Origin: Planctomycetales bacterium 71-10
Lineage (GTDB): Bacteria > Planctomycetota > Planctomycetia > Isosphaerales > Isosphaeraceae
DNA length: 64,000 nucleotides
Reading direction: 5' to 3'
NCBI GenBank assembly: GCA_001898385.1
Contig: MKTT01000074.1
Span: 92,685-156,684 of the forward strand
Below, one piece after another: positions 1 to 64,000 of the stretch (position 1 is the first letter of the stretch; the number at the start of each line of letters is the position of its first letter). A program made the position numbers and the translations under genes. Below the pieces are notes generated by a model, which was not told the DNA's origin, did not search any database, and was given only the letters and a program-made list of their open reading frames with translations.

Positions 1-690
1 CGGATCCAGGCCGCCGAGATAGCGGCGGTCGCGGTCGGTCAGGGCCTCGCAGCGCAGGTACTTGAGCAGCCGGGCGTGGATGGCCGGGTCGCCGGCCTGG
101 AGGTAGAGCATCGCCTGCATCAGGTAGACGTCGACGTCCTTCAGCCGCGGGTCGCGGATCAGGGCGTCGGCCAGGTCGGCGACGAGGGCGTCGATCGCGG
201 CCTGGCCCGCCTCCCCCTCGCGGAGCCGGTCGACGGCCTCGCGGCCGGCGTCGGGGAGCAGGGCGACGAGGCGGTCGGAGAGCCGCCGCAGGCCGGACTC
301 GGGGTCGCGGCCCTCGAAGTACGGGCGGTCGAGCGAGTCGATGACGTTGTTGAGGGCGTAGCGGGCGTAGTCGCCGGTGTATGAGGTCATCTGCATGTAC
401 GCGCAGTATCCGAGGCCCTCGCCGTGGAGCTTGCCGCGGAACGCGCGCATCAGGTGGGTCTTGCCGCTGCCCGACTCCCCCAGCAGGAGCAGCAGCCGGC
501 CCGTCGAGGGCCCGTCGGCGGCGGCCGTCCGAGCGACGGCCCGGTCGAACCAGGAGCGGACGCGGCCGTGGATGGTCCGGACGTCGAACGGGTCGGGACG
601 CCAGACGTCCGTGGCCGTCGCGACCGCATGGAACGGGTCGGCGGCCGTGGGCGAGCAGAACGCGGCGACGCGGGATCCGGCCTGGCTCAT
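1..690 (-). CDS. P-loop ATPase, 3' end cut off by window edge
   Basis: This gene is missing from the ORF track because it runs off the left edge. Read leftward from the ATG at 690, it gives an open frame of 230 codons to base 1. A Walker A motif GESGSGKT lies about 50-60 residues in, preceded by LLLLL, as in AAA/STAND-type NTPases. The following segment (YCAYMQMTSYTGDYARYAL) is not one I can place in a named family. Its start overlaps the upstream gene's stop by four bases (ATGA), so the two are almost certainly translated together. The function is unknown; a regulator or conflict-system ATPase is possible but not shown. Confidence 0.75.
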   Translation of the reverse strand, partial: MSQAGSRVAAFCSPTAADPFHAVATATDVWRPDPFDVRTIHGRVRSWFDRAVARTAAADGPSTGRLLLLLGESGSGKTHLMRAFRGKLHGEGLGYCAYMQMTSYTGDYARYALNNVIDSLDRPYFEGRDPESGLRRLSDRLVALLPDAGREAVDRLREGEAGQAAIDALVADLADALIRDPRLKDVDVYLMQAMLYLQAGDPAIHARLLKYLRCEALTDRDRRYLGGLDP

Positions 691-1739
691 GACGCGGCCC
701 CCCGGCCCAGGTCGTCGCGGATGAAGTGGAAACAGGTATTCATGTAGGGGACCTCCGAGAGCAGGACGTCCTCCGGGTTCATCGCCTGGACGAGGTCCGC
801 CCGCGACAGGCTGAGGAGCCGGGCGTTGTTGGCCTCGGCCAGCCGCCGCTTGAACAGGGCGAAGTCGCCCCCCTTGAACGCCGGGTCGTCGCCGAGCGCC
901 CGCCAGACGTGGACGACGAACACCTTGTCGTCGCCGTGCCGGCCCGACTTGCAGCCCCGGGCCGCCTCGCGGACGCGATGGGCGAACTCGGCCAGTTCGA
1001 GGGGCGGGGCGGGGGGGGCCTCGGGCGCGGGCGCCTCCGGCTCGCCGGCCTCCTCCACGGCCCAGCGGCGGATGACCTCGTCCCGCAGGTCCTTGAAGGG
1101 CCGGCCGGCCGCGCCCAGGCGTTCGGCGATCAGGCGGTCGAGCGACGCCTTGGAGGGGAGGGGGGTGAGCGGGGCGTTGGCCAGGGCCCGGCGGAACAGG
1201 GCGGCCTGGACGGTCTCCAGCGTCACCTTCTCCTTCGGTCCCATCCCCAGGTGCTTGCGCGTCCAGGCGTCCTTCGCCTGCTTGAGCGTCGGCGATCCGC
1301 CCAGCCCCAGCCCGGCCTGGCGGTCGAGCAGCACGGCGCGGAGGACGTCGTCCTTGGCGACGGCCGCCTGGCCGTCGAGCCCCAGGGCCTTCGCCGTCAG
1401 GAGCGACTTCTTGAGGCTCGCCCAGGTGGGCTTCGGCTTCGCGGGGAGTTCCTTCACGCCCAGGGTCGCCAGCGCGGCGCGACGGCCGGCGTCGGTCGCG
1501 GCGAAGGTCGCCGGGGCCCGCGCGGTCTTCCCTTCGGTCCGGACGGCCAGCCCGGCGGCGGCCAGCTTGATGAGCGCCCGGTCGACCACCGCGGCCAGCT
1601 CGGCGCCCGGCCAGCGGCGGCCGAGGATCGGGTCCAGGTCTTTGCGGACGTCGACGGCCTTCGTCCCCTTGACCCCGGCGAGCAGGACGCGGGCGAGGAT
1701 GAGGGACTCGACGGGGGGGATCTGTTCTGGCGTCGTCAT
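687..1739 (-). CDS. Unknown protein coupled to the P-loop ATPase
   Basis: This 350-residue protein has no signal peptide or membrane segment. The N-terminal 90 residues (VESLILARVLLAGVKG..., then DRALIKLAAAGLAVR) look like a winged-helix or helical DNA-binding fold. A middle Pro/Ala/Glu linker follows (EAGEPEAPAPEAPPAPP), then a C-terminal domain with VHVWRALGDDPAFKGGDFALFKRRL. I do not recognise a named family. Its stop overlaps the start of the P-loop ATPase (ATGA), so the pair is a unit in which this protein may be the adaptor or regulator of the ATPase. That role is inference from gene order only. Confidence 0.7.
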   Translation of the reverse strand: MTTPEQIPPVESLILARVLLAGVKGTKAVDVRKDLDPILGRRWPGAELAAVVDRALIKLAAAGLAVRTEGKTARAPATFAATDAGRRAALATLGVKELPAKPKPTWASLKKSLLTAKALGLDGQAAVAKDDVLRAVLLDRQAGLGLGGSPTLKQAKDAWTRKHLGMGPKEKVTLETVQAALFRRALANAPLTPLPSKASLDRLIAERLGAAGRPFKDLRDEVIRRWAVEEAGEPEAPAPEAPPAPPLELAEFAHRVREAARGCKSGRHGDDKVFVVHVWRALGDDPAFKGGDFALFKRRLAEANNARLLSLSRADLVQAMNPEDVLLSEVPYMNTCFHFIRDDLGRGAAS

Positions 1740-1888
1740 CGGGGTGGATCTCGGTGCGGTCGCGGGGCGGCCCGTGGCTCCATGATCGCGGCGCGAGGGG
1801 GCCGGGGCAAGCGGGGCCCGGCCCGCGAATGCGCCGCATGGGCCCGGGGTTTGCGGGCTCGTGAGGGCGTTCGCCCGGGTCCGCCCAC

Positions 1889-1917
1889 TTGAGGAGCGAG
1901 GGCCCGGCGGCTACCCT
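1889..1917 (+). promoter_or_regulatory. Putative sigma70-type promoter for sodC
   Basis: TTGAGG, 17 bases, then TACCCT, about 80 bases before the sodC start. The -35 is good and the -10 is weak. Confidence 0.35.
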
Positions 1918-1996
1918 CGGTTCTTCACAGGAGCCCCGCCCGCGATGCGACGCGAGCCGGGCGACGGCAGCCCCCACCCCAGGAGACACGACGACG

Positions 1997-2545
1997 ATGA
2001 CCACCTACCGAACCGCCGCGGCCGTGGCGTTCTGCGGCCTGATCGGCCTGGCCTCGCCGGCCTTCGCCCAGCACGCCGAGGAGAAGAAGGCCCCGGCGAT
2101 CACCAAGGCCGTGGCCATCCTGATCCCGACCAAGGACAGCAAGGTCGAGGGCCGCGTCACCTTCACCGAGGACGGCGGCAAGGTGAAGGTCCACGCCGTC
2201 ATCACCGGCCTGACGCCCGGCAAGCACGGCTTCCACGTCCACGAGTACGGCGTGTGGTCCGAGGACGGCATGGCCTCCGGCGGCCACTTCAACCCCAAGT
2301 CGGAGAAGCACGCCGACGTCACCGCCGCCGAGCGCCACGTCGGCGACCTGGGGAACATCACGGCCGACGAGAACGGCAAGGCCACCCTGGAGTTGGAGGA
2401 CTCGCACCTCAAGTTCCACGGCCCGGCCTCGATCCTCGGCCGCGGCGTCGTCGTCCATGAGAAGGCCGACGACCTGACCACCCAGCCCTCCGGCAACGCG
2501 GGCGGTCGCCTGGCCGTGGGCGTGGTCGGCGTCGCCAAGCCCTGA
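1997..2545 (+). CDS. sodC: Exported Cu/Zn superoxide dismutase
   Basis: This enzyme dismutates superoxide outside the cytoplasm. The ORF track start (1889) is too early. ATG 1997 follows AGGAGA with 10-base spacing and opens a clear signal peptide (MTTYRTAAAVAFCGL...AFAQ), giving 182 residues. The family ligands are present: HVH (copper), HFNP (bridging His), KH and ERHVGD (zinc His and Asp), and VVHEKADD (copper His). The active-site Arg is present in GGRLAVG. The usual disulfide cysteines are both absent: the loop before HFNP has no Cys, and the usual RLACG reads RLAVG. The gene is monocistronic and convergent with the RmlC-like gene. Confidence 0.93.
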   Translation: MTTYRTAAAVAFCGLIGLASPAFAQHAEEKKAPAITKAVAILIPTKDSKVEGRVTFTEDGGKVKVHAVITGLTPGKHGFHVHEYGVWSEDGMASGGHFNPKSEKHADVTAAERHVGDLGNITADENGKATLELEDSHLKFHGPASILGRGVVVHEKADDLTTQPSGNAGGRLAVGVVGVAKP

Positions 2546-2566
2546 TCGGGCCCGGACGAAGGCCGA

Positions 2567-2600
2567 CGGCGGGCGCGGGTGCGCGACGCCCCGCCCGCCG
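2567..2600. terminator. GC-rich hairpin between convergent genes
   Basis: CGGCGGGCG pairs perfectly with CGCCCGCCG across a 16-base loop, between the ends of sodC and the RmlC-like gene. It has no T-run, so it is a possible bidirectional terminator or attenuation structure. Confidence 0.4.
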
Positions 2601-2629
2601 CGTCGTTTCGAATACCGAGGAGCCCGGGT

Positions 2630-3148
2630 TCAGTCCAGGATGAACCGCGGCGGGTCGGCTTCCTCGTGGCGGATCTCGTCGACCGGCTCCTTCTTGCCCC
2701 AGCCGGCGTAGAGGCGGTTGGGGGCGTTGAGGACCAGGCCGGGGACGTCGCCGACGTTGCGGTAGGCGTGGACGACCCCGGGGGGGATCCAGACGGCGGC
2801 CGGGTTGGACTCGCCCATGACCTCGACGTGGCGACGGCCGTAGGTCGGGCTGTCCTTGCGCGTATCCCACAGGTAGAGCTTGAAGTTCGACGGGCCGACG
2901 AAGCCGAAGCCGTCGGTCTGGTCGACGTGCTCGTGGGGGCCGCGGGCGACGCCGGGGAGCGTCGAGGAGATGTAGGTCATGACCGGCCAGCGGTCCTCTT
3001 CCAGTCCGTCGTGGCGGAAGATCTCGATCAGCCACCCACGGTCGTCGCTGAACTTCTTCAGGTGGCGGATCTCGACGCCCTCGATGGGGCCGTCGACGTA
3101 TTCCGTGATCTCTTCGGACAGCATGGTCTGTTCGGACATGCGGCTCAC
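2630..3148 (-). CDS. RmlC-like cupin (dTDP-4-dehydrorhamnose 3,5-epimerase family)
   Basis: This is a 172-residue single-domain cupin of the RmlC superfamily, whose founding members epimerise dTDP-4-keto-6-deoxyglucose for rhamnose synthesis. Seen here are DDRGWL near residue 35, PHEH at about 92, YLWD and IPPGVVHAYRN, which match the cupin barrel and the epimerase His region. No rmlA, rmlB or rmlD lies nearby, so the substrate is uncertain and it may act on another nucleotide sugar. The start is ambiguous between MSRMSEQ and the Met three residues on. Confidence 0.8.
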   Translation of the reverse strand: MSRMSEQTMLSEEITEYVDGPIEGVEIRHLKKFSDDRGWLIEIFRHDGLEEDRWPVMTYISSTLPGVARGPHEHVDQTDGFGFVGPSNFKLYLWDTRKDSPTYGRRHVEVMGESNPAAVWIPPGVVHAYRNVGDVPGLVLNAPNRLYAGWGKKEPVDEIRHEEADPPRFILD

Positions 3149-3298
3149 GTCGGCGATCGTCCCTGACCGCCCCTCCCTGATAGAGAAGAAAAGACCGACG
3201 CCGGGCGTCCGCCCGCCGGCGGAACCTTTCGCCCGGATTCACCATGTTTCCCCGATCCCGCCCGAACGGTCAACACCGGCCGGCGGCGGAATCCGGGC

Positions 3299-3553
3299 TC
3301 ATTCGTATTGCATCGGCCGGACGCGGAGCGGCTGTGGGCGGGTCGAGCGGTTGTAGTCGTTGCCGGCGTAGCCGCCGACGTACATCGGCTTGACGTCCGG
3401 GCGGTCGAGGGCCGGGCGGAACGCGACCCGGCCGTTGGGGCTCGGGCTAGCCGTGTAGGTGCGGTCGCGGGCGCAGCCGGACAGGGCGCAGGCCCCGGCC
3501 AGCCCGAGGACGGCCGCGGCGATGCGACGAAGATGGTGCGGGCGGACATCCAT
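3299..3553 (-). CDS. Small lipoprotein
   Basis: This is an 84-residue protein starting at ATG 3553, preceded by an AGGAAAGG ribosome site. It is embedded in a longer antisense-type ORF of the track (3299..4255), of which only this part is real. The N-terminus is MDVRPHHLRRIAAAVLGLAGACALSGC, a lipoprotein signal with lipobox LSGC. The mature part is short, basic and rich in Pro and Arg (YNRSTRPQPLRVRP). No domain is recognised; it is probably anchored to a membrane. It is transcribed away from the metalloprotease-like gene that follows. Confidence 0.6.
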   Translation of the reverse strand: MDVRPHHLRRIAAAVLGLAGACALSGCARDRTYTASPSPNGRVAFRPALDRPDVKPMYVGGYAGNDYNRSTRPQPLRVRPMQYE

Positions 3554-3830
3554 GGGGAGGGGGCCTTTCCTGTCCTGATACGGTCCTGACGACTCCTCGC
3601 CTCTCATTATCGGCGCGACCGGCAGACCGGCTTGACCCCGGCCGCGTCCGCCCGAACCGGGGCCGGAAAAGCTCAAGTCCGACGCCCCGCCACGGAAGCC
3701 GGACGACCCTCGCAATCGGCTCAAGCCGCACGACGGCGGGGGCCGATCGAAAAGCCTGTCGCGCCCCGGCCGGGCAGCCGTCGGGTCGCCGGGGGATGCG
3801 CGGCAAGGTGCCGGCGGGGAAGGGGTTGGG

Positions 3831-5657
3831 ATGACGAAGCGTTCCGGACGTCGGACCTTGCGGGCCCTGGCCTCGGCGCTGCTGGCGCTGGGGCCGGCCG
3901 CGTCCGGCCCGAGGCCCGCCCGCGCCGACGACCCCTGGCGACCGGGCCGGCCGGTGCCGATCGCCGTGCACGAGGGGGTCGCCGCGTTCGACGTCCCCGC
4001 CGACGCCCCGGCCGGCGACCTGCTGGTCGTGGTCTCGTCGCTGGCCCGCGAGGCCGGGCCGTTCCCGGTGCGGCTCTCGACCCGGCCCGTCGACCGGGCG
4101 ACCCCCCCCGAACTCGCCGCGGAAGCCCCCGCGCGGCCCCCTCGGCTGGCCGCGCCCGCCGTCGAGGCCGATCCGCCGGCCCCCATCCTCCCGCCGGAGC
4201 CGCATCGCGACTTCCACATCATGACCCGCGAGGGGGACGTCGGGGTCGCCTCCAACTACGAGAAGGTGGCGGGGACGCTCCGCGCCGCGGGGGAGCGGGT
4301 GCAGGTTTACGTCGCCGAAGACGACGTCGACCGGGTCGACGCCGAGACGCTGGCCGACGTGGTGGAGACCTTCGACGCCCACGTCCGCCCGGTCGCCGCG
4401 CGGACGATCGGGCTCGCCGAGGACGCCGACGGCGACGGCCGGTTCACCGTCTTCTTCTCCAGCCGCCTGACCCGCCTGGGGGGGGGCCGGCACGCCGTCG
4501 ACGGCTACGTCCGCGTGACCGACCTCGACCCCGCGTTCCCGCCGCCGTTCGGCGACCGCTGCGACGTCATGCACCTGAGCACCGCCCTCCGCGCCGGGCC
4601 GCACCTCCGCACGGTCATGGCCCACGAATACACGCATGCCGTCGTATTCACCCGAAAATCTCTGCGTCGCCCAGCTGGCCCCGGGCCGGTCGTGGAGGAG
4701 GAGGGGTGGCTGGACGAGGCCCTGGCCCACCTGAACGAGGACCTGCACGGATTCGGCCGCTCGAACGTGGACTACCGCGTCAGCGCGTTCCTCTCGCGGC
4801 CCGAGCGCTACCGGCTGCTGGTGGAGGACTACTACGCGGCCGACCTGTTCCGCAGCCACGGCAACCGCGGCAGCACCTACCTGTTCCTCCGCTGGTGCGC
4901 CGACCGCTACGGCCCCGACCTGCTGCCGACGCTCGTCGGCTCGGGCCTGCACGGGACGGCGAACCTGGAGGCGGCGACCGGCCGGCGGTTCGAGGACCTG
5001 TTCCGGGCCTGGGCCTTCGACCTCTACGCCCGGCCCGACGGGGCGGCGTTCGCCGGCTACCGCGCGGCCGGCGCGGAAGCGTGGCCGGCGGCCGGGCCCA
5101 GGCCGTCGCGGGCCGCCGCGGGCCGCGACGACGCCTGGGAGGCGGCCGGCACCAGCCCCCACTATGCGCTGGTCGACCGCGGCCGGGCGGGGGCCGTCCG
5201 GATCCGCGTCGAGGGTCCGCCCGCTTCGGACCTCCAGGTGACGGCCGCGATCCTCCCCGCCGCGCCCCGGCTCGACCTGGCGGCCCGCGCCTACACCTCG
5301 GCCGACGGCTCGCTGATGCTCCGCGCCTCGGCCCGCGAGCGAAGCGGGGCGCCGGTCAAGCTCCTGTCCCTGGCCTGGGAGCCGCTCACGCCCCCCGCCG
5401 ACGCCCATCGCTCGCCGCTCCGGCCGGGCCGGCTCGACCCCGACCGGTTCCGCGCCGCGTTCGGATCGGGCGCGATCCCCGCCGCCGGCTCGCTCGACGC
5501 CCGCCCGATCCGGCTCGACCCCGACGCGACCGCCGGCCCCCTCGTCCTGAAGCTCCTTGCCCTCGCCCCCGACGGCCGGCCCATCACCGCCTGGGCCGCC
5601 CTGGGCGACGAGCCCCCGCCGGCCCTGGCCGTCGGGGACGACCCGGCCCGGCGATGA
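3831..5657 (+). CDS. Secreted zinc-metallopeptidase-like protein (HExxH, gluzincin-type)
   Basis: This 608-residue protein has an N-terminal signal sequence (RRTLRALASALLALGPAASG). The catalytic motif HEYTH sits at about residues 265-269, and a candidate third zinc ligand Glu about 26 residues later in WLDEALAHLNED. The order HExxH...(N/D)E resembles the M30 hyicolysin/MA-clan arrangement. A preceding EDADGDGRFTVFFSSRL segment is also typical of these proteins. The C-terminal 200 residues look like a beta-rich accessory region. Substrate unknown. It begins after a 277-base gap and has no clear operon partner. Confidence 0.75.
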   Translation: MTKRSGRRTLRALASALLALGPAASGPRPARADDPWRPGRPVPIAVHEGVAAFDVPADAPAGDLLVVVSSLAREAGPFPVRLSTRPVDRATPPELAAEAPARPPRLAAPAVEADPPAPILPPEPHRDFHIMTREGDVGVASNYEKVAGTLRAAGERVQVYVAEDDVDRVDAETLADVVETFDAHVRPVAARTIGLAEDADGDGRFTVFFSSRLTRLGGGRHAVDGYVRVTDLDPAFPPPFGDRCDVMHLSTALRAGPHLRTVMAHEYTHAVVFTRKSLRRPAGPGPVVEEEGWLDEALAHLNEDLHGFGRSNVDYRVSAFLSRPERYRLLVEDYYAADLFRSHGNRGSTYLFLRWCADRYGPDLLPTLVGSGLHGTANLEAATGRRFEDLFRAWAFDLYARPDGAAFAGYRAAGAEAWPAAGPRPSRAAAGRDDAWEAAGTSPHYALVDRGRAGAVRIRVEGPPASDLQVTAAILPAAPRLDLAARAYTSADGSLMLRASARERSGAPVKLLSLAWEPLTPPADAHRSPLRPGRLDPDRFRAAFGSGAIPAAGSLDARPIRLDPDATAGPLVLKLLALAPDGRPITAWAALGDEPPPALAVGDDPARR

Positions 5658-6474
5658 TGCGGATCGTCGCGCCGAAGTTGGCTTCGATCGGAGGAACGTG
5701 GCTTCCCAGGGATCGAACTTAAACCCATTAAAAACAGCGACTTATCGATTTCAAAATCTGGGTTGGCTCGTCATTTTCGTTTGTCTCCGTCGACCCCTCG
5801 CCAGACGGCGAAGGGGACTCGACGAAGGCTCGGCGTCGGCTCCGTCGAATAGAATCGGAGGAGGAGCATGCATCCTCCCTTCTCCCCTCGTGGTGCTTTG
5901 TCGAAAACGCTGAGAGCGAGCGTGCATAATCCCTTCTCCCCTTGAGGGAGAAGGTGGCCCGAAGGGCCGGATGAGGGGTGGCGCGACCGGGAGCCGTGGG
6001 ACGCAAAGCCGGGATTCGATGAGGGATGCGGAGGCGATCGACCCCTCATCCGGCCCTGCGGGCCACCTTCTCCCTCAAGGGGAGAAGGATGCTTGTCATC
6101 ACCCTCCTCCGATCGTTTCAACGGGGGGCTCCGGCGTCCGAACGACGCGAGCGAGCCGTCGGAGGATGGACCTCGCCTCGCGGCGTCCTCCTCGCCTAAT
6201 GCCCTGCGGATTGTCAAAGAACGATCAGCCGCCCGATACGATCCGCGGGCCTCGCGGCGCGATTTCATGATTCCGGGCAAGGTTTCGAATTCCTCGCGGC
6301 CGTCGATCGCCTGAACATCCGCATCAAGGCATGGACAAAATCGGCAATCGGGGGCCGGCCAACTATACATCCGTTGACTTAATGCCGATCTGAGGGTTGA
6401 ATCCTGGGGCCCGACGCACTTCCTGTTCGTGCGGACAGGTGCCGAGGGAGAGGATCGGGACGGGAGGTGGACCG
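5658..6474. other. Noncoding repeat-bearing gap
   Basis: No credible gene was found. Bases 5700-5780 are unusually AT-rich for this window. Bases 5931-6090 hold a long inverted repeat (separate entry). The ORFs in the track here are read-through of repeats. The segment before 6475 holds only the ribosome site of the VOC gene. Confidence 0.6.
5931..6090. repeat. Inverted pair of dispersed palindromic repeats
   Basis: The left arm (5931-5979) begins CCCTTCTCCCCTTGAGGGAG and ends GGCCGGATGAGGGGT. The right arm (6041-6090) is nearly its reverse complement. Each arm has its own palindromes. Relatives occur at 63431-63747 and, more distantly, at 40629, so this is a dispersed REP-like family. Confidence 0.8.
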
Positions 6475-6963
6475 ATGGCCGAGACGCTCGAGAAGGGGTT
6501 ACGGACGATCACGCCGCACCTGGTGGTGAAGGGGGGGGCGGAGGCGATCGAGTTCTACAAGAAGGCGTTCGGCGCGAAGGAGGAATTTCGGATGCCGTGG
6601 CCGAGCCCGGACGGCGTGGAGAAGGTGGGCCACGCGACGCTGACGATCGGCGACTCGGTGGTGATGCTGGCCGACGAGTTCCCGGAGCACGGCTCGGTCG
6701 CGCCGACGGCGGGCGGGGCGAGCGTGGTGATCCACCTCCAGTCGCCGGACGTCGACGCGACGATGGCCCAGGCGGCCGAGGCGGGGGCGACGATCACGAT
6801 GCCGGCCGCGGACGTGTTCTGGGGCGACCGCTACGGCAAGCTGATCGACCCGTTCGGCCACCACTGGTCGGTGGCCACCAAGATCGAGGACGTCCCGCCC
6901 GAGGAGCTGAAGAAGCGGATGGACGCGATGTTCGCGGACGGCTCCGACGGCTGCGGGGGGTGA
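6475..6963 (+). CDS. VOC/glyoxalase-fold protein, PhnB-like
   Basis: This is 162 residues from ATG 6475; the track start at 6397 has no ribosome site, whereas GGAGGT lies six bases before 6475. Visible features are TITPHLVVKGGAEAIEFYKKAFGA, LTIGDSVVMLADE and DRYGKLIDPFGHHWSV, the standard PhnB/DUF1428-like VOC layout of two beta-alpha-beta-beta-beta units. Members are metal-binding or catalytically diverse, and many have no assigned substrate. It has no operon partner. A Gly/Cys tail (DGSDGCGG) follows the fold. Confidence 0.85.
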   Translation: MAETLEKGLRTITPHLVVKGGAEAIEFYKKAFGAKEEFRMPWPSPDGVEKVGHATLTIGDSVVMLADEFPEHGSVAPTAGGASVVIHLQSPDVDATMAQAAEAGATITMPAADVFWGDRYGKLIDPFGHHWSVATKIEDVPPEELKKRMDAMFADGSDGCGG

Positions 6964-7055
6964 CCGCGCGAGGCGGGGGACCGATGGGGGCGTCGCGCGT
7001 GACGAGCGTGCGACATCCTCATCTCTCCCGAGTTTCGGGTGATCTTTGAGCCCTT

Positions 7056-7124
7056 GTAGGCTGGGTCGTGACCCAGCCCGGAGAAGGCCGCGGCTCGCTC
7101 CGGCTGGGTCTCGACCCAGCCTAC
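7056..7124. repeat. Palindromic repeat pair (GTAGGCTGGGTC...)
   Basis: GTAGGCTGGGTC at 7056 is matched by its reverse complement GACCCAGCCTAC at 7113-7124. Each half also contains an inner palindrome (GGCTGGGTC/GACCCAGCC). It lies in the gap after the VOC gene and before the HNH stop. It is a second REP-like family, distinct from the one at 5931. Confidence 0.7.
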
Positions 7125-7210
7125 GGGAACCACCCGCAAAACAAGCCGTGACATAGCAAGCGGGGAAAGGCCGTCTAGAACGGCCGCCCCAAAATCCGGG
7201 ATGGTCAGAG

Positions 7211-7972
7211 TTATTCGACCAGTTCCCTTATCGAATTCGCCCTTTCGAGCATGCCCCTCACTTCTTCAATCGATCGACATCGTCCGCCCAGATGGATGAT
7301 CGCGTGACAGTTGGGGCAGACGGGACGCAAGTCTTGGATCGGGTCGACGACATACTCACGACCCATCTCAGACAAGGGCCGAAGGTGATGGACGTGAATG
7401 ACCCGGCCTACGCCATAGACTCGCTCGGAATCGAAGCCGCAGACGCAGCAGACGGCCCCATACCGCTCGATGCATCGACGTCTAGCCTCCGGATTGCGTT
7501 CATATGTGATTGATGAAGTTGGGCATGGCCTCCCTTCGGTGAGAGGCGATGGGGCGAAAGCCTCGTCGCGAGTGGATAGGACGACCGGATCGACCCAACC
7601 CAGCCTCTCAAGAGCCTCCGCGACTTGGGGGAGCATCTGCCAGTAGAATCGCGACCCATCGGCCCAGCCGATCGACCAGACTTCCCAGCCCACGAATCGG
7701 TTCGTTCCTCCTTCTGCCACCTCGATCACGATCCCAGCCTCGTCGGCGAACTGATATCCCAGGCGGCCGTATCGGAGATTCACGAGACGGTGATTCTTGA
7801 TCGATCCCCATCTCGCGATCTCGGAGGCTGTGGCCGTCCGATCAGGGGCGTAATACTGAGCCTGGAACATGCGGATGTGATCGTCGTTGACCAGCCGAGG
7901 CCGCATGGATTCAAGCACGACCGCGTAGACGTCGACCGTCGGGACATTCGACATCCGAAAGACCCGCGGCAT
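7211..7972 (-). CDS. HNH endonuclease-domain protein (McrA-like C-terminus)
   Basis: This 253-residue protein starts at ATG 7972 after GGAGGT. The C-terminal third carries a zinc-braced HNH domain: ERNPEARRRCIERYG, CCVCGF, VHVHHLRPLSEMG, DLRPVCPNCHAIIH. The N-terminal 150 residues include IKNHRLVNLRYGRLGYQ and may be a recognition domain; I do not recognise it. It follows hemA on the same strand after only 22 bases, so it is probably read from the haem operon, an odd place for a nuclease. Restriction of modified DNA is a family possibility, not shown. Confidence 0.85.
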   Translation of the reverse strand: MPRVFRMSNVPTVDVYAVVLESMRPRLVNDDHIRMFQAQYYAPDRTATASEIARWGSIKNHRLVNLRYGRLGYQFADEAGIVIEVAEGGTNRFVGWEVWSIGWADGSRFYWQMLPQVAEALERLGWVDPVVLSTRDEAFAPSPLTEGRPCPTSSITYERNPEARRRCIERYGAVCCVCGFDSERVYGVGRVIHVHHLRPLSEMGREYVVDPIQDLRPVCPNCHAIIHLGGRCRSIEEVRGMLERANSIRELVE

Positions 7973-7994
7973 GATCGACCTCCGGGGAGATGCC

Positions 7995-9314
7995 TCAGGT
8001 GATCTTCTTGAGCCCCGGCTTGGGGACGGGGGCGTCGGCGAGGCCGAAGAGGTGGCGGACGGCGGTGAGGACGGGGTGGGGGGCGTCGGGGGGGGCGGGC
8101 TCGGAGGCGGCGGAGCGGACGGCGGCGCGGGGGTGGTGGAGGAACTGGTTCTGGAGCCGCGACGCCATGTGCGCGATCGCCGCGCGGTCGGCCTCGGTGA
8201 GCTGGGGGAGGCTCTGGAACAGGAACTCCAGCTCGCGCTCGCGGACCTGGTCGGCCCGGTCGCCGAGCTGGCGCAACAGCATGCCGGCGTCCTGCTGGCG
8301 GCGCAGGGCGGTGTAGCAGGCGGCCGTCTCGCGCTCGATGATCTGGAGGGCCGGCTCCACCCCCTTGCGGCGCCGCGAGAGGTTCTGCTCGGCCTGGGCG
8401 CGCAGGTCGTCGACGTGGTAGAGCGCCACCTGGTCGAGGTCGCCGATGCGCGGGTCGAAGTCGCGCGGGATGGCGATGTCCAGGATCAGGGCCAGGCGGT
8501 TGCGGCGGGCGCGCTGGACGCGGACGTACTGGTCGTGGGTGACGATCGGCTCGGCGGCGGCGGTGGTGCTGATGACCAGGTCGGCGTCGATGAGCGCCTG
8601 GTTCAGGCGCTCGAACGGCACGGCCTGGCCCTGCCAGCGGGCGGCGACGGCCTCGGCGCGCCCGAGGTTGCGGTTGACGATCAGGATCCGGCCGGGGTTC
8701 AGCGCCTTGAGGTGCTGGAGCGTCAGGTCGCCCATCTTGCCGGCGCCGATGACGAGGACCGTCTTGTCGGCGAAGGTATCGAAGACCTCGCGGGCCAGGT
8801 CGACGGCCACGCTGGCGACGGACAGCTTCCCCTGGTCCATCCCGGTCTTCTCGCGGACGAGCTTGCCGACGCGCAGGGCATTCTGGAAGACGGCGTGGAA
8901 GACCGGCCCGGCGGCCTTGCGGTCGACGGCCGAGCGGTACGCCTCGCGCACCTGGCCGAGGATCTGGCCCTCCCCCAGCACCAGGCTCTCCAGGCTGGAG
9001 GCGACGCGGAACAGGTGCCCCACCACCGCCTCGTCGTGATAGCCGACGAGGTGGCTCGCGAAGGCGTCGTGCCGCAGGCCGTGGAACTCGGAGATGAAGT
9101 CGGAGAGGGCGTCGACGTCGGGCGCGGCGTCGGCCGGGCCGGCGGCGTAGACCTCCACGCGGTTGCACGTCGACAGGACGACGAACTCGTTCCCCGGGAA
9201 CGACTCGCGCAGCGCGTCGAGCCCCGCGCCGAGGCGGCTGTCGCCGAAGGCCAGGGCCTCGCGGACCGTCGCGGGGGCCGATCGATGGTCGACGCCGAGC
9301 GCCAGCAGCCTCAC
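7995..9314 (-). CDS. hemA: Glutamyl-tRNA reductase
   Basis: This enzyme reduces glutamyl-tRNA to glutamate-1-semialdehyde, the first committed step of C5-pathway tetrapyrrole synthesis. The track ORF is far too long. The real start is GTG 9314, whose GTGA overlaps the stop of the upstream membrane gene, giving 439 residues. The catalytic Cys50 lies in VVLSTCNRVEVY. SLVLGEGQILGQVREAY, the NADPH-binding VIGAGKMG and the C-terminal dimerisation helices follow. Coupling to the HemX/CcsA-like gene mirrors hemA-hemX linkage in other bacteria. Confidence 0.95.
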   Translation of the reverse strand: MRLLALGVDHRSAPATVREALAFGDSRLGAGLDALRESFPGNEFVVLSTCNRVEVYAAGPADAAPDVDALSDFISEFHGLRHDAFASHLVGYHDEAVVGHLFRVASSLESLVLGEGQILGQVREAYRSAVDRKAAGPVFHAVFQNALRVGKLVREKTGMDQGKLSVASVAVDLAREVFDTFADKTVLVIGAGKMGDLTLQHLKALNPGRILIVNRNLGRAEAVAARWQGQAVPFERLNQALIDADLVISTTAAAEPIVTHDQYVRVQRARRNRLALILDIAIPRDFDPRIGDLDQVALYHVDDLRAQAEQNLSRRRKGVEPALQIIERETAACYTALRRQQDAGMLLRQLGDRADQVRERELEFLFQSLPQLTEADRAAIAHMASRLQNQFLHHPRAAVRSAASEPAPPDAPHPVLTAVRHLFGLADAPVPKPGLKKIT

Positions 9315-10177
9315 GGCGTCACCCCCGCCCGGGCCGGGCCGTGGGCCGTCGGCAGCCGCAGCGCCTCCACGCCGACCCAGGTGAAGACCAGGAAGGCGAA
9401 CGCCGCGATCGTCAGCATCATCACCGTCCGCCCCCGCATCGACGGCCGGAACCGGGCGTGCAAGAGCACCGCGAAGACCAGCCACATCCCCCCCGCGCTC
9501 AACACTTTGGGGTCGTACCAGGGGACGCCGTGCGACGTCCCCGCGCCCCCCTTGCGCAACTCCACCGCGCTGAGCAGCACGCCGATCAAGAGCCCGGCCG
9601 TCAGCAGCGGGAACGCCGCCACCACCGCCCCGCGGTTCACCCGCTCGGACTGCTCCAGGCTCGGCAGCGAGAACCCGAACTTCTTCACGGGCCTGGACTT
9701 CAGCCGCCGCATCTGGGCCAGGTACATCAACCCCGCCGCGAACGCCAGCGACGCGCACACGGCGCCTGCCAGCAGGAACATGCCGTGGACGGTCCCCCAG
9801 AAGGCCGTCGCCCCTTCCCAGTCGCGGCCGGTCGACCTCGGGATGAACCACGCCGCGCCGCAGATCAGGCCCAGCACCAGGGGCAGCGTGAAGAACCCGA
9901 CCGCCACCCGCCGCGGCCATTGCACCATCAGGTACAGCCCGATCAGCGCCACCACCCACGATAGTACCATCACCGACTCAAACGGCGACGTCACCGGCAA
10001 GGCCCCGGAGGTCCACGCCAGGTTCGCCAGGTAGACGGTCTGCACCAGCCACCCCAGCGCCGTCAGCCCGACCCCCGCGTACCATCGCAGCGGGCTGCGC
10101 ACGACGACCCTGGCCAGCTCGACCGCGAGGGCCAGCCCGTACGTCCCGGCGAAACAGAGGATCTTCAGCCGATCCAT
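9311..10177 (-). CDS. HemX/CcsA-like membrane protein (cytochrome c assembly family)
   Basis: This is 288 residues from ATG 10177 (MDRLKILCF), with about eight hydrophobic helices. It belongs to the CcsA/ResC/HemX superfamily: WGTVHGMFLLAGAVCASLAF and GVPWYDPKVLSAGGMWLVF are the recognisable parts, the latter a degenerate form of the WWD-type haem-handling motif. It overlaps hemA by four bases. In this context a HemX-like role in controlling hemA or handling haem is most likely; true cytochrome c maturation cannot be excluded. Confidence 0.82.
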   Translation of the reverse strand: MDRLKILCFAGTYGLALAVELARVVVRSPLRWYAGVGLTALGWLVQTVYLANLAWTSGALPVTSPFESVMVLSWVVALIGLYLMVQWPRRVAVGFFTLPLVLGLICGAAWFIPRSTGRDWEGATAFWGTVHGMFLLAGAVCASLAFAAGLMYLAQMRRLKSRPVKKFGFSLPSLEQSERVNRGAVVAAFPLLTAGLLIGVLLSAVELRKGGAGTSHGVPWYDPKVLSAGGMWLVFAVLLHARFRPSMRGRTVMMLTIAAFAFLVFTWVGVEALRLPTAHGPARAGVTP

Positions 10178-10248
10178 CCCCGGTGGGTATCCTCGTCCAG
10201 CGCAACGATCGGTGGGTGGCGGGGCGCGCCGGCGGGGCGCGTGGTCCC

Positions 10249-10254
10249 ATTGTA
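10249..10254 (-). promoter_or_regulatory. Candidate -10 element for the hemX-hemA-HNH operon
   Basis: TACAAT on the minus strand, about 70 bases before the HemX-like start. The matching -35 region (TGGGAT at 17-base spacing) is poor. Confidence 0.3.
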
Positions 10255-10356
10255 GGACGAACCGCCCCGGAATCCCAGGGGCGTGGCACCGCGGCAATAT
10301 CCGACGGCCTTCGGCGAACATTCGGAGAGGGCCGGGGTCGATGTCGGAGGAAAGCC

Positions 10357-10611
10357 ATGAACGACGAGCGTCGGACCGATCACCCTTGCCCCGCCTGCGG
10401 CGGCCGATCGTATTCCTGGGGCCAGATCCAGGCCCACCAATTCCGATTCGTCCCTGACGGGGCGTCGATGTTGTACCGATTTTTCGGCGGGAACTGGTGG
10501 CTCCGCGCCCGGCGTTGCGACCACTGCGGCAACCTCCAGGTCTTCACCGAGCCGGACCCGTCGCAGGCGGGCAAGCCGGCCCGGAAGCCCGAGGCGGACG
10601 ATCTTTCGTGA
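10357..10611 (+). CDS. Small zinc-ribbon protein
   Basis: An 84-residue protein starting at ATG 10357 after GGAGGAAAG. Two Cys pairs, CPACGG near residue 11 and CDHCGN near 54, form a probable zinc ribbon. The segment between is aromatic (FRFVPDGASMLYRFFGGNWW). It is divergent from the haem operon. No function is assigned. Confidence 0.7.
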   Translation: MNDERRTDHPCPACGGRSYSWGQIQAHQFRFVPDGASMLYRFFGGNWWLRARRCDHCGNLQVFTEPDPSQAGKPARKPEADDLS

Positions 10612-10652
10612 CCTCAAGCGATCGGCCTGGGGGATTGCGGGGCGGTCGGCCC

Positions 10653-10658
10653 TATAAT
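10653..10658 (+). promoter_or_regulatory. Consensus -10 TATAAT before the phasin-like gene
   Basis: TATAAT 73 bases before ATG 10731. The nearest -35-like TTGCGG (10635) is only 12 bases away, so the -35 is weak or absent. Confidence 0.4.
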
Positions 10659-10730
10659 AGTCATTGAGGGCGAACGGGCCGCGATCGTCCGCGGGCCCGA
10701 TCCCCGGAGCGATGCGAAGGAAGGCCGCCG

Positions 10731-11054
10731 ATGATCGACCAGATCAAGAAGACGATGCTGACCGGCCTGGGCCTGGCTCTGATGACCAAGGACAAGGTGG
10801 AGGAGCTGGGCCGCGACCTGGCCGAGCAGGCCAAGCTCGGCGAGGGCGAGGGCCGCGAGTTCGTCGACAACCTGATGAAGCAGTCCGAGAACGCCCGCGG
10901 CGAGTTCGAAGCCCGGGTGAACGCCCTCGTGAAGAAGGCCGTCGAGGGCCTCAACATGGTCCACAAGGACGACCTGGCCAAGCTCCAGGCCCGCGTCGAC
11001 GAGCTGGAGGCCGAGCTGAAGAAGCACGAAGGCACCCCGTCCCACGCCGGCTGA
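10731..11054 (+). CDS. Phasin-like coiled-coil protein
   Basis: A 107-residue, highly charged helical protein. It opens MIDQIKKTMLTGLGLALMTKDKVEEL, the amphipathic start seen in PhaF/phasin-superfamily proteins, and ends in a heptad-like helix (LAKLQARVDELEAELKKHE). Phasins coat polyhydroxyalkanoate granules or regulate their synthesis. No PHA synthase is in the window, so the granule role is inference. The ribosome site AAGGAAGG lies just upstream. Confidence 0.75.
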   Translation: MIDQIKKTMLTGLGLALMTKDKVEELGRDLAEQAKLGEGEGREFVDNLMKQSENARGEFEARVNALVKKAVEGLNMVHKDDLAKLQARVDELEAELKKHEGTPSHAG

Positions 11055-11147
11055 GATGGCCGACATCCCCTCGCGCCTTGCGACCGGCCCGGCGGGGTGA
11101 TCTAATCCCCGGCCGGGAGTTCGATGGCCGGAGGGGATGATGCCATC

Positions 11148-11747
11148 ATGACCGACGTCTCGGATCCGCGAGCCGACGACGCGACCGCCGTCGTCGGCAC
11201 GGCTTCATACTGGCATCACGAGGCCGAGTTCCTCGCCGCGCGGCGGGCCATGAACATCGCGCGGGGGCGGCCCGACGGGTTCTGGTGGCGGCTGCCCATG
11301 ATCCTGTTCGCCCACTTCCTCATCCTCCTCGGGCTCCTGGGAGTGGGGATCGCGGCCAGGAAGGGGGAATGGTCGGCCCTTGTGCTGACCGCTTTCTTCG
11401 GGCTCCCCGGGCTCGTCTTCGCCTACCGCTGGGGCTACGGCCGATGTCGCCGGCTGCGGAAGGAGTTCGCCGACAACCCCACGGCCGGCCTCAAGATCGA
11501 CCTGACCTTCACGCCGGATCGGCTGCTCACGCATTCGTCGAGATCGGACGACTCCTATCGATGGGCGGCCTTCCCGGCCGTCGTCGAGCTGCGCGACGGG
11601 TTCTTGCTCATGGCCTGGGCGAGGACGGGCGTCTGGATCCCCAAGCACGCCTTGAAGGGGATCGACGCCCCGGGGCTCGCGGCCTTCCTGCGGTCGAAGG
11701 TCGCGCGGTATCGCGTGGCGAGGCGCACCGCACGGATCTCGGAGTGA
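11148..11747 (+). CDS. YcxB-like membrane protein, first copy
   Basis: This is about 199 residues (the track start at 11124 is an alternative). An N-terminal cytosolic segment precedes two adjacent hydrophobic helices (FWWRLPMILFAHFLILLGLLGVG and ALVLTAFFGLPGLVFAYRW). A C-terminal beta-rich domain then reads IDLTFTPDRLLTHSSRSDDSYRW and WIPKHAL, typical of YcxB-like C-terminal domains. The gene seven bases downstream encodes a diverged copy with the same layout. Function unknown. Confidence 0.65.
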   Translation: MTDVSDPRADDATAVVGTASYWHHEAEFLAARRAMNIARGRPDGFWWRLPMILFAHFLILLGLLGVGIAARKGEWSALVLTAFFGLPGLVFAYRWGYGRCRRLRKEFADNPTAGLKIDLTFTPDRLLTHSSRSDDSYRWAAFPAVVELRDGFLLMAWARTGVWIPKHALKGIDAPGLAAFLRSKVARYRVARRTARISE

Positions 11748-11754
11748 CCCGCCG

Positions 11755-12366
11755 ATGGAGCTGCGCGACTTCCCGTTCCTGGACGACCCGGCCCGCGCGA
11801 TCGGCTGGGGCTCGTACCGGCTCACCGAGGACGAGTTCGTCGTCGCCAACCGGGCCGCCCGGATGGCGATGGCGCCCTGGTATCGATCCCGGCCCTGGGC
11901 GATCGTCTTCTTCGGCTTCTGGCACGCGACATTCCTGTTCGGGCTGTACCTGGCGTTCCTCGTGCCCCGACCCGCGGGGGACGGGTTCAACGTGGATGGC
12001 GTCACCCTGGCCGTCGCCTCGGGCTGGTTCCTGTGGCTGCTCCTCTACGGCGTGAACCGGCGGATACGAGCTGCGTTCCGCACGTTTCCTACGGCCGGCG
12101 ACGAAATCGCCCTGGCCTTCACCGCCGACCGCTTCATCGGCCGCACAAGCCTGGGCGACTCCAGCGACGATTGGGCGTTCCTCCGCCGCGTCGCCGAACT
12201 TCACGACGGCTTCCTACTGGTGCTGAAGATTCCGAATGGCTCGATATGGCTCCCCAACCACGCCCTCGCCGCCCCGTTCGACCATCAGGCCGCCGCGGAG
12301 TTGTTCCGGTCGAAGGTGCCTCGATACCGGGTCGTCGACCGCGCGGCCAGTGCGGCGTCGGCCTGA
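11755..12366 (+). CDS. YcxB-like membrane protein, second copy
   Basis: A 203-residue protein with the same plan as its neighbour: YRLTEDEFVVANRAAR, two hydrophobic helices (WAIVFFGFWHATFLFGLYLAFLV and LAVASGWFLWLLLYGV), then IALAFTADRFIGRTSLGDSSDDWAF and WLPNHAL. The two C-termini share FRSKV.RYRV. This is a tandem duplication with moderate divergence. The ribosome site GGAG lies in the end of the previous gene, so the two are cotranscribed. Confidence 0.65.
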   Translation: MELRDFPFLDDPARAIGWGSYRLTEDEFVVANRAARMAMAPWYRSRPWAIVFFGFWHATFLFGLYLAFLVPRPAGDGFNVDGVTLAVASGWFLWLLLYGVNRRIRAAFRTFPTAGDEIALAFTADRFIGRTSLGDSSDDWAFLRRVAELHDGFLLVLKIPNGSIWLPNHALAAPFDHQAAAELFRSKVPRYRVVDRAASAASA

Positions 12367-12470
12367 CCGCAATGCGCGCACGGCGTCGCATCGCCAGGCC
12401 GATCGGAGAGCCGAATGGGAACGATACGCCGAACCGTCACGTCCGGCACCGTGTCAAAGTCTGGGGATCA

Positions 12471-12499
12471 TTGAATCGACCCCGGCCAGTGCCTATACT
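12471..12499 (+). promoter_or_regulatory. Promoter of argH
   Basis: TTGAAT, 17 bases, TATACT, about 75 bases before the GTG start of argH. Good sigma70-type spacing and sequence. Confidence 0.6.
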
Positions 12500-12572
12500 T
12501 GACTCTGGATTGCTGAATCCGCGCGCAGCGGTTGGGACGCGCATCGGGCGACGACGCGAAAGGGGTCGGGAC

Positions 12573-13955
12573 GTGGCGAGCAAGCCCTGGGGCGGGCGGT
12601 TCGAGGCCGGGACGGATCGGCGGGTGGAGGAGTTCACGGAGTCGATCTCGTTCGACCGCCGGCTCTTCCGTCACGACGTCCTGGGCTCCCAGGCGCACGC
12701 CCGGATGCTGGCGCACGTCGGCCTGCTGACGCGGGACGAGTGCGACGCCATCGTCGCGGGGTTGTCGGAGATCCGGGCGAGGATCGAGGCCGGCGACTTC
12801 CCGTTCGTGCTGGAGCGGGAGGACGTCCACATGCACATCGAGGCCGCCCTCACCGAGAAGCTGGGCGACCTCGGCCGCAAGCTCCACACCGGCCGCAGCC
12901 GCAACGACCAGGTCTCCACCGACGTCAAGCTCTGGGCCCGCGACGCGATCGACCGCGTCGACGCCGGCCTGCTCCACCTGCAACGGGCCTTCGTCCGCTC
13001 GGCCGACCGCCATCGAGGGATCATCCTCCCCGGCTACACGCACTTGCAGCGTGCCCAGCCGGTGTTGGCCCCGCATTACTTCCTGGCGTTCGTCGAGAAG
13101 CTCGAACGCGATCGCGGGCGCCTGGCCGATGCCCGCAAGCGGCTGAACGTGCTCCCGCTGGGGGCCGCGGCGCTCGCTGGCACGAGCATCCCCATCGACC
13201 GCGAGTTCGCCGCCCGCGAGCTGGGCTTCGACGGCGTCGCCGCCAACAGCCTGGACGTCTCCAGCGACCGCGACTTCGCCATCGAATCCGTCTTCGCCCT
13301 GACGCTGGTCGCCGAGCACCTGGCCGGCTGGGCCGAGGAGTGGATCCTCTGGAGCACCCAGGAGTTCGGCTTCCTGGCGCTGCCCGATGCGATCTGCACC
13401 GGCTCCAGCATCATGCCCCAGAAGAAGAACCCGGACGTCCTGGAGCTGATCCGGGGGCGATCGGCCCGGGTGGTCGGCTCGCTGACGACGCTGCTGGTGC
13501 TCATCAAGGGCCTGCCGCTGGCGTACAACCGCGACCTCCAGGAAGACAAGCTCCCCCTGTTCGACGCCTTCGACACCGTCGAGGCGTGCGTCGACCTGGC
13601 GGCGGTGGTCGTCGAGGGGGCGAACCTCCGGCCCGACCGCATCCGCGAGCGGCTGGACGAGGGCTACCTCGACGCCACGACGCTGATGGAGCACCTGATC
13701 CTGCAAGGCGTCCCCCAGCGCACCGCGCACGAGGTCATCGGCCGGCTTGTCGGGTTGTGCGAGCGCCAGGGCCTCAAACGCCTGGCCGACCTGTCCGACG
13801 CCGACCTCGCGGAAGCCTCACCGAAGCTGGGCCCCGAGGCCCGCGACTTGCTGGGCGTGGAGGCGGCGATCCGGGCGTTCAAGTCGTACGGCTCCACCGC
13901 CCCGGCGGAGGTGGAGAAGCAGTTGGAGCGGTGGAAGACGAAGCTGGGCCTCTGA
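12573..13955 (+). CDS. argH: Argininosuccinate lyase
   Basis: This enzyme cleaves argininosuccinate to arginine and fumarate, the last step of arginine synthesis. The track ORF (12033) is overlong. GTG 12573 follows AGGGG at seven bases and gives the family-typical 460 residues, opening VASKPWGGRF. Key motifs are HTGRSRNDQV, TSSDRDF-like SLDVSSDRDF and the fumarase-superfamily signature GSSIMPQKKNP near residues 276-286. argG lies 40 kb away in the same direction, so the pathway genes are split. Confidence 0.96.
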   Translation: MASKPWGGRFEAGTDRRVEEFTESISFDRRLFRHDVLGSQAHARMLAHVGLLTRDECDAIVAGLSEIRARIEAGDFPFVLEREDVHMHIEAALTEKLGDLGRKLHTGRSRNDQVSTDVKLWARDAIDRVDAGLLHLQRAFVRSADRHRGIILPGYTHLQRAQPVLAPHYFLAFVEKLERDRGRLADARKRLNVLPLGAAALAGTSIPIDREFAARELGFDGVAANSLDVSSDRDFAIESVFALTLVAEHLAGWAEEWILWSTQEFGFLALPDAICTGSSIMPQKKNPDVLELIRGRSARVVGSLTTLLVLIKGLPLAYNRDLQEDKLPLFDAFDTVEACVDLAAVVVEGANLRPDRIRERLDEGYLDATTLMEHLILQGVPQRTAHEVIGRLVGLCERQGLKRLADLSDADLAEASPKLGPEARDLLGVEAAIRAFKSYGSTAPAEVEKQLERWKTKLGL

Positions 13956-14015
13956 AGGTCGATCGACGATCCGCGGACTTTTGCCAAGCCGCCCCGCGGC
14001 CGGGGAGACGCGACG

Positions 14016-14903
14016 ATGACGGACATTCCGACTCCCGCACACCTCCTCGGGTTGATCCGCCAATTTCGCGGCGGGGAAAGCGAACCGGGCAAAGACGCGA
14101 TCGCCGGCCTGCTGGCGAAGCTGGAAGGCGAGGATTCGGCCGGTCTCCTCGAAGCGGCTCAAGACCTGGCGAGGATCGAACCGGCGTCGGAGGTAGCGAT
14201 CGCCCTGCTGCGGCGACGCCTCGACCATGCCGACTGGGACGCCAGGTTCTCCGCCGCCTGCGGCCTCGGCTGCTTCGAGCCGGCGTTCCCCATCCTCCAT
14301 GCGATGCTCGACGACGAGGACGCTCAGCGTCGTGCGCTGGGGGCCGTCGGGACGTCGTGCAGCCCTCGAGCCGCGGACGCCGCCTCCGACCTGATCCGCC
14401 TGCTGGAAGACCCTGACGCCGAAGTCCGCTTGCGGGCGGTCGACGCGATCCGGTCTGTCGCGGACGACGCGGGAGTGCGCGCGTCGGCCTCGGTGGTCCC
14501 GAGGCTCACCGCCTTGATTCAGGACGCAGACGAAAGGATCAGCTCCCGGGCTATCGCGGCGCTCACGGCGTTTGGCCCGGCCGCTGCACCGGCCGTCCCG
14601 GCCATCGCCAGCCTCCTGCGGCACCCGGTTTACTGGGTCCGATGGGAGGCCATCGGCGCCCTGGCCGACATGGACGCGGAGGCCGTCGCGACGGCCGTCC
14701 CCGACCTGATCCCGCTCCTCCGCAGTACGCTCGCGGAGGAACGCTCGGCGGCGGCCGAAGCGTTGGGGTGCATCGGGCCCGCCGCCGCCGCTTCTCAGGA
14801 TGAGCTGGCCCGCCTGGGCGGCGAAGACCCGGACGAGATGGTCCGGGCATACGCCCTCGAAGCCCTCGCCCGGATCCGCAACCCCGGAACCATCGACGAG
14901 TGA
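14016..14903 (+). CDS. HEAT-repeat protein
   Basis: A 295-residue cytosolic alpha-solenoid. Several HEAT/PBS-lyase-like units of about 30 residues are visible, for example [15 protein letters not shown]-type, [35 protein letters not shown] and [14 protein letters not shown]. Such proteins act as scaffolds or in chromophore-lyase-like roles; no specific job can be assigned. It ends at the lysA upstream region, and the GTG at 14900 overlaps its stop, but the likely lysA start is later. Confidence 0.8.
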
Positions 14904-14974
14904 CGACCCGGACCGCGACGGCGGGCGAGAGCCGCCTCCCGTCTCAAACCTTTTGGAACGAAGATCGAGCCTCC

Positions 14975-16258
14975 ATGGAAGCCTTTCAGTACCGCGGGAA
15001 TCAGCTCCACTGCGAAGACGTCCCCGTCGCCAGGCTGGCGGAGGAGCACGGGACGCCGCTGTACGTCTACAGCGGGTCGGCGATCGTGGAGGCGCTGAAG
15101 ACGCTGCAAGAGGCGTACGCCGAGGTCGACCCGCTGGTCTGCTACTCGGTGAAGGCGAACTCGAACCTGGGCGTGCTGAAGCTGCTGGAGGCCAACGGCA
15201 GCGGGTTCGACGTGGTCTCCGGCGGCGAGCTGTTCCGCGTGCTGAAGGCGGGCGGCGACCCGGCGAAGACCGTGTTCGCGGGCGTCGGCAAGAGCGACCC
15301 CGAGATCGCCCAGGCCATCGAGGCCGGCGTGCTGATGTTCAACGTCGAGAGCGAGGCCGAGCTGGACGCCATCGCCCGCGTGGCGACGTCGATGGGCCGG
15401 GTCGCGCCGATCGCGCTGCGGGTCAACCCCGACGTCGACCCCAAGACGCACCGCTACACGGCGACCGGCCAGAAGCAGTCGAAGTTCGGCGTGGACATCG
15501 AGCGGGCCCTGCGGATCGCGGAGGCCGTGAAGGGGATGCCGAGCCTGACGATGATCGGCATGCACATGCACATCGGCTCGCAGATCACCACGGTCGAGCC
15601 CTACGCCAAGGCCGTCGCCAAGGGCGTGGAGCTGATCGCCAAGCTGCGCGAGATGGGCCACCCGATCGCCTGGTACAACATGGGCGGGGGGTACGGGATC
15701 GGCTACCGGGGGCCGGAGGCGAAGCCCATCAAGGAGTTCGCCGCGGCCATCCTGCCCGGGATCAAGGCGACGGGGTGCCGGCTGGCGATCGAGCCGGGGC
15801 GGGTGATCGCCGGGAACGCCGGCGTGCTCGTGAGTCGTGTGTTATATACCAAGCAGTCGGGCGACAAGCGGTTCGTCATCCAGGACGCCGCCATGAACGA
15901 CCTGATCCGGCCGGCGCTCTACGAGTCGTTCCACCGGATCTGGCCGGTGGCGGTGCCGGACGGGCTGCCGGCGCCTCCGGCCGACTACGAGGCCGAGATC
16001 CCCGGGACCGAGCCGCGGGACGTCGTCGGCCCGGTCTGCGAGAGCGGCGACTTCCTCGCCAAGGACCGGGCGCTGCCGCCGCTGGACCGGGGCGACCTCC
16101 TGGCGACGTTCTCGGCCGGCGCCTACGGCATGGTCATGGCCTCCAACTACAACACCCGCCCCCGCGCCGCCGAGGTGCTCGTCGAGGGGGACTCGGCCCG
16201 GCTGGTCCGCCGCCGCGAGACGCTCGACGACCTGGTCGCCGCGGAGGAGGGCCTGTAA
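14975..16258 (+). CDS. lysA: Diaminopimelate decarboxylase
   Basis: This PLP enzyme decarboxylates meso-diaminopimelate to lysine. The start is taken at ATG 14975 ([11 protein letters not shown]), giving 427 residues, rather than GTG 14900, because family members begin near this point. The PLP lysine lies in CYSVKANSN at about residue 60. HMHIGSQ, the phosphate-binding [19 protein letters not shown] and [11 protein letters not shown] follow in the family order. A GC hairpin directly after the stop may end transcription. Confidence 0.95.
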
Positions 16259-16266
16259 GCAGCGGC

Positions 16267-16290
16267 GGGGGGCCGGCCGCGCGGCCCCCC
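16267..16290 (+). terminator. GC hairpin after lysA
   Basis: GGGGGGCC and GGCCCCCC form an eight-base-pair stem around an eight-base loop, nine bases after the lysA stop. It lacks a T-tract. Confidence 0.45.
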
Positions 16291-16330
16291 GGGACGTCCC
16301 AACCCCACCGCATCGGATCGGATCACTGCC

Positions 16331-18601
16331 ATGCGTCAACACAGCGTTCGCTCGATCGGCCGATGCGGGGAATCTCGGCAGGGCCGGCGGCGGGCCGTCG
16401 CCGTCGCGGCCCTCGCGGCGATGGGGTGGGCCTGGCCGGCCGTCGCGCCGACGGCCCTGGCGCAGGCGCCCGGCCCGGAGCTGTTCGCCACCCAGCCCAA
16501 GACGCCCGAGGAGCTCTGGGGGGCCGTCGACTACCTGTCGCGCACCGGCCAGCACCGCCAGGCCGTCCCCTACATCGAGGCGTTCGACAAGGCCGAGGTC
16601 GGCGACGCCGAGCTGCTCAAGATCCGCGACCGGTTCGGCCCCGGCTCGTTCCTCCGCCTGGCCGACGACCCGGCGACGAAGCCCTACGCCCAGCCCCTGG
16701 CCGACCGCCTCGTCGCGGCCTCCCGCAACCTCCAGGCCGACCCCGAGCGGATCAAGTCGTACATCCCCGCCCTCCTCGCCTCGAAGGAGGAGCAGGACTA
16801 CGCCGTGGCCCGGCTCCGCGAGTCCGGCTCGTTCGCCGTGCCGGCGATCGTGGCCGAGATGCACAAGTACGGGCCGACCTCCCCCGAGCGCGAGCGCCTG
16901 GCCTACAACGCCGGCCGGCTCGACACGTCGTCGGTCCCGGCGTGGATCGCCGTGCTGGACAGCCCGGACGCCTCGCTCGCCCGCGACGCCGCCCACATCC
17001 TGGGCGACCTGGGGGACCGCCGCGCGATCCCATTCCTGACCTTCCCCGCCGCCTCGCCCGAGTCCCCCGCGCCGGTGAAGCTCGCCGCGGCCCTGGCGAT
17101 CGAGAAGCTGACCGGCAAGCCGTTCGAGCACCAGCCGAAGGCCCCGGTCCACACCCTGGACGACGCCGCCGAGGCCCTCGCCCGCCACCAGTACGAGCTG
17201 CCCAGCGAGCAGGTCCTCCTCTGGCAGTGGGACGCCGCGCAGGGCGTCCCCGCGCCGTACCTGGCGAAGAAGGTGGACGTGGAGGGGATCTTCGGCGGCA
17301 AGCTCGCCGGCCAGGCGCTCCTGCTGGAGCCGAAGAACCGCCGGGCGCAGGTGGTCCGCCTGGGCTTCCTGCTGGAGCGGGCCGTGGACCGGGTCGGCTA
17401 CGTCAACTTCCCCGCGAAGGACCAGGAGACCTACGCCGAGGTCCTCGCCGCCGGCCCCGAGGTGTTGGGCGACCTCCTCCGCGGCGCGATCGCGACCGAC
17501 CGGCCCACCCTGGCCGCCGCCACGGCGGAGGCGCTGGGGAAGGTCGCCGACCCCGCGCTGGCCGCCCAGGGGGGCCGGCCGCACCCGCTGGTGGAGGCCC
17601 TCTCGGCCCCCGGCCGCCGGCTCCAGCTCGCCGCGGCGAAGGCCATCGTCGACCTCGGGCCGTCGAGCCCGTTCCCCGGGTCGAGCCGCGTCGTGCCGAC
17701 GCTCGCCCGGTTCCTGCTCAACGGCGAGAAGCCGAGGGCCGTGGTGGTCGACGGCAACCCCGCGCGGGCCGCCCAGGTGGCCGGCGCCCTCCGCGGCCTG
17801 GGCTACGAGGCCGACGCCGAGACCACCGGCGAGGCCGGCTTCCGCGCCGCGACCCAGTCGGCCGACGTCGAACTGGTCCTCGCGGCCCACGATAACGCCG
17901 CCGGCTCGTGGGACGTCCAGGACGTCCTCTCGACCTTCCGCGGCGACGCCCGCACCTCGCTCCTGCCGCTGTTCATCTACGGGCCGAAGGACCTGGAGTA
18001 CCGCCGGCCGAACCTGGCCGCCAACTACCCCGGCGTCAAGTTCATCGTCCACACCGACGACCCCGCGGCGCTGGAGCGGCAGATCGGCGGCCGGCCCTCG
18101 CGGCTGAGCGACGAGGAGCGGATCTCCCAGGCGAAGCAGGCCGCCGAGACCCTGGCGACGATCGCGGCCCGCCCCCGCAGCCTGTTCGCGCCGGACCTGG
18201 CCGCCGTCGGCGAGACCCTCTCCGGCGCGATCGGCCTGCACGACGTCGAGGGCCACGTCGCCGCGACGCTCGCCGACGTCCCCTCGCCCCAGGCGCAGCG
18301 GGCGCTCGCCGACGCGATCCTCGACGCCTCCCGCGACGTCGCCCTGCGGCGCGACGGCGCCCGCCGGCTCGCCCGCAGCCTCCAGCGCTTCGGCCCGCTG
18401 CTCGCCGCCGACCAGGAGGTCAAGCTCGCCGAGGCCTACGCCGCCGAGGACGACCCCGAGCTGCACACCGGCCTGGGCGCGGTCCTGGGGGCGCTCCGCC
18501 GCACGTCGCGCGACGCCGAGAGGCCCGCCGGAGCGACCTTCGGCCCCGACCGGCCCGTCGAGCCGCCGCCGGCCGCACCGGCGGAGGACGCCGCCCGCTG
18601 A
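16331..18601 (+). CDS. Exported HEAT-repeat protein with a receiver-like domain
   Basis: This 756-residue protein has a signal peptide ([27 protein letters not shown]). The body is alpha-helical with HEAT-like units ([19 protein letters not shown]). Around residues 468-560 lies a segment laid out like a CheY receiver: [35 protein letters not shown], then [10 protein letters not shown] and LPLFIYGP. The phospho-acceptor Asp is not where expected (LAAHDN), so it is probably a pseudo-receiver. It sits 55 bases before the sigma-54 activator on the same strand. Role unknown. Confidence 0.7.
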
Positions 18602-18656
18602 GGCCGACCGGCCCGCCCGCACCCAGGACGCCGCAACACCAGGAACGGCCCGATCC

Positions 18657-19859
18657 ATGCCCATCGAGTCCCGGCCGAGCTACGGTCACCCGCTCAAACC
18701 CTCGCCCCGAGGGCCGGGGTCGGACTCCGTATCCGACCCCAACGCCCCGCTGCCGGGCGTGATCGGCGCCGCCTCGGCCATGCGCGAGGTCTTCAAGACC
18801 ACCCGCCAGGTCGCCCCTTCGCGCGCCTGCGTCCTCATCGTCGGCGAGACCGGCACGGGCAAGGAGCTGATCGCCCGCGCCGTCCACGACCTCAGCCCGC
18901 GCTCCACCGGCCCCTACATCCGCGTCAACTGCGGCGCCCTGACCGAGAGCCTGCTGGAATCCGAGCTGTTCGGGCACGTCAAGGGGTCGTTCACCGGCGC
19001 CGTCGACAACCGTACCGGCCGCTTCGAGGCCGCCCACACAGGCACCATCTTCCTCGACGAGGTGAACAGCACCTCGCCCAAGCTCCAGGTGAAGCTCCTC
19101 CGCGTCCTGCAGGAGGGGGAGTTCGAGCGCGTCGGCGACAACAACACCAAGAAGGTCGACACCCGCATCGTCGCCGCCACCAACCGCGACCTCCTCGACG
19201 AGATCGACACCGGCCGATTCCGCGAGGACCTGTACTATCGCCTCAACGTCGTCCCCATCTACCTCCCCCCCCTGCGCGAGCGCCGGGACGACGTGGAGCT
19301 GCTGGTCACGGCCTTCCTCAAGCGATACGCCGAGCAGAACCGCAAGGACGTGCGCCGCGTCCAGCCCGAGGCCATGCGGCGGCTCCGCGAGCACGACTGG
19401 CCGGGGAACGTCCGCGAGCTTCAGAACTACGTCGAGCGCGCCGTGATCCTGGGCGACGGGCCGGAGCTGACGGTCGAGCACCTGCCCCCCCAGCTCCGCG
19501 GCGAGGCCTCCCCGCGCCCGATCCGCCACCGCGGCGGCTCGGGGGCCGACTTCGCCGCCCTCACCTCGGAGCTGGTCCGCCAGGGGATCCGCGCCGCCGG
19601 CCCCAACGCCAACGACCTGCACGACCGGGTCGTCGGCCAGGTGGAGCGCGAGCTGATCCAGCAGGTCTTGCAGACGTGCGACCGCGTGCAGATCAAGGCG
19701 GCGGCCCGGCTGGGCATCAACCGCAACACGCTGCACAAGAAGCTCTCGGAATACCGCATCGACGAGAACGCCCCGGCCGCCCCCCCGGCCAACGGCGACG
19801 GCGAAGAGGCCCACGACGGCGGACGGACCGGCGACGCCTACCACCCCAACGACGAGTGA
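18657..19859 (+). CDS. Sigma-54-dependent transcriptional activator without sensor domain
   Basis: A 400-residue bacterial enhancer-binding protein. The AAA+ domain starts almost at once: Walker A GETGTGKE at 63-70, GSFTGA loop (canonical GAFTGA) at 110-115, Walker B TIFLDEV, and the R-finger region [14 protein letters not shown]. The C-terminus carries a Fis-type helix-turn-helix ([16 protein letters not shown]). There is no N-terminal receiver, GAF or PAS domain, so control must come from expression level, a partner or the acidic tail. It requires RpoN, which is not in the window. The methyltransferase follows nine bases after its stop. Confidence 0.93.
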
Positions 19860-19867
19860 GCCCCCCC

Positions 19868-20854
19868 ATGCGGAAAGCCGACCTCTCGCCCCCCGGATCC
19901 GACGGGGCGGCGCCGGCCCCCGGCGCGCGGAACGCCAGCCGATCGAGGCCCGAGCCGATCGAACTCGACCGTTTATACGCGGGCGACAGCCTGCACCTGT
20001 TGCCCCGGATCCCCGACGCCTCGATCGACCTGGTTTTCGCCGACCCCCCCTTCAACATCGGCTATGATTACGATGTCTACGACGACGCCCGCGACTCCGA
20101 CGCCTACCTCGACTGGACGAGGCGCTGGGGCCGTCAAGTCGTTCGTGCGCTCAAGCCCGACGGGACGTTCTGGCTCGCGATCGGCGACGAATACGCCGCC
20201 GAGATGAAGTGGATCTTCCACCGCGAGCTGGGGCTCACCCTGCGGTCCTGGGTGGTCTGGTACTATACGTTTGGGGTCCACTGCCGACGTAAATTCGCCC
20301 GCAGCCACGCCCACCTGTTGTACTTCTTGAAGGACCCCAAACGTTTCACCTTCAACGCCGACGACCCGAGCATCCGGGTGCCGTCGGCGCGCCAGCTCGT
20401 CTACGACGACCTCCGCGCCAACCCCAACGGCCGGCTCCCCGACGACACCTGGATCCTCCGCCCCCAGGACATGGCCCAGGGCTTCGACCCGGGCGAGGAC
20501 ACCTGGTACTTCCCCCGCGTCTGCGGCACGTTCAAGGAACGCGCCGGGTTCCACGGCTGCCAGATGCCCGAGCAGGTGCTCGGCCGGATCATCCGCGCCA
20601 GCTCCAACCCGGGCGAGACCGTGCTCGACCCCTTCTCCGGCAGCGGCACGACCCTGACCGTCGCCCGGAAGCTCCACCGCCGCTACCTGGGCTTCGAACT
20701 GTCCGACGACTACGCCGACCGCGCCCGCAAGCGCCTGGAAGCCGCCCAACCCGGCCAGGATCTCGAAGGCGGCCCCGACCCCCTGGCCGGCGGCCGCAGG
20801 ACCCCCGACCAGCCCCCCGCCCGCCGACGGGCGACCAAGCAGGCCGGGGCGTGA
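19868..20854 (+). CDS. Orphan DNA N6-adenine/N4-cytosine methyltransferase
   Basis: This is 328 residues from ATG 19868, nine bases after the sigma-54 regulator's stop, so it is probably cotranscribed. Catalytic motif [12 protein letters not shown] (from residue 59) precedes the AdoMet motif I in [16 protein letters not shown], the beta-group order seen in CcrM-like and many type II enzymes. The C-terminal tail is basic and Pro-rich. No restriction endonuclease is adjacent, so it is an orphan or regulatory methyltransferase. The target sequence cannot be read from this. Confidence 0.9.
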
Positions 20855-21234
20855 AGGGGCGGACCTGCCGAGGCCGCCCCTGACGCTCCCCTCGATCTCG
20901 CGGCCCTCGCCGCGCCCCGACGCCCGAGACGTTCGGGAATATCCCTGTCACGCCCGCCGCGCGGTTCGACATAGGCTCGGCGGGCGTCTCCTGTCGCATC
21001 ATCCACTTCATTTGCGAATGCAAGGATGAGGCGACGAGCGCCACGGCGAAACATTAAAGCATTTCCACGCCGCCGGTCGTTCGGCGGGGATGCAGATGGG
21101 CTGCGGCAGGCCATCGGCCTGGCGCCCCTTCTCATTCCTCGCCCCCATGCGTTACGATCCCGGCGGCGACTGCGCCGGGCGTCCGACGGGATGGGGCGCG
21201 AGGCCGTCGCCCGACACCAGGATGGAGCCGACTC
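20855..21234 (+). other. Noncoding gap before the six-gene array
   Basis: No gene is seen. It contains a 10-bp hairpin (20952-20989) and an AT-richer stretch around 21048-21063 (AAACATTAAAGCATTT). The promoter of the array should lie here, but I cannot place it with confidence. Confidence 0.5.
20952..20989. terminator. Hairpin downstream of the methyltransferase
   Basis: ACGCCCGCCG pairs perfectly with CGGCGGGCGT across an 18-base loop, about 100 bases after the methyltransferase stop. No T-run follows. Confidence 0.4.
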
Positions 21235-22713
21235 ATGATGAGGATGCAGGGACGATCGCGGCGGGCCCGGCGGGCCGCCTGGGGCGTGGAGGCCCTGGAG
21301 GGGCGTCGGCTGATGACGGCCGGCCTCATGGCCCAGTTCGCGCCCGGGTGGGGGGACGCGGTCGACGTCCGCTTCGACCACTACACGACGGGCTTCCAGG
21401 AGTCGGCCGGCCGGGTCCCGATCACGCTCACCCGCGGGGGGGACCTGACGCTGGGCGCGACGGCCCGCGTCCGGACCTCGACGGTCGATGCCGTGGAGGG
21501 CTACGACTACGTCGGCCTCGACCAGCCCGTGGTGTTCGCGCCGGGCTCCGCGACGGCGACGTTCTACCTGACGATCCTGGACGACGCGATCTCCGAGCCC
21601 GAGACGAAGGCCCTGTACCTCCAGGTCTACGGGACGAGCGACGTGATCTCGTCCGAGACCGTCGCGTCGATGATGGTCCTGATCGGCGACGACGAGCCGG
21701 GGAGCGGGACGCCGCTGACGTTCCACGCCTTCGGCGACGCCGGGCTCTGGACGTACAACGACGTGGAGGGCTACCGCAAGATCAACGACGCCTCGCCGGA
21801 GGCGATCCATCCCGCGCCGAACCGCGGCGCGTACCTGGACTTCGGCAAGTCCGGCCTGTGGTACTGGGACGCGCTCACCGGCTACGAGAAGCTCAATAAC
21901 GCCGACCCGCAGGGGATCCTGACCTCGGACCAGGGCGATTCGCTGCTGATCGACTTCGGGGCCGGCGGGCTCTGGGCGTGGTCGCGGGCCGGCGGCTTCT
22001 CCTACATCACCGACGTCGACCCCGAGGCGATGGCGGGGACGGCCGAGCGCGGGCTCGTCGACTTCGGCCGCGCCGGGCTGTGGGCGTTCGACTTCAACGC
22101 CTCCGCGCTGTGGCCGTTCGGGGCGACGACGTGGACGAAGCTCGACGACCAGAGCCCCGAGGCGATCGCCGTCGCCGGCGGGACGTTCTACGCCGATTAC
22201 GGCGCCCGCGGGCTCTGGCGGGTGGGCACGAGCATCACCACCGCCTCGGAGTCGAACGGGGGCCAGGTCCAGTACAGGACCGTGATGGATCAGATCAACC
22301 CGGCCGACCCGGGGACCATCGCGTCGACCGCGGACGGCCTGTTCGTCGACTTCGGCGCCGCCGGCCTGTGGAACTTCGACGGCGCCTGGACCAAGGTCAA
22401 TGACGTCGCGCCTCGGGCCACCTGGGCCGCCGACGACGGCCTTTACCTGAACTACGGCGCCGCCGGCCTCTGGCGGTTGGCCGGCGGGACGTGGACGAAG
22501 CTCAACGACTCCGCCCCCGCGCGGGCGTCCTACGCCACGCCCGTCGTCGCGTACCAGACGCCGCAGGCCGCGTTCGACCTGGACTACGGCGACGCCGGCC
22601 TCTGGCGGTGGTCGACGTCGACCGGATGGAAGAAGCTCACCAACGCGAGGGCGACGGCGTTGGGGACGGCGAGGCTGGACACCGGGGTCGGCTACGGGAT
22701 CATCCCGGCCTGA
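21235..22713 (+). CDS. Octa-repeat Calx-beta protein, paralogue 1 (short form)
   Basis: A 492-residue protein. The N-terminus is basic (QGRSRRARRAA) with VEALEGRRLM at about residues 18-27, an LEPR-XLL-like planctomycete motif. A Calx-beta domain follows at about 45-158 (TGFQESAGRVPITLTRGGDL, GYDYVGLDQPVVF, TFYLTILDD, IGDDEPG). From about 161 to the end there are eight repeats, for example AGLWTYNDVEGYRKINDASP and AAGLWNFDGAWTKVNDVAP. Repeats 4 and 5 have insertions. There is no hydrophobic signal peptide. Likely exported or surface-associated by family association; function unknown. Confidence 0.85.
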   Translation: MMRMQGRSRRARRAAWGVEALEGRRLMTAGLMAQFAPGWGDAVDVRFDHYTTGFQESAGRVPITLTRGGDLTLGATARVRTSTVDAVEGYDYVGLDQPVVFAPGSATATFYLTILDDAISEPETKALYLQVYGTSDVISSETVASMMVLIGDDEPGSGTPLTFHAFGDAGLWTYNDVEGYRKINDASPEAIHPAPNRGAYLDFGKSGLWYWDALTGYEKLNNADPQGILTSDQGDSLLIDFGAGGLWAWSRAGGFSYITDVDPEAMAGTAERGLVDFGRAGLWAFDFNASALWPFGATTWTKLDDQSPEAIAVAGGTFYADYGARGLWRVGTSITTASESNGGQVQYRTVMDQINPADPGTIASTADGLFVDFGAAGLWNFDGAWTKVNDVAPRATWAADDGLYLNYGAAGLWRLAGGTWTKLNDSAPARASYATPVVAYQTPQAAFDLDYGDAGLWRWSTSTGWKKLTNARATALGTARLDTGVGYGIIPA

Positions 22714-22840
22714 CGCCCCGTCCCGACGTCCTCGCGCGGGCGCCCGGCGCGGCGCCGGGCCGCCCGCCCCTCTCGCCAGCTTCGCCGGCCCCATCCGACG
22801 CCGAGACGGGGCCGGCCGCACACCTGGGATGGAGCCTCGA

Positions 22841-24181
22841 ATGATTCGCGCGCAGAAGGCCCCGCGGCGACGCGGGCGGACGCCGTCGTTGGAGACGCTG
22901 GAGGACCGTCGGCTGCCGGCGACGGGGATCGTCTCCCTCATCCAGTTCGCCGCCGGCTCGACCCGGACCGTGGCCGAGTCGGCCGGGAGGCTGACGTTCA
23001 CCGTCGAGCGCACCGGCGACCTGTCGGCCGCGGCGACGGTCGACGTGAAGACGTTCGCCGGCACGGCGCTGGAGGGATACGACTACGCGCCGTACCGCGG
23101 CACGTTGACGTTCGCCGCCGGCCAGTCGACGGCGACGTTCGTCGTGACCATCGTCAACGACAAGGTCGCGGAGGCGCAGTACAAGGCGTTCGTCGTCACC
23201 CTCTCCAACCCCTCGGAGGGCACCGGCCTGGCCGGGCGGTCGTCGGCCGACGTCTACATCCTGGACGACGAGCCCGCCAGCGCCCTGCCGATCAGCTTCA
23301 TCGACTACGGCCCCTACGGCGTCTGGTCGTACGACGCCGTCTCCGGATTCGGCCGGGTCACCTCCGACGACCCCCAGCAGGTGGTGGGGTCGACGAACCG
23401 CAACGCCTACATGGACCTCGGCCCGAACGGCCTCTGGACCTGGGACGCGGTGCGCGGCCTGCGCAAGCTCTCCGCGGCCGACCCGCAGCAGATCGTCGTC
23501 ATCAACGACGCCTGGACCCGCGCCGAGGACGTCGTCCTGGCCGATTTCGGGGCCGACGGCCTGTGGCGATACAGCGAGTCCCAGGGCTGGAGGATGATCA
23601 CCACCGGCGACGCCCGCGCGATCGTCCTGGACGACCAGACCGCGTACATCGACTTCGGCCCCGGCGGCCTCTGGCGCTGGAGCGACCAGACGCCCTGGCT
23701 GAAGCTCAGCGACGCGGGCCCCGAGGGGATGGCCGCGGACGCCGGCGTCCTGTTCGTCGACCGCGGGGCGGGCGGGACCTGGCGCTGGACTTCGGCCGCC
23801 GGCTGGCGCCAGATCGGCACGGGCGACCCCCAGGCCGTCGCCTCCGTCGGCGACAAGCTGTTCGCCGACTACGGCGCCGCCGGCCTCTGGACCTGGACCG
23901 CCGCCGCCGGCTGGACCCTCTTCAACAAGGCCGACGTCCGCTCGATGGTCGCCGTCGACGGCGTCCTGTACCTCGAATACGGCTCGTTCGGCCTGTGGAC
24001 CTGGAGCGACGCCCAGGGCATGAAGAAGCAGACCGGATCGGCCGTGGAGTCCCTGATCGCCAGCCCCGGCGCGATGCGGGTCCTCGTCGACCAGGGCTCG
24101 GCCGGCCTCTGGGCCTGGACCTCCGCCGGCTATTCGCGGATCAACGCGGCCGACCCGGACTCGACCGGGAGGACGGCGTGA
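22841..24181 (+). CDS. Octa-repeat Calx-beta protein, paralogue 2 (short form)
   Basis: This is 446 residues from ATG 22841 (MIRAQKAPRRRGR). The track's 22829 start would overlap the GATGGAG ribosome site, the same site that precedes paralogue 1. The motif is LETLEDRRLPA. The Calx-beta domain covers about 30-145 (TVAESAGRLTFTVERTGDL, ALEGYDYAPYRGTLTF, YILDDEPAS). Eight repeats run from about 148 to the end, e.g. PGGLWRWSDQTPWLKLSDAGP and AAGLWTWTAAAGWTLFNKAD. Repeat 5 reads AGGTWRW, losing the usual GLW leucine. Confidence 0.85.
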   Translation: MIRAQKAPRRRGRTPSLETLEDRRLPATGIVSLIQFAAGSTRTVAESAGRLTFTVERTGDLSAAATVDVKTFAGTALEGYDYAPYRGTLTFAAGQSTATFVVTIVNDKVAEAQYKAFVVTLSNPSEGTGLAGRSSADVYILDDEPASALPISFIDYGPYGVWSYDAVSGFGRVTSDDPQQVVGSTNRNAYMDLGPNGLWTWDAVRGLRKLSAADPQQIVVINDAWTRAEDVVLADFGADGLWRYSESQGWRMITTGDARAIVLDDQTAYIDFGPGGLWRWSDQTPWLKLSDAGPEGMAADAGVLFVDRGAGGTWRWTSAAGWRQIGTGDPQAVASVGDKLFADYGAAGLWTWTAAAGWTLFNKADVRSMVAVDGVLYLEYGSFGLWTWSDAQGMKKQTGSAVESLIASPGAMRVLVDQGSAGLWAWTSAGYSRINAADPDSTGRTA

Positions 24182-24337
24182 CGCCGAAGATGAATTTTTC
24201 CAAATTTTAACACGTCGGCGTCGGCGAGGGTTACATTCCATTAAATATGTAGTAGGAGGATGCCGCCGGCTCCCCGACGGCCCAGCCCGCCTGCCATCCC
24301 GCGTCGACTTCGCGGTCGACGCGATGGAATCCCTCCC

Positions 24338-26863
24338 ATGCCACGACCAACCCGACGACGTCGACGGGGTCGTTTCGCGCCCGACCTCCTGGAATCCCGG
24401 CGACTGCTCGCCGCCTATCCCGCATTCCCGATCGACGCCGAGACGTCCGGGACGCAGTCCGGGGCCCGATCGGCCGTGGACTTCCGCGGCCGGGTCACGG
24501 TCGTCTGGGAGGCCGACGACGGGTCGGGGGCCGGGGTCTACGGCCGTCGGTTCGAATCCGGCGGCTACGCGCTGGGGGACGCCTTCCGGCTCAACGACGA
24601 CGTCGGGGGGGATCAGGTCTCGCCGCGGGTGGCCCAGGCTCCGGACGGCGGGGCGGTGGTCGCCTGGTGGTCGGGCTCGCAGATCGACTTCCGGCGCTAC
24701 GACTCCGAGGGGACGCCGCTCGGGTCGGCGGAGCCGCTGCCGGGGACCGAGGGCTTCTCGCCGTCGTTCGAGCTGACCGAGGCCGACGCAAGCGGCTTCA
24801 CGCTCTACGCCCAGGGGTTCCACCTCCAGAGGTATTCCAACGACGGCGACCTGGAATCGGCGACGATCGTCGCCGGCGACGCCGACGGCTGGACGACGGT
24901 GGAGTCGACCGACCCGCGGCATGCGACGGACCGCTGGCTCGTCTGGTCGCGGGTCCGCTCGCGGGAACAGGGGGGGACGACGGTCTACGACGCCCAGGTC
25001 CTCGTCGCCGCGCTGGGCGACGCCGGCGAGCTGGCCGGGGACCCGGTCCAGGTGGTGACGTCGACGACCGGCTCGGCCGACCCGGCCGTGCTCCGGGGCT
25101 TCGACCCGGCGATCCTCGACGCCGGCCCCGTGGAGATCGCCTGGCGCGAGCCGACCGCCGACGGCGGGCTCTATCGGATCCGCCAGATGACCGCGCCCCG
25201 CCTCCAGCCCTCGCCGTGGACGCTCCACTCCGGCGTGTTCGACCTGACGACCCGGGGCGAGGGCTCGCCGATGTGGGCCGGGATGCTGAAGGCCAACCAG
25301 ATCACCGTCGTCTACTCGCCCGGCGGCGGCGAGGACGCCTACACCCAGACGTGGGGGAACTACAGCCCGGCGCCGGGCGGCGGGGCCGCCTGGATGCTGG
25401 ATTCCACCGCCCCGCTGGTCGAGGCGGAGGGGGGCCCGTTCGACTCGATCGAGCTGCTCTCGACCTTCCGGGCGGGCGCGGGCACCCCGTACTGGATCCT
25501 CCGCCGGGCCGAGTCCGGCGACCTAATCGGCCAGCGGGTCGACGCCGGCCCGGCGACGGCCCCGTCCTTCCCGAGTTCCGGGATGTCCGTCTCCGAGTCG
25601 GCCGGGAAGGCCGTGGCCTGGCTGATCCGAACGGGCGACCTCTCGCAGGCCGCCAGCTACGACTACGCGGCGGCCGCCGGCCGCTGGCTGGGCGCGGCCT
25701 ACACGGCCATCCCCGGGATCGACTTCGTCCCGACGTCGGGGACGGTCACGTTCGCGCCGGGGAGGGCCGAGGCGTCGTTCACGATCACGATCCTCGACGA
25801 CCACGTCCCGGAGGGGATCAAGCGGATCGAACTCTCGCGGGGCCCGGCGGGGACGGATCCGGCCAGCTGGGGCTACGCCCGCTCGCTCACCATCCAGGAC
25901 TCGTCGCCGGTCGCCCAGCGCGACCTGACGTTCGTGAGCGCGGGCGAGGACGGGTTCTGGAGCTGGAACGAGGTGGAGGGCTGGCGGAAGCTCAACGACG
26001 CCTCGCCGATCGCCTTCGCGGCGACCCCCGACCGCCAGGTCTTCGCCTCGTTCGGGGCCGCCGGCCTCTGGTCGTGGGACGGCCTGCGGGGATGGATCAA
26101 GCTCAACGACCTCGGCCCCGAGGACCTCGCCTGCGGCCTCCAGTTCTCCGACGAGCCCTGGGGCTACCAGTCGCCGAACTACACGATCTTCCTCGACTAC
26201 GGAGCCGCCGGCCTCTGGTCCTGGCGGGAGCGCGACGCCGAAGCCGGGCCCGCCGGATGGGCGAAGCTGAACCACGTCGACCCGGTGCAGATGGCCGCCA
26301 CCCAATACTCGCTGTTCGTCGACTTCGGCCCCGGCGGCGTCTGGCAATGGCACAGGCCCGTCAGCGGCGAGAGCTACACGTCCATCTCCTCTTACCAGCC
26401 CCAGGCCATGGCGGCCTACGGCCTGTCGCTGTACCTGGACTACGGCCCGTCCGGCCTCTGGCGCTGGCGGGACTCCGGGACGAACTGGCTGCACGTCAAC
26501 GCCGCCGACCCCCAGGCGATCGCCGCCGACCCCGGCGGCGTGACCGTCGACTACGGCCGCTACGGCCTCTGGCGCTGGACCGAGGCGGGCGGCATGTCGC
26601 TGCTGAGCACCCACGACGCCACGAAGATCGCCCCGGCGGCGGGCGGCTCGATCTACGCCGGCTTCGGCGCGCTCGGCCTGATGCGCTGGACGCAGGCCGG
26701 CGGCTGGACGCGGGTCAACACCGTCGACCCTTACGCCGTCGCCGCGACCCTGGCCCAGGCCGACGCCGTCCTCGACTACGGGGACGCCGGCCTCTGGCGC
26801 TGGGATCCCGTCTCGGGCTGGCGACGCCTCGACGGCGGCCCCCGCATCCTCGGCCGGATGTGA
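24338..26863 (+). CDS. Octa-repeat Calx-beta protein, paralogue 3 (long form)
   Basis: This is 841 residues from ATG 24338 (MPRPTRRRRRG) after GATGGA; the track start (24260) lies in AT-rich noncoding DNA. The motif is LLESRRLLA. Residues 30-400 form a beta-rich region with VTVVWEADDGSGAGVYGRRF and QVSPRVAQAPDGGAVVAWW, repeated motifs common in large planctomycete and cyanobacterial secreted proteins. The Calx-beta domain covers about 410-525 (SVSESAGKAVAWLIRTGDL, ASFTITILDD). Eight repeats follow (GEDGFWSWNEVEGWRKLNDASP onward). It ends MRW-type repeat 7 and DAGLWRW repeat 8. Confidence 0.85.
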   Translation: MPRPTRRRRRGRFAPDLLESRRLLAAYPAFPIDAETSGTQSGARSAVDFRGRVTVVWEADDGSGAGVYGRRFESGGYALGDAFRLNDDVGGDQVSPRVAQAPDGGAVVAWWSGSQIDFRRYDSEGTPLGSAEPLPGTEGFSPSFELTEADASGFTLYAQGFHLQRYSNDGDLESATIVAGDADGWTTVESTDPRHATDRWLVWSRVRSREQGGTTVYDAQVLVAALGDAGELAGDPVQVVTSTTGSADPAVLRGFDPAILDAGPVEIAWREPTADGGLYRIRQMTAPRLQPSPWTLHSGVFDLTTRGEGSPMWAGMLKANQITVVYSPGGGEDAYTQTWGNYSPAPGGGAAWMLDSTAPLVEAEGGPFDSIELLSTFRAGAGTPYWILRRAESGDLIGQRVDAGPATAPSFPSSGMSVSESAGKAVAWLIRTGDLSQAASYDYAAAAGRWLGAAYTAIPGIDFVPTSGTVTFAPGRAEASFTITILDDHVPEGIKRIELSRGPAGTDPASWGYARSLTIQDSSPVAQRDLTFVSAGEDGFWSWNEVEGWRKLNDASPIAFAATPDRQVFASFGAAGLWSWDGLRGWIKLNDLGPEDLACGLQFSDEPWGYQSPNYTIFLDYGAAGLWSWRERDAEAGPAGWAKLNHVDPVQMAATQYSLFVDFGPGGVWQWHRPVSGESYTSISSYQPQAMAAYGLSLYLDYGPSGLWRWRDSGTNWLHVNAADPQAIAADPGGVTVDYGRYGLWRWTEAGGMSLLSTHDATKIAPAAGGSIYAGFGALGLMRWTQAGGWTRVNTVDPYAVAATLAQADAVLDYGDAGLWRWDPVSGWRRLDGGPRILGRM

Positions 26864-26909
26864 CCGGAGGCGGCCGACCCCGCCGCACCTTCCCCAGGAG
26901 AGACGCCCG

Positions 26910-29426
26910 ATGAAACCTCCCCTCGCGAAGTCGCGGCGCCGAAGGCGGTCGCCGGCCCTGGAGGCCCTGGAAGACCGCCGGCTGATGGCCTACGCGCCGC
27001 CGGCCCCGGTCATGACGATCGCCGAGGGCGCGGCGGCCGGCGCGGGGGCATTCCGCGCCCAGTTCGTCGGGACCGACCGCGTCTTCGTCGCCTGGGAGGA
27101 GGACGCGGGCGCGGGGACCGGGTTGGACGTCTACGCGCGCTGGTATCACGCCGGCGGCGTCCCGATCGGCGACGCCTTCCGGGTGAACGACGAGGCCGCG
27201 GGGGACCAGGCCGCGCCGCGGGTGGAGACGGCGCCCGACGGCGGGGTCGTCGTCTCCTGGTGGAGCGAGTCGGGCGTCGAGTATCGCCGATACTCGGCCG
27301 ACGGCTCGGCCGGCGCCGGGCCGATCGCGCTGCCGGGGACGGCCGGGCTGTCGCGCGACTACGACCTGTTCGGCGTGGCGGGCGACGGGCTGTCGATCTA
27401 CGCCCGCGGCTTCCAGATCCGCCGCTTCACCCTCGACGGCGTCCCGACCTTCACGCTGGCGCAGGCGCCGGTCGCGGACGGCTGGACGCTCGTGGAGTCC
27501 GACGCCGGCGACCGCGCGGAATATTCGGGCGGCCTGACCGCGGTGACGTGGTCCGAGGTCCGGCCCGACCCGGGCGGCGCGGGGTACGACTCGCGGGTGA
27601 TGGTCGGCTACTTCGACGCCGGGGTGCGCCGGTACGTCGTCAAGACCTACGAGGACGGCGACGCGGCCTTCGCCGACGACCTCGACCCGCGCTTCCTCGG
27701 GGCGGCCTCGATGATCGCCTGGGTCGGGGCGTCCCCGGCCGGCGGGAGGTGGATCGAGGAGTCCGAGTTCCTATTCGGCAGCGATCCCTCGTTCGCCGAG
27801 GACCTGGGCGAATGGCTGCCGGGCATGCCGCCCGACGGGACGCCGACGGCCGTCGACGCCGACGGCGCGGTCTACATCCACTCCGTGCGGCCCGGGGCGA
27901 CGGGCGGCGCGGAGAGCTACTTCCGCGTCTGGCGCCACCACTACGTGCCCGGCCCCGGCTGGCCTCGCTACTCCGGCATCCCCGGCTACTGGTACTGGGA
28001 TTCGGACGGCGAGGTCGCCACGCCGGACATCCCCCCGGAGGCGATCGGCTCCATGCAGTTCGTCCTGCAGGACGAGGACGCCCTCTGGCTGGTGTGGAAC
28101 GGCCCCGAGGGGGGCCTGCACGCCCAGCGGTTCTTCTCCGACGTGGTGACCGTGGGGCGGACCGGGCCCGTCCCGAAGGCGGGCGAGGCCGACGGCGCGG
28201 CGACCGTGCAGTTGAAGCGCACCGGCGACCTCGCGCGCCCGCTGACGCTCCGCTATCGGTCCTTCGTCGCCCTCGACCGGCCGACGTCCCTGGGCCCGGC
28301 CCTCCCGGGCTACGACTTCGTCCCGGTCGAGGGGGAGGTGACGTTCGAAGCCGAGAGCGCCACGGCGACCATCAGCATCCCGCTCCTCGACGACGCGGCG
28401 GCGGACGGCGACAAGGCCTTCCTGATCGAGGTGACCGACCCCGCCGGCAAGGTCTCGGACCTCCCTTCGTTCATCGCGGTCGAGATCATCGACGACGAGC
28501 CGGCCGAGCTGGCGTCGACGACGTTCTTCGACTACGGCGACGCCGGCCTCTGGTCGTTCAACGAGGTCGCCGGCTGGGCCAAGCTCAACGACCTCGCCCC
28601 GCGGTCGATGCTCGCCACGCCGGGCGGCACGCTCTACCTGGACTACGGCGCCGCCGGCCTCTGGTCGTGGGACGGCGTCCGGCTGTGGCGGAAGCTCAAC
28701 GACGTCGCCCCGGAGTCGATGGCCTACGGCGCGGGCGACCGCCTGATCCTGGACTACGGCGCGGCCGGCCTCTGGACGCTGCACGACGTCGGCGGCTGGG
28801 CCCACATCAACCCGGCCGACCCGGTGAAGGTCGTCGCCGACCCCTACAGCCTGCTCGTCGACTTCGGCGCCGCCGGCGTCTGGGCCTGGAGCCAGGGCGA
28901 CGGCTATCGCCAGGTCAGCCTGGCCAGCCCGGAGGGGATGGCGGTCGCCCATAACCAGTACTACTTCGACTTCGGCCCCGGCGGCCTCTGGACCTCCACC
29001 TGGACGTCCAACCCGCTCGAACTCCGATGGACGCAGATCAGCCCCCTCGACCCGCAGTCGATCGCCGTCGCGTCGGATTCGGACGCCGTCTACATCGACT
29101 TCGGCGCGGGCGGCCTCCGGCGCTGGAATCCGTCCTACGGCGGGGTCGAGCTGCTCAGCGCCTGGGATCCGTCGGAGGTCGTGGTCGGGGGGCGGATCTC
29201 CTATTTCGCCCCGATCTACATGAACTTCCCCGTCCGGGGCGTGTGGCGATGGGGCGGCTCGGAGGGCTTCCTGAACCCGACCCCGTACCAGGCCGCGGCG
29301 ATCGCCGCGGGCTCGGGCGACGCCGTCGTGCTGGCCTTCGAATCCGGCGGCGTCTGGCGCTGGAGCCCGACGGCCGGCTGGCGCAAGCTCAACGACCTCT
29401 CGCCCCGCGCGATCGCCCGGACCTGA
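26910..29426 (+). CDS. Octa-repeat Calx-beta protein, paralogue 4 (long form)
   Basis: An 838-residue protein; ATG 26910 follows AGGAGAG. The N-terminus is KSRRRRRSPALEALEDRRLMAYAPP, the clearest LEPR-XLL-type motif in the set. The beta-rich region covers about 32-400 (VFVAWEEDAGAGTGLDVYARWY, DQAAPRVETAPDGGVVVSWW). The Calx-beta domain covers about 413-533 (VPKAGEADGAATVQLKRTGDL, PGYDFVPVEGEVTF, IDDEPAE). Eight repeats run from about 535 to the end, starting DAGLWSFNEVAGWAKLNDLAP. Repeats 5-7 are diverged (GGLRRWNPS, VRGVWRWG). The gap to paralogue 3 is only 46 bases. Confidence 0.85.
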   Translation: MKPPLAKSRRRRRSPALEALEDRRLMAYAPPAPVMTIAEGAAAGAGAFRAQFVGTDRVFVAWEEDAGAGTGLDVYARWYHAGGVPIGDAFRVNDEAAGDQAAPRVETAPDGGVVVSWWSESGVEYRRYSADGSAGAGPIALPGTAGLSRDYDLFGVAGDGLSIYARGFQIRRFTLDGVPTFTLAQAPVADGWTLVESDAGDRAEYSGGLTAVTWSEVRPDPGGAGYDSRVMVGYFDAGVRRYVVKTYEDGDAAFADDLDPRFLGAASMIAWVGASPAGGRWIEESEFLFGSDPSFAEDLGEWLPGMPPDGTPTAVDADGAVYIHSVRPGATGGAESYFRVWRHHYVPGPGWPRYSGIPGYWYWDSDGEVATPDIPPEAIGSMQFVLQDEDALWLVWNGPEGGLHAQRFFSDVVTVGRTGPVPKAGEADGAATVQLKRTGDLARPLTLRYRSFVALDRPTSLGPALPGYDFVPVEGEVTFEAESATATISIPLLDDAAADGDKAFLIEVTDPAGKVSDLPSFIAVEIIDDEPAELASTTFFDYGDAGLWSFNEVAGWAKLNDLAPRSMLATPGGTLYLDYGAAGLWSWDGVRLWRKLNDVAPESMAYGAGDRLILDYGAAGLWTLHDVGGWAHINPADPVKVVADPYSLLVDFGAAGVWAWSQGDGYRQVSLASPEGMAVAHNQYYFDFGPGGLWTSTWTSNPLELRWTQISPLDPQSIAVASDSDAVYIDFGAGGLRRWNPSYGGVELLSAWDPSEVVVGGRISYFAPIYMNFPVRGVWRWGGSEGFLNPTPYQAAAIAAGSGDAVVLAFESGGVWRWSPTAGWRKLNDLSPRAIART

Positions 29427-29521
29427 CCCGAGGCCGCCCCGGGCTCGGGCGTGGGTTAAGATATGCGTGGGGGAGGCGTATGGATCGTCGAAGCCCCGAC
29501 GTCCCGCACGGAGACCTCGCC

Positions 29522-31927
29522 GTGAAGCCTCCCGATCGACGCTCGCGATCATCCCGACGCCGCGCCCCGGGCCTGGAGCCGCTCGAATCCCGCCGGCTCC
29601 TCGCCTACGCCGCGCCGGGGCCGACGTTCGCCCTGGCCCCCGGCGCGGCGTACGACGCGGCCGCCGACGCGCGGGGCCGCGTCACCGTCGTCTGGGAGCA
29701 GGGCGGGGGGGGCGGGGCCGGGCGTCAGGTCCTCGGCCGCCGATTCGACGCGCTGGGGAATCCCCTGGGCGAGCCGTTCGCGATCGACCCCGGCGACGCG
29801 GGCGACCAGGCCGACCCGCAGGTCCTGGTGGATGAGGCCGGGGGCGCGGTCGTCGTCTGGTGGTCCGCCGGCCGCCTCGAATCGCGCCGCTACGACGCCG
29901 ACGGCGCGGCGATCGGCGGCGTCCGCGCCCTCGACGGGACGGACGGGTTCGGCGAGGGCTTCGACCTGTTCGGCCTGACCTCCGACGGCTTCATCGTCTA
30001 CGCCGACGGCTTCCGGCTCCTCTGGTACGGCCCGGACGGGACGCTCCGGAACGCGGCCGACGTCTCCGCCGCCACGGCCGAGGGGGGCTGGACCGTCCGC
30101 GAGTCCGACGCCCCCAGCCGCGCCCTGCTGCGCGACGACGGCTCCGTCGCCCTGACGTGGTCGGCCTACCGCGCCTACGAGGAGGGGGGGGCGACGGCCT
30201 ACGACGCCCAGGTCTGGCAGATGTACGTCACGGCCCGGGGGACCCCCGCCGCCGGCTTCCTCGTCACCGACCTGACGGCCGAGCCCGACCTCGACGTCGT
30301 CTCCCGGCTCGACCCGCGCTACCTCGTCACCTCGCGGACCACGCTCGTCGCCTGGCGCGACGACGACTCCTTCAACGCCCGGCCGTACGACGCGATCGAG
30401 AGGTCGGACGTCGCCCACTTCGGCGGCGAGGCCGTCGGCGTGGTCGCGGGCATGGTGGCCGTGCAATACGCGGACGCCGCGGGGACCAGCCTCCAGACGT
30501 ACTACGAGATGATCGTCATCGGCGGCGGCTCCCACACGGTCCCCCCCGGCTACATCTGGACGCCGACGGTGCCGGCGGTCGCGACGCCGGAGGTCTCGGC
30601 CGCCGAGGCCGCGTCCGTGCGGTTCCTGCCCACCGCCGGGCTCGATTTCTGGCTCCTCCGCGAGCCGGCGGCCGGCGGCGTGGCGGCGCAGCGGGTCGCC
30701 GACTCGGCGGCGGCCGCCGGCTTCGCGGGAGCGGGCCGGGACGTCGGCGAGGCCGACGGCGTCGCGGTCGCCACGGTCGTCCGCTCGGGCGACGTCTCGC
30801 AACCGGCCTCGTTCCCCTACGCGACGGCCGACGGGACCGCCGTCGCGGGCCTGGACTACGCCGCGACCTCGGGCGTCCTGAACTTCGCGGCCGGGCAGGT
30901 CGAGGCGACCATCTCCGTCCCGATCCTGGACGCCGGCGCGGCCCTGGATCGCGACTTCCACATCGTCCTGACCGCCCCCGGGTCGGACGATCCGGGACCG
31001 GCCTCGCAGGACGTGCGGATCCGGGTCGGCGCCCGCGGGCCGTCGCGGGCCCTGTCGTTCTTCGACTACGACGCGGCCGGGGCCTGGGCCTGGGGCGAAT
31101 CCGACGGCTGGATCCGCGTCAGCGAATACGACCCCGACCGGATCCTCGCCGATTCCGCCCGATCGGCCTTCCTCTCCTTCGGGGCCGGCGGCCTGTGGTC
31201 GTGGGACGCCGACGCCGGCTGGGCGAAGCTCAACGACCTGGGCCCCGAGGCGATGGCCTACGGGGCCGGGGGCGTGCTGTTCCTCGACTACGGCGCGGCC
31301 GGCCTCTGGTCGTGGAGCCGGCCCGCCGGCTGGGCGAAGCTCAACGACGTCGACCCGGCGCGCATGGTCGCCGACGACCGGGCCGTGTACGTCCAGTTCA
31401 CGCGCGGGGGCGTCTGGAGCTGGGACCCGGCCGCGGGCTACCGGCCCATCAGCGACCTGTCCCCGCAGCAGATGGCCGCCTACGCGGGCGAGGTGTTCCT
31501 GGACTACGGCCCGGCCGGCCTGTGGCGATGGCGGCTCGACGGCGAGTGGCTCAAGCTCCAGGACGGCGACGCCCAGGCGATCGTCGCCGGCCCCTCCGGC
31601 CTCTACGCCGATTTCGGCGCCGCCGGCGTCTGGCGCCGCGACGCCGCCGGCGCGGGCTCGTGGCTGAGCGACCACGACGCCTCGACGATGGCCGTCGGCC
31701 CGCGCGGCGTCTTCCTCGGCTTCGGCCCGGGGGGGCTCTGGCTCTGGTCGCCGGTCGGGGGATGGGCGAAGCTGGCCGACGCCGCCCCAGACGCCGTCGT
31801 CGCGGGCGCGGGCGCCGCCGACCTGGACGCCCTCCTCGTCGGCCCCGACGGGATCGCGCGATGGACGACGTCGTCGCGGCGGACGAAGCTGAACGAAGTC
31901 GTCCCCCGGGCCGTCGCCCGAGCGTGA
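29522..31927 (+). CDS. Octa-repeat Calx-beta protein, paralogue 5 (long form)
   Basis: This is 801 residues from GTG 29522 (VKPPDRRSRSSRRR), which aligns with the MKPP start of paralogue 4 and has CGGAGAC eight to ten bases upstream; the track start (29027) lies inside the previous gene. The motif is LEPLESRRLLA. The beta-rich region reads VTVVWEQGGGGGAGRQVLGRR and DQADPQVLVDEAGGAVVVWW. The Calx-beta domain (DVGEADGVAVATVVRSGDV, GLDYAATSGVLNF) ends at about 500. Eight repeats follow, e.g. AAGLWSWSRPAGWAKLNDVDP. The last repeat is decayed (PDGIARWTTSSRRTKLNEVVP). Confidence 0.85.
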   Translation: MKPPDRRSRSSRRRAPGLEPLESRRLLAYAAPGPTFALAPGAAYDAAADARGRVTVVWEQGGGGGAGRQVLGRRFDALGNPLGEPFAIDPGDAGDQADPQVLVDEAGGAVVVWWSAGRLESRRYDADGAAIGGVRALDGTDGFGEGFDLFGLTSDGFIVYADGFRLLWYGPDGTLRNAADVSAATAEGGWTVRESDAPSRALLRDDGSVALTWSAYRAYEEGGATAYDAQVWQMYVTARGTPAAGFLVTDLTAEPDLDVVSRLDPRYLVTSRTTLVAWRDDDSFNARPYDAIERSDVAHFGGEAVGVVAGMVAVQYADAAGTSLQTYYEMIVIGGGSHTVPPGYIWTPTVPAVATPEVSAAEAASVRFLPTAGLDFWLLREPAAGGVAAQRVADSAAAAGFAGAGRDVGEADGVAVATVVRSGDVSQPASFPYATADGTAVAGLDYAATSGVLNFAAGQVEATISVPILDAGAALDRDFHIVLTAPGSDDPGPASQDVRIRVGARGPSRALSFFDYDAAGAWAWGESDGWIRVSEYDPDRILADSARSAFLSFGAGGLWSWDADAGWAKLNDLGPEAMAYGAGGVLFLDYGAAGLWSWSRPAGWAKLNDVDPARMVADDRAVYVQFTRGGVWSWDPAAGYRPISDLSPQQMAAYAGEVFLDYGPAGLWRWRLDGEWLKLQDGDAQAIVAGPSGLYADFGAAGVWRRDAAGAGSWLSDHDASTMAVGPRGVFLGFGPGGLWLWSPVGGWAKLADAAPDAVVAGAGAADLDALLVGPDGIARWTTSSRRTKLNEVVPRAVARA

Positions 31928-31928
31928 T

Positions 31929-31944
31929 CGCGGCGGAAGCCGCG
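31929..31944 (+). terminator. Stem-loop right after paralogue 5
   Basis: CGCGGC-GGAA-GCCGCG, a perfect six-base stem with a GNRA-type tetraloop, starts two bases after the stop codon of paralogue 5. It has no T-run but is followed by unusually AT-rich DNA including the palindrome ATTGATAATCAAT (31950-31962). Confidence 0.4.
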
Positions 31945-32083
31945 AACGCATTGATAATCAATCATTCAATCGAATCCATCGGAACGACGCACGCACCCCA
32001 GACTACGAAAACCTCGCGTCCGTGCGGCCCCGGCCGGCCATGATCGGCGCCGGGGCGAAGACGCCGAACCAGGGAGAGCAGCC

Positions 32084-34594
32084 GTGAAGCGGAAACCGAG
32101 TCGTTCGCGTCGGAAGCCGAGGTTCGGCCTGGGGCTGGATTCGCTCGAAGGGCGTCGGCTGCTCTCCTACGGGGCTCCCGGGCCGGTGTTCCAGGTGAAC
32201 CAGACGGTCGTGGGGGGGCAATCGGCCCCGAAGGCGGCCGTGAACGAGCGCGGCCAGGTGGCCGTGATCTGGGAGGACTTCGGCACGGACGGCTCGGGGT
32301 ACGGCGTGTATGCGCGACGGCTCGACTCCGCCGGCCAGGCGCTGGGGGCCGAGTTCCGGGTCAACACGGCGACCGAGGGGGACCAGACCGACCCGCGGGT
32401 CGCCGTGCGCTATTCCAGCTACCTGGAGGACGGCCTGATCGCCACCTGGCGCGACGGCGGCAAGCTCTACGCCCAGCGATACGACGCGCAAGGCGCGGCG
32501 GTCGGCGGGGCGATGGAGCTGGCGGGCTCGGCGGGGGTCGGGGCCGACTACGACCTGGTCGGCCTCCCGGGCGGCGGCTTCCTGATCGTCTCGGCCGGCG
32601 GCGTGCTCGGCTACGGGCCCGAGGGGGCGGCCGCCGGCTCGTCGACGCCGGGCGCGGGGCATGAGGGCTGGACGCCCCAGGCGCCGGCCGCCGGCCGCGC
32701 CGGGATCCTGTATTACGACCAGGCCGTGACGACCTGGGCCGAGACCCGCTCGCGCGAGGTCGAGGGGACGACGGTCTACGACGCGCGGATCTGGGCCCAG
32801 GCGCTGGATTCCCAGGGCGGCCTGTCCGGCCCCGAGGTGCTGATCGCCGAGATCCAGGGGGCCGCGACGCCCGAGGCGGTCGCCGACCTGGACCCGGTGG
32901 TGGTCCGGCCCCGGGGCTATTACGGCGAGCCGATCATCGCCTGGCGCCAGGCCGGGGCCGAGGGCTCGACGTTCCACGCCCGGAACCTGACGCAGGATTA
33001 CGACACGAACGACCTGGAGCCCGACGGCGACGCCTTCGAGCTGGCGACGTCGACGCCCGCCGACGCCGTCGCGCTGGCCTGGCTCGACGGCTCGTCGCTG
33101 GCGGCCTTCTTCATCGGCGAGGATCCGGCCGGGCCCGACGGCGGCTACTTCCAGATCTTCGGCGCGCGCGGCGGCGCGGCCCAGGGCGATCCCGTCCCGG
33201 CGCCCGACGTCGCGGCCGACTCGCTGGCGACCCTCGCCGTCGTCCCGACCGTGGGCGGCGACTTCTGGCTGGTCTGGGGCGACCCCCAGGTCGACCCGAC
33301 GGCGGGCGAGGTCCACGCCCAGCGCCAGTTCACGACCGACTCGGAATTCCACCTCGTCGGCGACGACCAGTACCTCAAGGAATCGGACGGCCGGGCGGTC
33401 CTGTTCGTCGTCCGCAGCGGCGACCTGTCGCAGCCGGCGAGCATCCGCTACGCCACCCATGACGAGGGATCGGCCCTCCCCGGGTACGACTACGCGCCGA
33501 CCTCCGGCGTGCTGACCTTCGCCCCCGGCCAGGCCGAGGGGACGATCACGATCACGATCGTCGACGACGCGGTCGCCGAGTCCTACGACTACTTCAGCGT
33601 CCAGTTCACGGACACCGTCGGAGCCGCCTACAACGGGTACTCGGCCTACGTCTCGATCGAGGACGACGAGCCGGCCTCCAACTACGCCCCCGTCTTCGTC
33701 GACTACGACGCCTACGGCCTCTGGACCTACAACCCCATCGAGGGCTGGGCGCAGCTCAGCACCTACGACCCCGAGGCCGTCGTCTCCACCTATCGTCGCG
33801 ACGCCTACATCGACTTCGGCGCCGGCGGCCTCTGGTACTGGCATCCCCAGTCCGGCTGGGCGAAGCTCAACGACGTCGACCCGCAGGCCGTGAAGGTCGA
33901 CCCGTCCGGCGACGGCGTCTACATCGACTTCGGCGCCGGCGGCCTCTGGCGCTGGACCAAGGGCGTCGGCTACCGCCAGATCAGCCCCTCGGATCCGCAG
34001 GACTTCCTTGCCGGCTACGACGGCCTGGCCATCGACTTCGGCCACGGCGGCCTCTGGAAGTGGTCCACGACCGGGACCTGGGCCAAGCTCAACGACGTCG
34101 ACCCCAAGGCCATGATCGGCGACCCCTCGGGCACGCTGTACATCGACTTCGGCGCCGGCGGCCTCTGGAGCCTGGACGAGGACGGGGTCTACGCGAAGAT
34201 CAGCGACTTCAGCCCGCGGACGATGAAGCTCGGATACGACTATACCGCCGACGATTACGAGGACGTCCTCTACCTGGACTTCGGCTCCGGCGGCTTCTGG
34301 AAGTGGGGCGGGATCTCCGGCTGGGCCAAGCTCAACGACCTCGCCCCCGAGTCGTTCGTCGACGACGGCTTCCACTCCCTGTTCATCGACTTCGGCCACG
34401 GCGGCCTCTGGAGCTGGAGCAAGGCCGACGGCTACCGGCAGCTCAACACCGTGAACCCCGAGCTGATCGCGTTCAGCGCGGTCGACGACGGCCTCTATAT
34501 CGACTTCGGCTCCGCCGGCTTCTGGCGCTGGACCAAAAACGGCGGCTACACCAAGATCAACGACGCCAACCCCACGGCGTTCTCCCTGGCCTGA
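32084..34594 (+). CDS. Octa-repeat Calx-beta protein, paralogue 6 (long form)
   Basis: An 836-residue protein; GTG 32084 follows AGGGAGAG. The motif is LDSLEGRRLLS after SRSRRKPRFGLG. The beta-rich region reads VAVIWEDFGTDGSGYGVYARRL and DQTDPRVAVRYSS. The Calx-beta domain covers about 425-530 (YLKESDGRAVLFVVRSGDL, GYDYAPTSGVLTFAPGQ, IEDDEPAS). Eight repeats run from about 535 to the end and are the most regular of the set: AGGLWYWHPQSGWAKLNDVDP, HGGLWKWSTTGTWAKLNDVDP, SAGFWRWTKNGGYTKINDANP. The reading frame is intact throughout. Confidence 0.85.
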   Translation: MKRKPSRSRRKPRFGLGLDSLEGRRLLSYGAPGPVFQVNQTVVGGQSAPKAAVNERGQVAVIWEDFGTDGSGYGVYARRLDSAGQALGAEFRVNTATEGDQTDPRVAVRYSSYLEDGLIATWRDGGKLYAQRYDAQGAAVGGAMELAGSAGVGADYDLVGLPGGGFLIVSAGGVLGYGPEGAAAGSSTPGAGHEGWTPQAPAAGRAGILYYDQAVTTWAETRSREVEGTTVYDARIWAQALDSQGGLSGPEVLIAEIQGAATPEAVADLDPVVVRPRGYYGEPIIAWRQAGAEGSTFHARNLTQDYDTNDLEPDGDAFELATSTPADAVALAWLDGSSLAAFFIGEDPAGPDGGYFQIFGARGGAAQGDPVPAPDVAADSLATLAVVPTVGGDFWLVWGDPQVDPTAGEVHAQRQFTTDSEFHLVGDDQYLKESDGRAVLFVVRSGDLSQPASIRYATHDEGSALPGYDYAPTSGVLTFAPGQAEGTITITIVDDAVAESYDYFSVQFTDTVGAAYNGYSAYVSIEDDEPASNYAPVFVDYDAYGLWTYNPIEGWAQLSTYDPEAVVSTYRRDAYIDFGAGGLWYWHPQSGWAKLNDVDPQAVKVDPSGDGVYIDFGAGGLWRWTKGVGYRQISPSDPQDFLAGYDGLAIDFGHGGLWKWSTTGTWAKLNDVDPKAMIGDPSGTLYIDFGAGGLWSLDEDGVYAKISDFSPRTMKLGYDYTADDYEDVLYLDFGSGGFWKWGGISGWAKLNDLAPESFVDDGFHSLFIDFGHGGLWSWSKADGYRQLNTVNPELIAFSAVDDGLYIDFGSAGFWRWTKNGGYTKINDANPTAFSLA

Positions 34595-34682
34595 CCCGAC
34601 TCGACCGCCCCCCGCTGGGCGATGCGCATCGCGCCGTGGTATCCTGGCGCATGCGCGTCCGCCTGGCAGGAGGGCCCGAATC

Positions 34683-35444
34683 ATGCCGTCGCCGTTCCCC
34701 GGGATGAATCCGTACCTGGAGCAGCCGGCGCTCTGGCCGGACTTCCACGCCAAGTTCCTCGTCGAGCTGGCCGAGAGGCTGGTCTCGGCCGTCCGTCCCC
34801 GCTACTTCGTGCTCCTGGAGCGCCACGTCTTCGTCCAGGAGCCGCCGGGCGAGCCGACGACGATCCGGCTGCGGCCCGACGTCCTGATCGCGACGCCGCG
34901 GCGTCATGAGGGAGGGGGCGTCGCCGTCGCGGACGTCGCCGCGCCGGTGGAGGTCGAGCACCTCGCGCAGGAGGTCGAGCGCGTCTCCTACCTGGAGATC
35001 CGCGAGGCCGCCTCGGGCGACGTCGTCGCGGTCGTCGAGCTGCTCAGCTCGGCTCACAAAGACGAAGACCGCCTCACCTACCTCGCCCGCCGCGAGAAGA
35101 TCCTCGGCAGCGCCGTGCATCTCGTCGAGATCGACATCCTCCGCGGCGGCCGGCCGATGCCCGAGTTCAACCGCCCGCCCTGCGCGTATTCGGTGCTGGT
35201 CAGCCACGCCGACGGCCGCCCCCGCGCCGGGTTCTGGCCGATCCAGCTCCGCGAGCGGCTGCCGGAGATCCCCGTCCCGCTGCGGCGGCCGGATCCGCCC
35301 GCGAAGGTGGACCTTCAGGCGATCCTCCACCGCGTCTACGACGTCTCGGCCTACGAGGACTTCATCTACCGCGGCCGTCCCGAGCCGCCGCTCGACCCCG
35401 ACGACGCCGCCTGGGCCGAGGCCCTGAAGCCCAAACCCGCCTGA
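34683..35444 (+). CDS. DUF4058 family protein
   Basis: A 253-residue cytosolic protein opening MPSPFPGMNPYLEQPALWPDFH, the signature start of DUF4058. Later parts, LRPDVLIATPRR, VVAVVELLSSAHK and YLARREKILGSAVHLVEIDLLR-like, suggest a restriction-endonuclease-like core (Asp, E-x-L, Lys). The family is abundant in planctomycetes and cyanobacteria and has no established function. It sits 88 bases after the octa-repeat array on the same strand. Confidence 0.88.
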   Translation: MPSPFPGMNPYLEQPALWPDFHAKFLVELAERLVSAVRPRYFVLLERHVFVQEPPGEPTTIRLRPDVLIATPRRHEGGGVAVADVAAPVEVEHLAQEVERVSYLEIREAASGDVVAVVELLSSAHKDEDRLTYLARREKILGSAVHLVEIDILRGGRPMPEFNRPPCAYSVLVSHADGRPRAGFWPIQLRERLPEIPVPLRRPDPPAKVDLQAILHRVYDVSAYEDFIYRGRPEPPLDPDDAAWAEALKPKPA

Positions 35445-35457
35445 CTTCGAGATCCGC

Positions 35458-36621
35458 TCACGGGATCATGCGATACTTCCGCAGGACGTCGCGGACGCGG
35501 TCGACGGGGATCGCCTCGACCTTCCGGCCGCCGCGGCCGGTCATGTCCTCGGCCTTGAGCAATGCGTCGTCCACGGCCTCCTCGACGCCCTCCAGCGCGG
35601 CCTGGAACAGGGGGGAGAGGGCGTCGGAGGGGAGCGTCTCGCGGGCGCGGGGGGACTCGTCGCCGTGGGCGACGCGGAGCCCCGGCGAGGTCGAGAAGGC
35701 GACGGCGTAGTCGCCGCTGCCGTTGCTGAACGACGAGCCGGTCCGGGCCAGGCCGAACACGGCGCGCGCGGCCAGCCGCTCCAGGGCGCGGGCGTCGAGC
35801 GGGGCGTCGGTGGCGACGACGATCATGCACGAGCCGTCGCCGCGGGCCTCGGGGCCGTCGTCCCCGTTCATGGCCGTCCGGAAGGCGTGGCGGCCGAGTT
35901 CCTCGCCGACCGGCGCGCCGACGATCGTCAGCACGCCGCCGAAGTTCGCCTGCACGAGCACGCCCACGGTCCAGCCGCCGAAGCGATCGGGGAGTTTGCG
36001 CGAGGATGTGCCGATCCCCCCCTTCCAGCCGAAGCACTCGCAGCCGGTCCCCGCGCCGACGTTCCCCTCGGCGACCGGGCCGGCGGACGCCTCGCGGATC
36101 GCGCGCAGGACGTGCTCGCGGCGGACGTGCATGCCCCGGATGTCGTTCAGGCCGCCGTCGTTGGTCTCGCCCACCAGGGCGTTGACCGAGCGGACGTCGG
36201 CGTTCGCGGGCCGGTCCAGCGCCTCCCGCGCGACGGCCGCGACGGCCTCGCCGACGGACAGCGTGTTGGTCAGGACGACGGGCGTCTCGATCGTCCCCAG
36301 CTCGCGCACCTGCGTGGAGCCGGCGAGCTTGCCGAACGCATTCCCCACGAACACCGCCCCGGGGACCTTCTCGCGGAACAGGTCGCCGCCGTGCGGGAGG
36401 ATCGCCGTGACCCCGGTGCGGACCGAGTCCCCCTCGACCAGCGTCACCTGCCCGACCTTCACCCCCGCGACGTCCGTGATCGCGTTCAGCGGCCCCGGCT
36501 CGAACACCCCTGGCGCCACGCCCAGCTCGCGCAGGCGGGGGCGGGCGGGGGGCTCCTGGGCTGGGGCGGAATGGCACGAGACGGCCAGCGCAACGACGAG
36601 CGCGAGACGGGCCGATCTCAT
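35458..36621 (-). CDS. DmpA-type aminopeptidase (P1 family, self-cleaving)
   Basis: This is 387 residues from ATG 36621 after GGAAAGG; the track start runs into the REP repeat. The N-terminal signal peptide is MRSARLALVVALAVSCHSAPAQ, so it is exported. It belongs to the P1/S58 (DmpA, L-aminopeptidase/D-esterase) family of Ntn-like hydrolases. These cleave themselves before a nucleophile Ser, here Ser264 in GDGSCMIVV. Other family segments are ITDVAGVKVGQVTL, VNALVGETNDGGLND and GTGCECFGWKGGIGTSSR. Substrates are N-terminal amino acids of short peptides or amides; the actual one is unknown. Confidence 0.92.
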   Translation of the reverse strand: MRSARLALVVALAVSCHSAPAQEPPARPRLRELGVAPGVFEPGPLNAITDVAGVKVGQVTLVEGDSVRTGVTAILPHGGDLFREKVPGAVFVGNAFGKLAGSTQVRELGTIETPVVLTNTLSVGEAVAAVAREALDRPANADVRSVNALVGETNDGGLNDIRGMHVRREHVLRAIREASAGPVAEGNVGAGTGCECFGWKGGIGTSSRKLPDRFGGWTVGVLVQANFGGVLTIVGAPVGEELGRHAFRTAMNGDDGPEARGDGSCMIVVATDAPLDARALERLAARAVFGLARTGSSFSNGSGDYAVAFSTSPGLRVAHGDESPRARETLPSDALSPLFQAALEGVEEAVDDALLKAEDMTGRGGRKVEAIPVDRVRDVLRKYRMIP

Positions 36622-36630
36622 GGCTTGCCT

Positions 36631-36670
36631 TTCCGAAGGGTGGTCCGGGCGGTCCGCCCGGACGTCCCAA
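36631..36670. repeat. REP element, copy 1, on the 3' side of the transposase gene
   Basis: GAAGGGTGGTCCGGGCGG continues into its inverted half (CCGCCCGGAC). The core GTCCGGGCGG/CCGCCCGGAC is palindromic. The same element occurs twice more on the other side of the RAYT gene. Confidence 0.8.
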
Positions 36671-36688
36671 GGTTGGGCCTTCGTCTGG

Positions 36689-37252
36689 TCATGCTGATGG
36701 TCCGATCGGTCGTTCCATCGCCCGGATGTTCCCATACCACCAGGGATAATCCTCGGCGCGATTGCACAGGCCGGCTTCGACGGGGTTCTTCAGCATATAG
36801 ACCCACTTCTCCCAGAACTCTTCTTCATCGCGCATGATGCGATCGTATCGCTCTTCTTGCCAGAGCGAGCCGGACCGGCCATGCAACTTGCCGATCGCTC
36901 GCGAAGAGAAGCCCTTGTTCGTCCGCAGGATATCGGCGAGCGGGAGATATGAGCCGTCGGTCGCCCGAACGGGCGTCAGCAGGACGTGCACATGATCGGG
37001 CATCACGACGACGGCGTGCAGGTTGTAACGTCGGCCGTCCCAGTGCTTCCAATTGTCGAGGATGACCGTGCGATCCGCGTCGTCGAGGCTTCGCCCAGGG
37101 ACGCAACGATACGTCAAGAAATAAGTCGAGCCGCCCATCTGCCAGTGTGGGAGCGTTCGTCGCTTCCGGATCAAGAGACCATCGACAGGCCGACCGCCGG
37201 GTCGAGGATCGGGGGGATTGGGCTCGGCCACGACTCGCCCCCTGGCGCGCAT
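36689..37252 (-). mobile_element. REP-associated tyrosine transposase (RAYT, Y1/HUH family)
   Basis: This is about 187 residues from ATG 37252; the longer track ORF merely translates the flanking REP repeat. The HUH motif is in VVMPDHVHVLLTP, and the catalytic Tyr is in YMLKNPVEAGL. GSTYFLTYRCVPG and SLWQEERYDRI are also typical of TnpA_REP proteins. It is flanked by REP palindromes on both sides (36631 and 37271-37355), the usual arrangement in which a single-copy RAYT maintains REP elements. The frame is intact, so it may be active. Confidence 0.9.
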
Positions 37253-37270
37253 GCCTCGACACGGACGGAC

Positions 37271-37355
37271 CGGAAGGGTGGTCCGGGCGGTCCGCCCGGA
37301 CGTCGAAGGCTTCGGAATGGGGACGTCCGGGCGGACCGCCCGGACCACCCTTCCG
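37271..37355. repeat. Inverted pair of REP elements (BIME) 5' of the RAYT gene
   Basis: Copy 2 (37271-37304, GGAAGGGTGGTCCGGGCGG...) and copy 3 (37322-37355) are reverse complements of each other, separated by about 17 bases. Both match the copy at 36631. Confidence 0.85.
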
Positions 37356-37415
37356 GTCATGTCGCCGCCCTGGGCAGGCCCCCAGGGGGCCTGCCCAGGC
37401 CATCAGCGAACGGCG

Positions 37416-40400
37416 TCACCGCGAGGCGACGGCCTTCGACGACTTGTCGCCGGGCTTGGCGAGGGGGTCGTGGGCGGCCTCCTCGTGGCCGATGAGGTCG
37501 ATGAGGATCGGCGTGGCGATGTAGATGGTGCTGTAGGTGCCGCTGAGGAACCCGACCACCAGGGCGAAGGCGAATCCGTGGAGGCCCTCGCCGCCCAGGA
37601 GGTAGAGGACCACGACGACGAGCCAGGCCGTCAGCGACGTCAGGATCGTCCGGCTGAGGGTCTGGTTGATGGCCTCGTTGACCAGGGCGGGGGTTAGGTG
37701 GGGGGTCTTCCCCTTGATCTCCCGGATGCGGTCGAAGATGACGATCGTGTCGTTGACCGAGAAGCCGATCAGCGTCAGGAACGCCGCGACGATCGGCAGG
37801 TCGATCTTGAACTGGTCGATCATCAGGAGCGAGTTCAGGCCGGGGATCAGGGCCAGCCAGTAGCTGACGGCGATGGCGCCCAGGGTGATCAGGACGTCGT
37901 GGACCACGGCGAGGACCGCGGCCAGGCCGTAGGTGAACGAGTGGAAACGCCACCACAGGTAGAAGATGATGATGAGCCAGCTCGCCACGGTGGCGATCAG
38001 GGCCAGGGTGCTGGTCTCCGAGGCGACCGTGCTGCCGAAGTTCGCGATCCGCTCGAAGAGCATGTCGCGGTTGTTCGCCAGCGAGTCCTTCAGCGCGGCG
38101 AGCTGCGCCTTGGCGACGTCGGCGTCCAGGTCGGTCTTGAGGGCCAGCTTCGTCCCCTCGACGGCCGCCTTGTCGGCCGACGAGCCGGCGGCGACGATCT
38201 CGAACCGCGAGGTCGGGTTGACGATCCCGGCGGCGTCGAGGACGCGGGCGAACTCGGCCGAGACGACCTGGGCCGGCGGCTGGGTGCTGTTGAAGGCCGT
38301 CGTGTTGAACGACAGCTCATACTCGCGGCCCCCGGCGAACCGGGCGGCGACCGTCGGCGCCTTGGCCTCGCCCCCCCCGGCCGCGGCCGGCGCGCCGGCG
38401 ATGGCCTTCTCGGCGCCGACCGTCATGTCGATCTTGGCCAGCGACGGGCCGAACGCCTCGATGATCCTGTTCTTGACCTGCTGCACGTCCTGGTCGGTCG
38501 TCCGGATGTTGAACCGGGCGGCCTTCGCCGCCTGGCCGCCGCTGACGCGGAGGCTCTCGATGGTCACGTCGGGCAGGACGCCGGCCTTCTCGCGGACGAA
38601 CTCGGTCCGCTGGCTGTCGGTGAGGCTGCGCACCGTGGCGTCCCCCTCGTTCAGCCGGATCGTGACCAGGGTGCCGCCGGTGAAGTCGATGTTGTACATC
38701 GTCCGGCCGCGGGCGAAGAACGCCCCCAGGCCCAGCAGGATGACCACCAGCGAGATCGCCATGCAGTAGTAGCGCGGGCTGACGAAATCGATGCTCGTCT
38801 TGTCCCACATCTTGCGGAACCGCAGCTCCTTCAGCCAGCCCTCGGCGTAGGCCGTCTCGAAGATGAACCGCGACATGAAGACCGCGGTGAAGAGGTTCCA
38901 GAGCATGCCCAGGATCATCGTCAGGGCGAAACCCTTCACCTCCTCCGTCCCCACCGCGTAGAGCACCACGGCCGCCAGCAGGTTGGTGACGTGCGAGTCG
39001 AAGATCGTCACCCACGCCCGGTTGAAGCCGTTGCGGATCTGCTGGGCCAGGCCCGCCCCGCGCTCCTTCTCCTCGCGCATGCGCTCGAAGACGAGCACGT
39101 TGGCGTCGACCGCCATGCCGATCGTCAGCGCCAGCCCGGCGAGGCCGGGGAGCGAGAACGTGGCCTGGATGAAGGCCATCGAGCCGACCAGCAGGATCAT
39201 GTTGACGACCAGGGCGACCACCGCCACCACGCCGGCGAAGCGGTAGTACCAGATCATGAAGATCGGCACGACGAGCATGGAGACCCAGATGGCCCGCCAG
39301 CCCTTGGCGATGGAGTCCTCGCCCAGCGTCGGGCCGACGTTCTCCTCCTGGAGCGGCGTCTTGTTCAGGCTCGCGGGGAGGCTGCCGGCCTGGAGGATGT
39401 TGATGAGGTGCTGGACCTCCTTCACCTTGAAGCCCTGGCCGCCCCCCTCGATGATCCCCGAGTCGCGGATCTCCGAGTTGATCGCCGGGGCCGACATCAC
39501 CAGGTTGTCCAGCAGGATGGCGAGCTGGTAGTGGAACCGGCCCCCTTCCTCGGGCAGGTGCTCGCGGGTGAGCTGGCCGAACTTCCGCGCCCCCTGGCGG
39601 TTGAACTGGAAGCCGACCGCCGGCTGGAGCTTCTCGTCGGTCTGCTGATAGGCCCGCGAGAGGTTGGCGCCCGTGACGTTCTGGCGGTCCTCGACCACCA
39701 GGATGTAGACCTCGGTCCGGCCGGCGGCGACCTTCTCCTCGCGGATGATCGGGTCGGAGGGCTGGGGATCCGCCGGGTTGCCGCCGCGGATGCCGCTGGG
39801 GTTGTACGAGACCTCGTAAGACGTGATCGTCTTGAGGCCGTGGGGCTCGGCCAGGGTCAGCGTGTCGGCCGTGTTGTTCTTGATCGGGATCGCCAGCCGC
39901 TTCTCGGCCCCGCCGGCGTCCTTGCCCGCCACGACCACCTCGGCCCCGGCGTAGATTTCGCGCTTCCAGTTCTGCTGCGGGTCGGTGATCGTGTCGGCCG
40001 TGAACCGGGGGTCGGAGCCGCTGGAGGTCTCGCCGAGCCGGGCCCACTTGTATCGCGCCGGGGGCTTGGCCAGGCCGCCGGGGCCCATCGCGCGGGCGAC
40101 GGCCTCGGAGTCGTGCTTGCGGTTGGCGAGGATCCGGAACTCGAGCGAGCCGACGTCCGTCAGCATGCTCTTGACCTCCTCCACCTCCTCCGGGCCGGCC
40201 TTGGGCAGGATGATCTCGATCCGGTTGTTCCCCACGTTGCGGATCGGCGTCTCCTTCACGCCCTGGGGATCCGCCCGCTGCTTCAGCGCCGCGATCAGCT
40301 CCTGCATGTTGAAGTTCGGGGCCGAGACGCTCGCCTTGTCCACCTCGTAGACGAGGATCGTCCCCCCGGAGAGGTCGATGCCGAGCTTCAGCTTCTTCTC

Positions 40401-40478
40401 CGGCGGATACATGGCGATCAGCCCCAGCAGGGTCGACCCCACGATCAGGAAGCTCTTCCAGTTCAACAGTCTGTTCAT
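37416..40478 (-). CDS. secDF: Fused protein translocase subunit SecDF
   Basis: A 1020-residue fusion of SecD and SecF, which use the proton gradient to pull proteins through SecYEG. The SecD half begins MNRLLNWKSFLIVGS, has the P1 start GIDLSGGTILVYEVD and ends with helices containing GLALTIGMAVDANVLVFERMREE. The SecF half has NIDFTGGTLVTIRL, VVHDVLITLG, GFSVNDTIVIFDRIRE and GFLSGTYSTIYIATPIL. Both periplasmic regions are longer than in E. coli, notably about 200 extra-type residues in SecF (AGAPAAAGGGEAKAP...). It is last in the alphaCTD-tgt-yajC-secDF operon. Confidence 0.95.
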   Translation of the reverse strand: MNRLLNWKSFLIVGSTLLGLIAMYPPEKKLKLGIDLSGGTILVYEVDKASVSAPNFNMQELIAALKQRADPQGVKETPIRNVGNNRIEIILPKAGPEEVEEVKSMLTDVGSLEFRILANRKHDSEAVARAMGPGGLAKPPARYKWARLGETSSGSDPRFTADTITDPQQNWKREIYAGAEVVVAGKDAGGAEKRLAIPIKNNTADTLTLAEPHGLKTITSYEVSYNPSGIRGGNPADPQPSDPIIREEKVAAGRTEVYILVVEDRQNVTGANLSRAYQQTDEKLQPAVGFQFNRQGARKFGQLTREHLPEEGGRFHYQLAILLDNLVMSAPAINSEIRDSGIIEGGGQGFKVKEVQHLINILQAGSLPASLNKTPLQEENVGPTLGEDSIAKGWRAIWVSMLVVPIFMIWYYRFAGVVAVVALVVNMILLVGSMAFIQATFSLPGLAGLALTIGMAVDANVLVFERMREEKERGAGLAQQIRNGFNRAWVTIFDSHVTNLLAAVVLYAVGTEEVKGFALTMILGMLWNLFTAVFMSRFIFETAYAEGWLKELRFRKMWDKTSIDFVSPRYYCMAISLVVILLGLGAFFARGRTMYNIDFTGGTLVTIRLNEGDATVRSLTDSQRTEFVREKAGVLPDVTIESLRVSGGQAAKAARFNIRTTDQDVQQVKNRIIEAFGPSLAKIDMTVGAEKAIAGAPAAAGGGEAKAPTVAARFAGGREYELSFNTTAFNSTQPPAQVVSAEFARVLDAAGIVNPTSRFEIVAAGSSADKAAVEGTKLALKTDLDADVAKAQLAALKDSLANNRDMLFERIANFGSTVASETSTLALIATVASWLIIIFYLWWRFHSFTYGLAAVLAVVHDVLITLGAIAVSYWLALIPGLNSLLMIDQFKIDLPIVAAFLTLIGFSVNDTIVIFDRIREIKGKTPHLTPALVNEAINQTLSRTILTSLTAWLVVVVLYLLGGEGLHGFAFALVVGFLSGTYSTIYIATPILIDLIGHEEAAHDPLAKPGDKSSKAVASR

Positions 40479-40628
40479 CGGCGTTCCTCGGGCCCCGCAG
40501 GAGGCGGCCGACCGCGGTCCATGGTCGGCGTGGTTGGGAGTTCGGATCGGATCAAGTCGAGTCGAAGTTGACGGTGTCTCTCGAGGCCCGGCGAGGGGCG
40601 GCGAAGGTGGACGGCCCCGTGCGTCTCG

Positions 40629-40659
40629 TCGTCCCCTCTCCCGGCGGGAGAGGGGACGA
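40629..40659. repeat. Perfect 14-bp hairpin between yajC and secDF
   Basis: TCGTCCCCTCTCCC and its exact complement are separated by GGC. It is related to the repeat units at 63326 and 63699. As it lies inside an operon it would form a strong RNA hairpin between the two cistrons. Confidence 0.75.
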
Positions 40660-40704
40660 GATCCGCGATCGCCTCCAAGCCCTCGCTCCCTTCGCGGCCT
40701 CGTC

Positions 40705-41037
40705 TTACTCGGACGCCTCCACCACCCGCGAGACGCTGGAGCGGGCGAACTTCATCCGGACTCCATTCACGTCGTCGACCCGAAGGACGACCGCGTCGCC
40801 CCCCTCGTCGACCGACACCACGACCCCGTAGACGCCGCCGGCCGTGACCACCCGGTCGTTCTTCTTCAGGGCGGACAGCATCGCCCGGCGCTTCTTCTCC
40901 TGATCCTTCTGCGGCAGGTAGATCATGAAGTAGAAGAGCAGGGGGATCGGCAGCAGGAACAGCAGCGTCGTGAAGTTGCTGGGCGCCGCCGCGTCCTGGG
41001 CGAGCAGGGGGGCGATCGCGTCGAACAATCCGGGCAT
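40705..41037 (-). CDS. yajC: Sec translocon accessory protein YajC
   Basis: This is 110 residues from ATG 41037 (MPGLFDAIAPLL); the track start is too early. One membrane helix (FTTLLFLLPIPLLFYFMIYLP) is followed by the family signature QKDQEKKRRAMLSALKKNDRVVTAGGVYGVV and a small beta domain. YajC binds SecDF, encoded next. It follows tgt in the operon. Confidence 0.95.
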   Translation of the reverse strand: MPGLFDAIAPLLAQDAAAPSNFTTLLFLLPIPLLFYFMIYLPQKDQEKKRRAMLSALKKNDRVVTAGGVYGVVVSVDEGGDAVVLRVDDVNGVRMKFARSSVSRVVEASE

Positions 41038-41129
41038 CGTATGGGGGTCCGTTCGGTCTCGTTGCGTCTCGCGAGGGCCGCGCGGCCCGATCGGGGCCGG
41101 CGGCGGCCGGAATCCCTGCACTCTAACGC

Positions 41130-42293
41130 CTAGGGTCCCAACGCTTCAAGGACGTCCAACCGCAACTGGACGAATCGGCCCTCGCATATCGCCTCGCGCA
41201 TCCGGCGCGTGAGGCGGTGGAGGTACGCCAGGTTGTGGATCGACGCCAGGATGGGCCCAAGCATCTCCTTGGCCATGAACAGGTGGCGAAGGTAGGCCCG
41301 CGAGAACTTCGCGCAGGCCAGGCAGTCGCACCCTTCCTCCAGCGGCCGGGGGTCGCGGGCGTGGGCCGCGTTCCGCAGCTTGACCGGCCCGGCGTCGGTG
41401 AAGCACGTCGCGTTGCGGCCGTTGCGGGTCGGCATCACACAGTCGAACATGTCGATCCCGGCCAGGACCGCGTCGAGCAGATCCTGCGGCCGGCCGACGC
41501 CCATCAGGTAGCGCGGGCGGTCCTCCGGCAGCCGGTGGACGGAGACGTCGAGCGCCTTGCGGACCTCCTCGCGGCTCTCGCCGACGCTCACGCCGCCGAC
41601 CGCGTAGCCGTCGAAGTCCATGGCGATCAATTCGTCGGCGCAGCGGGCCCGAAGGTCCTCGTGCGCGCCCCCCTGGACGATGCCGAACAGGGCCTGGTCG
41701 GGCCGGGACTTCGCGGCCTTGCAGCGCGCGGCCCAGGCGACGGTTCGGTCGACGGCCTTCTCGATCTGCGCCTTCGCGGCCGGGAGGGCGGGGCACTGGT
41801 CGAGGCACATGGCGACGTCCGCGCCGAGCGCCTCCTGGATGGCCACGGCGCGCTCGGGGGTCAGCTCCAGGAGCCGGCCGTCCAGGTGCGAGCGGAACGT
41901 CGCGCCGCGGTCGGTGATCTTCGCCTTGTCGGCCAGGCTGAAGACCTGGAAGCCGCCCGAGTCGGTGAGGATCGGGCCGTCCCAGGCCATGAAGCGGTGC
42001 AGGCCCCCCAGCGCCGCGACGGTCTCCTCGCCGGGCCGGAGGGCCAGGTGGTAGGTGTTGGCGAGGATCATCCCGGAGCAAACGTCGCGCAGCAGGCCCG
42101 GGGTCAGGCCCTTGACGGTCGCCTGGGTGCCGACGGGCATGAAGACGGGGGTCTCGACCGGCCCGTGGGGCGTGTGCAGGATCCCCGCGCGGGCGTCCGA
42201 TCCGGCGTCGCGCGCCGTCGGGGTGAACCGGACGGGGCGGACGCCGGGGATGATCGGCGCGGGGGGGATCTCGGGGGCGTCGCTCGGGCTCAA
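41130..42293 (-). CDS. tgt: Queuine tRNA-ribosyltransferase
   Basis: A 387-residue enzyme that exchanges guanine-34 for the queuosine precursor in GUN-anticodon tRNAs. Catalytic Asp motifs are DSGGFQVFS and [19 protein letters not shown]; the zinc site is [18 protein letters not shown]. The start in the track is TTG at 42293, seven bases after the preceding stop, with no clear ribosome site, so it may rely on coupling and the true start is uncertain. tgt-yajC-secDF order is classical. Confidence 0.95.
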
Positions 42294-42300
42294 GGGGGGC

Positions 42301-43692
42301 TCAGTCGTTCTTGAGCTTCAGGCCGAGCGCCCCGAGCTTGTCGCGGACCTCGTTGAGCGAGGTGACGCCGAAGTTCTTGCACTCCAGCAGGTCGTCGCCG
42401 GACCGCTTGGTGAGGTCGCCGACGGTCTGCAGGTTGAGCTTGCTCATGCACTTGCGGGCCCGGACGGAGAGGCTCAGCTCGCTGATGGGCTTGCTGAGCA
42501 TCGCCTGGACCTCGGGCGAGACCTCCTGCACGGGCTCCGAGCGGTGGTCGACGCCCCCCGGCCCACCGCGCTCGGCGCCTTCCAGGGCCATGCCCAGGCG
42601 GACGCCCTTGGACCGCATCATCTCCTTGATCTCGGCGAGCGAGGTCTCGCCGAAGTTCTTGGAGGCGAGCAGGGCGGCCTCGGTGGTGCGGGTGAGGTCG
42701 CCGAGCGTCCGGATGTTCATCTTCCGCAGGCAGTTGCGGCTGCGGACGGACAGCTCGAAGTCGGTGACGGGGATTTCGAGGAGCTGCTTGAGGACGGTGT
42801 AGCCCTTCTCGGCCTCCTCGTCGTAGTACATCCCCTTGCTGGCCTGGCAGTCCTTGACGAACAGCCGGGCGCGGGGGTGGTTGGGGTCGTGCTCCAGGAC
42901 GTGCCGGTAGCACTGCTCGGCCTCGCGGAACTTCATCTCGTCCTCGTACAGGACGCCCAGGTTGATCCAGGCGGCCAGCGGGACGGGAGGGCGCTCGGTG
43001 CAGCGCTTGTAGAAGTCGACGGCGGCGTCGTCGTTGCCGTAGAGGTCGTTGATGTAGGCCAGCTCGAAGAGGGCCCCGTTGTGGTCGCGGTCCAGGCTGA
43101 GGGCCTTCTCCAGCTCGGCGGCGGCCGGCTCCAGGTCCCCCTCGGCGGCGAGGATGGCGCCGCGCTGGAAGTGGTACTCGGCGGACGAGCCGACGGTCTT
43201 CTCCAGCCCTTCGAGGATCTTCTTGGCCTCCTCGACCTTGGCGAGGCCGGCCTCGACCTTGCCGTCGGCCACCTCCATCCGGCCCAGGCGGCGCAGGGCC
43301 CCGGCGCGGCGGAGTTCGGAGTTCCGGGCGTCGTAGCCGAGCTTGGCCGACTGGGCGAACGCCGCGGCGGCCTCGGCGTACTTCTGGAGGTTCTCGTAGG
43401 CGAGGCCCTGGAAATAGAGGGCCATGCCGAGGTCGCCGGCGTTCTTGAGGCAGACGAGCCCGGCGGAATAGCGGCCCAGCAGGACCTCGCCGACGCCCAG
43501 GCGGAGGAAGCTCTCGGGCGTGCCCGAGGGCTCCTTCTTCTCGCGGTCGCGGATCGTGGAGACGGCGTCGCGGAGCGTCCGATAGCGGGAGGGGTCGCGA
43601 TTGAGCACCTCGCGCAGGTCGGCGACGGCCGATGCGTCGAAGGGCGTGCGATCCATGATCGCGCGGACGTCCGTGGTCATCATCTCAGTCAT
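42301..43692 (-). CDS. TPR protein with two RNA-polymerase-alpha C-terminal-like domains
   Basis: A 463-residue protein. Residues 60-285 are TPR-type helices ([47 protein letters not shown]). Two alphaCTD-like helix-hairpin modules follow. At about 305-365: [20 protein letters not shown] and [11 protein letters not shown]. At about 400-460: [20 protein letters not shown] and [11 protein letters not shown]. The Arg that in E. coli alpha (R265) contacts UP-element DNA is kept in both (R317, R411); the Lys equivalent to K298 is Thr in both. No polymerase alpha N-terminal domain is present. It heads the tgt-yajC-secDF operon. DNA binding is plausible but unproven. Confidence 0.88.
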
Positions 43693-43787
43693 CGCCGATT
43701 CATCTCCCTGTGCCGCCCGCGTCCCGAACCTTCATCCCCCGCGCGCCCCGGGCCGCGACGCCCGCCCGCCGGGATCTGGAACCCAAC

Positions 43788-43815
43788 ATCTTAGCGATTT
43801 CGCTTGACTTGTCAA
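43788..43815 (-). promoter_or_regulatory. Near-consensus promoter of the alphaCTD-tgt-yajC-secDF operon
   Basis: On the minus strand, TTGACA, 16 bases, TAAGAT, with the start codon about 95 bases on. The -35 lies in a small inverted repeat (TTGAC-TT-GTCAA on the plus strand, 43804-43815) that could be an operator. Confidence 0.65.
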
Positions 43816-43955
43816 AGACCGGCGTTTCACGACCGCGGGCCCGCCCGCCCGGGAGGTCGGACGGCTCGACCATCCCGAGGACGCCGAGTTCGCGGGGCCG
43901 GCGCGCATCCCGATCGCGCCGGTCGGGATGCGCCCCCGGGCCGGTCGCGCGGAAT

Positions 43956-45938
43956 TCACGGCGTCACGATGCCGAACCAGAACTCGAAGCTGTCGAGGTT
44001 CGAGACCAGCTCATCCAGCTTCGCGCGGTCCCCGGCGATCTTCACGTCGCCGGCCTGAATCGCGTCCGCCAGCTTCGTCTCCTGGAGGATGATCTTGTTG
44101 AGCGTGTCGCGGGAGAGGGCGACCGTCGCGTCGGCGTCGGCGGCCTGACGGTCGGCCGTATGGTTCAACACGCCGTTCTCCATCTCGATCACGTACTTGC
44201 CGGAATCGCCGAAGTCGAAGTTGAACGTCGCCTTCGCCTCGGCGGCCTTCTCGCGATCGAGGCGGACGGAGAGGTAGTCGAAGAACATCTCCAGGGTCAT
44301 GGCCCGCACGGTGTCGGGGCTGGCGGTGTTCGGCGTCGGGAGCTTCTTCACGCCCTCGCGAAGCTCCTTGGCGCCGGACAGGTAGAAGTTCCGCCAGGGC
44401 CCGGCCTCGGCCTGATAGCCGAGCTGTTCGAGGGCGTCGGCCTGGAGTTCCCGCGCCGCCCGGTTGCCCGGATCGGCGAAGACGACGTGGTTCACGACCT
44501 GGGCCACCCACCGGTACTCGCCCCGGGCGTAGGAGTCCTTCGCCCTGGAGAGCACGGCCTCGGCCCCGCCCATGAACTCGACGTACTTCTTGCTGGACTC
44601 GACCGGCGGCAGTTCGTGCAGGGTCGCCGGGTTGCCGTCGAACCAGCCCAGATAGAGGACGTAGGTGGCCTTCACGTTGTGGCTCACCGAGCCGTAGTAG
44701 CCGCGGCCGGCCCAGACGTGGGCGAGGCCGTCGGGGATCCGGAAGCGCTCGGCGATCTCGTCGCGCGTGTAGCCGTGGTTGGCGAGCCGGAGCGTCTCGT
44801 CGTTGATGTAGCGGTAGAGGTCGCGCTGCGACCTGAGGAGCTTGTCCACCCCGGCGTTGCCGAACGTGGGCCAGTGGTGCTGGGCGAACATCACCTCGGC
44901 CTTGCCGCCCCACATCACCAGCGCCTGGTTGAGGTACTTCGACCACGGCAGCGGCTCGCGGATCTTGGCGCCCCGCAGCGAGTAGGTGTTGTGCAGCGTG
45001 TGCGTGCAGTCCTCGGCCGCGGCGACGGCCTTCTTCTCCTCGATGAACCAGAGCATCTCCGACGGGGCTTCCGAGCCCGGGGCCATCAAGAACTCGTAGG
45101 TCAGCCCGTCGATGACGTGCTTCTCGCCCGTCTCCTTGACGAAGTCGGTCGGCGGGATGAGCGTCACGGTTCCCGCCGAGGTCGTCGTGCCGAGGCCGGC
45201 CCCGACCTGCCCCCTGGCGTCGGGGGGCAGCAGATTGCCGTACATGTAGCTCGCCCGGCGGCTCATCGTGTTGCCGGCGAAGACGTTCTCCGCGACGGCC
45301 GCCTCCAGGAAGCCTTCCGGCGCGTAGACCTTCACCGTGCCGGACTTCACGTCCGCCTCGCTCGTCACGCCGCGGACGCCGCCGTAGTGGTCGACGTGGC
45401 TGTGCGTGTAGATCACCGCCTTCACGGGCTTCCGCGGGCGATGCTTGAAATACAGCTCGAGACCGACCTTCGACGTCTCCTCCGAGACCAGCGGGTCGAC
45501 GACGACGATCCCCTCGGCCCCCTCGATGATCGTCATGTTCGAGAGGTCCAGGTTGCGGACCTGGTAGATGCCGTCGGCGACCTGGAACAACCCGCTCACG
45601 TTGATGAGTTGGGATTGCCGCCAGAGGCTGGGATTGACGGTGTCGGGGGCCGCGACCCCTTCCTTGATGAAGCCGTACTTCGTCGGATCCCAGATCAGGT
45701 TCCCGGCCTGGCCCTTGATCAATTCGCTCGGGAGCGGCGCGACCAGCCCTTTCTTCGCGTCGTCGAAATCGGACGTGTCGGCGAAGGGAAGCTGCTCCAG
45801 CAGCCGGGCGTTCGCCGCCTTCGTGGCGTCGGTCGCGTCCTTGCGAAGATCCTGGGCCTGCACGGAAGCGAAGGTCGCGATCGCCGCGATGGAGGCGGCG
45901 ATCGCCGACGAGCCGAGAGGACGAAAGCGTAGGTCCAC
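43956..45938 (-). CDS. Exported metallo-beta-lactamase-fold alkyl sulfatase (SdsA/YjcS-like)
   Basis: This is about 660 residues from GTG 45938, preceded by AAGGA and opening a signal peptide (LRFRPLGSSAIAASIAAIATFASVQAQ); the track start 12 codons earlier is less likely. The metal site THSHVDHYGG lies near residue 180, and further ligands in AAEDCTHTLHNTY. HHWPTFGNAG and RDLYRYINDETLRLANHGYT belong to the dimerisation region, and the C-terminal 130 residues are an SCP2-like domain. Family members hydrolyse primary alkyl sulfates such as SDS to alcohol and sulfate; the natural substrate is unknown. Confidence 0.92.
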   Translation of the reverse strand: MDLRFRPLGSSAIAASIAAIATFASVQAQDLRKDATDATKAANARLLEQLPFADTSDFDDAKKGLVAPLPSELIKGQAGNLIWDPTKYGFIKEGVAAPDTVNPSLWRQSQLINVSGLFQVADGIYQVRNLDLSNMTIIEGAEGIVVVDPLVSEETSKVGLELYFKHRPRKPVKAVIYTHSHVDHYGGVRGVTSEADVKSGTVKVYAPEGFLEAAVAENVFAGNTMSRRASYMYGNLLPPDARGQVGAGLGTTTSAGTVTLIPPTDFVKETGEKHVIDGLTYEFLMAPGSEAPSEMLWFIEEKKAVAAAEDCTHTLHNTYSLRGAKIREPLPWSKYLNQALVMWGGKAEVMFAQHHWPTFGNAGVDKLLRSQRDLYRYINDETLRLANHGYTRDEIAERFRIPDGLAHVWAGRGYYGSVSHNVKATYVLYLGWFDGNPATLHELPPVESSKKYVEFMGGAEAVLSRAKDSYARGEYRWVAQVVNHVVFADPGNRAARELQADALEQLGYQAEAGPWRNFYLSGAKELREGVKKLPTPNTASPDTVRAMTLEMFFDYLSVRLDREKAAEAKATFNFDFGDSGKYVIEMENGVLNHTADRQAADADATVALSRDTLNKIILQETKLADAIQAGDVKIAGDRAKLDELVSNLDSFEFWFGIVTP

Positions 45939-46117
45939 GGCCGTGTTCCTTGAGAGGGAGGTGAGAAACGCCACGCCCGGCCGATCTTCCCACCGGCCGC
46001 AAGAGCGCGTCGCCCCGAAGGGTCACAAGGCTGAGCCTCGTCGCCGGGGCCCCCGGCGATCTGCCGCAGAGCGATCGTAATCCCGGAGCCCGGCGAATGG
46101 TGGAAGTCCGCCGATGC

Positions 46118-46140
46118 GCGGGCCCCCTCTCGGGGCCCGC
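46118..46140. terminator. Hairpin downstream of lysC
   Basis: GCGGGCCCC and GGGGCCCGC form a nine-base-pair stem with a CTCTC loop, about 75 bases after the lysC stop and before the sulfatase gene. No T-tract. Confidence 0.45.
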
Positions 46141-46212
46141 GCCACCCGGTTTCGCTTCAGGACGACCGTTCAGCTCGGAGTCGCGGGCTTTCAGGGACCC
46201 GCAAATGCCGCC

Positions 46213-48003
46213 TCACCCCTCGTCCAGCGCGAACGCCTTGCGGAGGCACTGGAGGGCCAGCTTGCCGTTGGCGCTGTCGGCGCCGACGTTGATGCGGACC
46301 TCGCTGGTGTTGATGAGCTTGATGTTGATGGAGGCGTCGGCCAGGGCGCGGAACATGGCGGTGGCGACGCCGGTGTGGGTCCGCATGCCGACGCCCGAGA
46401 CGGCCAGCTTGGCCAGGTTCGGCTCCACCGCCACCTTGCCGCCCCCGAACGGGCGGGCGACCTCGGCGGCGCGTTCGGCGCTCTCGCGCGGCACGGTGAA
46501 CGAGAGGTCGGTGTGGCCGGACAGGCTCACGTTCTGGACGATCATGTCGACGAAGACGCCGGCGTCGCCGATGGCGCGGAAGACCCTCGCGGCGTAGCCC
46601 GGCTCGTCGGGGACGCCGAAGAGGGCCACGTTCGCCTGCGTCTCGTCCAGGTCGACGCCGGCGATGACCAGGTCTTCCATCCCCTGCGGGAGGTCGGGGT
46701 CGGCGTCGGAGGCGACCAGCGGGACGAGCTTCAACGGCCGCTTGCCGGCCGGGCTGGGGTGGAACGGCTGGGGGGCCTCGGCGTAGACCTCGTCCAGCAG
46801 GAACGCCTTGTGGACGGCGCGGAGGGCGGCGGCGGCCTTCGTGCGCCCCACCAGGACGCTGATCTTGATCTCGCTGGTGGTGATCATCTGGATGTTGATC
46901 CCCTCCTTCGCGAGCGCCTCGAACATGGTGGTGGCGACGCCGGTGTGGGTGCGCATCCCCAGGCCGACCACGGAGACCTTGGCGACGTCGGCGTCGTGCT
47001 GGACGCCGGCGGCGCCGACGGCCCGGGCGGCCTCCTCGGCGGCGGAGAGGGTCTCGGGGAGGTCCCCCTTGGCGACGGTGAAGCTGACCTCGGCCTTCCC
47101 CTCCACGGCGACGTTCTGGACGATCATGTCGACGACGATCGCCGCGCGGGAGATCGAGTGGAAGATCCGGTGGACGACGCCGGGGCGGTCGGGGACCCCC
47201 TGGATGGTGATCCGGGCCTCCTCCTTGGCGAGCGCCGCGCCGGTGACGGGGACGCCCAGGCGGCGGGCGTCGGCCTCGGCGACGATCCAGGTGCCGGGGG
47301 CGTCGGAGAAGCTGCTGCGGACGTGGATCGGGACGCCGTACTTCTTGGCGAACTCGATCGACCGCGAGTGCATCACGCCGGCGCCCAGGCTGGCCAGCTC
47401 CAGCATCTCGTCGTAGCTGATGCGGTCGACCTTGCGGGCCTCGGGGACGACGCGGGGGTCCGTGGTGTAGACGCCGTCGACGTCGGTGTAGATCTCGCAG
47501 GCCGAGGCGCCGAGCACGGCGGCCAGGGCGACGGCCGTGGTGTCCGACCCGCCGCGGCCGAGGGTCGTGATGTTGTAGTTCTCGTCGACCCCCTGGAAGC
47601 CGGCGACGATGACGATCCGGCCCTCGTCGAGCGCCGCCTGCATGCGCTCGGTGGAGATGTTGCGGATCCGGGCCTTGGTGTGGAAGCTGTCCGTGACCAG
47701 GCCGATCTGGGCGCCGGTGAAGCTGATGGCCGGGACCCCCAGGGCCTCGACCGCCATGGCCATGAGCGCCACGGTGATCTGCTCGCCGGTGGAGAGGAGC
47801 ATGTCCATCTCGCGCGCCGGGGGCCGCTCGTTGATCTCGCGGGCGAGGGCCACCAGTTCGTCGGTGGTGTGGCCGCGGGCCGAGACGACGACGAGGACCT
47901 GGTCCCCCCGCTGATGCGCCTGGATGGCCCGCCGCGCGGCGGCCAGGATCTTGTTCGAATCGGCGACGCTGGTGCCGCCGAACTTCTGCACGAGCAATCC
48001 CAC
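46213..48003 (-). CDS. lysC: Aspartate kinase with duplicated regulatory ACT module
   Basis: This enzyme phosphorylates aspartate, opening the lysine/threonine/methionine pathway. It is 596 residues against about 400-460 usually. The GTG start opens MGLLVQKFGGTSVAD. Kinase motifs are GRGGSDTTAVALAA and YTDVDGVYTTDPRVV. After about residue 260 come two tandem ACT pairs: (1) ITIQGVPDRPGVVHRIF and KVSVVGLGMRTHTGVATTMF; (2) VALFGVPDEPGYAARVF and KLAVSGVGMRTHTGVATAMF. The four-ACT form is known from cyanobacteria, and the pairs usually bind feedback amino acids. It is divergent from ugd. Confidence 0.95.
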   Translation of the reverse strand: MGLLVQKFGGTSVADSNKILAAARRAIQAHQRGDQVLVVVSARGHTTDELVALAREINERPPAREMDMLLSTGEQITVALMAMAVEALGVPAISFTGAQIGLVTDSFHTKARIRNISTERMQAALDEGRIVIVAGFQGVDENYNITTLGRGGSDTTAVALAAVLGASACEIYTDVDGVYTTDPRVVPEARKVDRISYDEMLELASLGAGVMHSRSIEFAKKYGVPIHVRSSFSDAPGTWIVAEADARRLGVPVTGAALAKEEARITIQGVPDRPGVVHRIFHSISRAAIVVDMIVQNVAVEGKAEVSFTVAKGDLPETLSAAEEAARAVGAAGVQHDADVAKVSVVGLGMRTHTGVATTMFEALAKEGINIQMITTSEIKISVLVGRTKAAAALRAVHKAFLLDEVYAEAPQPFHPSPAGKRPLKLVPLVASDADPDLPQGMEDLVIAGVDLDETQANVALFGVPDEPGYAARVFRAIGDAGVFVDMIVQNVSLSGHTDLSFTVPRESAERAAEVARPFGGGKVAVEPNLAKLAVSGVGMRTHTGVATAMFRALADASINIKLINTSEVRINVGADSANGKLALQCLRKAFALDEG

Positions 48004-48089
48004 GATCGACCCCCGTCCCGTCTCGTCTCGACTGGCTTCGCCTCGGACTCCGCGCGGGCCGGGCGCGGCCCCCGCGATTCAGGGGACTT

Positions 48090-48118
48090 ATTCTAGCGGA
48101 CGGGGCGGCCGGCCGCGA
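48090..48118 (-). promoter_or_regulatory. Candidate promoter of lysC
   Basis: On the minus strand, TCGCGG, 17 bases, TAGAAT, about 85 bases before the GTG start. The -10 is good, the -35 weak. Confidence 0.4.
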
Positions 48119-48137
48119 GTGCGGGCCCGACGTCGGC

Positions 48138-48167
48138 TTGCCGGGGGGGGCGGCGGTCGCCTATAAT
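48138..48167 (+). promoter_or_regulatory. Promoter of ugd with perfect -10
   Basis: TTGCCG, 18 bases, TATAAT. The predicted leader of about 140 bases before GTG 48313 is extremely GC-rich and contains AAGGAGAG (48183), too far from the start to be its ribosome site. No small ORF stands out. Confidence 0.6.
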
Positions 48168-48312
48168 CGCGGCCCTCGATTTAAGGAGAGCCCGCGGGAC
48201 GCCCATCGGGCCCCCGCGCCCCGTCGGCCGCGCCCCATCCCGCGCGGCCTCCCTCCGGGACGCCCGCCTCGCCGCGTCCCGCCCGGGATCACCCCGCCAG
48301 GAAGCACCCATC

Positions 48313-49638
48313 GTGAAAATCGCTGTGATCGGGACGGGTTACGTCGGGCTGGTCCAGGGCACCTGCCTCGCCGAGAGCGGCAACGACGTCGTGTGCATCG
48401 ACAAGGTCGAGGAGAAGATCAAGGGCCTGAAGCGGGGGGTGATCCCCATCTACGAGCCCGGCCTGGCCGAGCTGGTCCACCGCAACTACCGCGACGGCCG
48501 GCTGAAGTTCAGCACCGACCTGGCCTCGGGGATCGCCGACGCCGAGATCATCTTCATCGCCGTCGGGACGCCCCAGGGGGACGACGGCGGGGCCGACCTC
48601 TCCGGCGTGTTCGCCGTCGGCCGGCAGGTCGCCGAGAACCTGAACGGCCCCAAGATCATCGTCATCAAGAGCACGGTCCCCGTCGGCACGAACGCCGAGC
48701 TGGCCCGCCGGATGGCCGAGGTCGCCAGGGCCCCCTTCGACGTCGCCAACAACCCCGAGTTCCTCAAGGAAGGCGCCGCGCTGGAGGACTTCAACAAGCC
48801 CGACCGCGTCGTCGTCGGCGTCCGCCGCGAGGAGGTCGCGGAGAAGCTCCACGAGCTGTACGCCCCGTTCCTCCGCACCGACCGCCCGTTCCTGGTCATG
48901 TCGCCCGAGAGCGCCGAGATGACCAAGTACGTCGCCAACTGCCTGCTGGCGACCAAGATCAGCTTCATCAACGAGATGGCCAATCTCTGCGAGGCCTACA
49001 AGGCCGACGTCAACGACGTCCGCCGCGGCATCGGCCACGACCAGCGGATCGGCTTCCACTTCCTCCACCCGGGCGTCGGCTACGGCGGCAGCTGCTTCCC
49101 CAAGGACATCCGCGCCGTCATCCACATGGCCCAGTCCCGCGGCCTGGACCCCCGCATGATGCTGGCGGTCGACGAGGTCAACGAGGCCCAGAAGCAGGTC
49201 CTCGTCCGCAAGGTGACCGAGCACTTCCAGGGCGACCTGGCGGGCAAGACGATCGGCGTCTGGGGCCTGGCCTTCAAGCCCCGGACCGACGACATCCGCG
49301 AGGCCCCGGCGCTGGTGCTGATCGACGCGCTGCTGGCGCAGGGCGCCCAGGTCCGGGCCCACGACCCGGAGGCGATCCCCAACGTCCGGGCGATCTACGG
49401 CGACCGGATCACCTTCTGCGACCGGCCCTACGGCGCGGCCGAGGGGGCCGACGCCCTGGTGATCGCCACCGAGTGGAACGAGTTCCGCAACCCGGATTTC
49501 GAGGTCGTGAGGCGCCTGCTCAGGCGGCCGGTGGTCTTCGACGGCCGCAACGTGTTCGAGCCCGATCGGATGGTCGAGATGGGCTTCACCTACTATGGGA
49601 TGGGCCGGCTGGTCCCCGAGCCGCCGGCCGCCGGCTGA
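48313..49638 (+). CDS. ugd: UDP-glucose 6-dehydrogenase
   Basis: This enzyme oxidises UDP-glucose to UDP-glucuronate with two NAD+, for polysaccharide or envelope sugars. It is 441 residues from GTG 48313 after AGGAAG. The NAD site is [36 protein letters not shown], and the catalytic Cys in [15 protein letters not shown] follow; the C-terminal domain has [15 protein letters not shown]. Its last 46 bases overlap the 3' end of the convergent TPR gene. Confidence 0.95.
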
Positions 49639-50789
49639 GCCGGGGCGGGGGGCAGGTCGCGCCACGCCCGCGCCAGGCCGTCGAGCCCGACGCGGGCGCA
49701 GGCGTCGGCGATCGCGGCGCGGGAGCCGGGGCGGTCGGCCTTCGAGAGCGCGTCGTCCAGGCCGCGGCCCGACGCCATGGGGTCGAGCGCCTCGCGGACG
49801 CGGGCGACCGCCCTCGCCTCGCGGTCGGCCTCGTCGCGACGCCCCAGGGCGGCCAGGGCGCGGGCCAGGCGGTATCGGGTGCGCCAGTCGTGGGGGGCGG
49901 CCTCCAGGGCCCGTCGGAAGGCGTCGGCGGCGGTCGCGGGCCGGCCGTCGTACTCCAGGTCCCAGCGGCCCCGGAGCCGTTCGTAGCGGGCGTCGCGGGC
50001 GGCCTCGGGCCAGGCGTCCAGCACGGCGCGGCCCCGCTCGACGTCGCCGTCGTCGGCCAGGGCCAGGGCCAGGGCCTCGCGCGGGCCGGGGCGGCCGGGC
50101 TGGTCGGCGACGATCGCCTCCAGCCGGGCGAGCCGAGCCGTACGGTCGGGGTCGTCGGGCCGGGGGTCGGAGCCGATCCGGCGCATCAGGGCGGCCTCGG
50201 CCTCCGCGTCGGCGGGGTCGGCGGCGATCCACTTCCGGAGCGTGTCGCGGGCGAGGTCGTCGGGGACCTCGGACAGCGCCGCCAGGGTCAGCTCGCGGAG
50301 CACCGCGGCGCGGTCCTCGGGCGCGACCTTCGCGAGCGCCTCGCGGCCGACGGCGGCGGCTTCGAACCAGCGGTCCTCGACGCGGAGGATCTCCAGGCGG
50401 AGGAGCCACGCCCGCGCGACGCCCGGGTCGGCCTCGGTCGCGCGACGCAGGGCGTCTTCGCCCCGGGCCGCGCGCCCCAGGGCCAGGCAGGCGCGGCCTT
50501 CCTCCAGGAGGGTCGTGGCGGTGGCCGACGGCGAGTCGTTGACCCGTCGCCACAGCTCCAGGGCCTCGCGCCAGTCCTTCTTCGCCGCCGCGGCCTCGGC
50601 GCGGCGGCGCAGCCGCGCGGGGTCCTCGGGCCGGGTCGCGAGGAACGCGACCAGCAGCGCCAGCGCCGCGACGCCAGCCCCCGCGGCGACGGCCCGACGC
50701 GGCCCCCGCGGCCTCGGCGGCACCTCCGCCCGGGCCGACGGCGACGGCGACGGCCGATCCCTGCGACGTTCCGGACGACGACGAGCCAT
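49593..50789 (-). CDS. TPR-repeat protein with one membrane anchor
   Basis: This is 398 residues from ATG 50789 ([14 protein letters not shown]). An Arg/Pro-rich cytosolic start precedes one hydrophobic helix ([19 protein letters not shown]). TPR-like helical pairs follow: [92 protein letters not shown]. It lies 124 bases downstream of the exported caspase gene on the same strand and may be cotranscribed. It overlaps ugd tail-to-tail by 46 bases. Function unknown. Confidence 0.8.
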
Positions 50790-50913
50790 GCGACGGACGA
50801 CCCCGCTGCCGAAGTGACCCCCAAGCGCCCCATCCTGCCCGATCCGCGACGGGTTGGGAACCCCCACGGGAGCGGTCGGCCGGCGCATGACCCCACGGAC
50901 GGGGCGGCCCGGA

Positions 50914-52536
50914 TCACGAGCCGGCCCGGGGCCGGCCCTCGACGACGGGGGCCGGATCGGGGGCGAGGGCGCGATGCTCCAGCTCGATCAGGCGGCGGTA
51001 GACGCCCAGGGCCTCGGCGTCGCCCAGCTTGGGCAGGTTGGAGCCGAGGATGACGGCGTCGGCCCGTTCGAGCAGACGCTGATGCTTCACCCACCGGCGT
51101 TCGGGGCTGCGGGCCAGGGCGGCGGGGTCGGGCGCGCGGCGGGCGATGCGCCGGGAGAACGCCGCGTAGTCGGGCTGGGCCTCCAGCACGCGGCGGATCT
51201 CGTCGCGCTCCTCGGCGAGGATGCGGGGGGCGTCGGGATGGAAGGGGACGGTCAGCTCGGGCCAGCGGTCGGCCAGGGCGGCGCGGAGGCGGGCGGCGGC
51301 GGGGGAGGGCCCGCGGCCGTTGAAGTTCGGGCCGCCCGGCGGCGGCGCCTGGGCGGTCGGCCCATGGTCCTCGTGGCCTTCGGCCGGGTTCGGGCCCTGG
51401 TCGCCCCCGCGGCCCCGCCGGCGGTTGCGCTCGGGGTCGATCTCCCCGGCCTTCGAGCGGGCCTTCGCCAGCCGGTCCTCGCCGTCGAGGCCGAGGGCCT
51501 GCGAGAGGCCCTCCAGCGCCGCGCGCTGCGAGGGCGAAGCGGCGGCGAGGACCGTCGACCAGGGGGCGTCCTGGGGGAGGAGGCCGCGGGCCTCGTCGTC
51601 GCCCCCCCTGGCGAACCGGCTCCGGTCGCGGATCAGGCGGTCCGAGGTCGTCGTCGGGATGTCGATCGTGTCGGACGTCAGCAGGACGTGGGCGAACGCC
51701 TCGTCGAACGTCGTCCGGCCGTCGCCGTCGAAGTCGGGCTTCGCGACGGCCCGGCCGGTGCGAGTCTCGCCCAGGATCGCCTCGAAGAACGAGGTGGAAA
51801 ACTCGTGGTAATCCTCCTCGTCGACGTCCGGGGTGCAGCCGGCGGCGGTGCGCGTGGCGACCGTCGAGAAGAACCCGGCGCGGGGATGGCGGGCGAGGCC
51901 CTTCGCGGGGTCCCCCTCGTTGTAGATGACGTTCGCAAACCCGCCGGAGTAGCACTGCACCATCACCAGCGTCAGGTCGACGCCCGGGTCCAGCTTGTCG
52001 AGTTGGGCGGCGAACTGCCGGACCGAGAGCGCGTTCGGGTGGCCGGGCATGACCAGGGTGGTGTCCCGGGGGGCGTCGCGATGCGCCGGGTCGGGCCCGC
52101 CGTGGCCGGTGAAGTAGAACACCAGGCGCTCGCCCGGCGGCAGCGACCGGCCGACGACCTCGAACCAGGCGTCGACGTTGGCGACGCTCGACGGCCCGAC
52201 CAGGCCCGGCAGCCGGACCTTCTCGTACCGGATGTCGGCCTCGTCGTTGTTCATGAGGATCATCCCCAGCGCGCGGGCCAGTCGCTGGTCGTCGCCGTCG
52301 GGGAGCCGATACTGGACCGAGTTCCGCGCGCCGCCGTCGCCGAAGTAGACGTCATGCCGCGCGTCCCCCAGGCCGACGCCCGCCAGCACGCGCCGGAAGT
52401 ACTCGACGTTCCGCTCCAGCGAGACCTGGTTGTGCGACGGCGGGCCGCCGCCGAACGTCACCACGTGCGTCCCGGCCGCGACCGTCGCGGCCCAGCCTCC
52501 CACGATCGCGAAGGCCAGCCCGTGCGCGAGTCGCAT
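50914..52536 (-). CDS. Exported caspase-like (clan CD) protein with EF-hand
   Basis: This is 540 residues from ATG 52536; the signal peptide is MRLAHGLAFAIVGGWAATVAAG. The caspase/legumain-type dyad is visible: His145 in VFYFTGHGG and Cys195 in LVMVQCYSGGF, each after a hydrophobic strand. Residues 268-279 (DFDGDGRTTFDE) are a canonical calcium EF-hand loop between the catalytic domain and the C-terminus. The C-terminal half is helical and charged, with a Pro/Gly-rich linker. It is probably a secreted cysteine peptidase with Arg/Lys or Asp/Asn specificity; activity is not shown. Confidence 0.82.
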   Translation of the reverse strand: MRLAHGLAFAIVGGWAATVAAGTHVVTFGGGPPSHNQVSLERNVEYFRRVLAGVGLGDARHDVYFGDGGARNSVQYRLPDGDDQRLARALGMILMNNDEADIRYEKVRLPGLVGPSSVANVDAWFEVVGRSLPPGERLVFYFTGHGGPDPAHRDAPRDTTLVMPGHPNALSVRQFAAQLDKLDPGVDLTLVMVQCYSGGFANVIYNEGDPAKGLARHPRAGFFSTVATRTAAGCTPDVDEEDYHEFSTSFFEAILGETRTGRAVAKPDFDGDGRTTFDEAFAHVLLTSDTIDIPTTTSDRLIRDRSRFARGGDDEARGLLPQDAPWSTVLAAASPSQRAALEGLSQALGLDGEDRLAKARSKAGEIDPERNRRRGRGGDQGPNPAEGHEDHGPTAQAPPPGGPNFNGRGPSPAAARLRAALADRWPELTVPFHPDAPRILAEERDEIRRVLEAQPDYAAFSRRIARRAPDPAALARSPERRWVKHQRLLERADAVILGSNLPKLGDAEALGVYRRLIELEHRALAPDPAPVVEGRPRAGS

Positions 52537-52684
52537 CTCGATCCCCCCCGGTGACCCAACCCCGCCCGGGGCGCATCGCCCCCATTCCAATAAAGTAGCG
52601 TCGACGCAAGCCGGCGTGGATTCGGTTTCCGCCGGGGCGCCCCGGAATCCCCGGGGGCGGAAGCGGCCTACGGCCGAGGACCGC

Positions 52685-52714
52685 TTGTCGGGATCCGGGC
52701 GATCCAGGAATAAT
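52685..52714 (+). promoter_or_regulatory. Candidate promoter of the toxin-antitoxin pair
   Basis: TTGTCG, 18 bases, AATAAT, about 54 bases before the antitoxin GTG start. Confidence 0.45.
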
Positions 52715-52767
52715 AGGGATGGCGTCGAGCCCATCGCTCCACGCCATCCCCCGCGAGGGACGCCGCC

Positions 52768-53001
52768 GTGAGTACGATCACGATCCAGGAAGCCCAGGCC
52801 CGATTGACGGAGTTGATCCGTCAGCTGAACCCCGGCGACGAAGTCGTCATCACCGAGGGCGATCGGCCCGTGGCCCGCCTGACGACGGCCCCCCTCCCCG
52901 AGCCGAGGCCCCGCCGCCTGGGGACGCTCCGGGGGACCGTCCTCCGCATGGCCCCTGACTTCGACGAGCCGCTGGACGATTTCCGGGAGTCCATGGAGTG
53001 A
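52768..53001 (+). CDS. Type II antitoxin (Phd/VapB-like)
   Basis: A 77-residue protein with a GTG start after GAGGGA. The N-terminus STITIQEAQARLTELIRQLNPGDEVVITEGDRPVARL is the Phd/YefM-type DNA-binding fold; the C-terminal tail (DFDEPLDDFRESME) is the acidic toxin-binding arm. Its stop overlaps the toxin's GTG by four bases, the standard translational coupling. It should repress its own promoter together with the toxin. Confidence 0.88.
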   Translation: MSTITIQEAQARLTELIRQLNPGDEVVITEGDRPVARLTTAPLPEPRPRRLGTLRGTVLRMAPDFDEPLDDFRESME

Positions 53002-53384
53002 GGCTGCTGATCGACACCCACGCCTTGATCTGGGCCGTCGAGGCCCCCGAAAGGCTCGGTGAAACGGCGGCCGAGGCCATCCGGACACCCTCGAACATGC
53101 TCCTCCTCGGGGCCGGATCGATCTGGGAACTGGCGATCAAGACGAGCCTCAAGAAGCTGTCCCTCTCGATCCCCTACAGGTCGTGGATCGAACAGGCGAT
53201 GGAAGCGCTGGGGGCGACCCTCCTCCCGATCACCGTCGATCACGCGGACGTGCAGGCCGGACTCCCGTGGCATCATCGCGACCCGTTCGACCGCCTGCTC
53301 GCGGCCCAGGCCAAGGTTGAACACCTTCCGTTGATCAGCGCCGATCTCGTCTTCGACCTCTACGGCGTCACCCGCATCGGGTGA
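52998..53384 (+). CDS. PIN-domain toxin (VapC-like ribonuclease)
   Basis: A 128-residue single PIN domain with the acidic metal ligands in order: LIDTHALIW (Asp6), IWELAIK (Glu), HHRDPFDRLLAAQA (Asp) and LISADLVFDLYGV (Asp). VapC enzymes cut tRNA or rRNA to stall growth. It is coupled to the antitoxin by GTGA and ends 49 bases before argG. Confidence 0.9.
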   Translation: MRLLIDTHALIWAVEAPERLGETAAEAIRTPSNMLLLGAGSIWELAIKTSLKKLSLSIPYRSWIEQAMEALGATLLPITVDHADVQAGLPWHHRDPFDRLLAAQAKVEHLPLISADLVFDLYGVTRIG

Positions 53385-53433
53385 GGCCGCGTCTTTCCAT
53401 CCCCCGCAACCTCCAAAGAAAGAACCAACAGCC

Positions 53434-54693
53434 GTGGCGCGTGAGAAGATCGTCCTCGCCTACAGCGGCGGCCTCGATACGTCGGTGGCCGTCAAGTGGA
53501 TCAACGAAACGTACGACATGGACGTCATCGCCTACACCTGCGACCTCGGGCAGGGGCAGGACATCCACGCGATCCGCGACAAGGCGCTGCGGACCGGGGC
53601 GATCGAGGCCATCGCCGAGGACGCCCGCAACCTGTTCATCGACTACTTCGTCTGGCCGTCGCTCATGGCCGGCGCCCTGTACGAGGGCAAGTACCCGCTG
53701 GCCACGGCGCTGGGCCGGCCGCTGATCGCCCAGCTCATGGTGCGCGTCGCCCGCGAGCACGGCGCGACGGCCGTCGCCCACGGCTGCACCGGCAAGGGGA
53801 ACGACCAGGTCCGGTTCGACGTCACGTTCCAGACCCTCGCCCCCGACCTGAAGATCGTCGCCCCGGTCCGCGAGTGGAAGTGGACCCGCACCCAGGAGCT
53901 GGAGTTCGCCGCCAAGCACGGCATCGAGGTCGAGGCGACCAAGAAGTCGATCTTCAGCACCGACCAGAACATCTGGGGCCGCTCCATCGAGGCCGGCATC
54001 CTGGAGGACCCCTGGGTCGCGCCGCCGCCCGAGACCTTCCAGTGGACCGTCGCCCCCGAGGAAGCCCCGGACCAGGCCCAGGAGGTCGAGATCACCTTCG
54101 ACCAGGGCCGCCCCGTCGCCATCGACGGCAAGGAGATGGACGGCGTCGAGCTGATCGAGACGGCCAACAAGATCGCCGGCAAGCACGGCGTCGGCCGCAT
54201 CGACCACATCGAGAACCGCCTCGTCGGCATCAAGTCGCGCGAGATCTACGAGGCCCCCGGCGCCATCCTGCTCCACCACGCCCACAAGGAGCTGGAGACG
54301 CTCACGCTCTCCAAGGAGTCCGACCGCTTCAAGACCCTGGTCAGCCAGGCCTACGCCGACCTGATCTACAACGGCCTCTGGTTCAGCCAGCTCCACCAGG
54401 ACCTGATGGCGTTCACGGTCTCCAACCAGCAGTACGTCAGCGGCACGGTCCGCATGCGGCTGTACAAGGGCGGGATGATCGTCGTCGGCCGCAAGAGCCC
54501 CAACAGCCTCTACCGCCACGAGCTGGCGACGTACGAGGAGGGCGACCAGTACGACGCCACCGCGGCCATGGGCTTCATCAAGATCCACGGCCTCGGCCAG
54601 ACCACCCAGGCCAAGCACCAGTTGCTCAACAGCAAGGCCGGCGGCCCGCGCCTGGAACTCCCCAGCATCATCCCGCCCGACACCACGAAGTGA
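53434..54693 (+). CDS. argG: Argininosuccinate synthase
   Basis: This enzyme ligates citrulline and aspartate with ATP, the step before ArgH. It is 419 residues from GTG 53434. The N-type ATP pyrophosphatase loop is VLAYSGGLDTSVAVKW; HGCTGKGNDQVRFD, REWKWTR and SIFSTDQNIWGRSIE are family signatures. The ribosome site is weak. It follows the VapBC pair on the same strand. Confidence 0.96.
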   Translation: MAREKIVLAYSGGLDTSVAVKWINETYDMDVIAYTCDLGQGQDIHAIRDKALRTGAIEAIAEDARNLFIDYFVWPSLMAGALYEGKYPLATALGRPLIAQLMVRVAREHGATAVAHGCTGKGNDQVRFDVTFQTLAPDLKIVAPVREWKWTRTQELEFAAKHGIEVEATKKSIFSTDQNIWGRSIEAGILEDPWVAPPPETFQWTVAPEEAPDQAQEVEITFDQGRPVAIDGKEMDGVELIETANKIAGKHGVGRIDHIENRLVGIKSREIYEAPGAILLHHAHKELETLTLSKESDRFKTLVSQAYADLIYNGLWFSQLHQDLMAFTVSNQQYVSGTVRMRLYKGGMIVVGRKSPNSLYRHELATYEEGDQYDATAAMGFIKIHGLGQTTQAKHQLLNSKAGGPRLELPSIIPPDTTK

Positions 54694-54747
54694 CCCCCGC
54701 GCCGGCCGCCCCCCTCGGGGCGGCCGGTCATGCGAAGGGAGCGACGC

Positions 54748-55032
54748 ATGGCGACGAGCACGACCCGCCCCGCGGGCAACGAAGCGACGATCCTCGGCCG
54801 ACTCCTGTCGCGAGGAGACGACCCCATGCCCGTCGACCTGGCCCGCTACATCACGACCCTGGATTTCACCGGCGAGGACCGGGCGCGGATGGACGACCTC
54901 GCCGCCCGCAACCGTGAAGACGCCCTCTCGCCCGAAGAGCGGGCCGAATTGGAGGACTTCGCCAGGGCCGGCACGGTCCTGGCCATCCTCCAGTCCAAGG
55001 CCCGTCGCGCCCTGGCCGGCGCACGGCCCTGA
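54748..55032 (+). CDS. Small protein paired with HNH endonuclease
   Basis: This is 94 residues from ATG 54748 (MATSTTRPAGNEATILGRLL) after AAGGGAG. It is helical and acidic, with LSPEERAELEDFARAGTVLAILQSKARRAL. I have seen this form regularly encoded directly before HNH proteins in planctomycetes and cyanobacteria; the gene here ends one base before the HNH start. Its role (perhaps an inhibitor or partner of the nuclease) is inference. Confidence 0.75.
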   Translation: MATSTTRPAGNEATILGRLLSRGDDPMPVDLARYITTLDFTGEDRARMDDLAARNREDALSPEERAELEDFARAGTVLAILQSKARRALAGARP

Positions 55033-55033
55033 T

Positions 55034-55435
55034 ATGGAATCCGCCCTCGTTCGGCTCGTGCGGGAGCGGGCCGGGGATCGCTGCGAATACTGCCGGATGC
55101 CGCAGGCGTTCGAGCGGACGCCGTTCCAGGTCGATCACGTCATCGCCCGGAAACACGGCGGGCCGACCTCGCCGGGCAACCTTTGCCTGAGCTGCTTTTA
55201 CTGCAACAGCTTCAAGGGCTCGGACATCGCGACCCTCTCGCCCGACTCGCGCCGGCTCGTCGCCCTCTACAACCCTCGGACTCAGAACTGGCCCCGCCAC
55301 TTTCGATGGCGGGGCGCGCATCTCCAGGGCCGGACGGAGACGGCCCGTGCGACGATCATCCTGCTCAGGATCAATGAACCCTTGAGGATCGAACTCCGTT
55401 CGGCCCTGATCGCGGAAGGGATTGACTTCGACTGA
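55034..55435 (+). CDS. HNH endonuclease
   Basis: This is 133 residues from ATG 55034, one base after the stop of its small partner; the track start is inside that gene. HNH/zinc features are RCEYCRMPQAFERTPFQVDHVIARKHGG, LCLSCFYCNSFKGSDIA and LYNPRTQNWPRHFRW. The C-terminus ends RATIILLRINEPLRIELRSALI. It is a single-domain nuclease of a widespread HNH group; whether it acts in defence or a mobile-element context is unknown. Confidence 0.9.
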   Translation: MESALVRLVRERAGDRCEYCRMPQAFERTPFQVDHVIARKHGGPTSPGNLCLSCFYCNSFKGSDIATLSPDSRRLVALYNPRTQNWPRHFRWRGAHLQGRTETARATIILLRINEPLRIELRSALIAEGIDFD

Positions 55436-55465
55436 CGCAGATCGGTCGTCGTCCCCGCCGCACCG

Positions 55466-56644
55466 TCACGACGCCGGCCGCACCGAGATCCGGAACTCGC
55501 CCGTGCCGGACAGCGGCTTCGCGTGGCGGACGGCGACGAAGTAGTCGCGAGACTCGGTCAGGCGGACGGTCATCGACAGGTTCGAGCCCTCGGCGGCGTA
55601 GAGCCGGCCGGCGGCCGAGTCGCGGTCGCGCTGGACGGAGAGGAGCAGGGGGGTGACGCCCTCGGCCCGGATCGCGAACAGGCCCGGCCTCGCGGGGCGG
55701 AAACGGTAGCGCGCCACCTGACCGGCCGCGGCGATCGCGCCGGCCTTCGGCGGGTCGCCCGCGACCAGGGCGGACTCGGCGGGCTGTTCCACACCCGCCT
55801 TCGGGTAGGCGAGGTTCGCCATCACCTTGTCCATCGGCGAGAGGGCGGCGTTGTTGGGCGACACGAACGGCGAACCGTCGGCGTAGCGGGCCAGGCCGGC
55901 GGGGAACTGGTACATCATGATCGACGACGGGTCGAACATGCCGGCCTCGATCGGCCCGCCCCGGTACACGTCGATGATCTGCTCTCGGATCGTACGCGGG
56001 CTCCAGTTGTTCGGCGGCGCGCCGAAGACGCGGTTCGCCGCCGCCTCGTCCCAGACGATCGGGCGGTCCGGCCTCATATGTTCGTGGATGAACCCGAGCG
56101 CGTGGCCGAACTCGTGGAGGATGACCCGGCTGAACTCCGCCCGCAGGAACGCCGGGTCGCTCGCCAGCGACGGGTGGAAGACCAGGTTCATCGCCGGCTG
56201 CCCGCCCTGGCGCACGACGCCCAGGCAGTCGGACCCCAGGTACGAGCAGTACGTCCCGTAGCCGATCCCCAGCTGCGGCAGCGGCAGGACGTTCACCGTG
56301 ATGTGGGCCGTCGGCTGGTCGAAGTCGAACGCGACGTCGGCGTAGTCGCTCCAGGTCGGCGCGATGTCGCGCACGGCCTGGCGGATCCGCGAGCCCCAGG
56401 CGTCCGCGCCGTTCAGGAAGCCGACGTGCAGCTTCGAGCCCGTCGGCCAGCGCTTCGACAGGTCGAGCGCCGCGCGGCTCGGCCGGGCCTCGGTCTCCGG
56501 CCGCCTCGGGTCGATCGGCCCGCCCGCCGCCTGGTTGGCGCAATAGCCCATCGCGGGCGGCAGGTCGAGAGGGGTCGCGGGGCCCCCCTCGCCTTCGGGG
56601 ATGAACGGAGACACGTCGACCGGCAGCGGATCCATGGCGGCCAT
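55466..56644 (-). CDS. Astacin-like metalloprotease (metzincin) with C-terminal PPC-like domain
   Basis: This is 392 residues from ATG 56644 after AGGAG at seven bases. Residues 177-187 carry the metzincin site HEFGHALGFIH, followed by the astacin-type EHMRPDRP, and the Met-turn SIMMYQ at 241-246. The N-terminal 60 residues look like a propeptide; no signal peptide is visible. The C-terminal 110 residues (ARYRFRPARPGLFAIRAEG, YFVAVRHAKPLSGTGEFRISV) form a PPC-like beta sandwich common in secreted bacterial proteases. It starts 35 bases after the caspase gene, so the two proteases are cotranscribed. Confidence 0.9.
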   Translation of the reverse strand: MAAMDPLPVDVSPFIPEGEGGPATPLDLPPAMGYCANQAAGGPIDPRRPETEARPSRAALDLSKRWPTGSKLHVGFLNGADAWGSRIRQAVRDIAPTWSDYADVAFDFDQPTAHITVNVLPLPQLGIGYGTYCSYLGSDCLGVVRQGGQPAMNLVFHPSLASDPAFLRAEFSRVILHEFGHALGFIHEHMRPDRPIVWDEAAANRVFGAPPNNWSPRTIREQIIDVYRGGPIEAGMFDPSSIMMYQFPAGLARYADGSPFVSPNNAALSPMDKVMANLAYPKAGVEQPAESALVAGDPPKAGAIAAAGQVARYRFRPARPGLFAIRAEGVTPLLLSVQRDRDSAAGRLYAAEGSNLSMTVRLTESRDYFVAVRHAKPLSGTGEFRISVRPAS

Positions 56645-56679
56645 GGGGAGACTCCTGGGGTTCGTGGCGGGGATGGGGA

Positions 56680-59022
56680 TCAGATCGAGGCGGGGGCGAG
56701 GGCCGGCCGTCGGGCGGTCCAGAGGAGGCCGGGGACGAGGGCGTCGGCCACCTCGTCCAGCAGGGGGGCGCGAGGGGACTCGACGCCGAGGGCGGCGACG
56801 GCGTCGGCCGCGGCCGGGAGCAGCGGGGCGAGGAGGGGCAGGCCGCGGGCCAGGGCGTCGCGGAACGCCTCGCGCGCGCCCGCCGGGTCGCCCCCGCGCA
56901 TCCGGAGCAGGCCCAGCAGGGCGTGGCCGTCGGGGAGGCCGGGGAAGCGGTCGACCAGCCGATCGGCCAGGTCGGCCGGCGCGTCGGGACGCCCTTCGCG
57001 CAGCCGCAGGAGGCCGACGAGCATGCCGACGACCGGGTCGAGGGGCGACGACCTCAGCAGCCGCTCGCCCGCCGCGGCGGCGAGCCGGGCTTCGCCCTCG
57101 CGGACGAGCCGCTGGAGCGCGGCGACCGGGCGGGCCGTCTCCGGCGCCTCGCCCCGCGCGGGGGGCATGAAGAGCGCGACGTCGACGCGGGCGTCCGGCC
57201 CCTGATGCACGACCAGCTCCGTCGTGCGGCCGTCGAGGACCACCGTCGCGAAGGTGGTCGCCCGCCGCGCCGGCTCGGCGACGGTCAGGAAGTACGGCCC
57301 CGCGGGGAGTTCCCGGTCGAGCCGGCCCGTCGCGCCGGCCCTCGTCAGGCGTCCCGGCTCGCCGGCCTCGCCGCCCATCGGCCGGATCCGCACCTCCAGC
57401 GCGTCGAGGTAATCGGCGACGCCGCCGGGCGTGGCCAGCCGCCGCGCCAGGTCCGCATCGACGACCCGCCCCGGCGCGGGGACGACGACCTCGCCGGACA
57501 CGACGAGCTGGATCCCCTGGAACGCGCCTCCCCCGCCGCGGAGGGGGCGGGACCGGCCGCCGTCGTCCGCCCGGAGATCCAGCGGGACGTCCCCCCCCGG
57601 CGCGAGGGCGACGACCTCCTCGACGGCTTGGCCCTCGGGCGGTCGCATCCGGGCGCGGTAGACGCCGGGGGCGAGGCCGGCGCAAACCAGCCGGCCCAGG
57701 CCGACGGCGTCGCGGACCGGGGAGCCCGCCGAGTCCAGCAGCTCGATCGCCGCCATCGGGTCGTCGGCCGAGATCGTCAGCCGGGCGGGGGCGTCCGGGG
57801 CCGCGTCGACGATCGGCTCGCGATCGGGCTTCGCCGCCGCGGCGAGCGCCGGCGCGAGCTTCAACGGATGGCGGGTCGGGTCGTCGTAGACCTCGCGCAC
57901 CGCCGGCGGCGGCCCTTCGAGGCCCGCCCGGGGGGCGACCTGGACCATGTAGAACCGCGGGGCCAGCGGGATGTCCACCGGGGAACCCGCCAGGACGTCG
58001 CGGGGGGGCTCGGGGGGCAGGCCCTCGCCGAAGACGCGGACATCGGCCACCTTCGTCCCCGACGCGACGCCGGGAGGCGTCTCCGGCTCGACGCGGAGGC
58101 GCACGGCCGGTGCCGCGTCCAGCGTCTTCAGGACCGGGTCGCCGCCGTGGTCGCCCCCGAGCCTCGGGCGCTGGGGCTGCGCCTCGACGCCCTCGCCGCC
58201 GCCCACGAACGCCCCGCGCGACAGGCCCTCGAACCCCTCCCGCAGGTAGCGGAACAGTCGCCCGGCCCGGACCTCGTACGACCCGGTCATGGGGGAGTAC
58301 GCCTTGGCCGAACCCTCGCCGTCGAGGCCCTTCAGGAGCATGTCGGAGAACAGGCCCTCGCCCTCCAGGGCGGTCAGGCCCAGGGCGGTGGCATTGTAGA
58401 TGTATTGATCGGTCGGGATGCGGCCCCGGTGGGGCGTCAGCCGGCCGACGCGGGCGATCTCCTCCCGGTCGAGGCGGTTCCGGCAGCAGTCGAAGAAGAA
58501 GAACTGCTCGCGGCAGCTCGTCGCCAGGAACGTCCGGGTGAGGGACGGGATGCTGACGGCGAGCCTCGGGGCCGTCGGGTCGTAGTCGGCCGGGACGAGG
58601 GCGTCCTCGACGTCGTTCCCCAGCGCGTCGGTCGCGGCGGACAGGCCGTGGCCCGAGTAGTAGACGTAGAGCCGTTCGCCCCGGTCGCCCGCCCGGTCGT
58701 GGACCTCGCGCACGGCCCTGTTGATCTGGTCGAACCCCGCCTCTCGCCGGTTCGAGAGCGCGGCGAGCCGGTCCAGCCGCCGGCGGACGGCCGCAAGCCG
58801 TTCGGGGGGGAGGGCCATGGCGTCGAGGATCGGCCCGAGCGCCTCGTCGTCGTTCGGGCCCAGGAGCAGGATCAGGTCGTCCTCGGCGACCCCGCGGGCG
58901 TTGCCGGGGTCGAGGAGCCATTCCGCCATCCGGATCGCGTCGCCGACCGGACGGGCCAGCGGGCCGAACCGGGCCGACTCGCGATAGGCGTTGATCCCGA
59001 TGACGACGGCGTAGTTGGGCAC
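56680..59022 (-). CDS. Caspase-family (C14) protein with PEGA/Ig-like and TPR-like regions
   Basis: This is 780 residues from GTG 59022 (VPNYAVVIGIN), which has GGAGG eight bases upstream; the track ATG 13 codons earlier has no such site. The caspase p20-like domain covers residues 1-260, with His125 in YVYYSGHG and the catalytic Cys180 in FFFFDCCRNR. Two beta-rich segments follow (RLRVEPETPPG..., ARLTISADDPMAAIELLDSAG...). The C-terminus is helical, with TPR-like GDPAGAREAFRDALARG. No signal peptide, so probably cytosolic. It lies between vsr and the astacin-like gene on the same strand. Confidence 0.88.
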   Translation of the reverse strand: MPNYAVVIGINAYRESARFGPLARPVGDAIRMAEWLLDPGNARGVAEDDLILLLGPNDDEALGPILDAMALPPERLAAVRRRLDRLAALSNRREAGFDQINRAVREVHDRAGDRGERLYVYYSGHGLSAATDALGNDVEDALVPADYDPTAPRLAVSIPSLTRTFLATSCREQFFFFDCCRNRLDREEIARVGRLTPHRGRIPTDQYIYNATALGLTALEGEGLFSDMLLKGLDGEGSAKAYSPMTGSYEVRAGRLFRYLREGFEGLSRGAFVGGGEGVEAQPQRPRLGGDHGGDPVLKTLDAAPAVRLRVEPETPPGVASGTKVADVRVFGEGLPPEPPRDVLAGSPVDIPLAPRFYMVQVAPRAGLEGPPPAVREVYDDPTRHPLKLAPALAAAAKPDREPIVDAAPDAPARLTISADDPMAAIELLDSAGSPVRDAVGLGRLVCAGLAPGVYRARMRPPEGQAVEEVVALAPGGDVPLDLRADDGGRSRPLRGGGGAFQGIQLVVSGEVVVPAPGRVVDADLARRLATPGGVADYLDALEVRIRPMGGEAGEPGRLTRAGATGRLDRELPAGPYFLTVAEPARRATTFATVVLDGRTTELVVHQGPDARVDVALFMPPARGEAPETARPVAALQRLVREGEARLAAAAGERLLRSSPLDPVVGMLVGLLRLREGRPDAPADLADRLVDRFPGLPDGHALLGLLRMRGGDPAGAREAFRDALARGLPLLAPLLPAAADAVAALGVESPRAPLLDEVADALVPGLLWTARRPALAPASI

Positions 59023-59097
59023 GGGCGTCCCCTCCGGAGCGGCGCGACCATCGCGCGGCATCCGTGGAATACGCTCGCGGCCCGGGGCCGCCCGATT

Positions 59098-59541
59098 TCA
59101 CGAATCCGGGGATTCCTCCGCTTTCCCCGCCGATCGGGCCCGCTCCAGCAGGGCGGCGACGCGGGCGACGCAGGCGTCGAGGTCCTTCTCCACCTCGTGC
59201 CCCCACAGCCGGAGCACCGACCAACCCTCGCGGCGGAGCCTGGCGAAGTTGCGGCGGTCGCGGGCCCGGTTGCGCTCGATCTTCGCCCGCCAGAAGTCCG
59301 ACAGCTTGTGCTTCCACAGCGGGTAGCGCCAGCCGTGCCAGAAGTCGCCGTCGACGAACACCACGACGCGCGCCTTCGTGAACACGAAATCGGGCTTGCC
59401 GGGCAGGGGCTTGTAGTTGCGTCGATACCGCCAGCCCAGGCGGTGGAAGGCCGAGGAGACCTTCCGCTCAAGCGACGTGTTCTTCCCTTTCACCGCCTGC
59501 ATCGTCCGCCGGCGCTGGTCGGGCGTCAGGTTGTCGGCCAC
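59098..59541 (-). CDS. vsr: Very-short-patch mismatch endonuclease
   Basis: A 147-residue enzyme that nicks at T:G mismatches arising from deamination of 5-methylcytosine. Family features are MQAVKGKNTSLERKVSSAFHRLGWRYR, the catalytic Asp in PGKPDFVF, and VVVFVDGDFWHGW. It overlaps the C5 methyltransferase by 74 bases in another frame, a common dcm-vsr arrangement. Confidence 0.95.
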   Translation of the reverse strand: MADNLTPDQRRRTMQAVKGKNTSLERKVSSAFHRLGWRYRRNYKPLPGKPDFVFTKARVVVFVDGDFWHGWRYPLWKHKLSDFWRAKIERNRARDRRNFARLRREGWSVLRLWGHEVEKDLDACVARVAALLERARSAGKAEESPDS

Positions 59542-60700
59542 GAGGGGTCCTCCGCGCGATCGAGGCCGCGGCCGGCGTCAGGACGTGGCGGTCGATCCAT
59601 TGGACGACCGGCACGCACACGGCGTCGCCGAAGCCGAACAGGTCCTGCACCGTGTTGCCGGTCAGCGGGAAGTCGGGCGCCCCCTGCAACCGGGCGTACT
59701 CCCGGGGCGACATCCATCGCATGCGGAGCCGGCCCGCCTCCGCCACGACCACGATCTGCCGGGCGCTGCCGCCGCGAGGCGTCCGCAGGCAGCCGGCGAC
59801 GCCGTCGAAGCGGACCTCCGCACGGGTCGTGCCGTCGCGCTTGCGGCGGTAGATCGTGCCGACGAACGTCTCGCCGGCCGCGACCATCGCGTCGACCCGC
59901 TCGCGGTGGCGGTCGTGCATCATCGCCCGGTGCTTCGCCACCGCCGCCTCGTCCCACCAGTCCTGGGCGTCGTCGCGGTCGATCGCCGTGGCCACGCCCG
60001 GCGGCCGGCCCGTCGGCGCGGGGACGTCGAAGGCCAGCCAGCCCGTCGGCAGGTCGATCGACCGCATCAATTCCACCAGCCGTTTCGGCCGGACGCGGCG
60101 GTCGGCCGTCTCCAGCCGCTCGGCCCAGGCGTCGACCATCCATCCCGACGGCGACCGGGGCACGACGCCCGGCGGGTCGGCCCGGTCGTCCACGCCGACC
60201 ACGAACACCCGCGGCCGGCTCTGCGGGACGAACATGGCGGCGTCCAGCGTGAAGGCGTCCAGCCGATACCCCAGCCCCGCCAGCGCCCTCGCGGCGGCCT
60301 CGAAGTCCCGGCCCCCCGCCGAGGTCAGGAAGCCGGCCACGTTCTCCAGCAGCACCAGCGGCGGCCGACGCCCCCCCAGGGCCTCCATCGCCCGCACGAA
60401 CCCGAAGAAGGTCGACGAGTGCGACCCCTCGAACCCCCGCCCCCGCCCGGCCAGCGACAGGTCCACGCACGGGAACGACGCCGTCGCCAGCGCCGGGAGG
60501 CCCGAGATCCGGGACGCCACCTCGGCCGTCCCCCAGACGTCCCCCAGGTGGAAGTGCCCGTCGTCTCCGAACCGGCCGACGTACAACTGCCGCTTCTTGG
60601 GGTCCACGTCGTTCGCGTAGGTGCACGACCACCCCGACGCCTCGAGCGCCTCGCGCACCAGGCCGATCCCCGCGAAGAACTCGCAGAACGCCTTGCCCAT
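59468..60700 (-). CDS. C5-cytosine DNA methyltransferase
   Basis: A 410-residue enzyme. Motif I is CEFFAGIGLVREALEASGW, the catalytic motif IV SFPCVDLSLAGRGRGF, motif VI LLENVAGFLTS, motif VIII QSRPRVFVVG, and the C-terminal motifs are PREYARLQGAPDFPLTGN and QDLFGFGDAVCVPVV. The catalytic Cys lies in FPCVDLS rather than the usual PPCQ. It is followed by an overlapping vsr and no restriction gene, so a Dcm-like or solitary methyltransferase is likely. Target sequence unknown. Confidence 0.93.
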   Translation of the reverse strand: MGKAFCEFFAGIGLVREALEASGWSCTYANDVDPKKRQLYVGRFGDDGHFHLGDVWGTAEVASRISGLPALATASFPCVDLSLAGRGRGFEGSHSSTFFGFVRAMEALGGRRPPLVLLENVAGFLTSAGGRDFEAAARALAGLGYRLDAFTLDAAMFVPQSRPRVFVVGVDDRADPPGVVPRSPSGWMVDAWAERLETADRRVRPKRLVELMRSIDLPTGWLAFDVPAPTGRPPGVATAIDRDDAQDWWDEAAVAKHRAMMHDRHRERVDAMVAAGETFVGTIYRRKRDGTTRAEVRFDGVAGCLRTPRGGSARQIVVVAEAGRLRMRWMSPREYARLQGAPDFPLTGNTVQDLFGFGDAVCVPVVQWIDRHVLTPAAASIARRTPRGRQPDARPAPADDAGGEREEHVA

Positions 60701-60774
60701 CGGTCGCCCCCCGGCCAGCCGTCGACCCCCACTAGCCTACCACACGACGGCCGCCGGAATTTCACCCAGGCTTA

Positions 60775-60802
60775 TTGACCCCGTAAATCGCCCGGGTATT
60801 AT
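60775..60802 (+). promoter_or_regulatory. Strong promoter before the DUF2239 gene, with direct repeats
   Basis: TTGACC, 16 bases, TATTAT. The octamer TATTGACC occurs at 60773-60780 and again at 60800-60807, bracketing the promoter; these could be operator half-sites. Confidence 0.55.
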
Positions 60803-60845
60803 TGACCAACCAATTAACCCGGATTTAATGCCGAAGGAGGGGGCG

Positions 60846-61430
60846 ATGGAGGAGGAACGGACCTACACGGCCTTCGCGGGGGAGCACCTGGTCGCCGCGG
60901 GGGGGCTGAGGGCCATGCTGGGGAAGGTGAAGTCCTACCTGGACGACGGCGGGGAGGAGCGAGTCCTGATCTTCGAGGACTGGACCGGCCGGCAGGTGGA
61001 CTTCGACTTCCGGGGGACGCCCGAGGAGGTGCTGGACCGGGCCGATCCGGGCGGGCCGAGGACCGGGCCGGGGCGGCCGAAGTTGGGGGTGGTGGCCCGG
61101 GAGGTCACGCTCCTGCCCCGGCACTGGGAATGGCTGGAGCGGCAGCCGAGCGGGGCGTCGGCGGCCCTGCGGCGGCTGGTCGACGAGGCCCGCAAGCGGG
61201 AGCCGGGCCGGGAGCGGGCCCGACTGGCCCGCGAGGCCGCCAGCAAGGTGATGTGGGCGATGGCCGGCGACCTGCCCAACTTCGAGGAAGCCTCGCGGGC
61301 CCTGTTCGGCCGCGACCAGGCCCGGTTCGAGAAGCTCATCGCCGCGTGGCCGAAGGACCTGCGGAAGCACCTGGCCCGGCTGGTCCGCGAGGCCGCCGGG
61401 ATGGAGGAGGAGCCGGCCGCCGGCGGGTGA
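60846..61430 (+). CDS. DUF2239 family protein
   Basis: This is 194 residues from ATG 60846 with AAGGAGG five bases before it. The family signature is clear: YTAFAGEHLVAAGGL at the start, LIFEDWTGRQVDFDFRG, then the basic stretch GPGRPKLGVVAREVTLLPRHWEWLERQPSGASAALRRLVDEARK. DUF2239 has no established function; the RPKLGVVARE...HWEWL part suggests nucleic-acid or protein binding. It converges with the next gene, the two stops being four bases apart. Confidence 0.88.
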   Translation: MEEERTYTAFAGEHLVAAGGLRAMLGKVKSYLDDGGEERVLIFEDWTGRQVDFDFRGTPEEVLDRADPGGPRTGPGRPKLGVVAREVTLLPRHWEWLERQPSGASAALRRLVDEARKREPGRERARLAREAASKVMWAMAGDLPNFEEASRALFGRDQARFEKLIAAWPKDLRKHLARLVREAAGMEEEPAAGG

Positions 61431-61434
61431 CCCG

Positions 61435-61716
61435 TCAGCCCGGCCGCCGCTCCTCGACCATCGTCCAGCGGGCCTCGATCGGGGCGTCCATGTCGTCGAC
61501 CTCCGGCTTCTCCTGGAAGCGGAAGGTCGCGACGTGGACGCCCTGCTTCCGCATGAGATAGGCGACCAGGCGGCGGTCCCAGCCCAGCTTGTGCAGGATG
61601 AACGCGGCCAGCAGGGCCGTGGCCGCGAAGGCCGCCATGACGATCGCCAGGAACGCGACGACGGCCAGCACGAGGGCCAGGATCGAGAACTGGAGGAGGC
61701 GAGCGAGCAGCGGCAT
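61435..61716 (-). CDS. Small membrane protein
   Basis: A 93-residue protein with one long or two short hydrophobic helices (LLQFSILALVLAVVAFLAIVMAAFAATALLAAFIL), then a soluble tail (RRLVAYLMRKQGVHVATFRFQEKPEVDDMD). No family is recognised. The frame shows normal codon use, and it converges with DUF2239. Confidence 0.55.
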   Translation of the reverse strand: MPLLARLLQFSILALVLAVVAFLAIVMAAFAATALLAAFILHKLGWDRRLVAYLMRKQGVHVATFRFQEKPEVDDMDAPIEARWTMVEERRPG

Positions 61717-61780
61717 GGGCGGGCCTCGGTCGGGTCGGGGGCCTCGGTCGCGAAGGCCATCCTACCACGACCTTCGTCGG

Positions 61781-61809
61781 TTGCGGTATCGGGGCCGATC
61801 CGTTAGGAT
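61781..61809 (+). promoter_or_regulatory. Candidate promoter of the polytopic membrane protein gene
   Basis: TTGCGG, 17 bases, TAGGAT, with possible starts at 61828 and 61858. Confidence 0.45.
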
Positions 61810-61857
61810 CGCCCGCGACGGACTCACATGGATTCGACCTCATGGATGGGACCCCGG

Positions 61858-63192
61858 ATGAGCTCGACCACCGCGGCCGATCGGGACCGACATGGCCCCC
61901 TCGCGCCGGCCCTCGCCGCGCCCGCGGAGGCCGCGCGGCGGTCCGACGCCTTCGCGATCGTCGGCCTGGCCCTCTGGGTGCTCGCCAGCCGGGCGCCGTA
62001 CCTGGACTCGTTCGACTACATGGGGAAGGACGGCCCCCTGTACGTCAACGCCCTCAAGCTCGATTCGACGTTCGACGTCCCCATGCCGGGGAACCTCGGC
62101 TACGTCCTGCTGGGGAAGGTCGCCAACCTCTTCTGGGCCGAGCCGGTGACGGCCTTCCTGATGGTGAACGTCGGGCTGACGGTCGTCGGGGCGGCGTTCG
62201 CGTACCTGTTCGGGACGCTGGTGGTCTCGCGGCCGATGGCGGCGGCGGCGGCCCTGGCGATGACGTGCAACCCGATGGTCTGGTGGCACGGCGGGGCGAT
62301 CGCCAGCTACCCCGTCTGGCTGGCCGTCCTCCCCGCGGTCGGCTGGTACGGGCTCCGCTACCAGCGGTCCGGGCGGGCGGCCGACATGGTCGGCGCCAGC
62401 GTCGCGCTGGGGGCCGGGATGATCCTCCGGCCCGACCTGCTGGCGTTCGGGACGCCGCTCTGGGCGGGCTCGATGCTGCTGGGGAGGGCCCCGATCCGGC
62501 ACTGGCTGATCGGCGGGGCGATCCTGGCGGCCTCGTGCTGCTGCTGGTTCTTCGGCACGGCCTGGGTGCTGGGGGGCGTCGACGCCTACCTCGACCGCGT
62601 CCGCGCCAAGCACGAGGGGGACAAGGCCGGCTTCTCCTTCGCGGCGCGGGGCCTGTTCGAAGGGCTGTTCCGCAACGTGGTGAAGTACGGCCTGTTCCTG
62701 GCGTGGGGGGCCGTCCTGGCGATCCCGCCGTTCCTGCTGGGCCTGGCCCGGTCGCTGCGGCCGTCGCACTGGCGGGAATGGCTGCTGGCGACGCTCTGGG
62801 TCGGGCCGTCGTGGGCGTTCTCGTTCCTGGTCTTCGCCGGGAACGCGGGCCTGATCTTCCCGTTCCTGCCGCTGCTGTACCTGGGCGCGGCGGTCGGCTT
62901 CCGATCCCTCCTGGGCGAGCGTCGGGCCGTGGTGGCGACGGGGCTCCTGGCCCTGGCCGGCGCGGTCCAGTTCACCCAAACGCCGTTGCTGGCCCAGCAC
63001 GACCAGCGCGACGTGATCCTGAACGTGACCTTCCTGCGCTACAGCGGGGCGGGGCTGATCCAGCGGTACAACTTCAACCTGGACGACTTCGGCGTCTCGC
63101 CCGCCCTGGCCGACGTGCGTCGCCAGGTGCAGCACCCCGAGGCCATCCCCGCCTTCCCCGAACTCCTCCCCGGCCAGGTGCTCCCGCGCTGA
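61858..63192 (+). CDS. Polytopic membrane protein, GT-C glycosyltransferase-like
   Basis: About 444 residues (the start could also be ATG 61828), with about ten hydrophobic helices. The first extracytoplasmic loop has ASRAPYLDSFDYMGKDGPLYVNALKL, with acidic residues placed as in GT-C/PMT-type lipid-linked sugar transferases. MTCNPMVWWHGGAIASYPVWLAVLPAVGWYGL and GAGMILRPDLLAFGTPLW follow. The exact family is not certain and no partner genes are near, so the transferase role is a structural guess. Confidence 0.65.
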   Translation: MSSTTAADRDRHGPLAPALAAPAEAARRSDAFAIVGLALWVLASRAPYLDSFDYMGKDGPLYVNALKLDSTFDVPMPGNLGYVLLGKVANLFWAEPVTAFLMVNVGLTVVGAAFAYLFGTLVVSRPMAAAAALAMTCNPMVWWHGGAIASYPVWLAVLPAVGWYGLRYQRSGRAADMVGASVALGAGMILRPDLLAFGTPLWAGSMLLGRAPIRHWLIGGAILAASCCCWFFGTAWVLGGVDAYLDRVRAKHEGDKAGFSFAARGLFEGLFRNVVKYGLFLAWGAVLAIPPFLLGLARSLRPSHWREWLLATLWVGPSWAFSFLVFAGNAGLIFPFLPLLYLGAAVGFRSLLGERRAVVATGLLALAGAVQFTQTPLLAQHDQRDVILNVTFLRYSGAGLIQRYNFNLDDFGVSPALADVRRQVQHPEAIPAFPELLPGQVLPR

Positions 63193-63325
63193 GGGTTCGG
63201 TTGGGTTCCTTCGTCATCGCCGCGACGACGCCAGCCTCGACGCAAACCCTTGATGCAAATCCGATTCCCATCGGTTTTCGATTGGCTTTGAACGTCGAAA
63301 TCGATTGAGCGCCGGCCATGCGACC

Positions 63326-63747
63326 GTCCCCTCTCCCGCCGGGAGAGGGCGGCCGCGCAGCGGCGGGTGAGGGTCGCGGGAGCGCGGAGGGCGTGCCGGG
63401 CGCGTGATATCCGGGCGGCCGACGCCAAGCATCCTTCTCCCCTTGAGGGAGGACGAAGCCGTCCGCGACGCCGAGTCCCTGCTCGCCGGCGGCTACCGCC
63501 GCGTCGGCCGCTGGGACCTCTCCCAGATTAAGGTGGCCGAAGGTCGGATGAGGGGTCGAACGCCATCGCGCTTGCATCACGATCCGGGCCTGCGTGTTCC
63601 GACGGCCCCCGGTCGCGCCACCCCTCCTCCGGCCCTACGGGCCACCTTCTCCCTCAAAGGGAGAAGGCTTGATCGCCGCGCCTGCTCCAAGATCCGGCGA
63701 CCCTCGCCCGGCCCTGCGGGCCGCCCTCTCCCGGCGGGAGAGGGGAC
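63326..63747. repeat. Cluster of four dispersed REP-like repeats
   Basis: Units: 63326-63378 (GTCCCCTCTCCCGCCGGGAG...), 63431-63558 (interrupted CCTTCTCCCCTTGAGGGAG unit), 63619-63669 (CTACGGGCCACCTTCTCCCT...), and 63699-63747 (GGGCCGCCCTCTCCCGGCGG...). The first and last are inverted copies of each other; the middle two match the arms at 5931 and 6041. Confidence 0.75.
63452..63529 (+). pseudogene. Short gene fragment inside a repeat (DUF1569-like)
   Basis: About 78 bases of coding-like sequence interrupt the repeat unit and translate to a peptide ending LLAGGYRRVGRWDLSQI. This resembles the N-terminal part of DUF1569 proteins as I remember them. The sequence on both sides is repeat, so it is a remnant, not a gene. 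Confidence 0.4.
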
Positions 63748-64000
63748 TCTAGGTCCCCCCATCCCTCCCAAGTTCCGGGTCGAAAAGTTGTTCCCCATCT
63801 CGGCCTTGATGGCCGCGGTTCTGATCGCGAGTTGTCAAAGATCGACCGTCTTCCAGGAGCATGATCCGCCGCCGGGCCGGACGGATTTCAGGTTTCCGAC
63901 CTTCCTCCCGAAATTCGCGCCGACCCTCGCCGTCGACTGCACCCCTTGCCTCGGACCTCCGCGGCGCCAAACTGCATATTAGTCCACCCCCCCCCCCCCC

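Follow-up and report, generated by a model that had tools for sequence, protein, structure and literature searches.

A near-universal planctomycete protein that joins TPRs to two RNA polymerase alphaCTD modules: a candidate transcription factor?

What could a bacterium do with the DNA-binding tail of its RNA polymerase, twice, in a protein outside the polymerase? The question is raised by one gene in the window (the whole 64,000-nucleotide stretch of DNA that was analysed), and it is not a question about a single organism, since the gene is near-universal in Planctomycetota and is kept by about 99% of good genomes of the phylum. If the protein is active at promoters, RpoA alone will be insufficient for understanding alphaCTD-dependent regulation in Planctomycetota. 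An initial annotation had placed a TPR protein with two alphaCTD modules at 42301-43692. These coordinates are correct and the strand is minus (Table 1). We searched the open-access literature for the TPR-double-alphaCTD architecture, or for its phylum-wide presence, and found no paper. The domains themselves would show up in any Pfam scan, and databases will accordingly list their names.

Table 1. Coordinates of the TPR-alphaCTD gene, its parts and its neighbours in the window
Feature	Position	Strand	Details and basis
Gene for TPR / double-alphaCTD protein	42301..43692	(-)	463 aa; ATG at 43692, stop 42303-42301; ORF, Pfam domains, same-architecture orthologues phylum-wide
TPR superhelix, residues about 59-286	42835..43518	(-)	Pfam, AF2 helices pLDDT above 90, short orthologues
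alphaCTD module 1, residues 302-370, R317 = E. coli R265	42583..42789	(-)	PF03118, alignment, fold match
Linker, residues 371-398, low-confidence	42499..42582	(-)	AF2 pLDDT, orthologue lengths
alphaCTD module 2, residues 399-463, R411 = E. coli R265	42304..42498	(-)	PF03118, alignment
Promoter-like TTGACA-N16-TAAGAT, about 95 bp upstream of ATG	43788..43815	(-)	sequence and congeneric comparison
tgt (queuine tRNA-ribosyltransferase)	41130..42293	(-)	PF01702 E=3.6e-153; start 7 bases downstream of TPR-alphaCTD stop
yajC	40705..41121	(-)	PF02699
secDF, fused	37416..40478	(-)	PF02355, PF22599, PF07549
Alkylsulfatase-type metallo-beta-lactamase-fold enzyme, upstream of TPR-alphaCTD gene	43956-45974	(-)	Alkyl_sulf_dimr, Alkyl_sulf_C, Lactamase_B, SCP2

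Architecture and contact residues

Two stretches of the protein match PF03118 (RNA_pol_A_CTD), at E=6.3e-41 for the protein as a whole (138 bits, the cut-off being 23.8). Scored singly in a six-frame search of the protein's own genome, the modules reach E=4.6e-20 and 8.2e-20, or 73-74 bits each, and the only other PF03118 match in that genome is rpoA, which is complete and lies on a separate contig (G000:C98). Pfam gives no match to alpha-NTD in the TPR-alphaCTD protein, and RpoA profiles stay far under their cut-offs (e.g. 136 vs 302 bits) and cover the C-terminal part only. With PF03118 found twice, alpha-NTD absent and rpoA elsewhere, the annotation was right to see two real alphaCTDs and nothing else of alpha. 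A chance match is ruled out by the E value (6e-41), by the presence of two modules and by the phylum-wide occurrence. We also rejected an RpoA fragment or an assembly artefact, given the complete rpoA on another contig and the same architecture in dozens of independent genomes.

TPR matches above cut-off (PF13181, PF00515 and others) cover residues about 90-275, and this part resembles consensus TPRs in Foldseek comparisons. The last three TPRs (about 170-286) are common to all lineages, in some of which the whole protein has only 300-340 amino acids. An AlphaFold2 model of the entire protein has a mean pLDDT of 93, with values under 50 at residues 376-390 of the linker, whose length is 19-41 residues among 66 orthologues. 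When the C-terminal part of the model is compared with alphaCTDs in the PDB, TM (target) is 0.8-0.95 and the best rmsd 0.7-1.1 A. Among the structures matched are two CAP-alphaCTD-DNA complexes (1lb2 and 3n4m), an alphaCTD/sigma4 complex bound to UP and -35 DNA (3n97) and the Caulobacter alphaCTD on A/T-rich DNA (9zum); the C-terminal half matches solved alphaCTDs at the sequence level too.

Conservation was counted in E. coli numbering, with the E. coli sequence checked, over the 66 orthologues, which lean to closer relatives, and 30 RpoA proteins. The 80 loci from the pattern scan described below were left out of the counts for module 1 because the pattern itself fixes those residues. R317 and R411, which the annotation had singled out as the key DNA-contact arginines, both align with E. 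coli R265, and this arginine is present in 100% of the orthologues in both modules. The other residues of this set in module 1 are N268 (95%), C269 (98%), N294, G296, S299 and E302 (100% each). Module 2 has N294, G296 and S299 at 98% and E302 at 100%, with Lys or Arg instead of Asn at position 268. R267, variable in RpoA, is kept at 98% in module 1 and 96% in module 2.

In E. coli K298 and K291 of the alphaCTD are phosphate contacts. Neither is kept in the two modules, and we count this against the explanation that we prefer. Position 298 is Thr in both of them, but it is also Thr in 96% of planctomycete RpoA, so that the absence of K298 is not specific to the TPR-alphaCTD protein. D259 and E261 of alphaCTD contact sigma region 4. 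In module 1 they are kept at 93% and 98%, better than in RpoA of the same genomes, while position 261 varies both in module 2 and in planctomycete RpoA. The organism's own sigmaA has the region-4 basic residues equivalent to K593, R596, K597 and R603. Judged by sequence, the residues kept are consistent with a DNA- or sigma-binding role.

Loss of the arginine in orthologues, which the annotation had named as evidence against its idea, was looked for in the most divergent of them by visual inspection of the sequences. Here 21 of 22 copies of module 1 and 18 of 20 of module 2 have R265, and it is never gone from both modules. Module 2 is absent in G088 and G354 and degraded in family f14 and in G244; in G220, R265 is gone from module 1 and present in module 2. 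None of the proteins examined had lost both modules. With module 2 degraded or absent in a few lineages and R265 of module 1 gone from one, a mechanism that strictly needs both modules cannot be universal. The proteins of G088 (L246) and G354 (L251) are natural single-module versions, intact in the remainder, that would be useful for separating the roles of the modules experimentally. Apparent split genes with free double alphaCTDs (G365, G324) turned out to be contig ends.

The modules share with the RpoA alphaCTD (PF03118) the fold and family, the R265/N294/S299/E302 set and the T298 of planctomycete RpoA. The TPR-alphaCTD protein differs in having no alpha-NTD, two copies per chain, a TPR fusion and a conserved R267. 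An alphaCTD outside RpoA is also seen in the small stand-alone 'hypothetical protein' NF005841 / PRK07758 (95 positions), but that is a single small domain with no TPR, and our protein scores 31 bits against its cut-off of 115. The profile of the BREX protein PglW (NF033442) matches the alphaCTD region as well, an alphaCTD-like module in a larger protein; PglW, however, is a kinase-containing defence protein, of which the TPR-alphaCTD protein is not a member (25 bits, cut-off 990). CAP, Spx and NusA, which bind alphaCTD in trans, could use the same interaction surfaces, but they are ligands of alphaCTD, whereas the TPR-alphaCTD protein carries alphaCTDs itself.

Distribution, age and gene neighbourhood

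The phylum was surveyed in 392 genomes drawn evenly from Planctomycetota. A match was found in 384, a tally that includes values of E about 1e-11 to 1e-16, possibly the alphaCTD of RpoA alone; a recount at best E below 1e-30 leaves a homologue in 369 of the 392. At the same threshold it is present in 214 of 217 good genomes, i.e. those at least 90% complete and with at most 5% contamination. This near-universality had escaped the annotation. The three exceptions (G031, G143, G301) are fragmented assemblies in which a repeated search gave weak alphaCTD matches only. In a set of 29 genomes that spans many families, 24 contain exactly three alphaCTDs, those of RpoA and the two modules.

A scan of 84,980 species of bacteria and archaea relied on a DNA pattern for module 1 that detects only homologues with the exact signature. 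Among the matches listed, 79 of 80 were the TPR-alphaCTD protein and one was RpoA. Their titles were Planctomycetota or unassigned, except for two Proteobacteria-labelled MAGs (L126, L142), and none of the matches listed could be placed outside Planctomycetota. Spread beyond the phylum through these two MAGs was considered and rejected: their RpoA resembles planctomycete RpoA no less closely than that of other planctomycetes does, and we take the titles to be wrong. If the matches listed are an unbiased sample, other phyla could account for fewer than about 4% of all matches of the scan. No TPR-alphaCTD protein was found in viral contigs, and plasmid records gave alphaCTD matches only, none over more than 35% of the query.

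Module 1, module 2 and the alphaCTDs of RpoA form three separate groups in a FastTree phylogeny (moderate supports, about 60 columns). The tandem is therefore ancient and predates the diversification of the phylum, and a recent duplication of one module is ruled out by the same tree. A few planctomycetes have further alphaCTD proteins, some small (open frames of 90-155 aa) and some long (567-1443 aa), at G369:C2:462995, G167:C1:4088706, G121:C4:337088, G353:C4:141009, G121:C4:1479137 and G373:C1:6862362.

ORFs and Pfam domains bear out the seven-base gap to tgt that the annotation reported, with yajC and the fused secDF following. Downstream of the gene, the neighbours conserved from locus to locus are tgt-yajC-secDF, a SpoIID-family protein or ruvA: tgt is present in 22 of the 53 informative loci, spoIID in 32 and ruvA in 14. 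The full row, TPR-alphaCTD, ruvC, ruvA, ruvB, queH, spoIID, tgt, yajC and secDF, is seen in one genome (L065 of G206, 6949-16001), where ruvC, ruvB and queH were identified by their sequences. The cluster is broken up differently among lineages, most of which retain part of it together with the TPR-alphaCTD gene. Linkage to tgt-yajC-secDF is thus the remnant of one ancestral housekeeping cluster that has eroded elsewhere. The operon link that the annotation proposed is real and old, but the connection to translation and secretion genes that it drew was overstated, the cluster being a housekeeping one that runs from ruvC to secDF, is split in many lineages and gives no pointer to a function in tRNA modification or secretion. 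Because the gene is kept while this old cluster is broken up, its neighbourhood says little about its function. As a separate observation, a SpoIID-type protein is retained next to the TPR-alphaCTD gene in many planctomycetes.

An inverted repeat, TTGACAAGTCAA (43798-43820), contains the -35 hexamer of the promoter-like element; it is identical in the window and in 4 of the 5 congeneric genomes examined, and the -35 region stands out as conserved within upstream sequence that has otherwise diverged among them. Given this element and its conserved -35 region, the TPR-alphaCTD gene plausibly heads a transcript. The repeat is a possible operator, and perhaps the gene is autoregulated. As a marker of a regulon the repeat was discarded, since its one other genomic copy is inside a gene in a phage-like stretch.

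Possible roles

That the DNA-contact residues are conserved nearly everywhere suggests a core transcription factor of Planctomycetota that has not been described yet. We are about half persuaded of a specific form of this idea, built on the residues kept: a minor-groove-binding transcription factor with the TPRs as a docking arm, module 1 close to sigma and module 2 as a second clamp. The TPR-alphaCTD protein would be a cytoplasmic, probably housekeeping, transcription factor. Its two alphaCTDs, joined by a flexible linker, would grip a narrow (A/T-rich) minor groove side by side, much like the alphaCTD pair of RNA polymerase on an UP element. In the closed complex at E. coli rrnBP1, R265 and N294 of both alphaCTDs are inserted in the minor groove and the pair forms a head-to-tail dimer, one domain beside the other (PMC7822876); by analogy, a tandem pair in one chain seems to have the right parts to imitate it. 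Module 1, the sole holder of the sigma-contact residues, may lie beside the -35 element in contact with region 4 of sigma, a preference read from two residues only, and module 2 may serve as the second DNA clamp. A partner, be it RNA polymerase, a regulator or another factor, would dock on the TPR part. As a result the protein would either recruit polymerase in trans or occupy UP-type sites.

The same residues can be read differently. E. coli NusA binds the alphaCTD face that binds DNA (PMC7171158), and for this reason conservation of R265 is no proof of DNA binding. An RNA-polymerase-associated elongation factor, whose alphaCTD modules bind NusA or some other alphaCTD partner while its TPRs tie in a second machine, is in our opinion fairly unlikely. 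Both NusA-NTD and AR2 bind alphaCTD in E. coli, and, because AR2 does so through the UP-element site, such a factor would conserve the same residues; a TPR part implies protein partners as well. Yet the AR domains are placed in E. coli and other gamma-proteobacteria (PMC7171158), and the minor-groove loop with N294, G296 and S299 is present in both modules. Binding faces on a protein that has no alpha-NTD for assembly into polymerase might also make a decoy, as the annotation suggested, or an antagonist, which would compete with the polymerase's alphaCTDs for activators or UP elements and lower the activity of promoters that depend on alphaCTD. We consider this unlikely: near-universality and the tight conservation of module 1, including its sigma-contact residues, fit a positive contact during initiation at least equally well.

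If the two linked minor-groove binders simply bridged or coated A/T-rich tracts, with no specific promoter role, the protein would be a nucleoid or architectural one. A linker of 19-41 residues between two such modules and the basic module 2 (mean net charge +2.6) would suit this task, but module 1 is not basic (-0.2) and keeps its sigma face, and a large TPR domain is needless for a simple coating protein, so that we find this quite unlikely. The modules could even be domesticated folds whose new function lies outside transcription and is tied to the neighbours tgt-yajC-secDF, in tRNA modification or secretion. The downstream linkage does recur phylum-wide, as counted above; but it goes back to one ancestral housekeeping cluster, mostly kept in part while the gene stays, and such a function would not require the DNA-face residues to be kept. 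We regard it as very improbable.

A bolder form of the minor-groove-binding transcription factor can be put forward only tentatively, and we think it rather doubtful. This would be an essential, phylum-specific basal factor providing a second alphaCTD pair in trans, with module 1 on sigma at -35, module 2 as clamp, and TPRs recruiting polymerase or regulators. If it exists, such a factor would be a bacterial initiation factor of a kind not described before. To our knowledge, few transcription factors are kept by an entire phylum, and those few are usually well known. The question of a promoter role is testable at once in Planctopirus limnophila, for which a genome-wide transposon study of essential genes exists (PMC10632474).

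Other features of the window

Two further loci attracted our attention. A gene at 36689-37360 has no Pfam match and encodes 'MPDHVHVL', a motif characteristic of REP-associated tyrosine transposases. It is flanked by a palindromic GC-rich repeat in three copies, two of which form a perfect 37-nt inverted pair, and the segment 36635-37360 looks like a REP/RAYT locus. On the minus strand, the reading frame at 50914-53088 (no Pfam match for the part tested) contains a 'FYFTGHGG' stretch, to our eyes reminiscent of caspase- or legumain-like peptidases.
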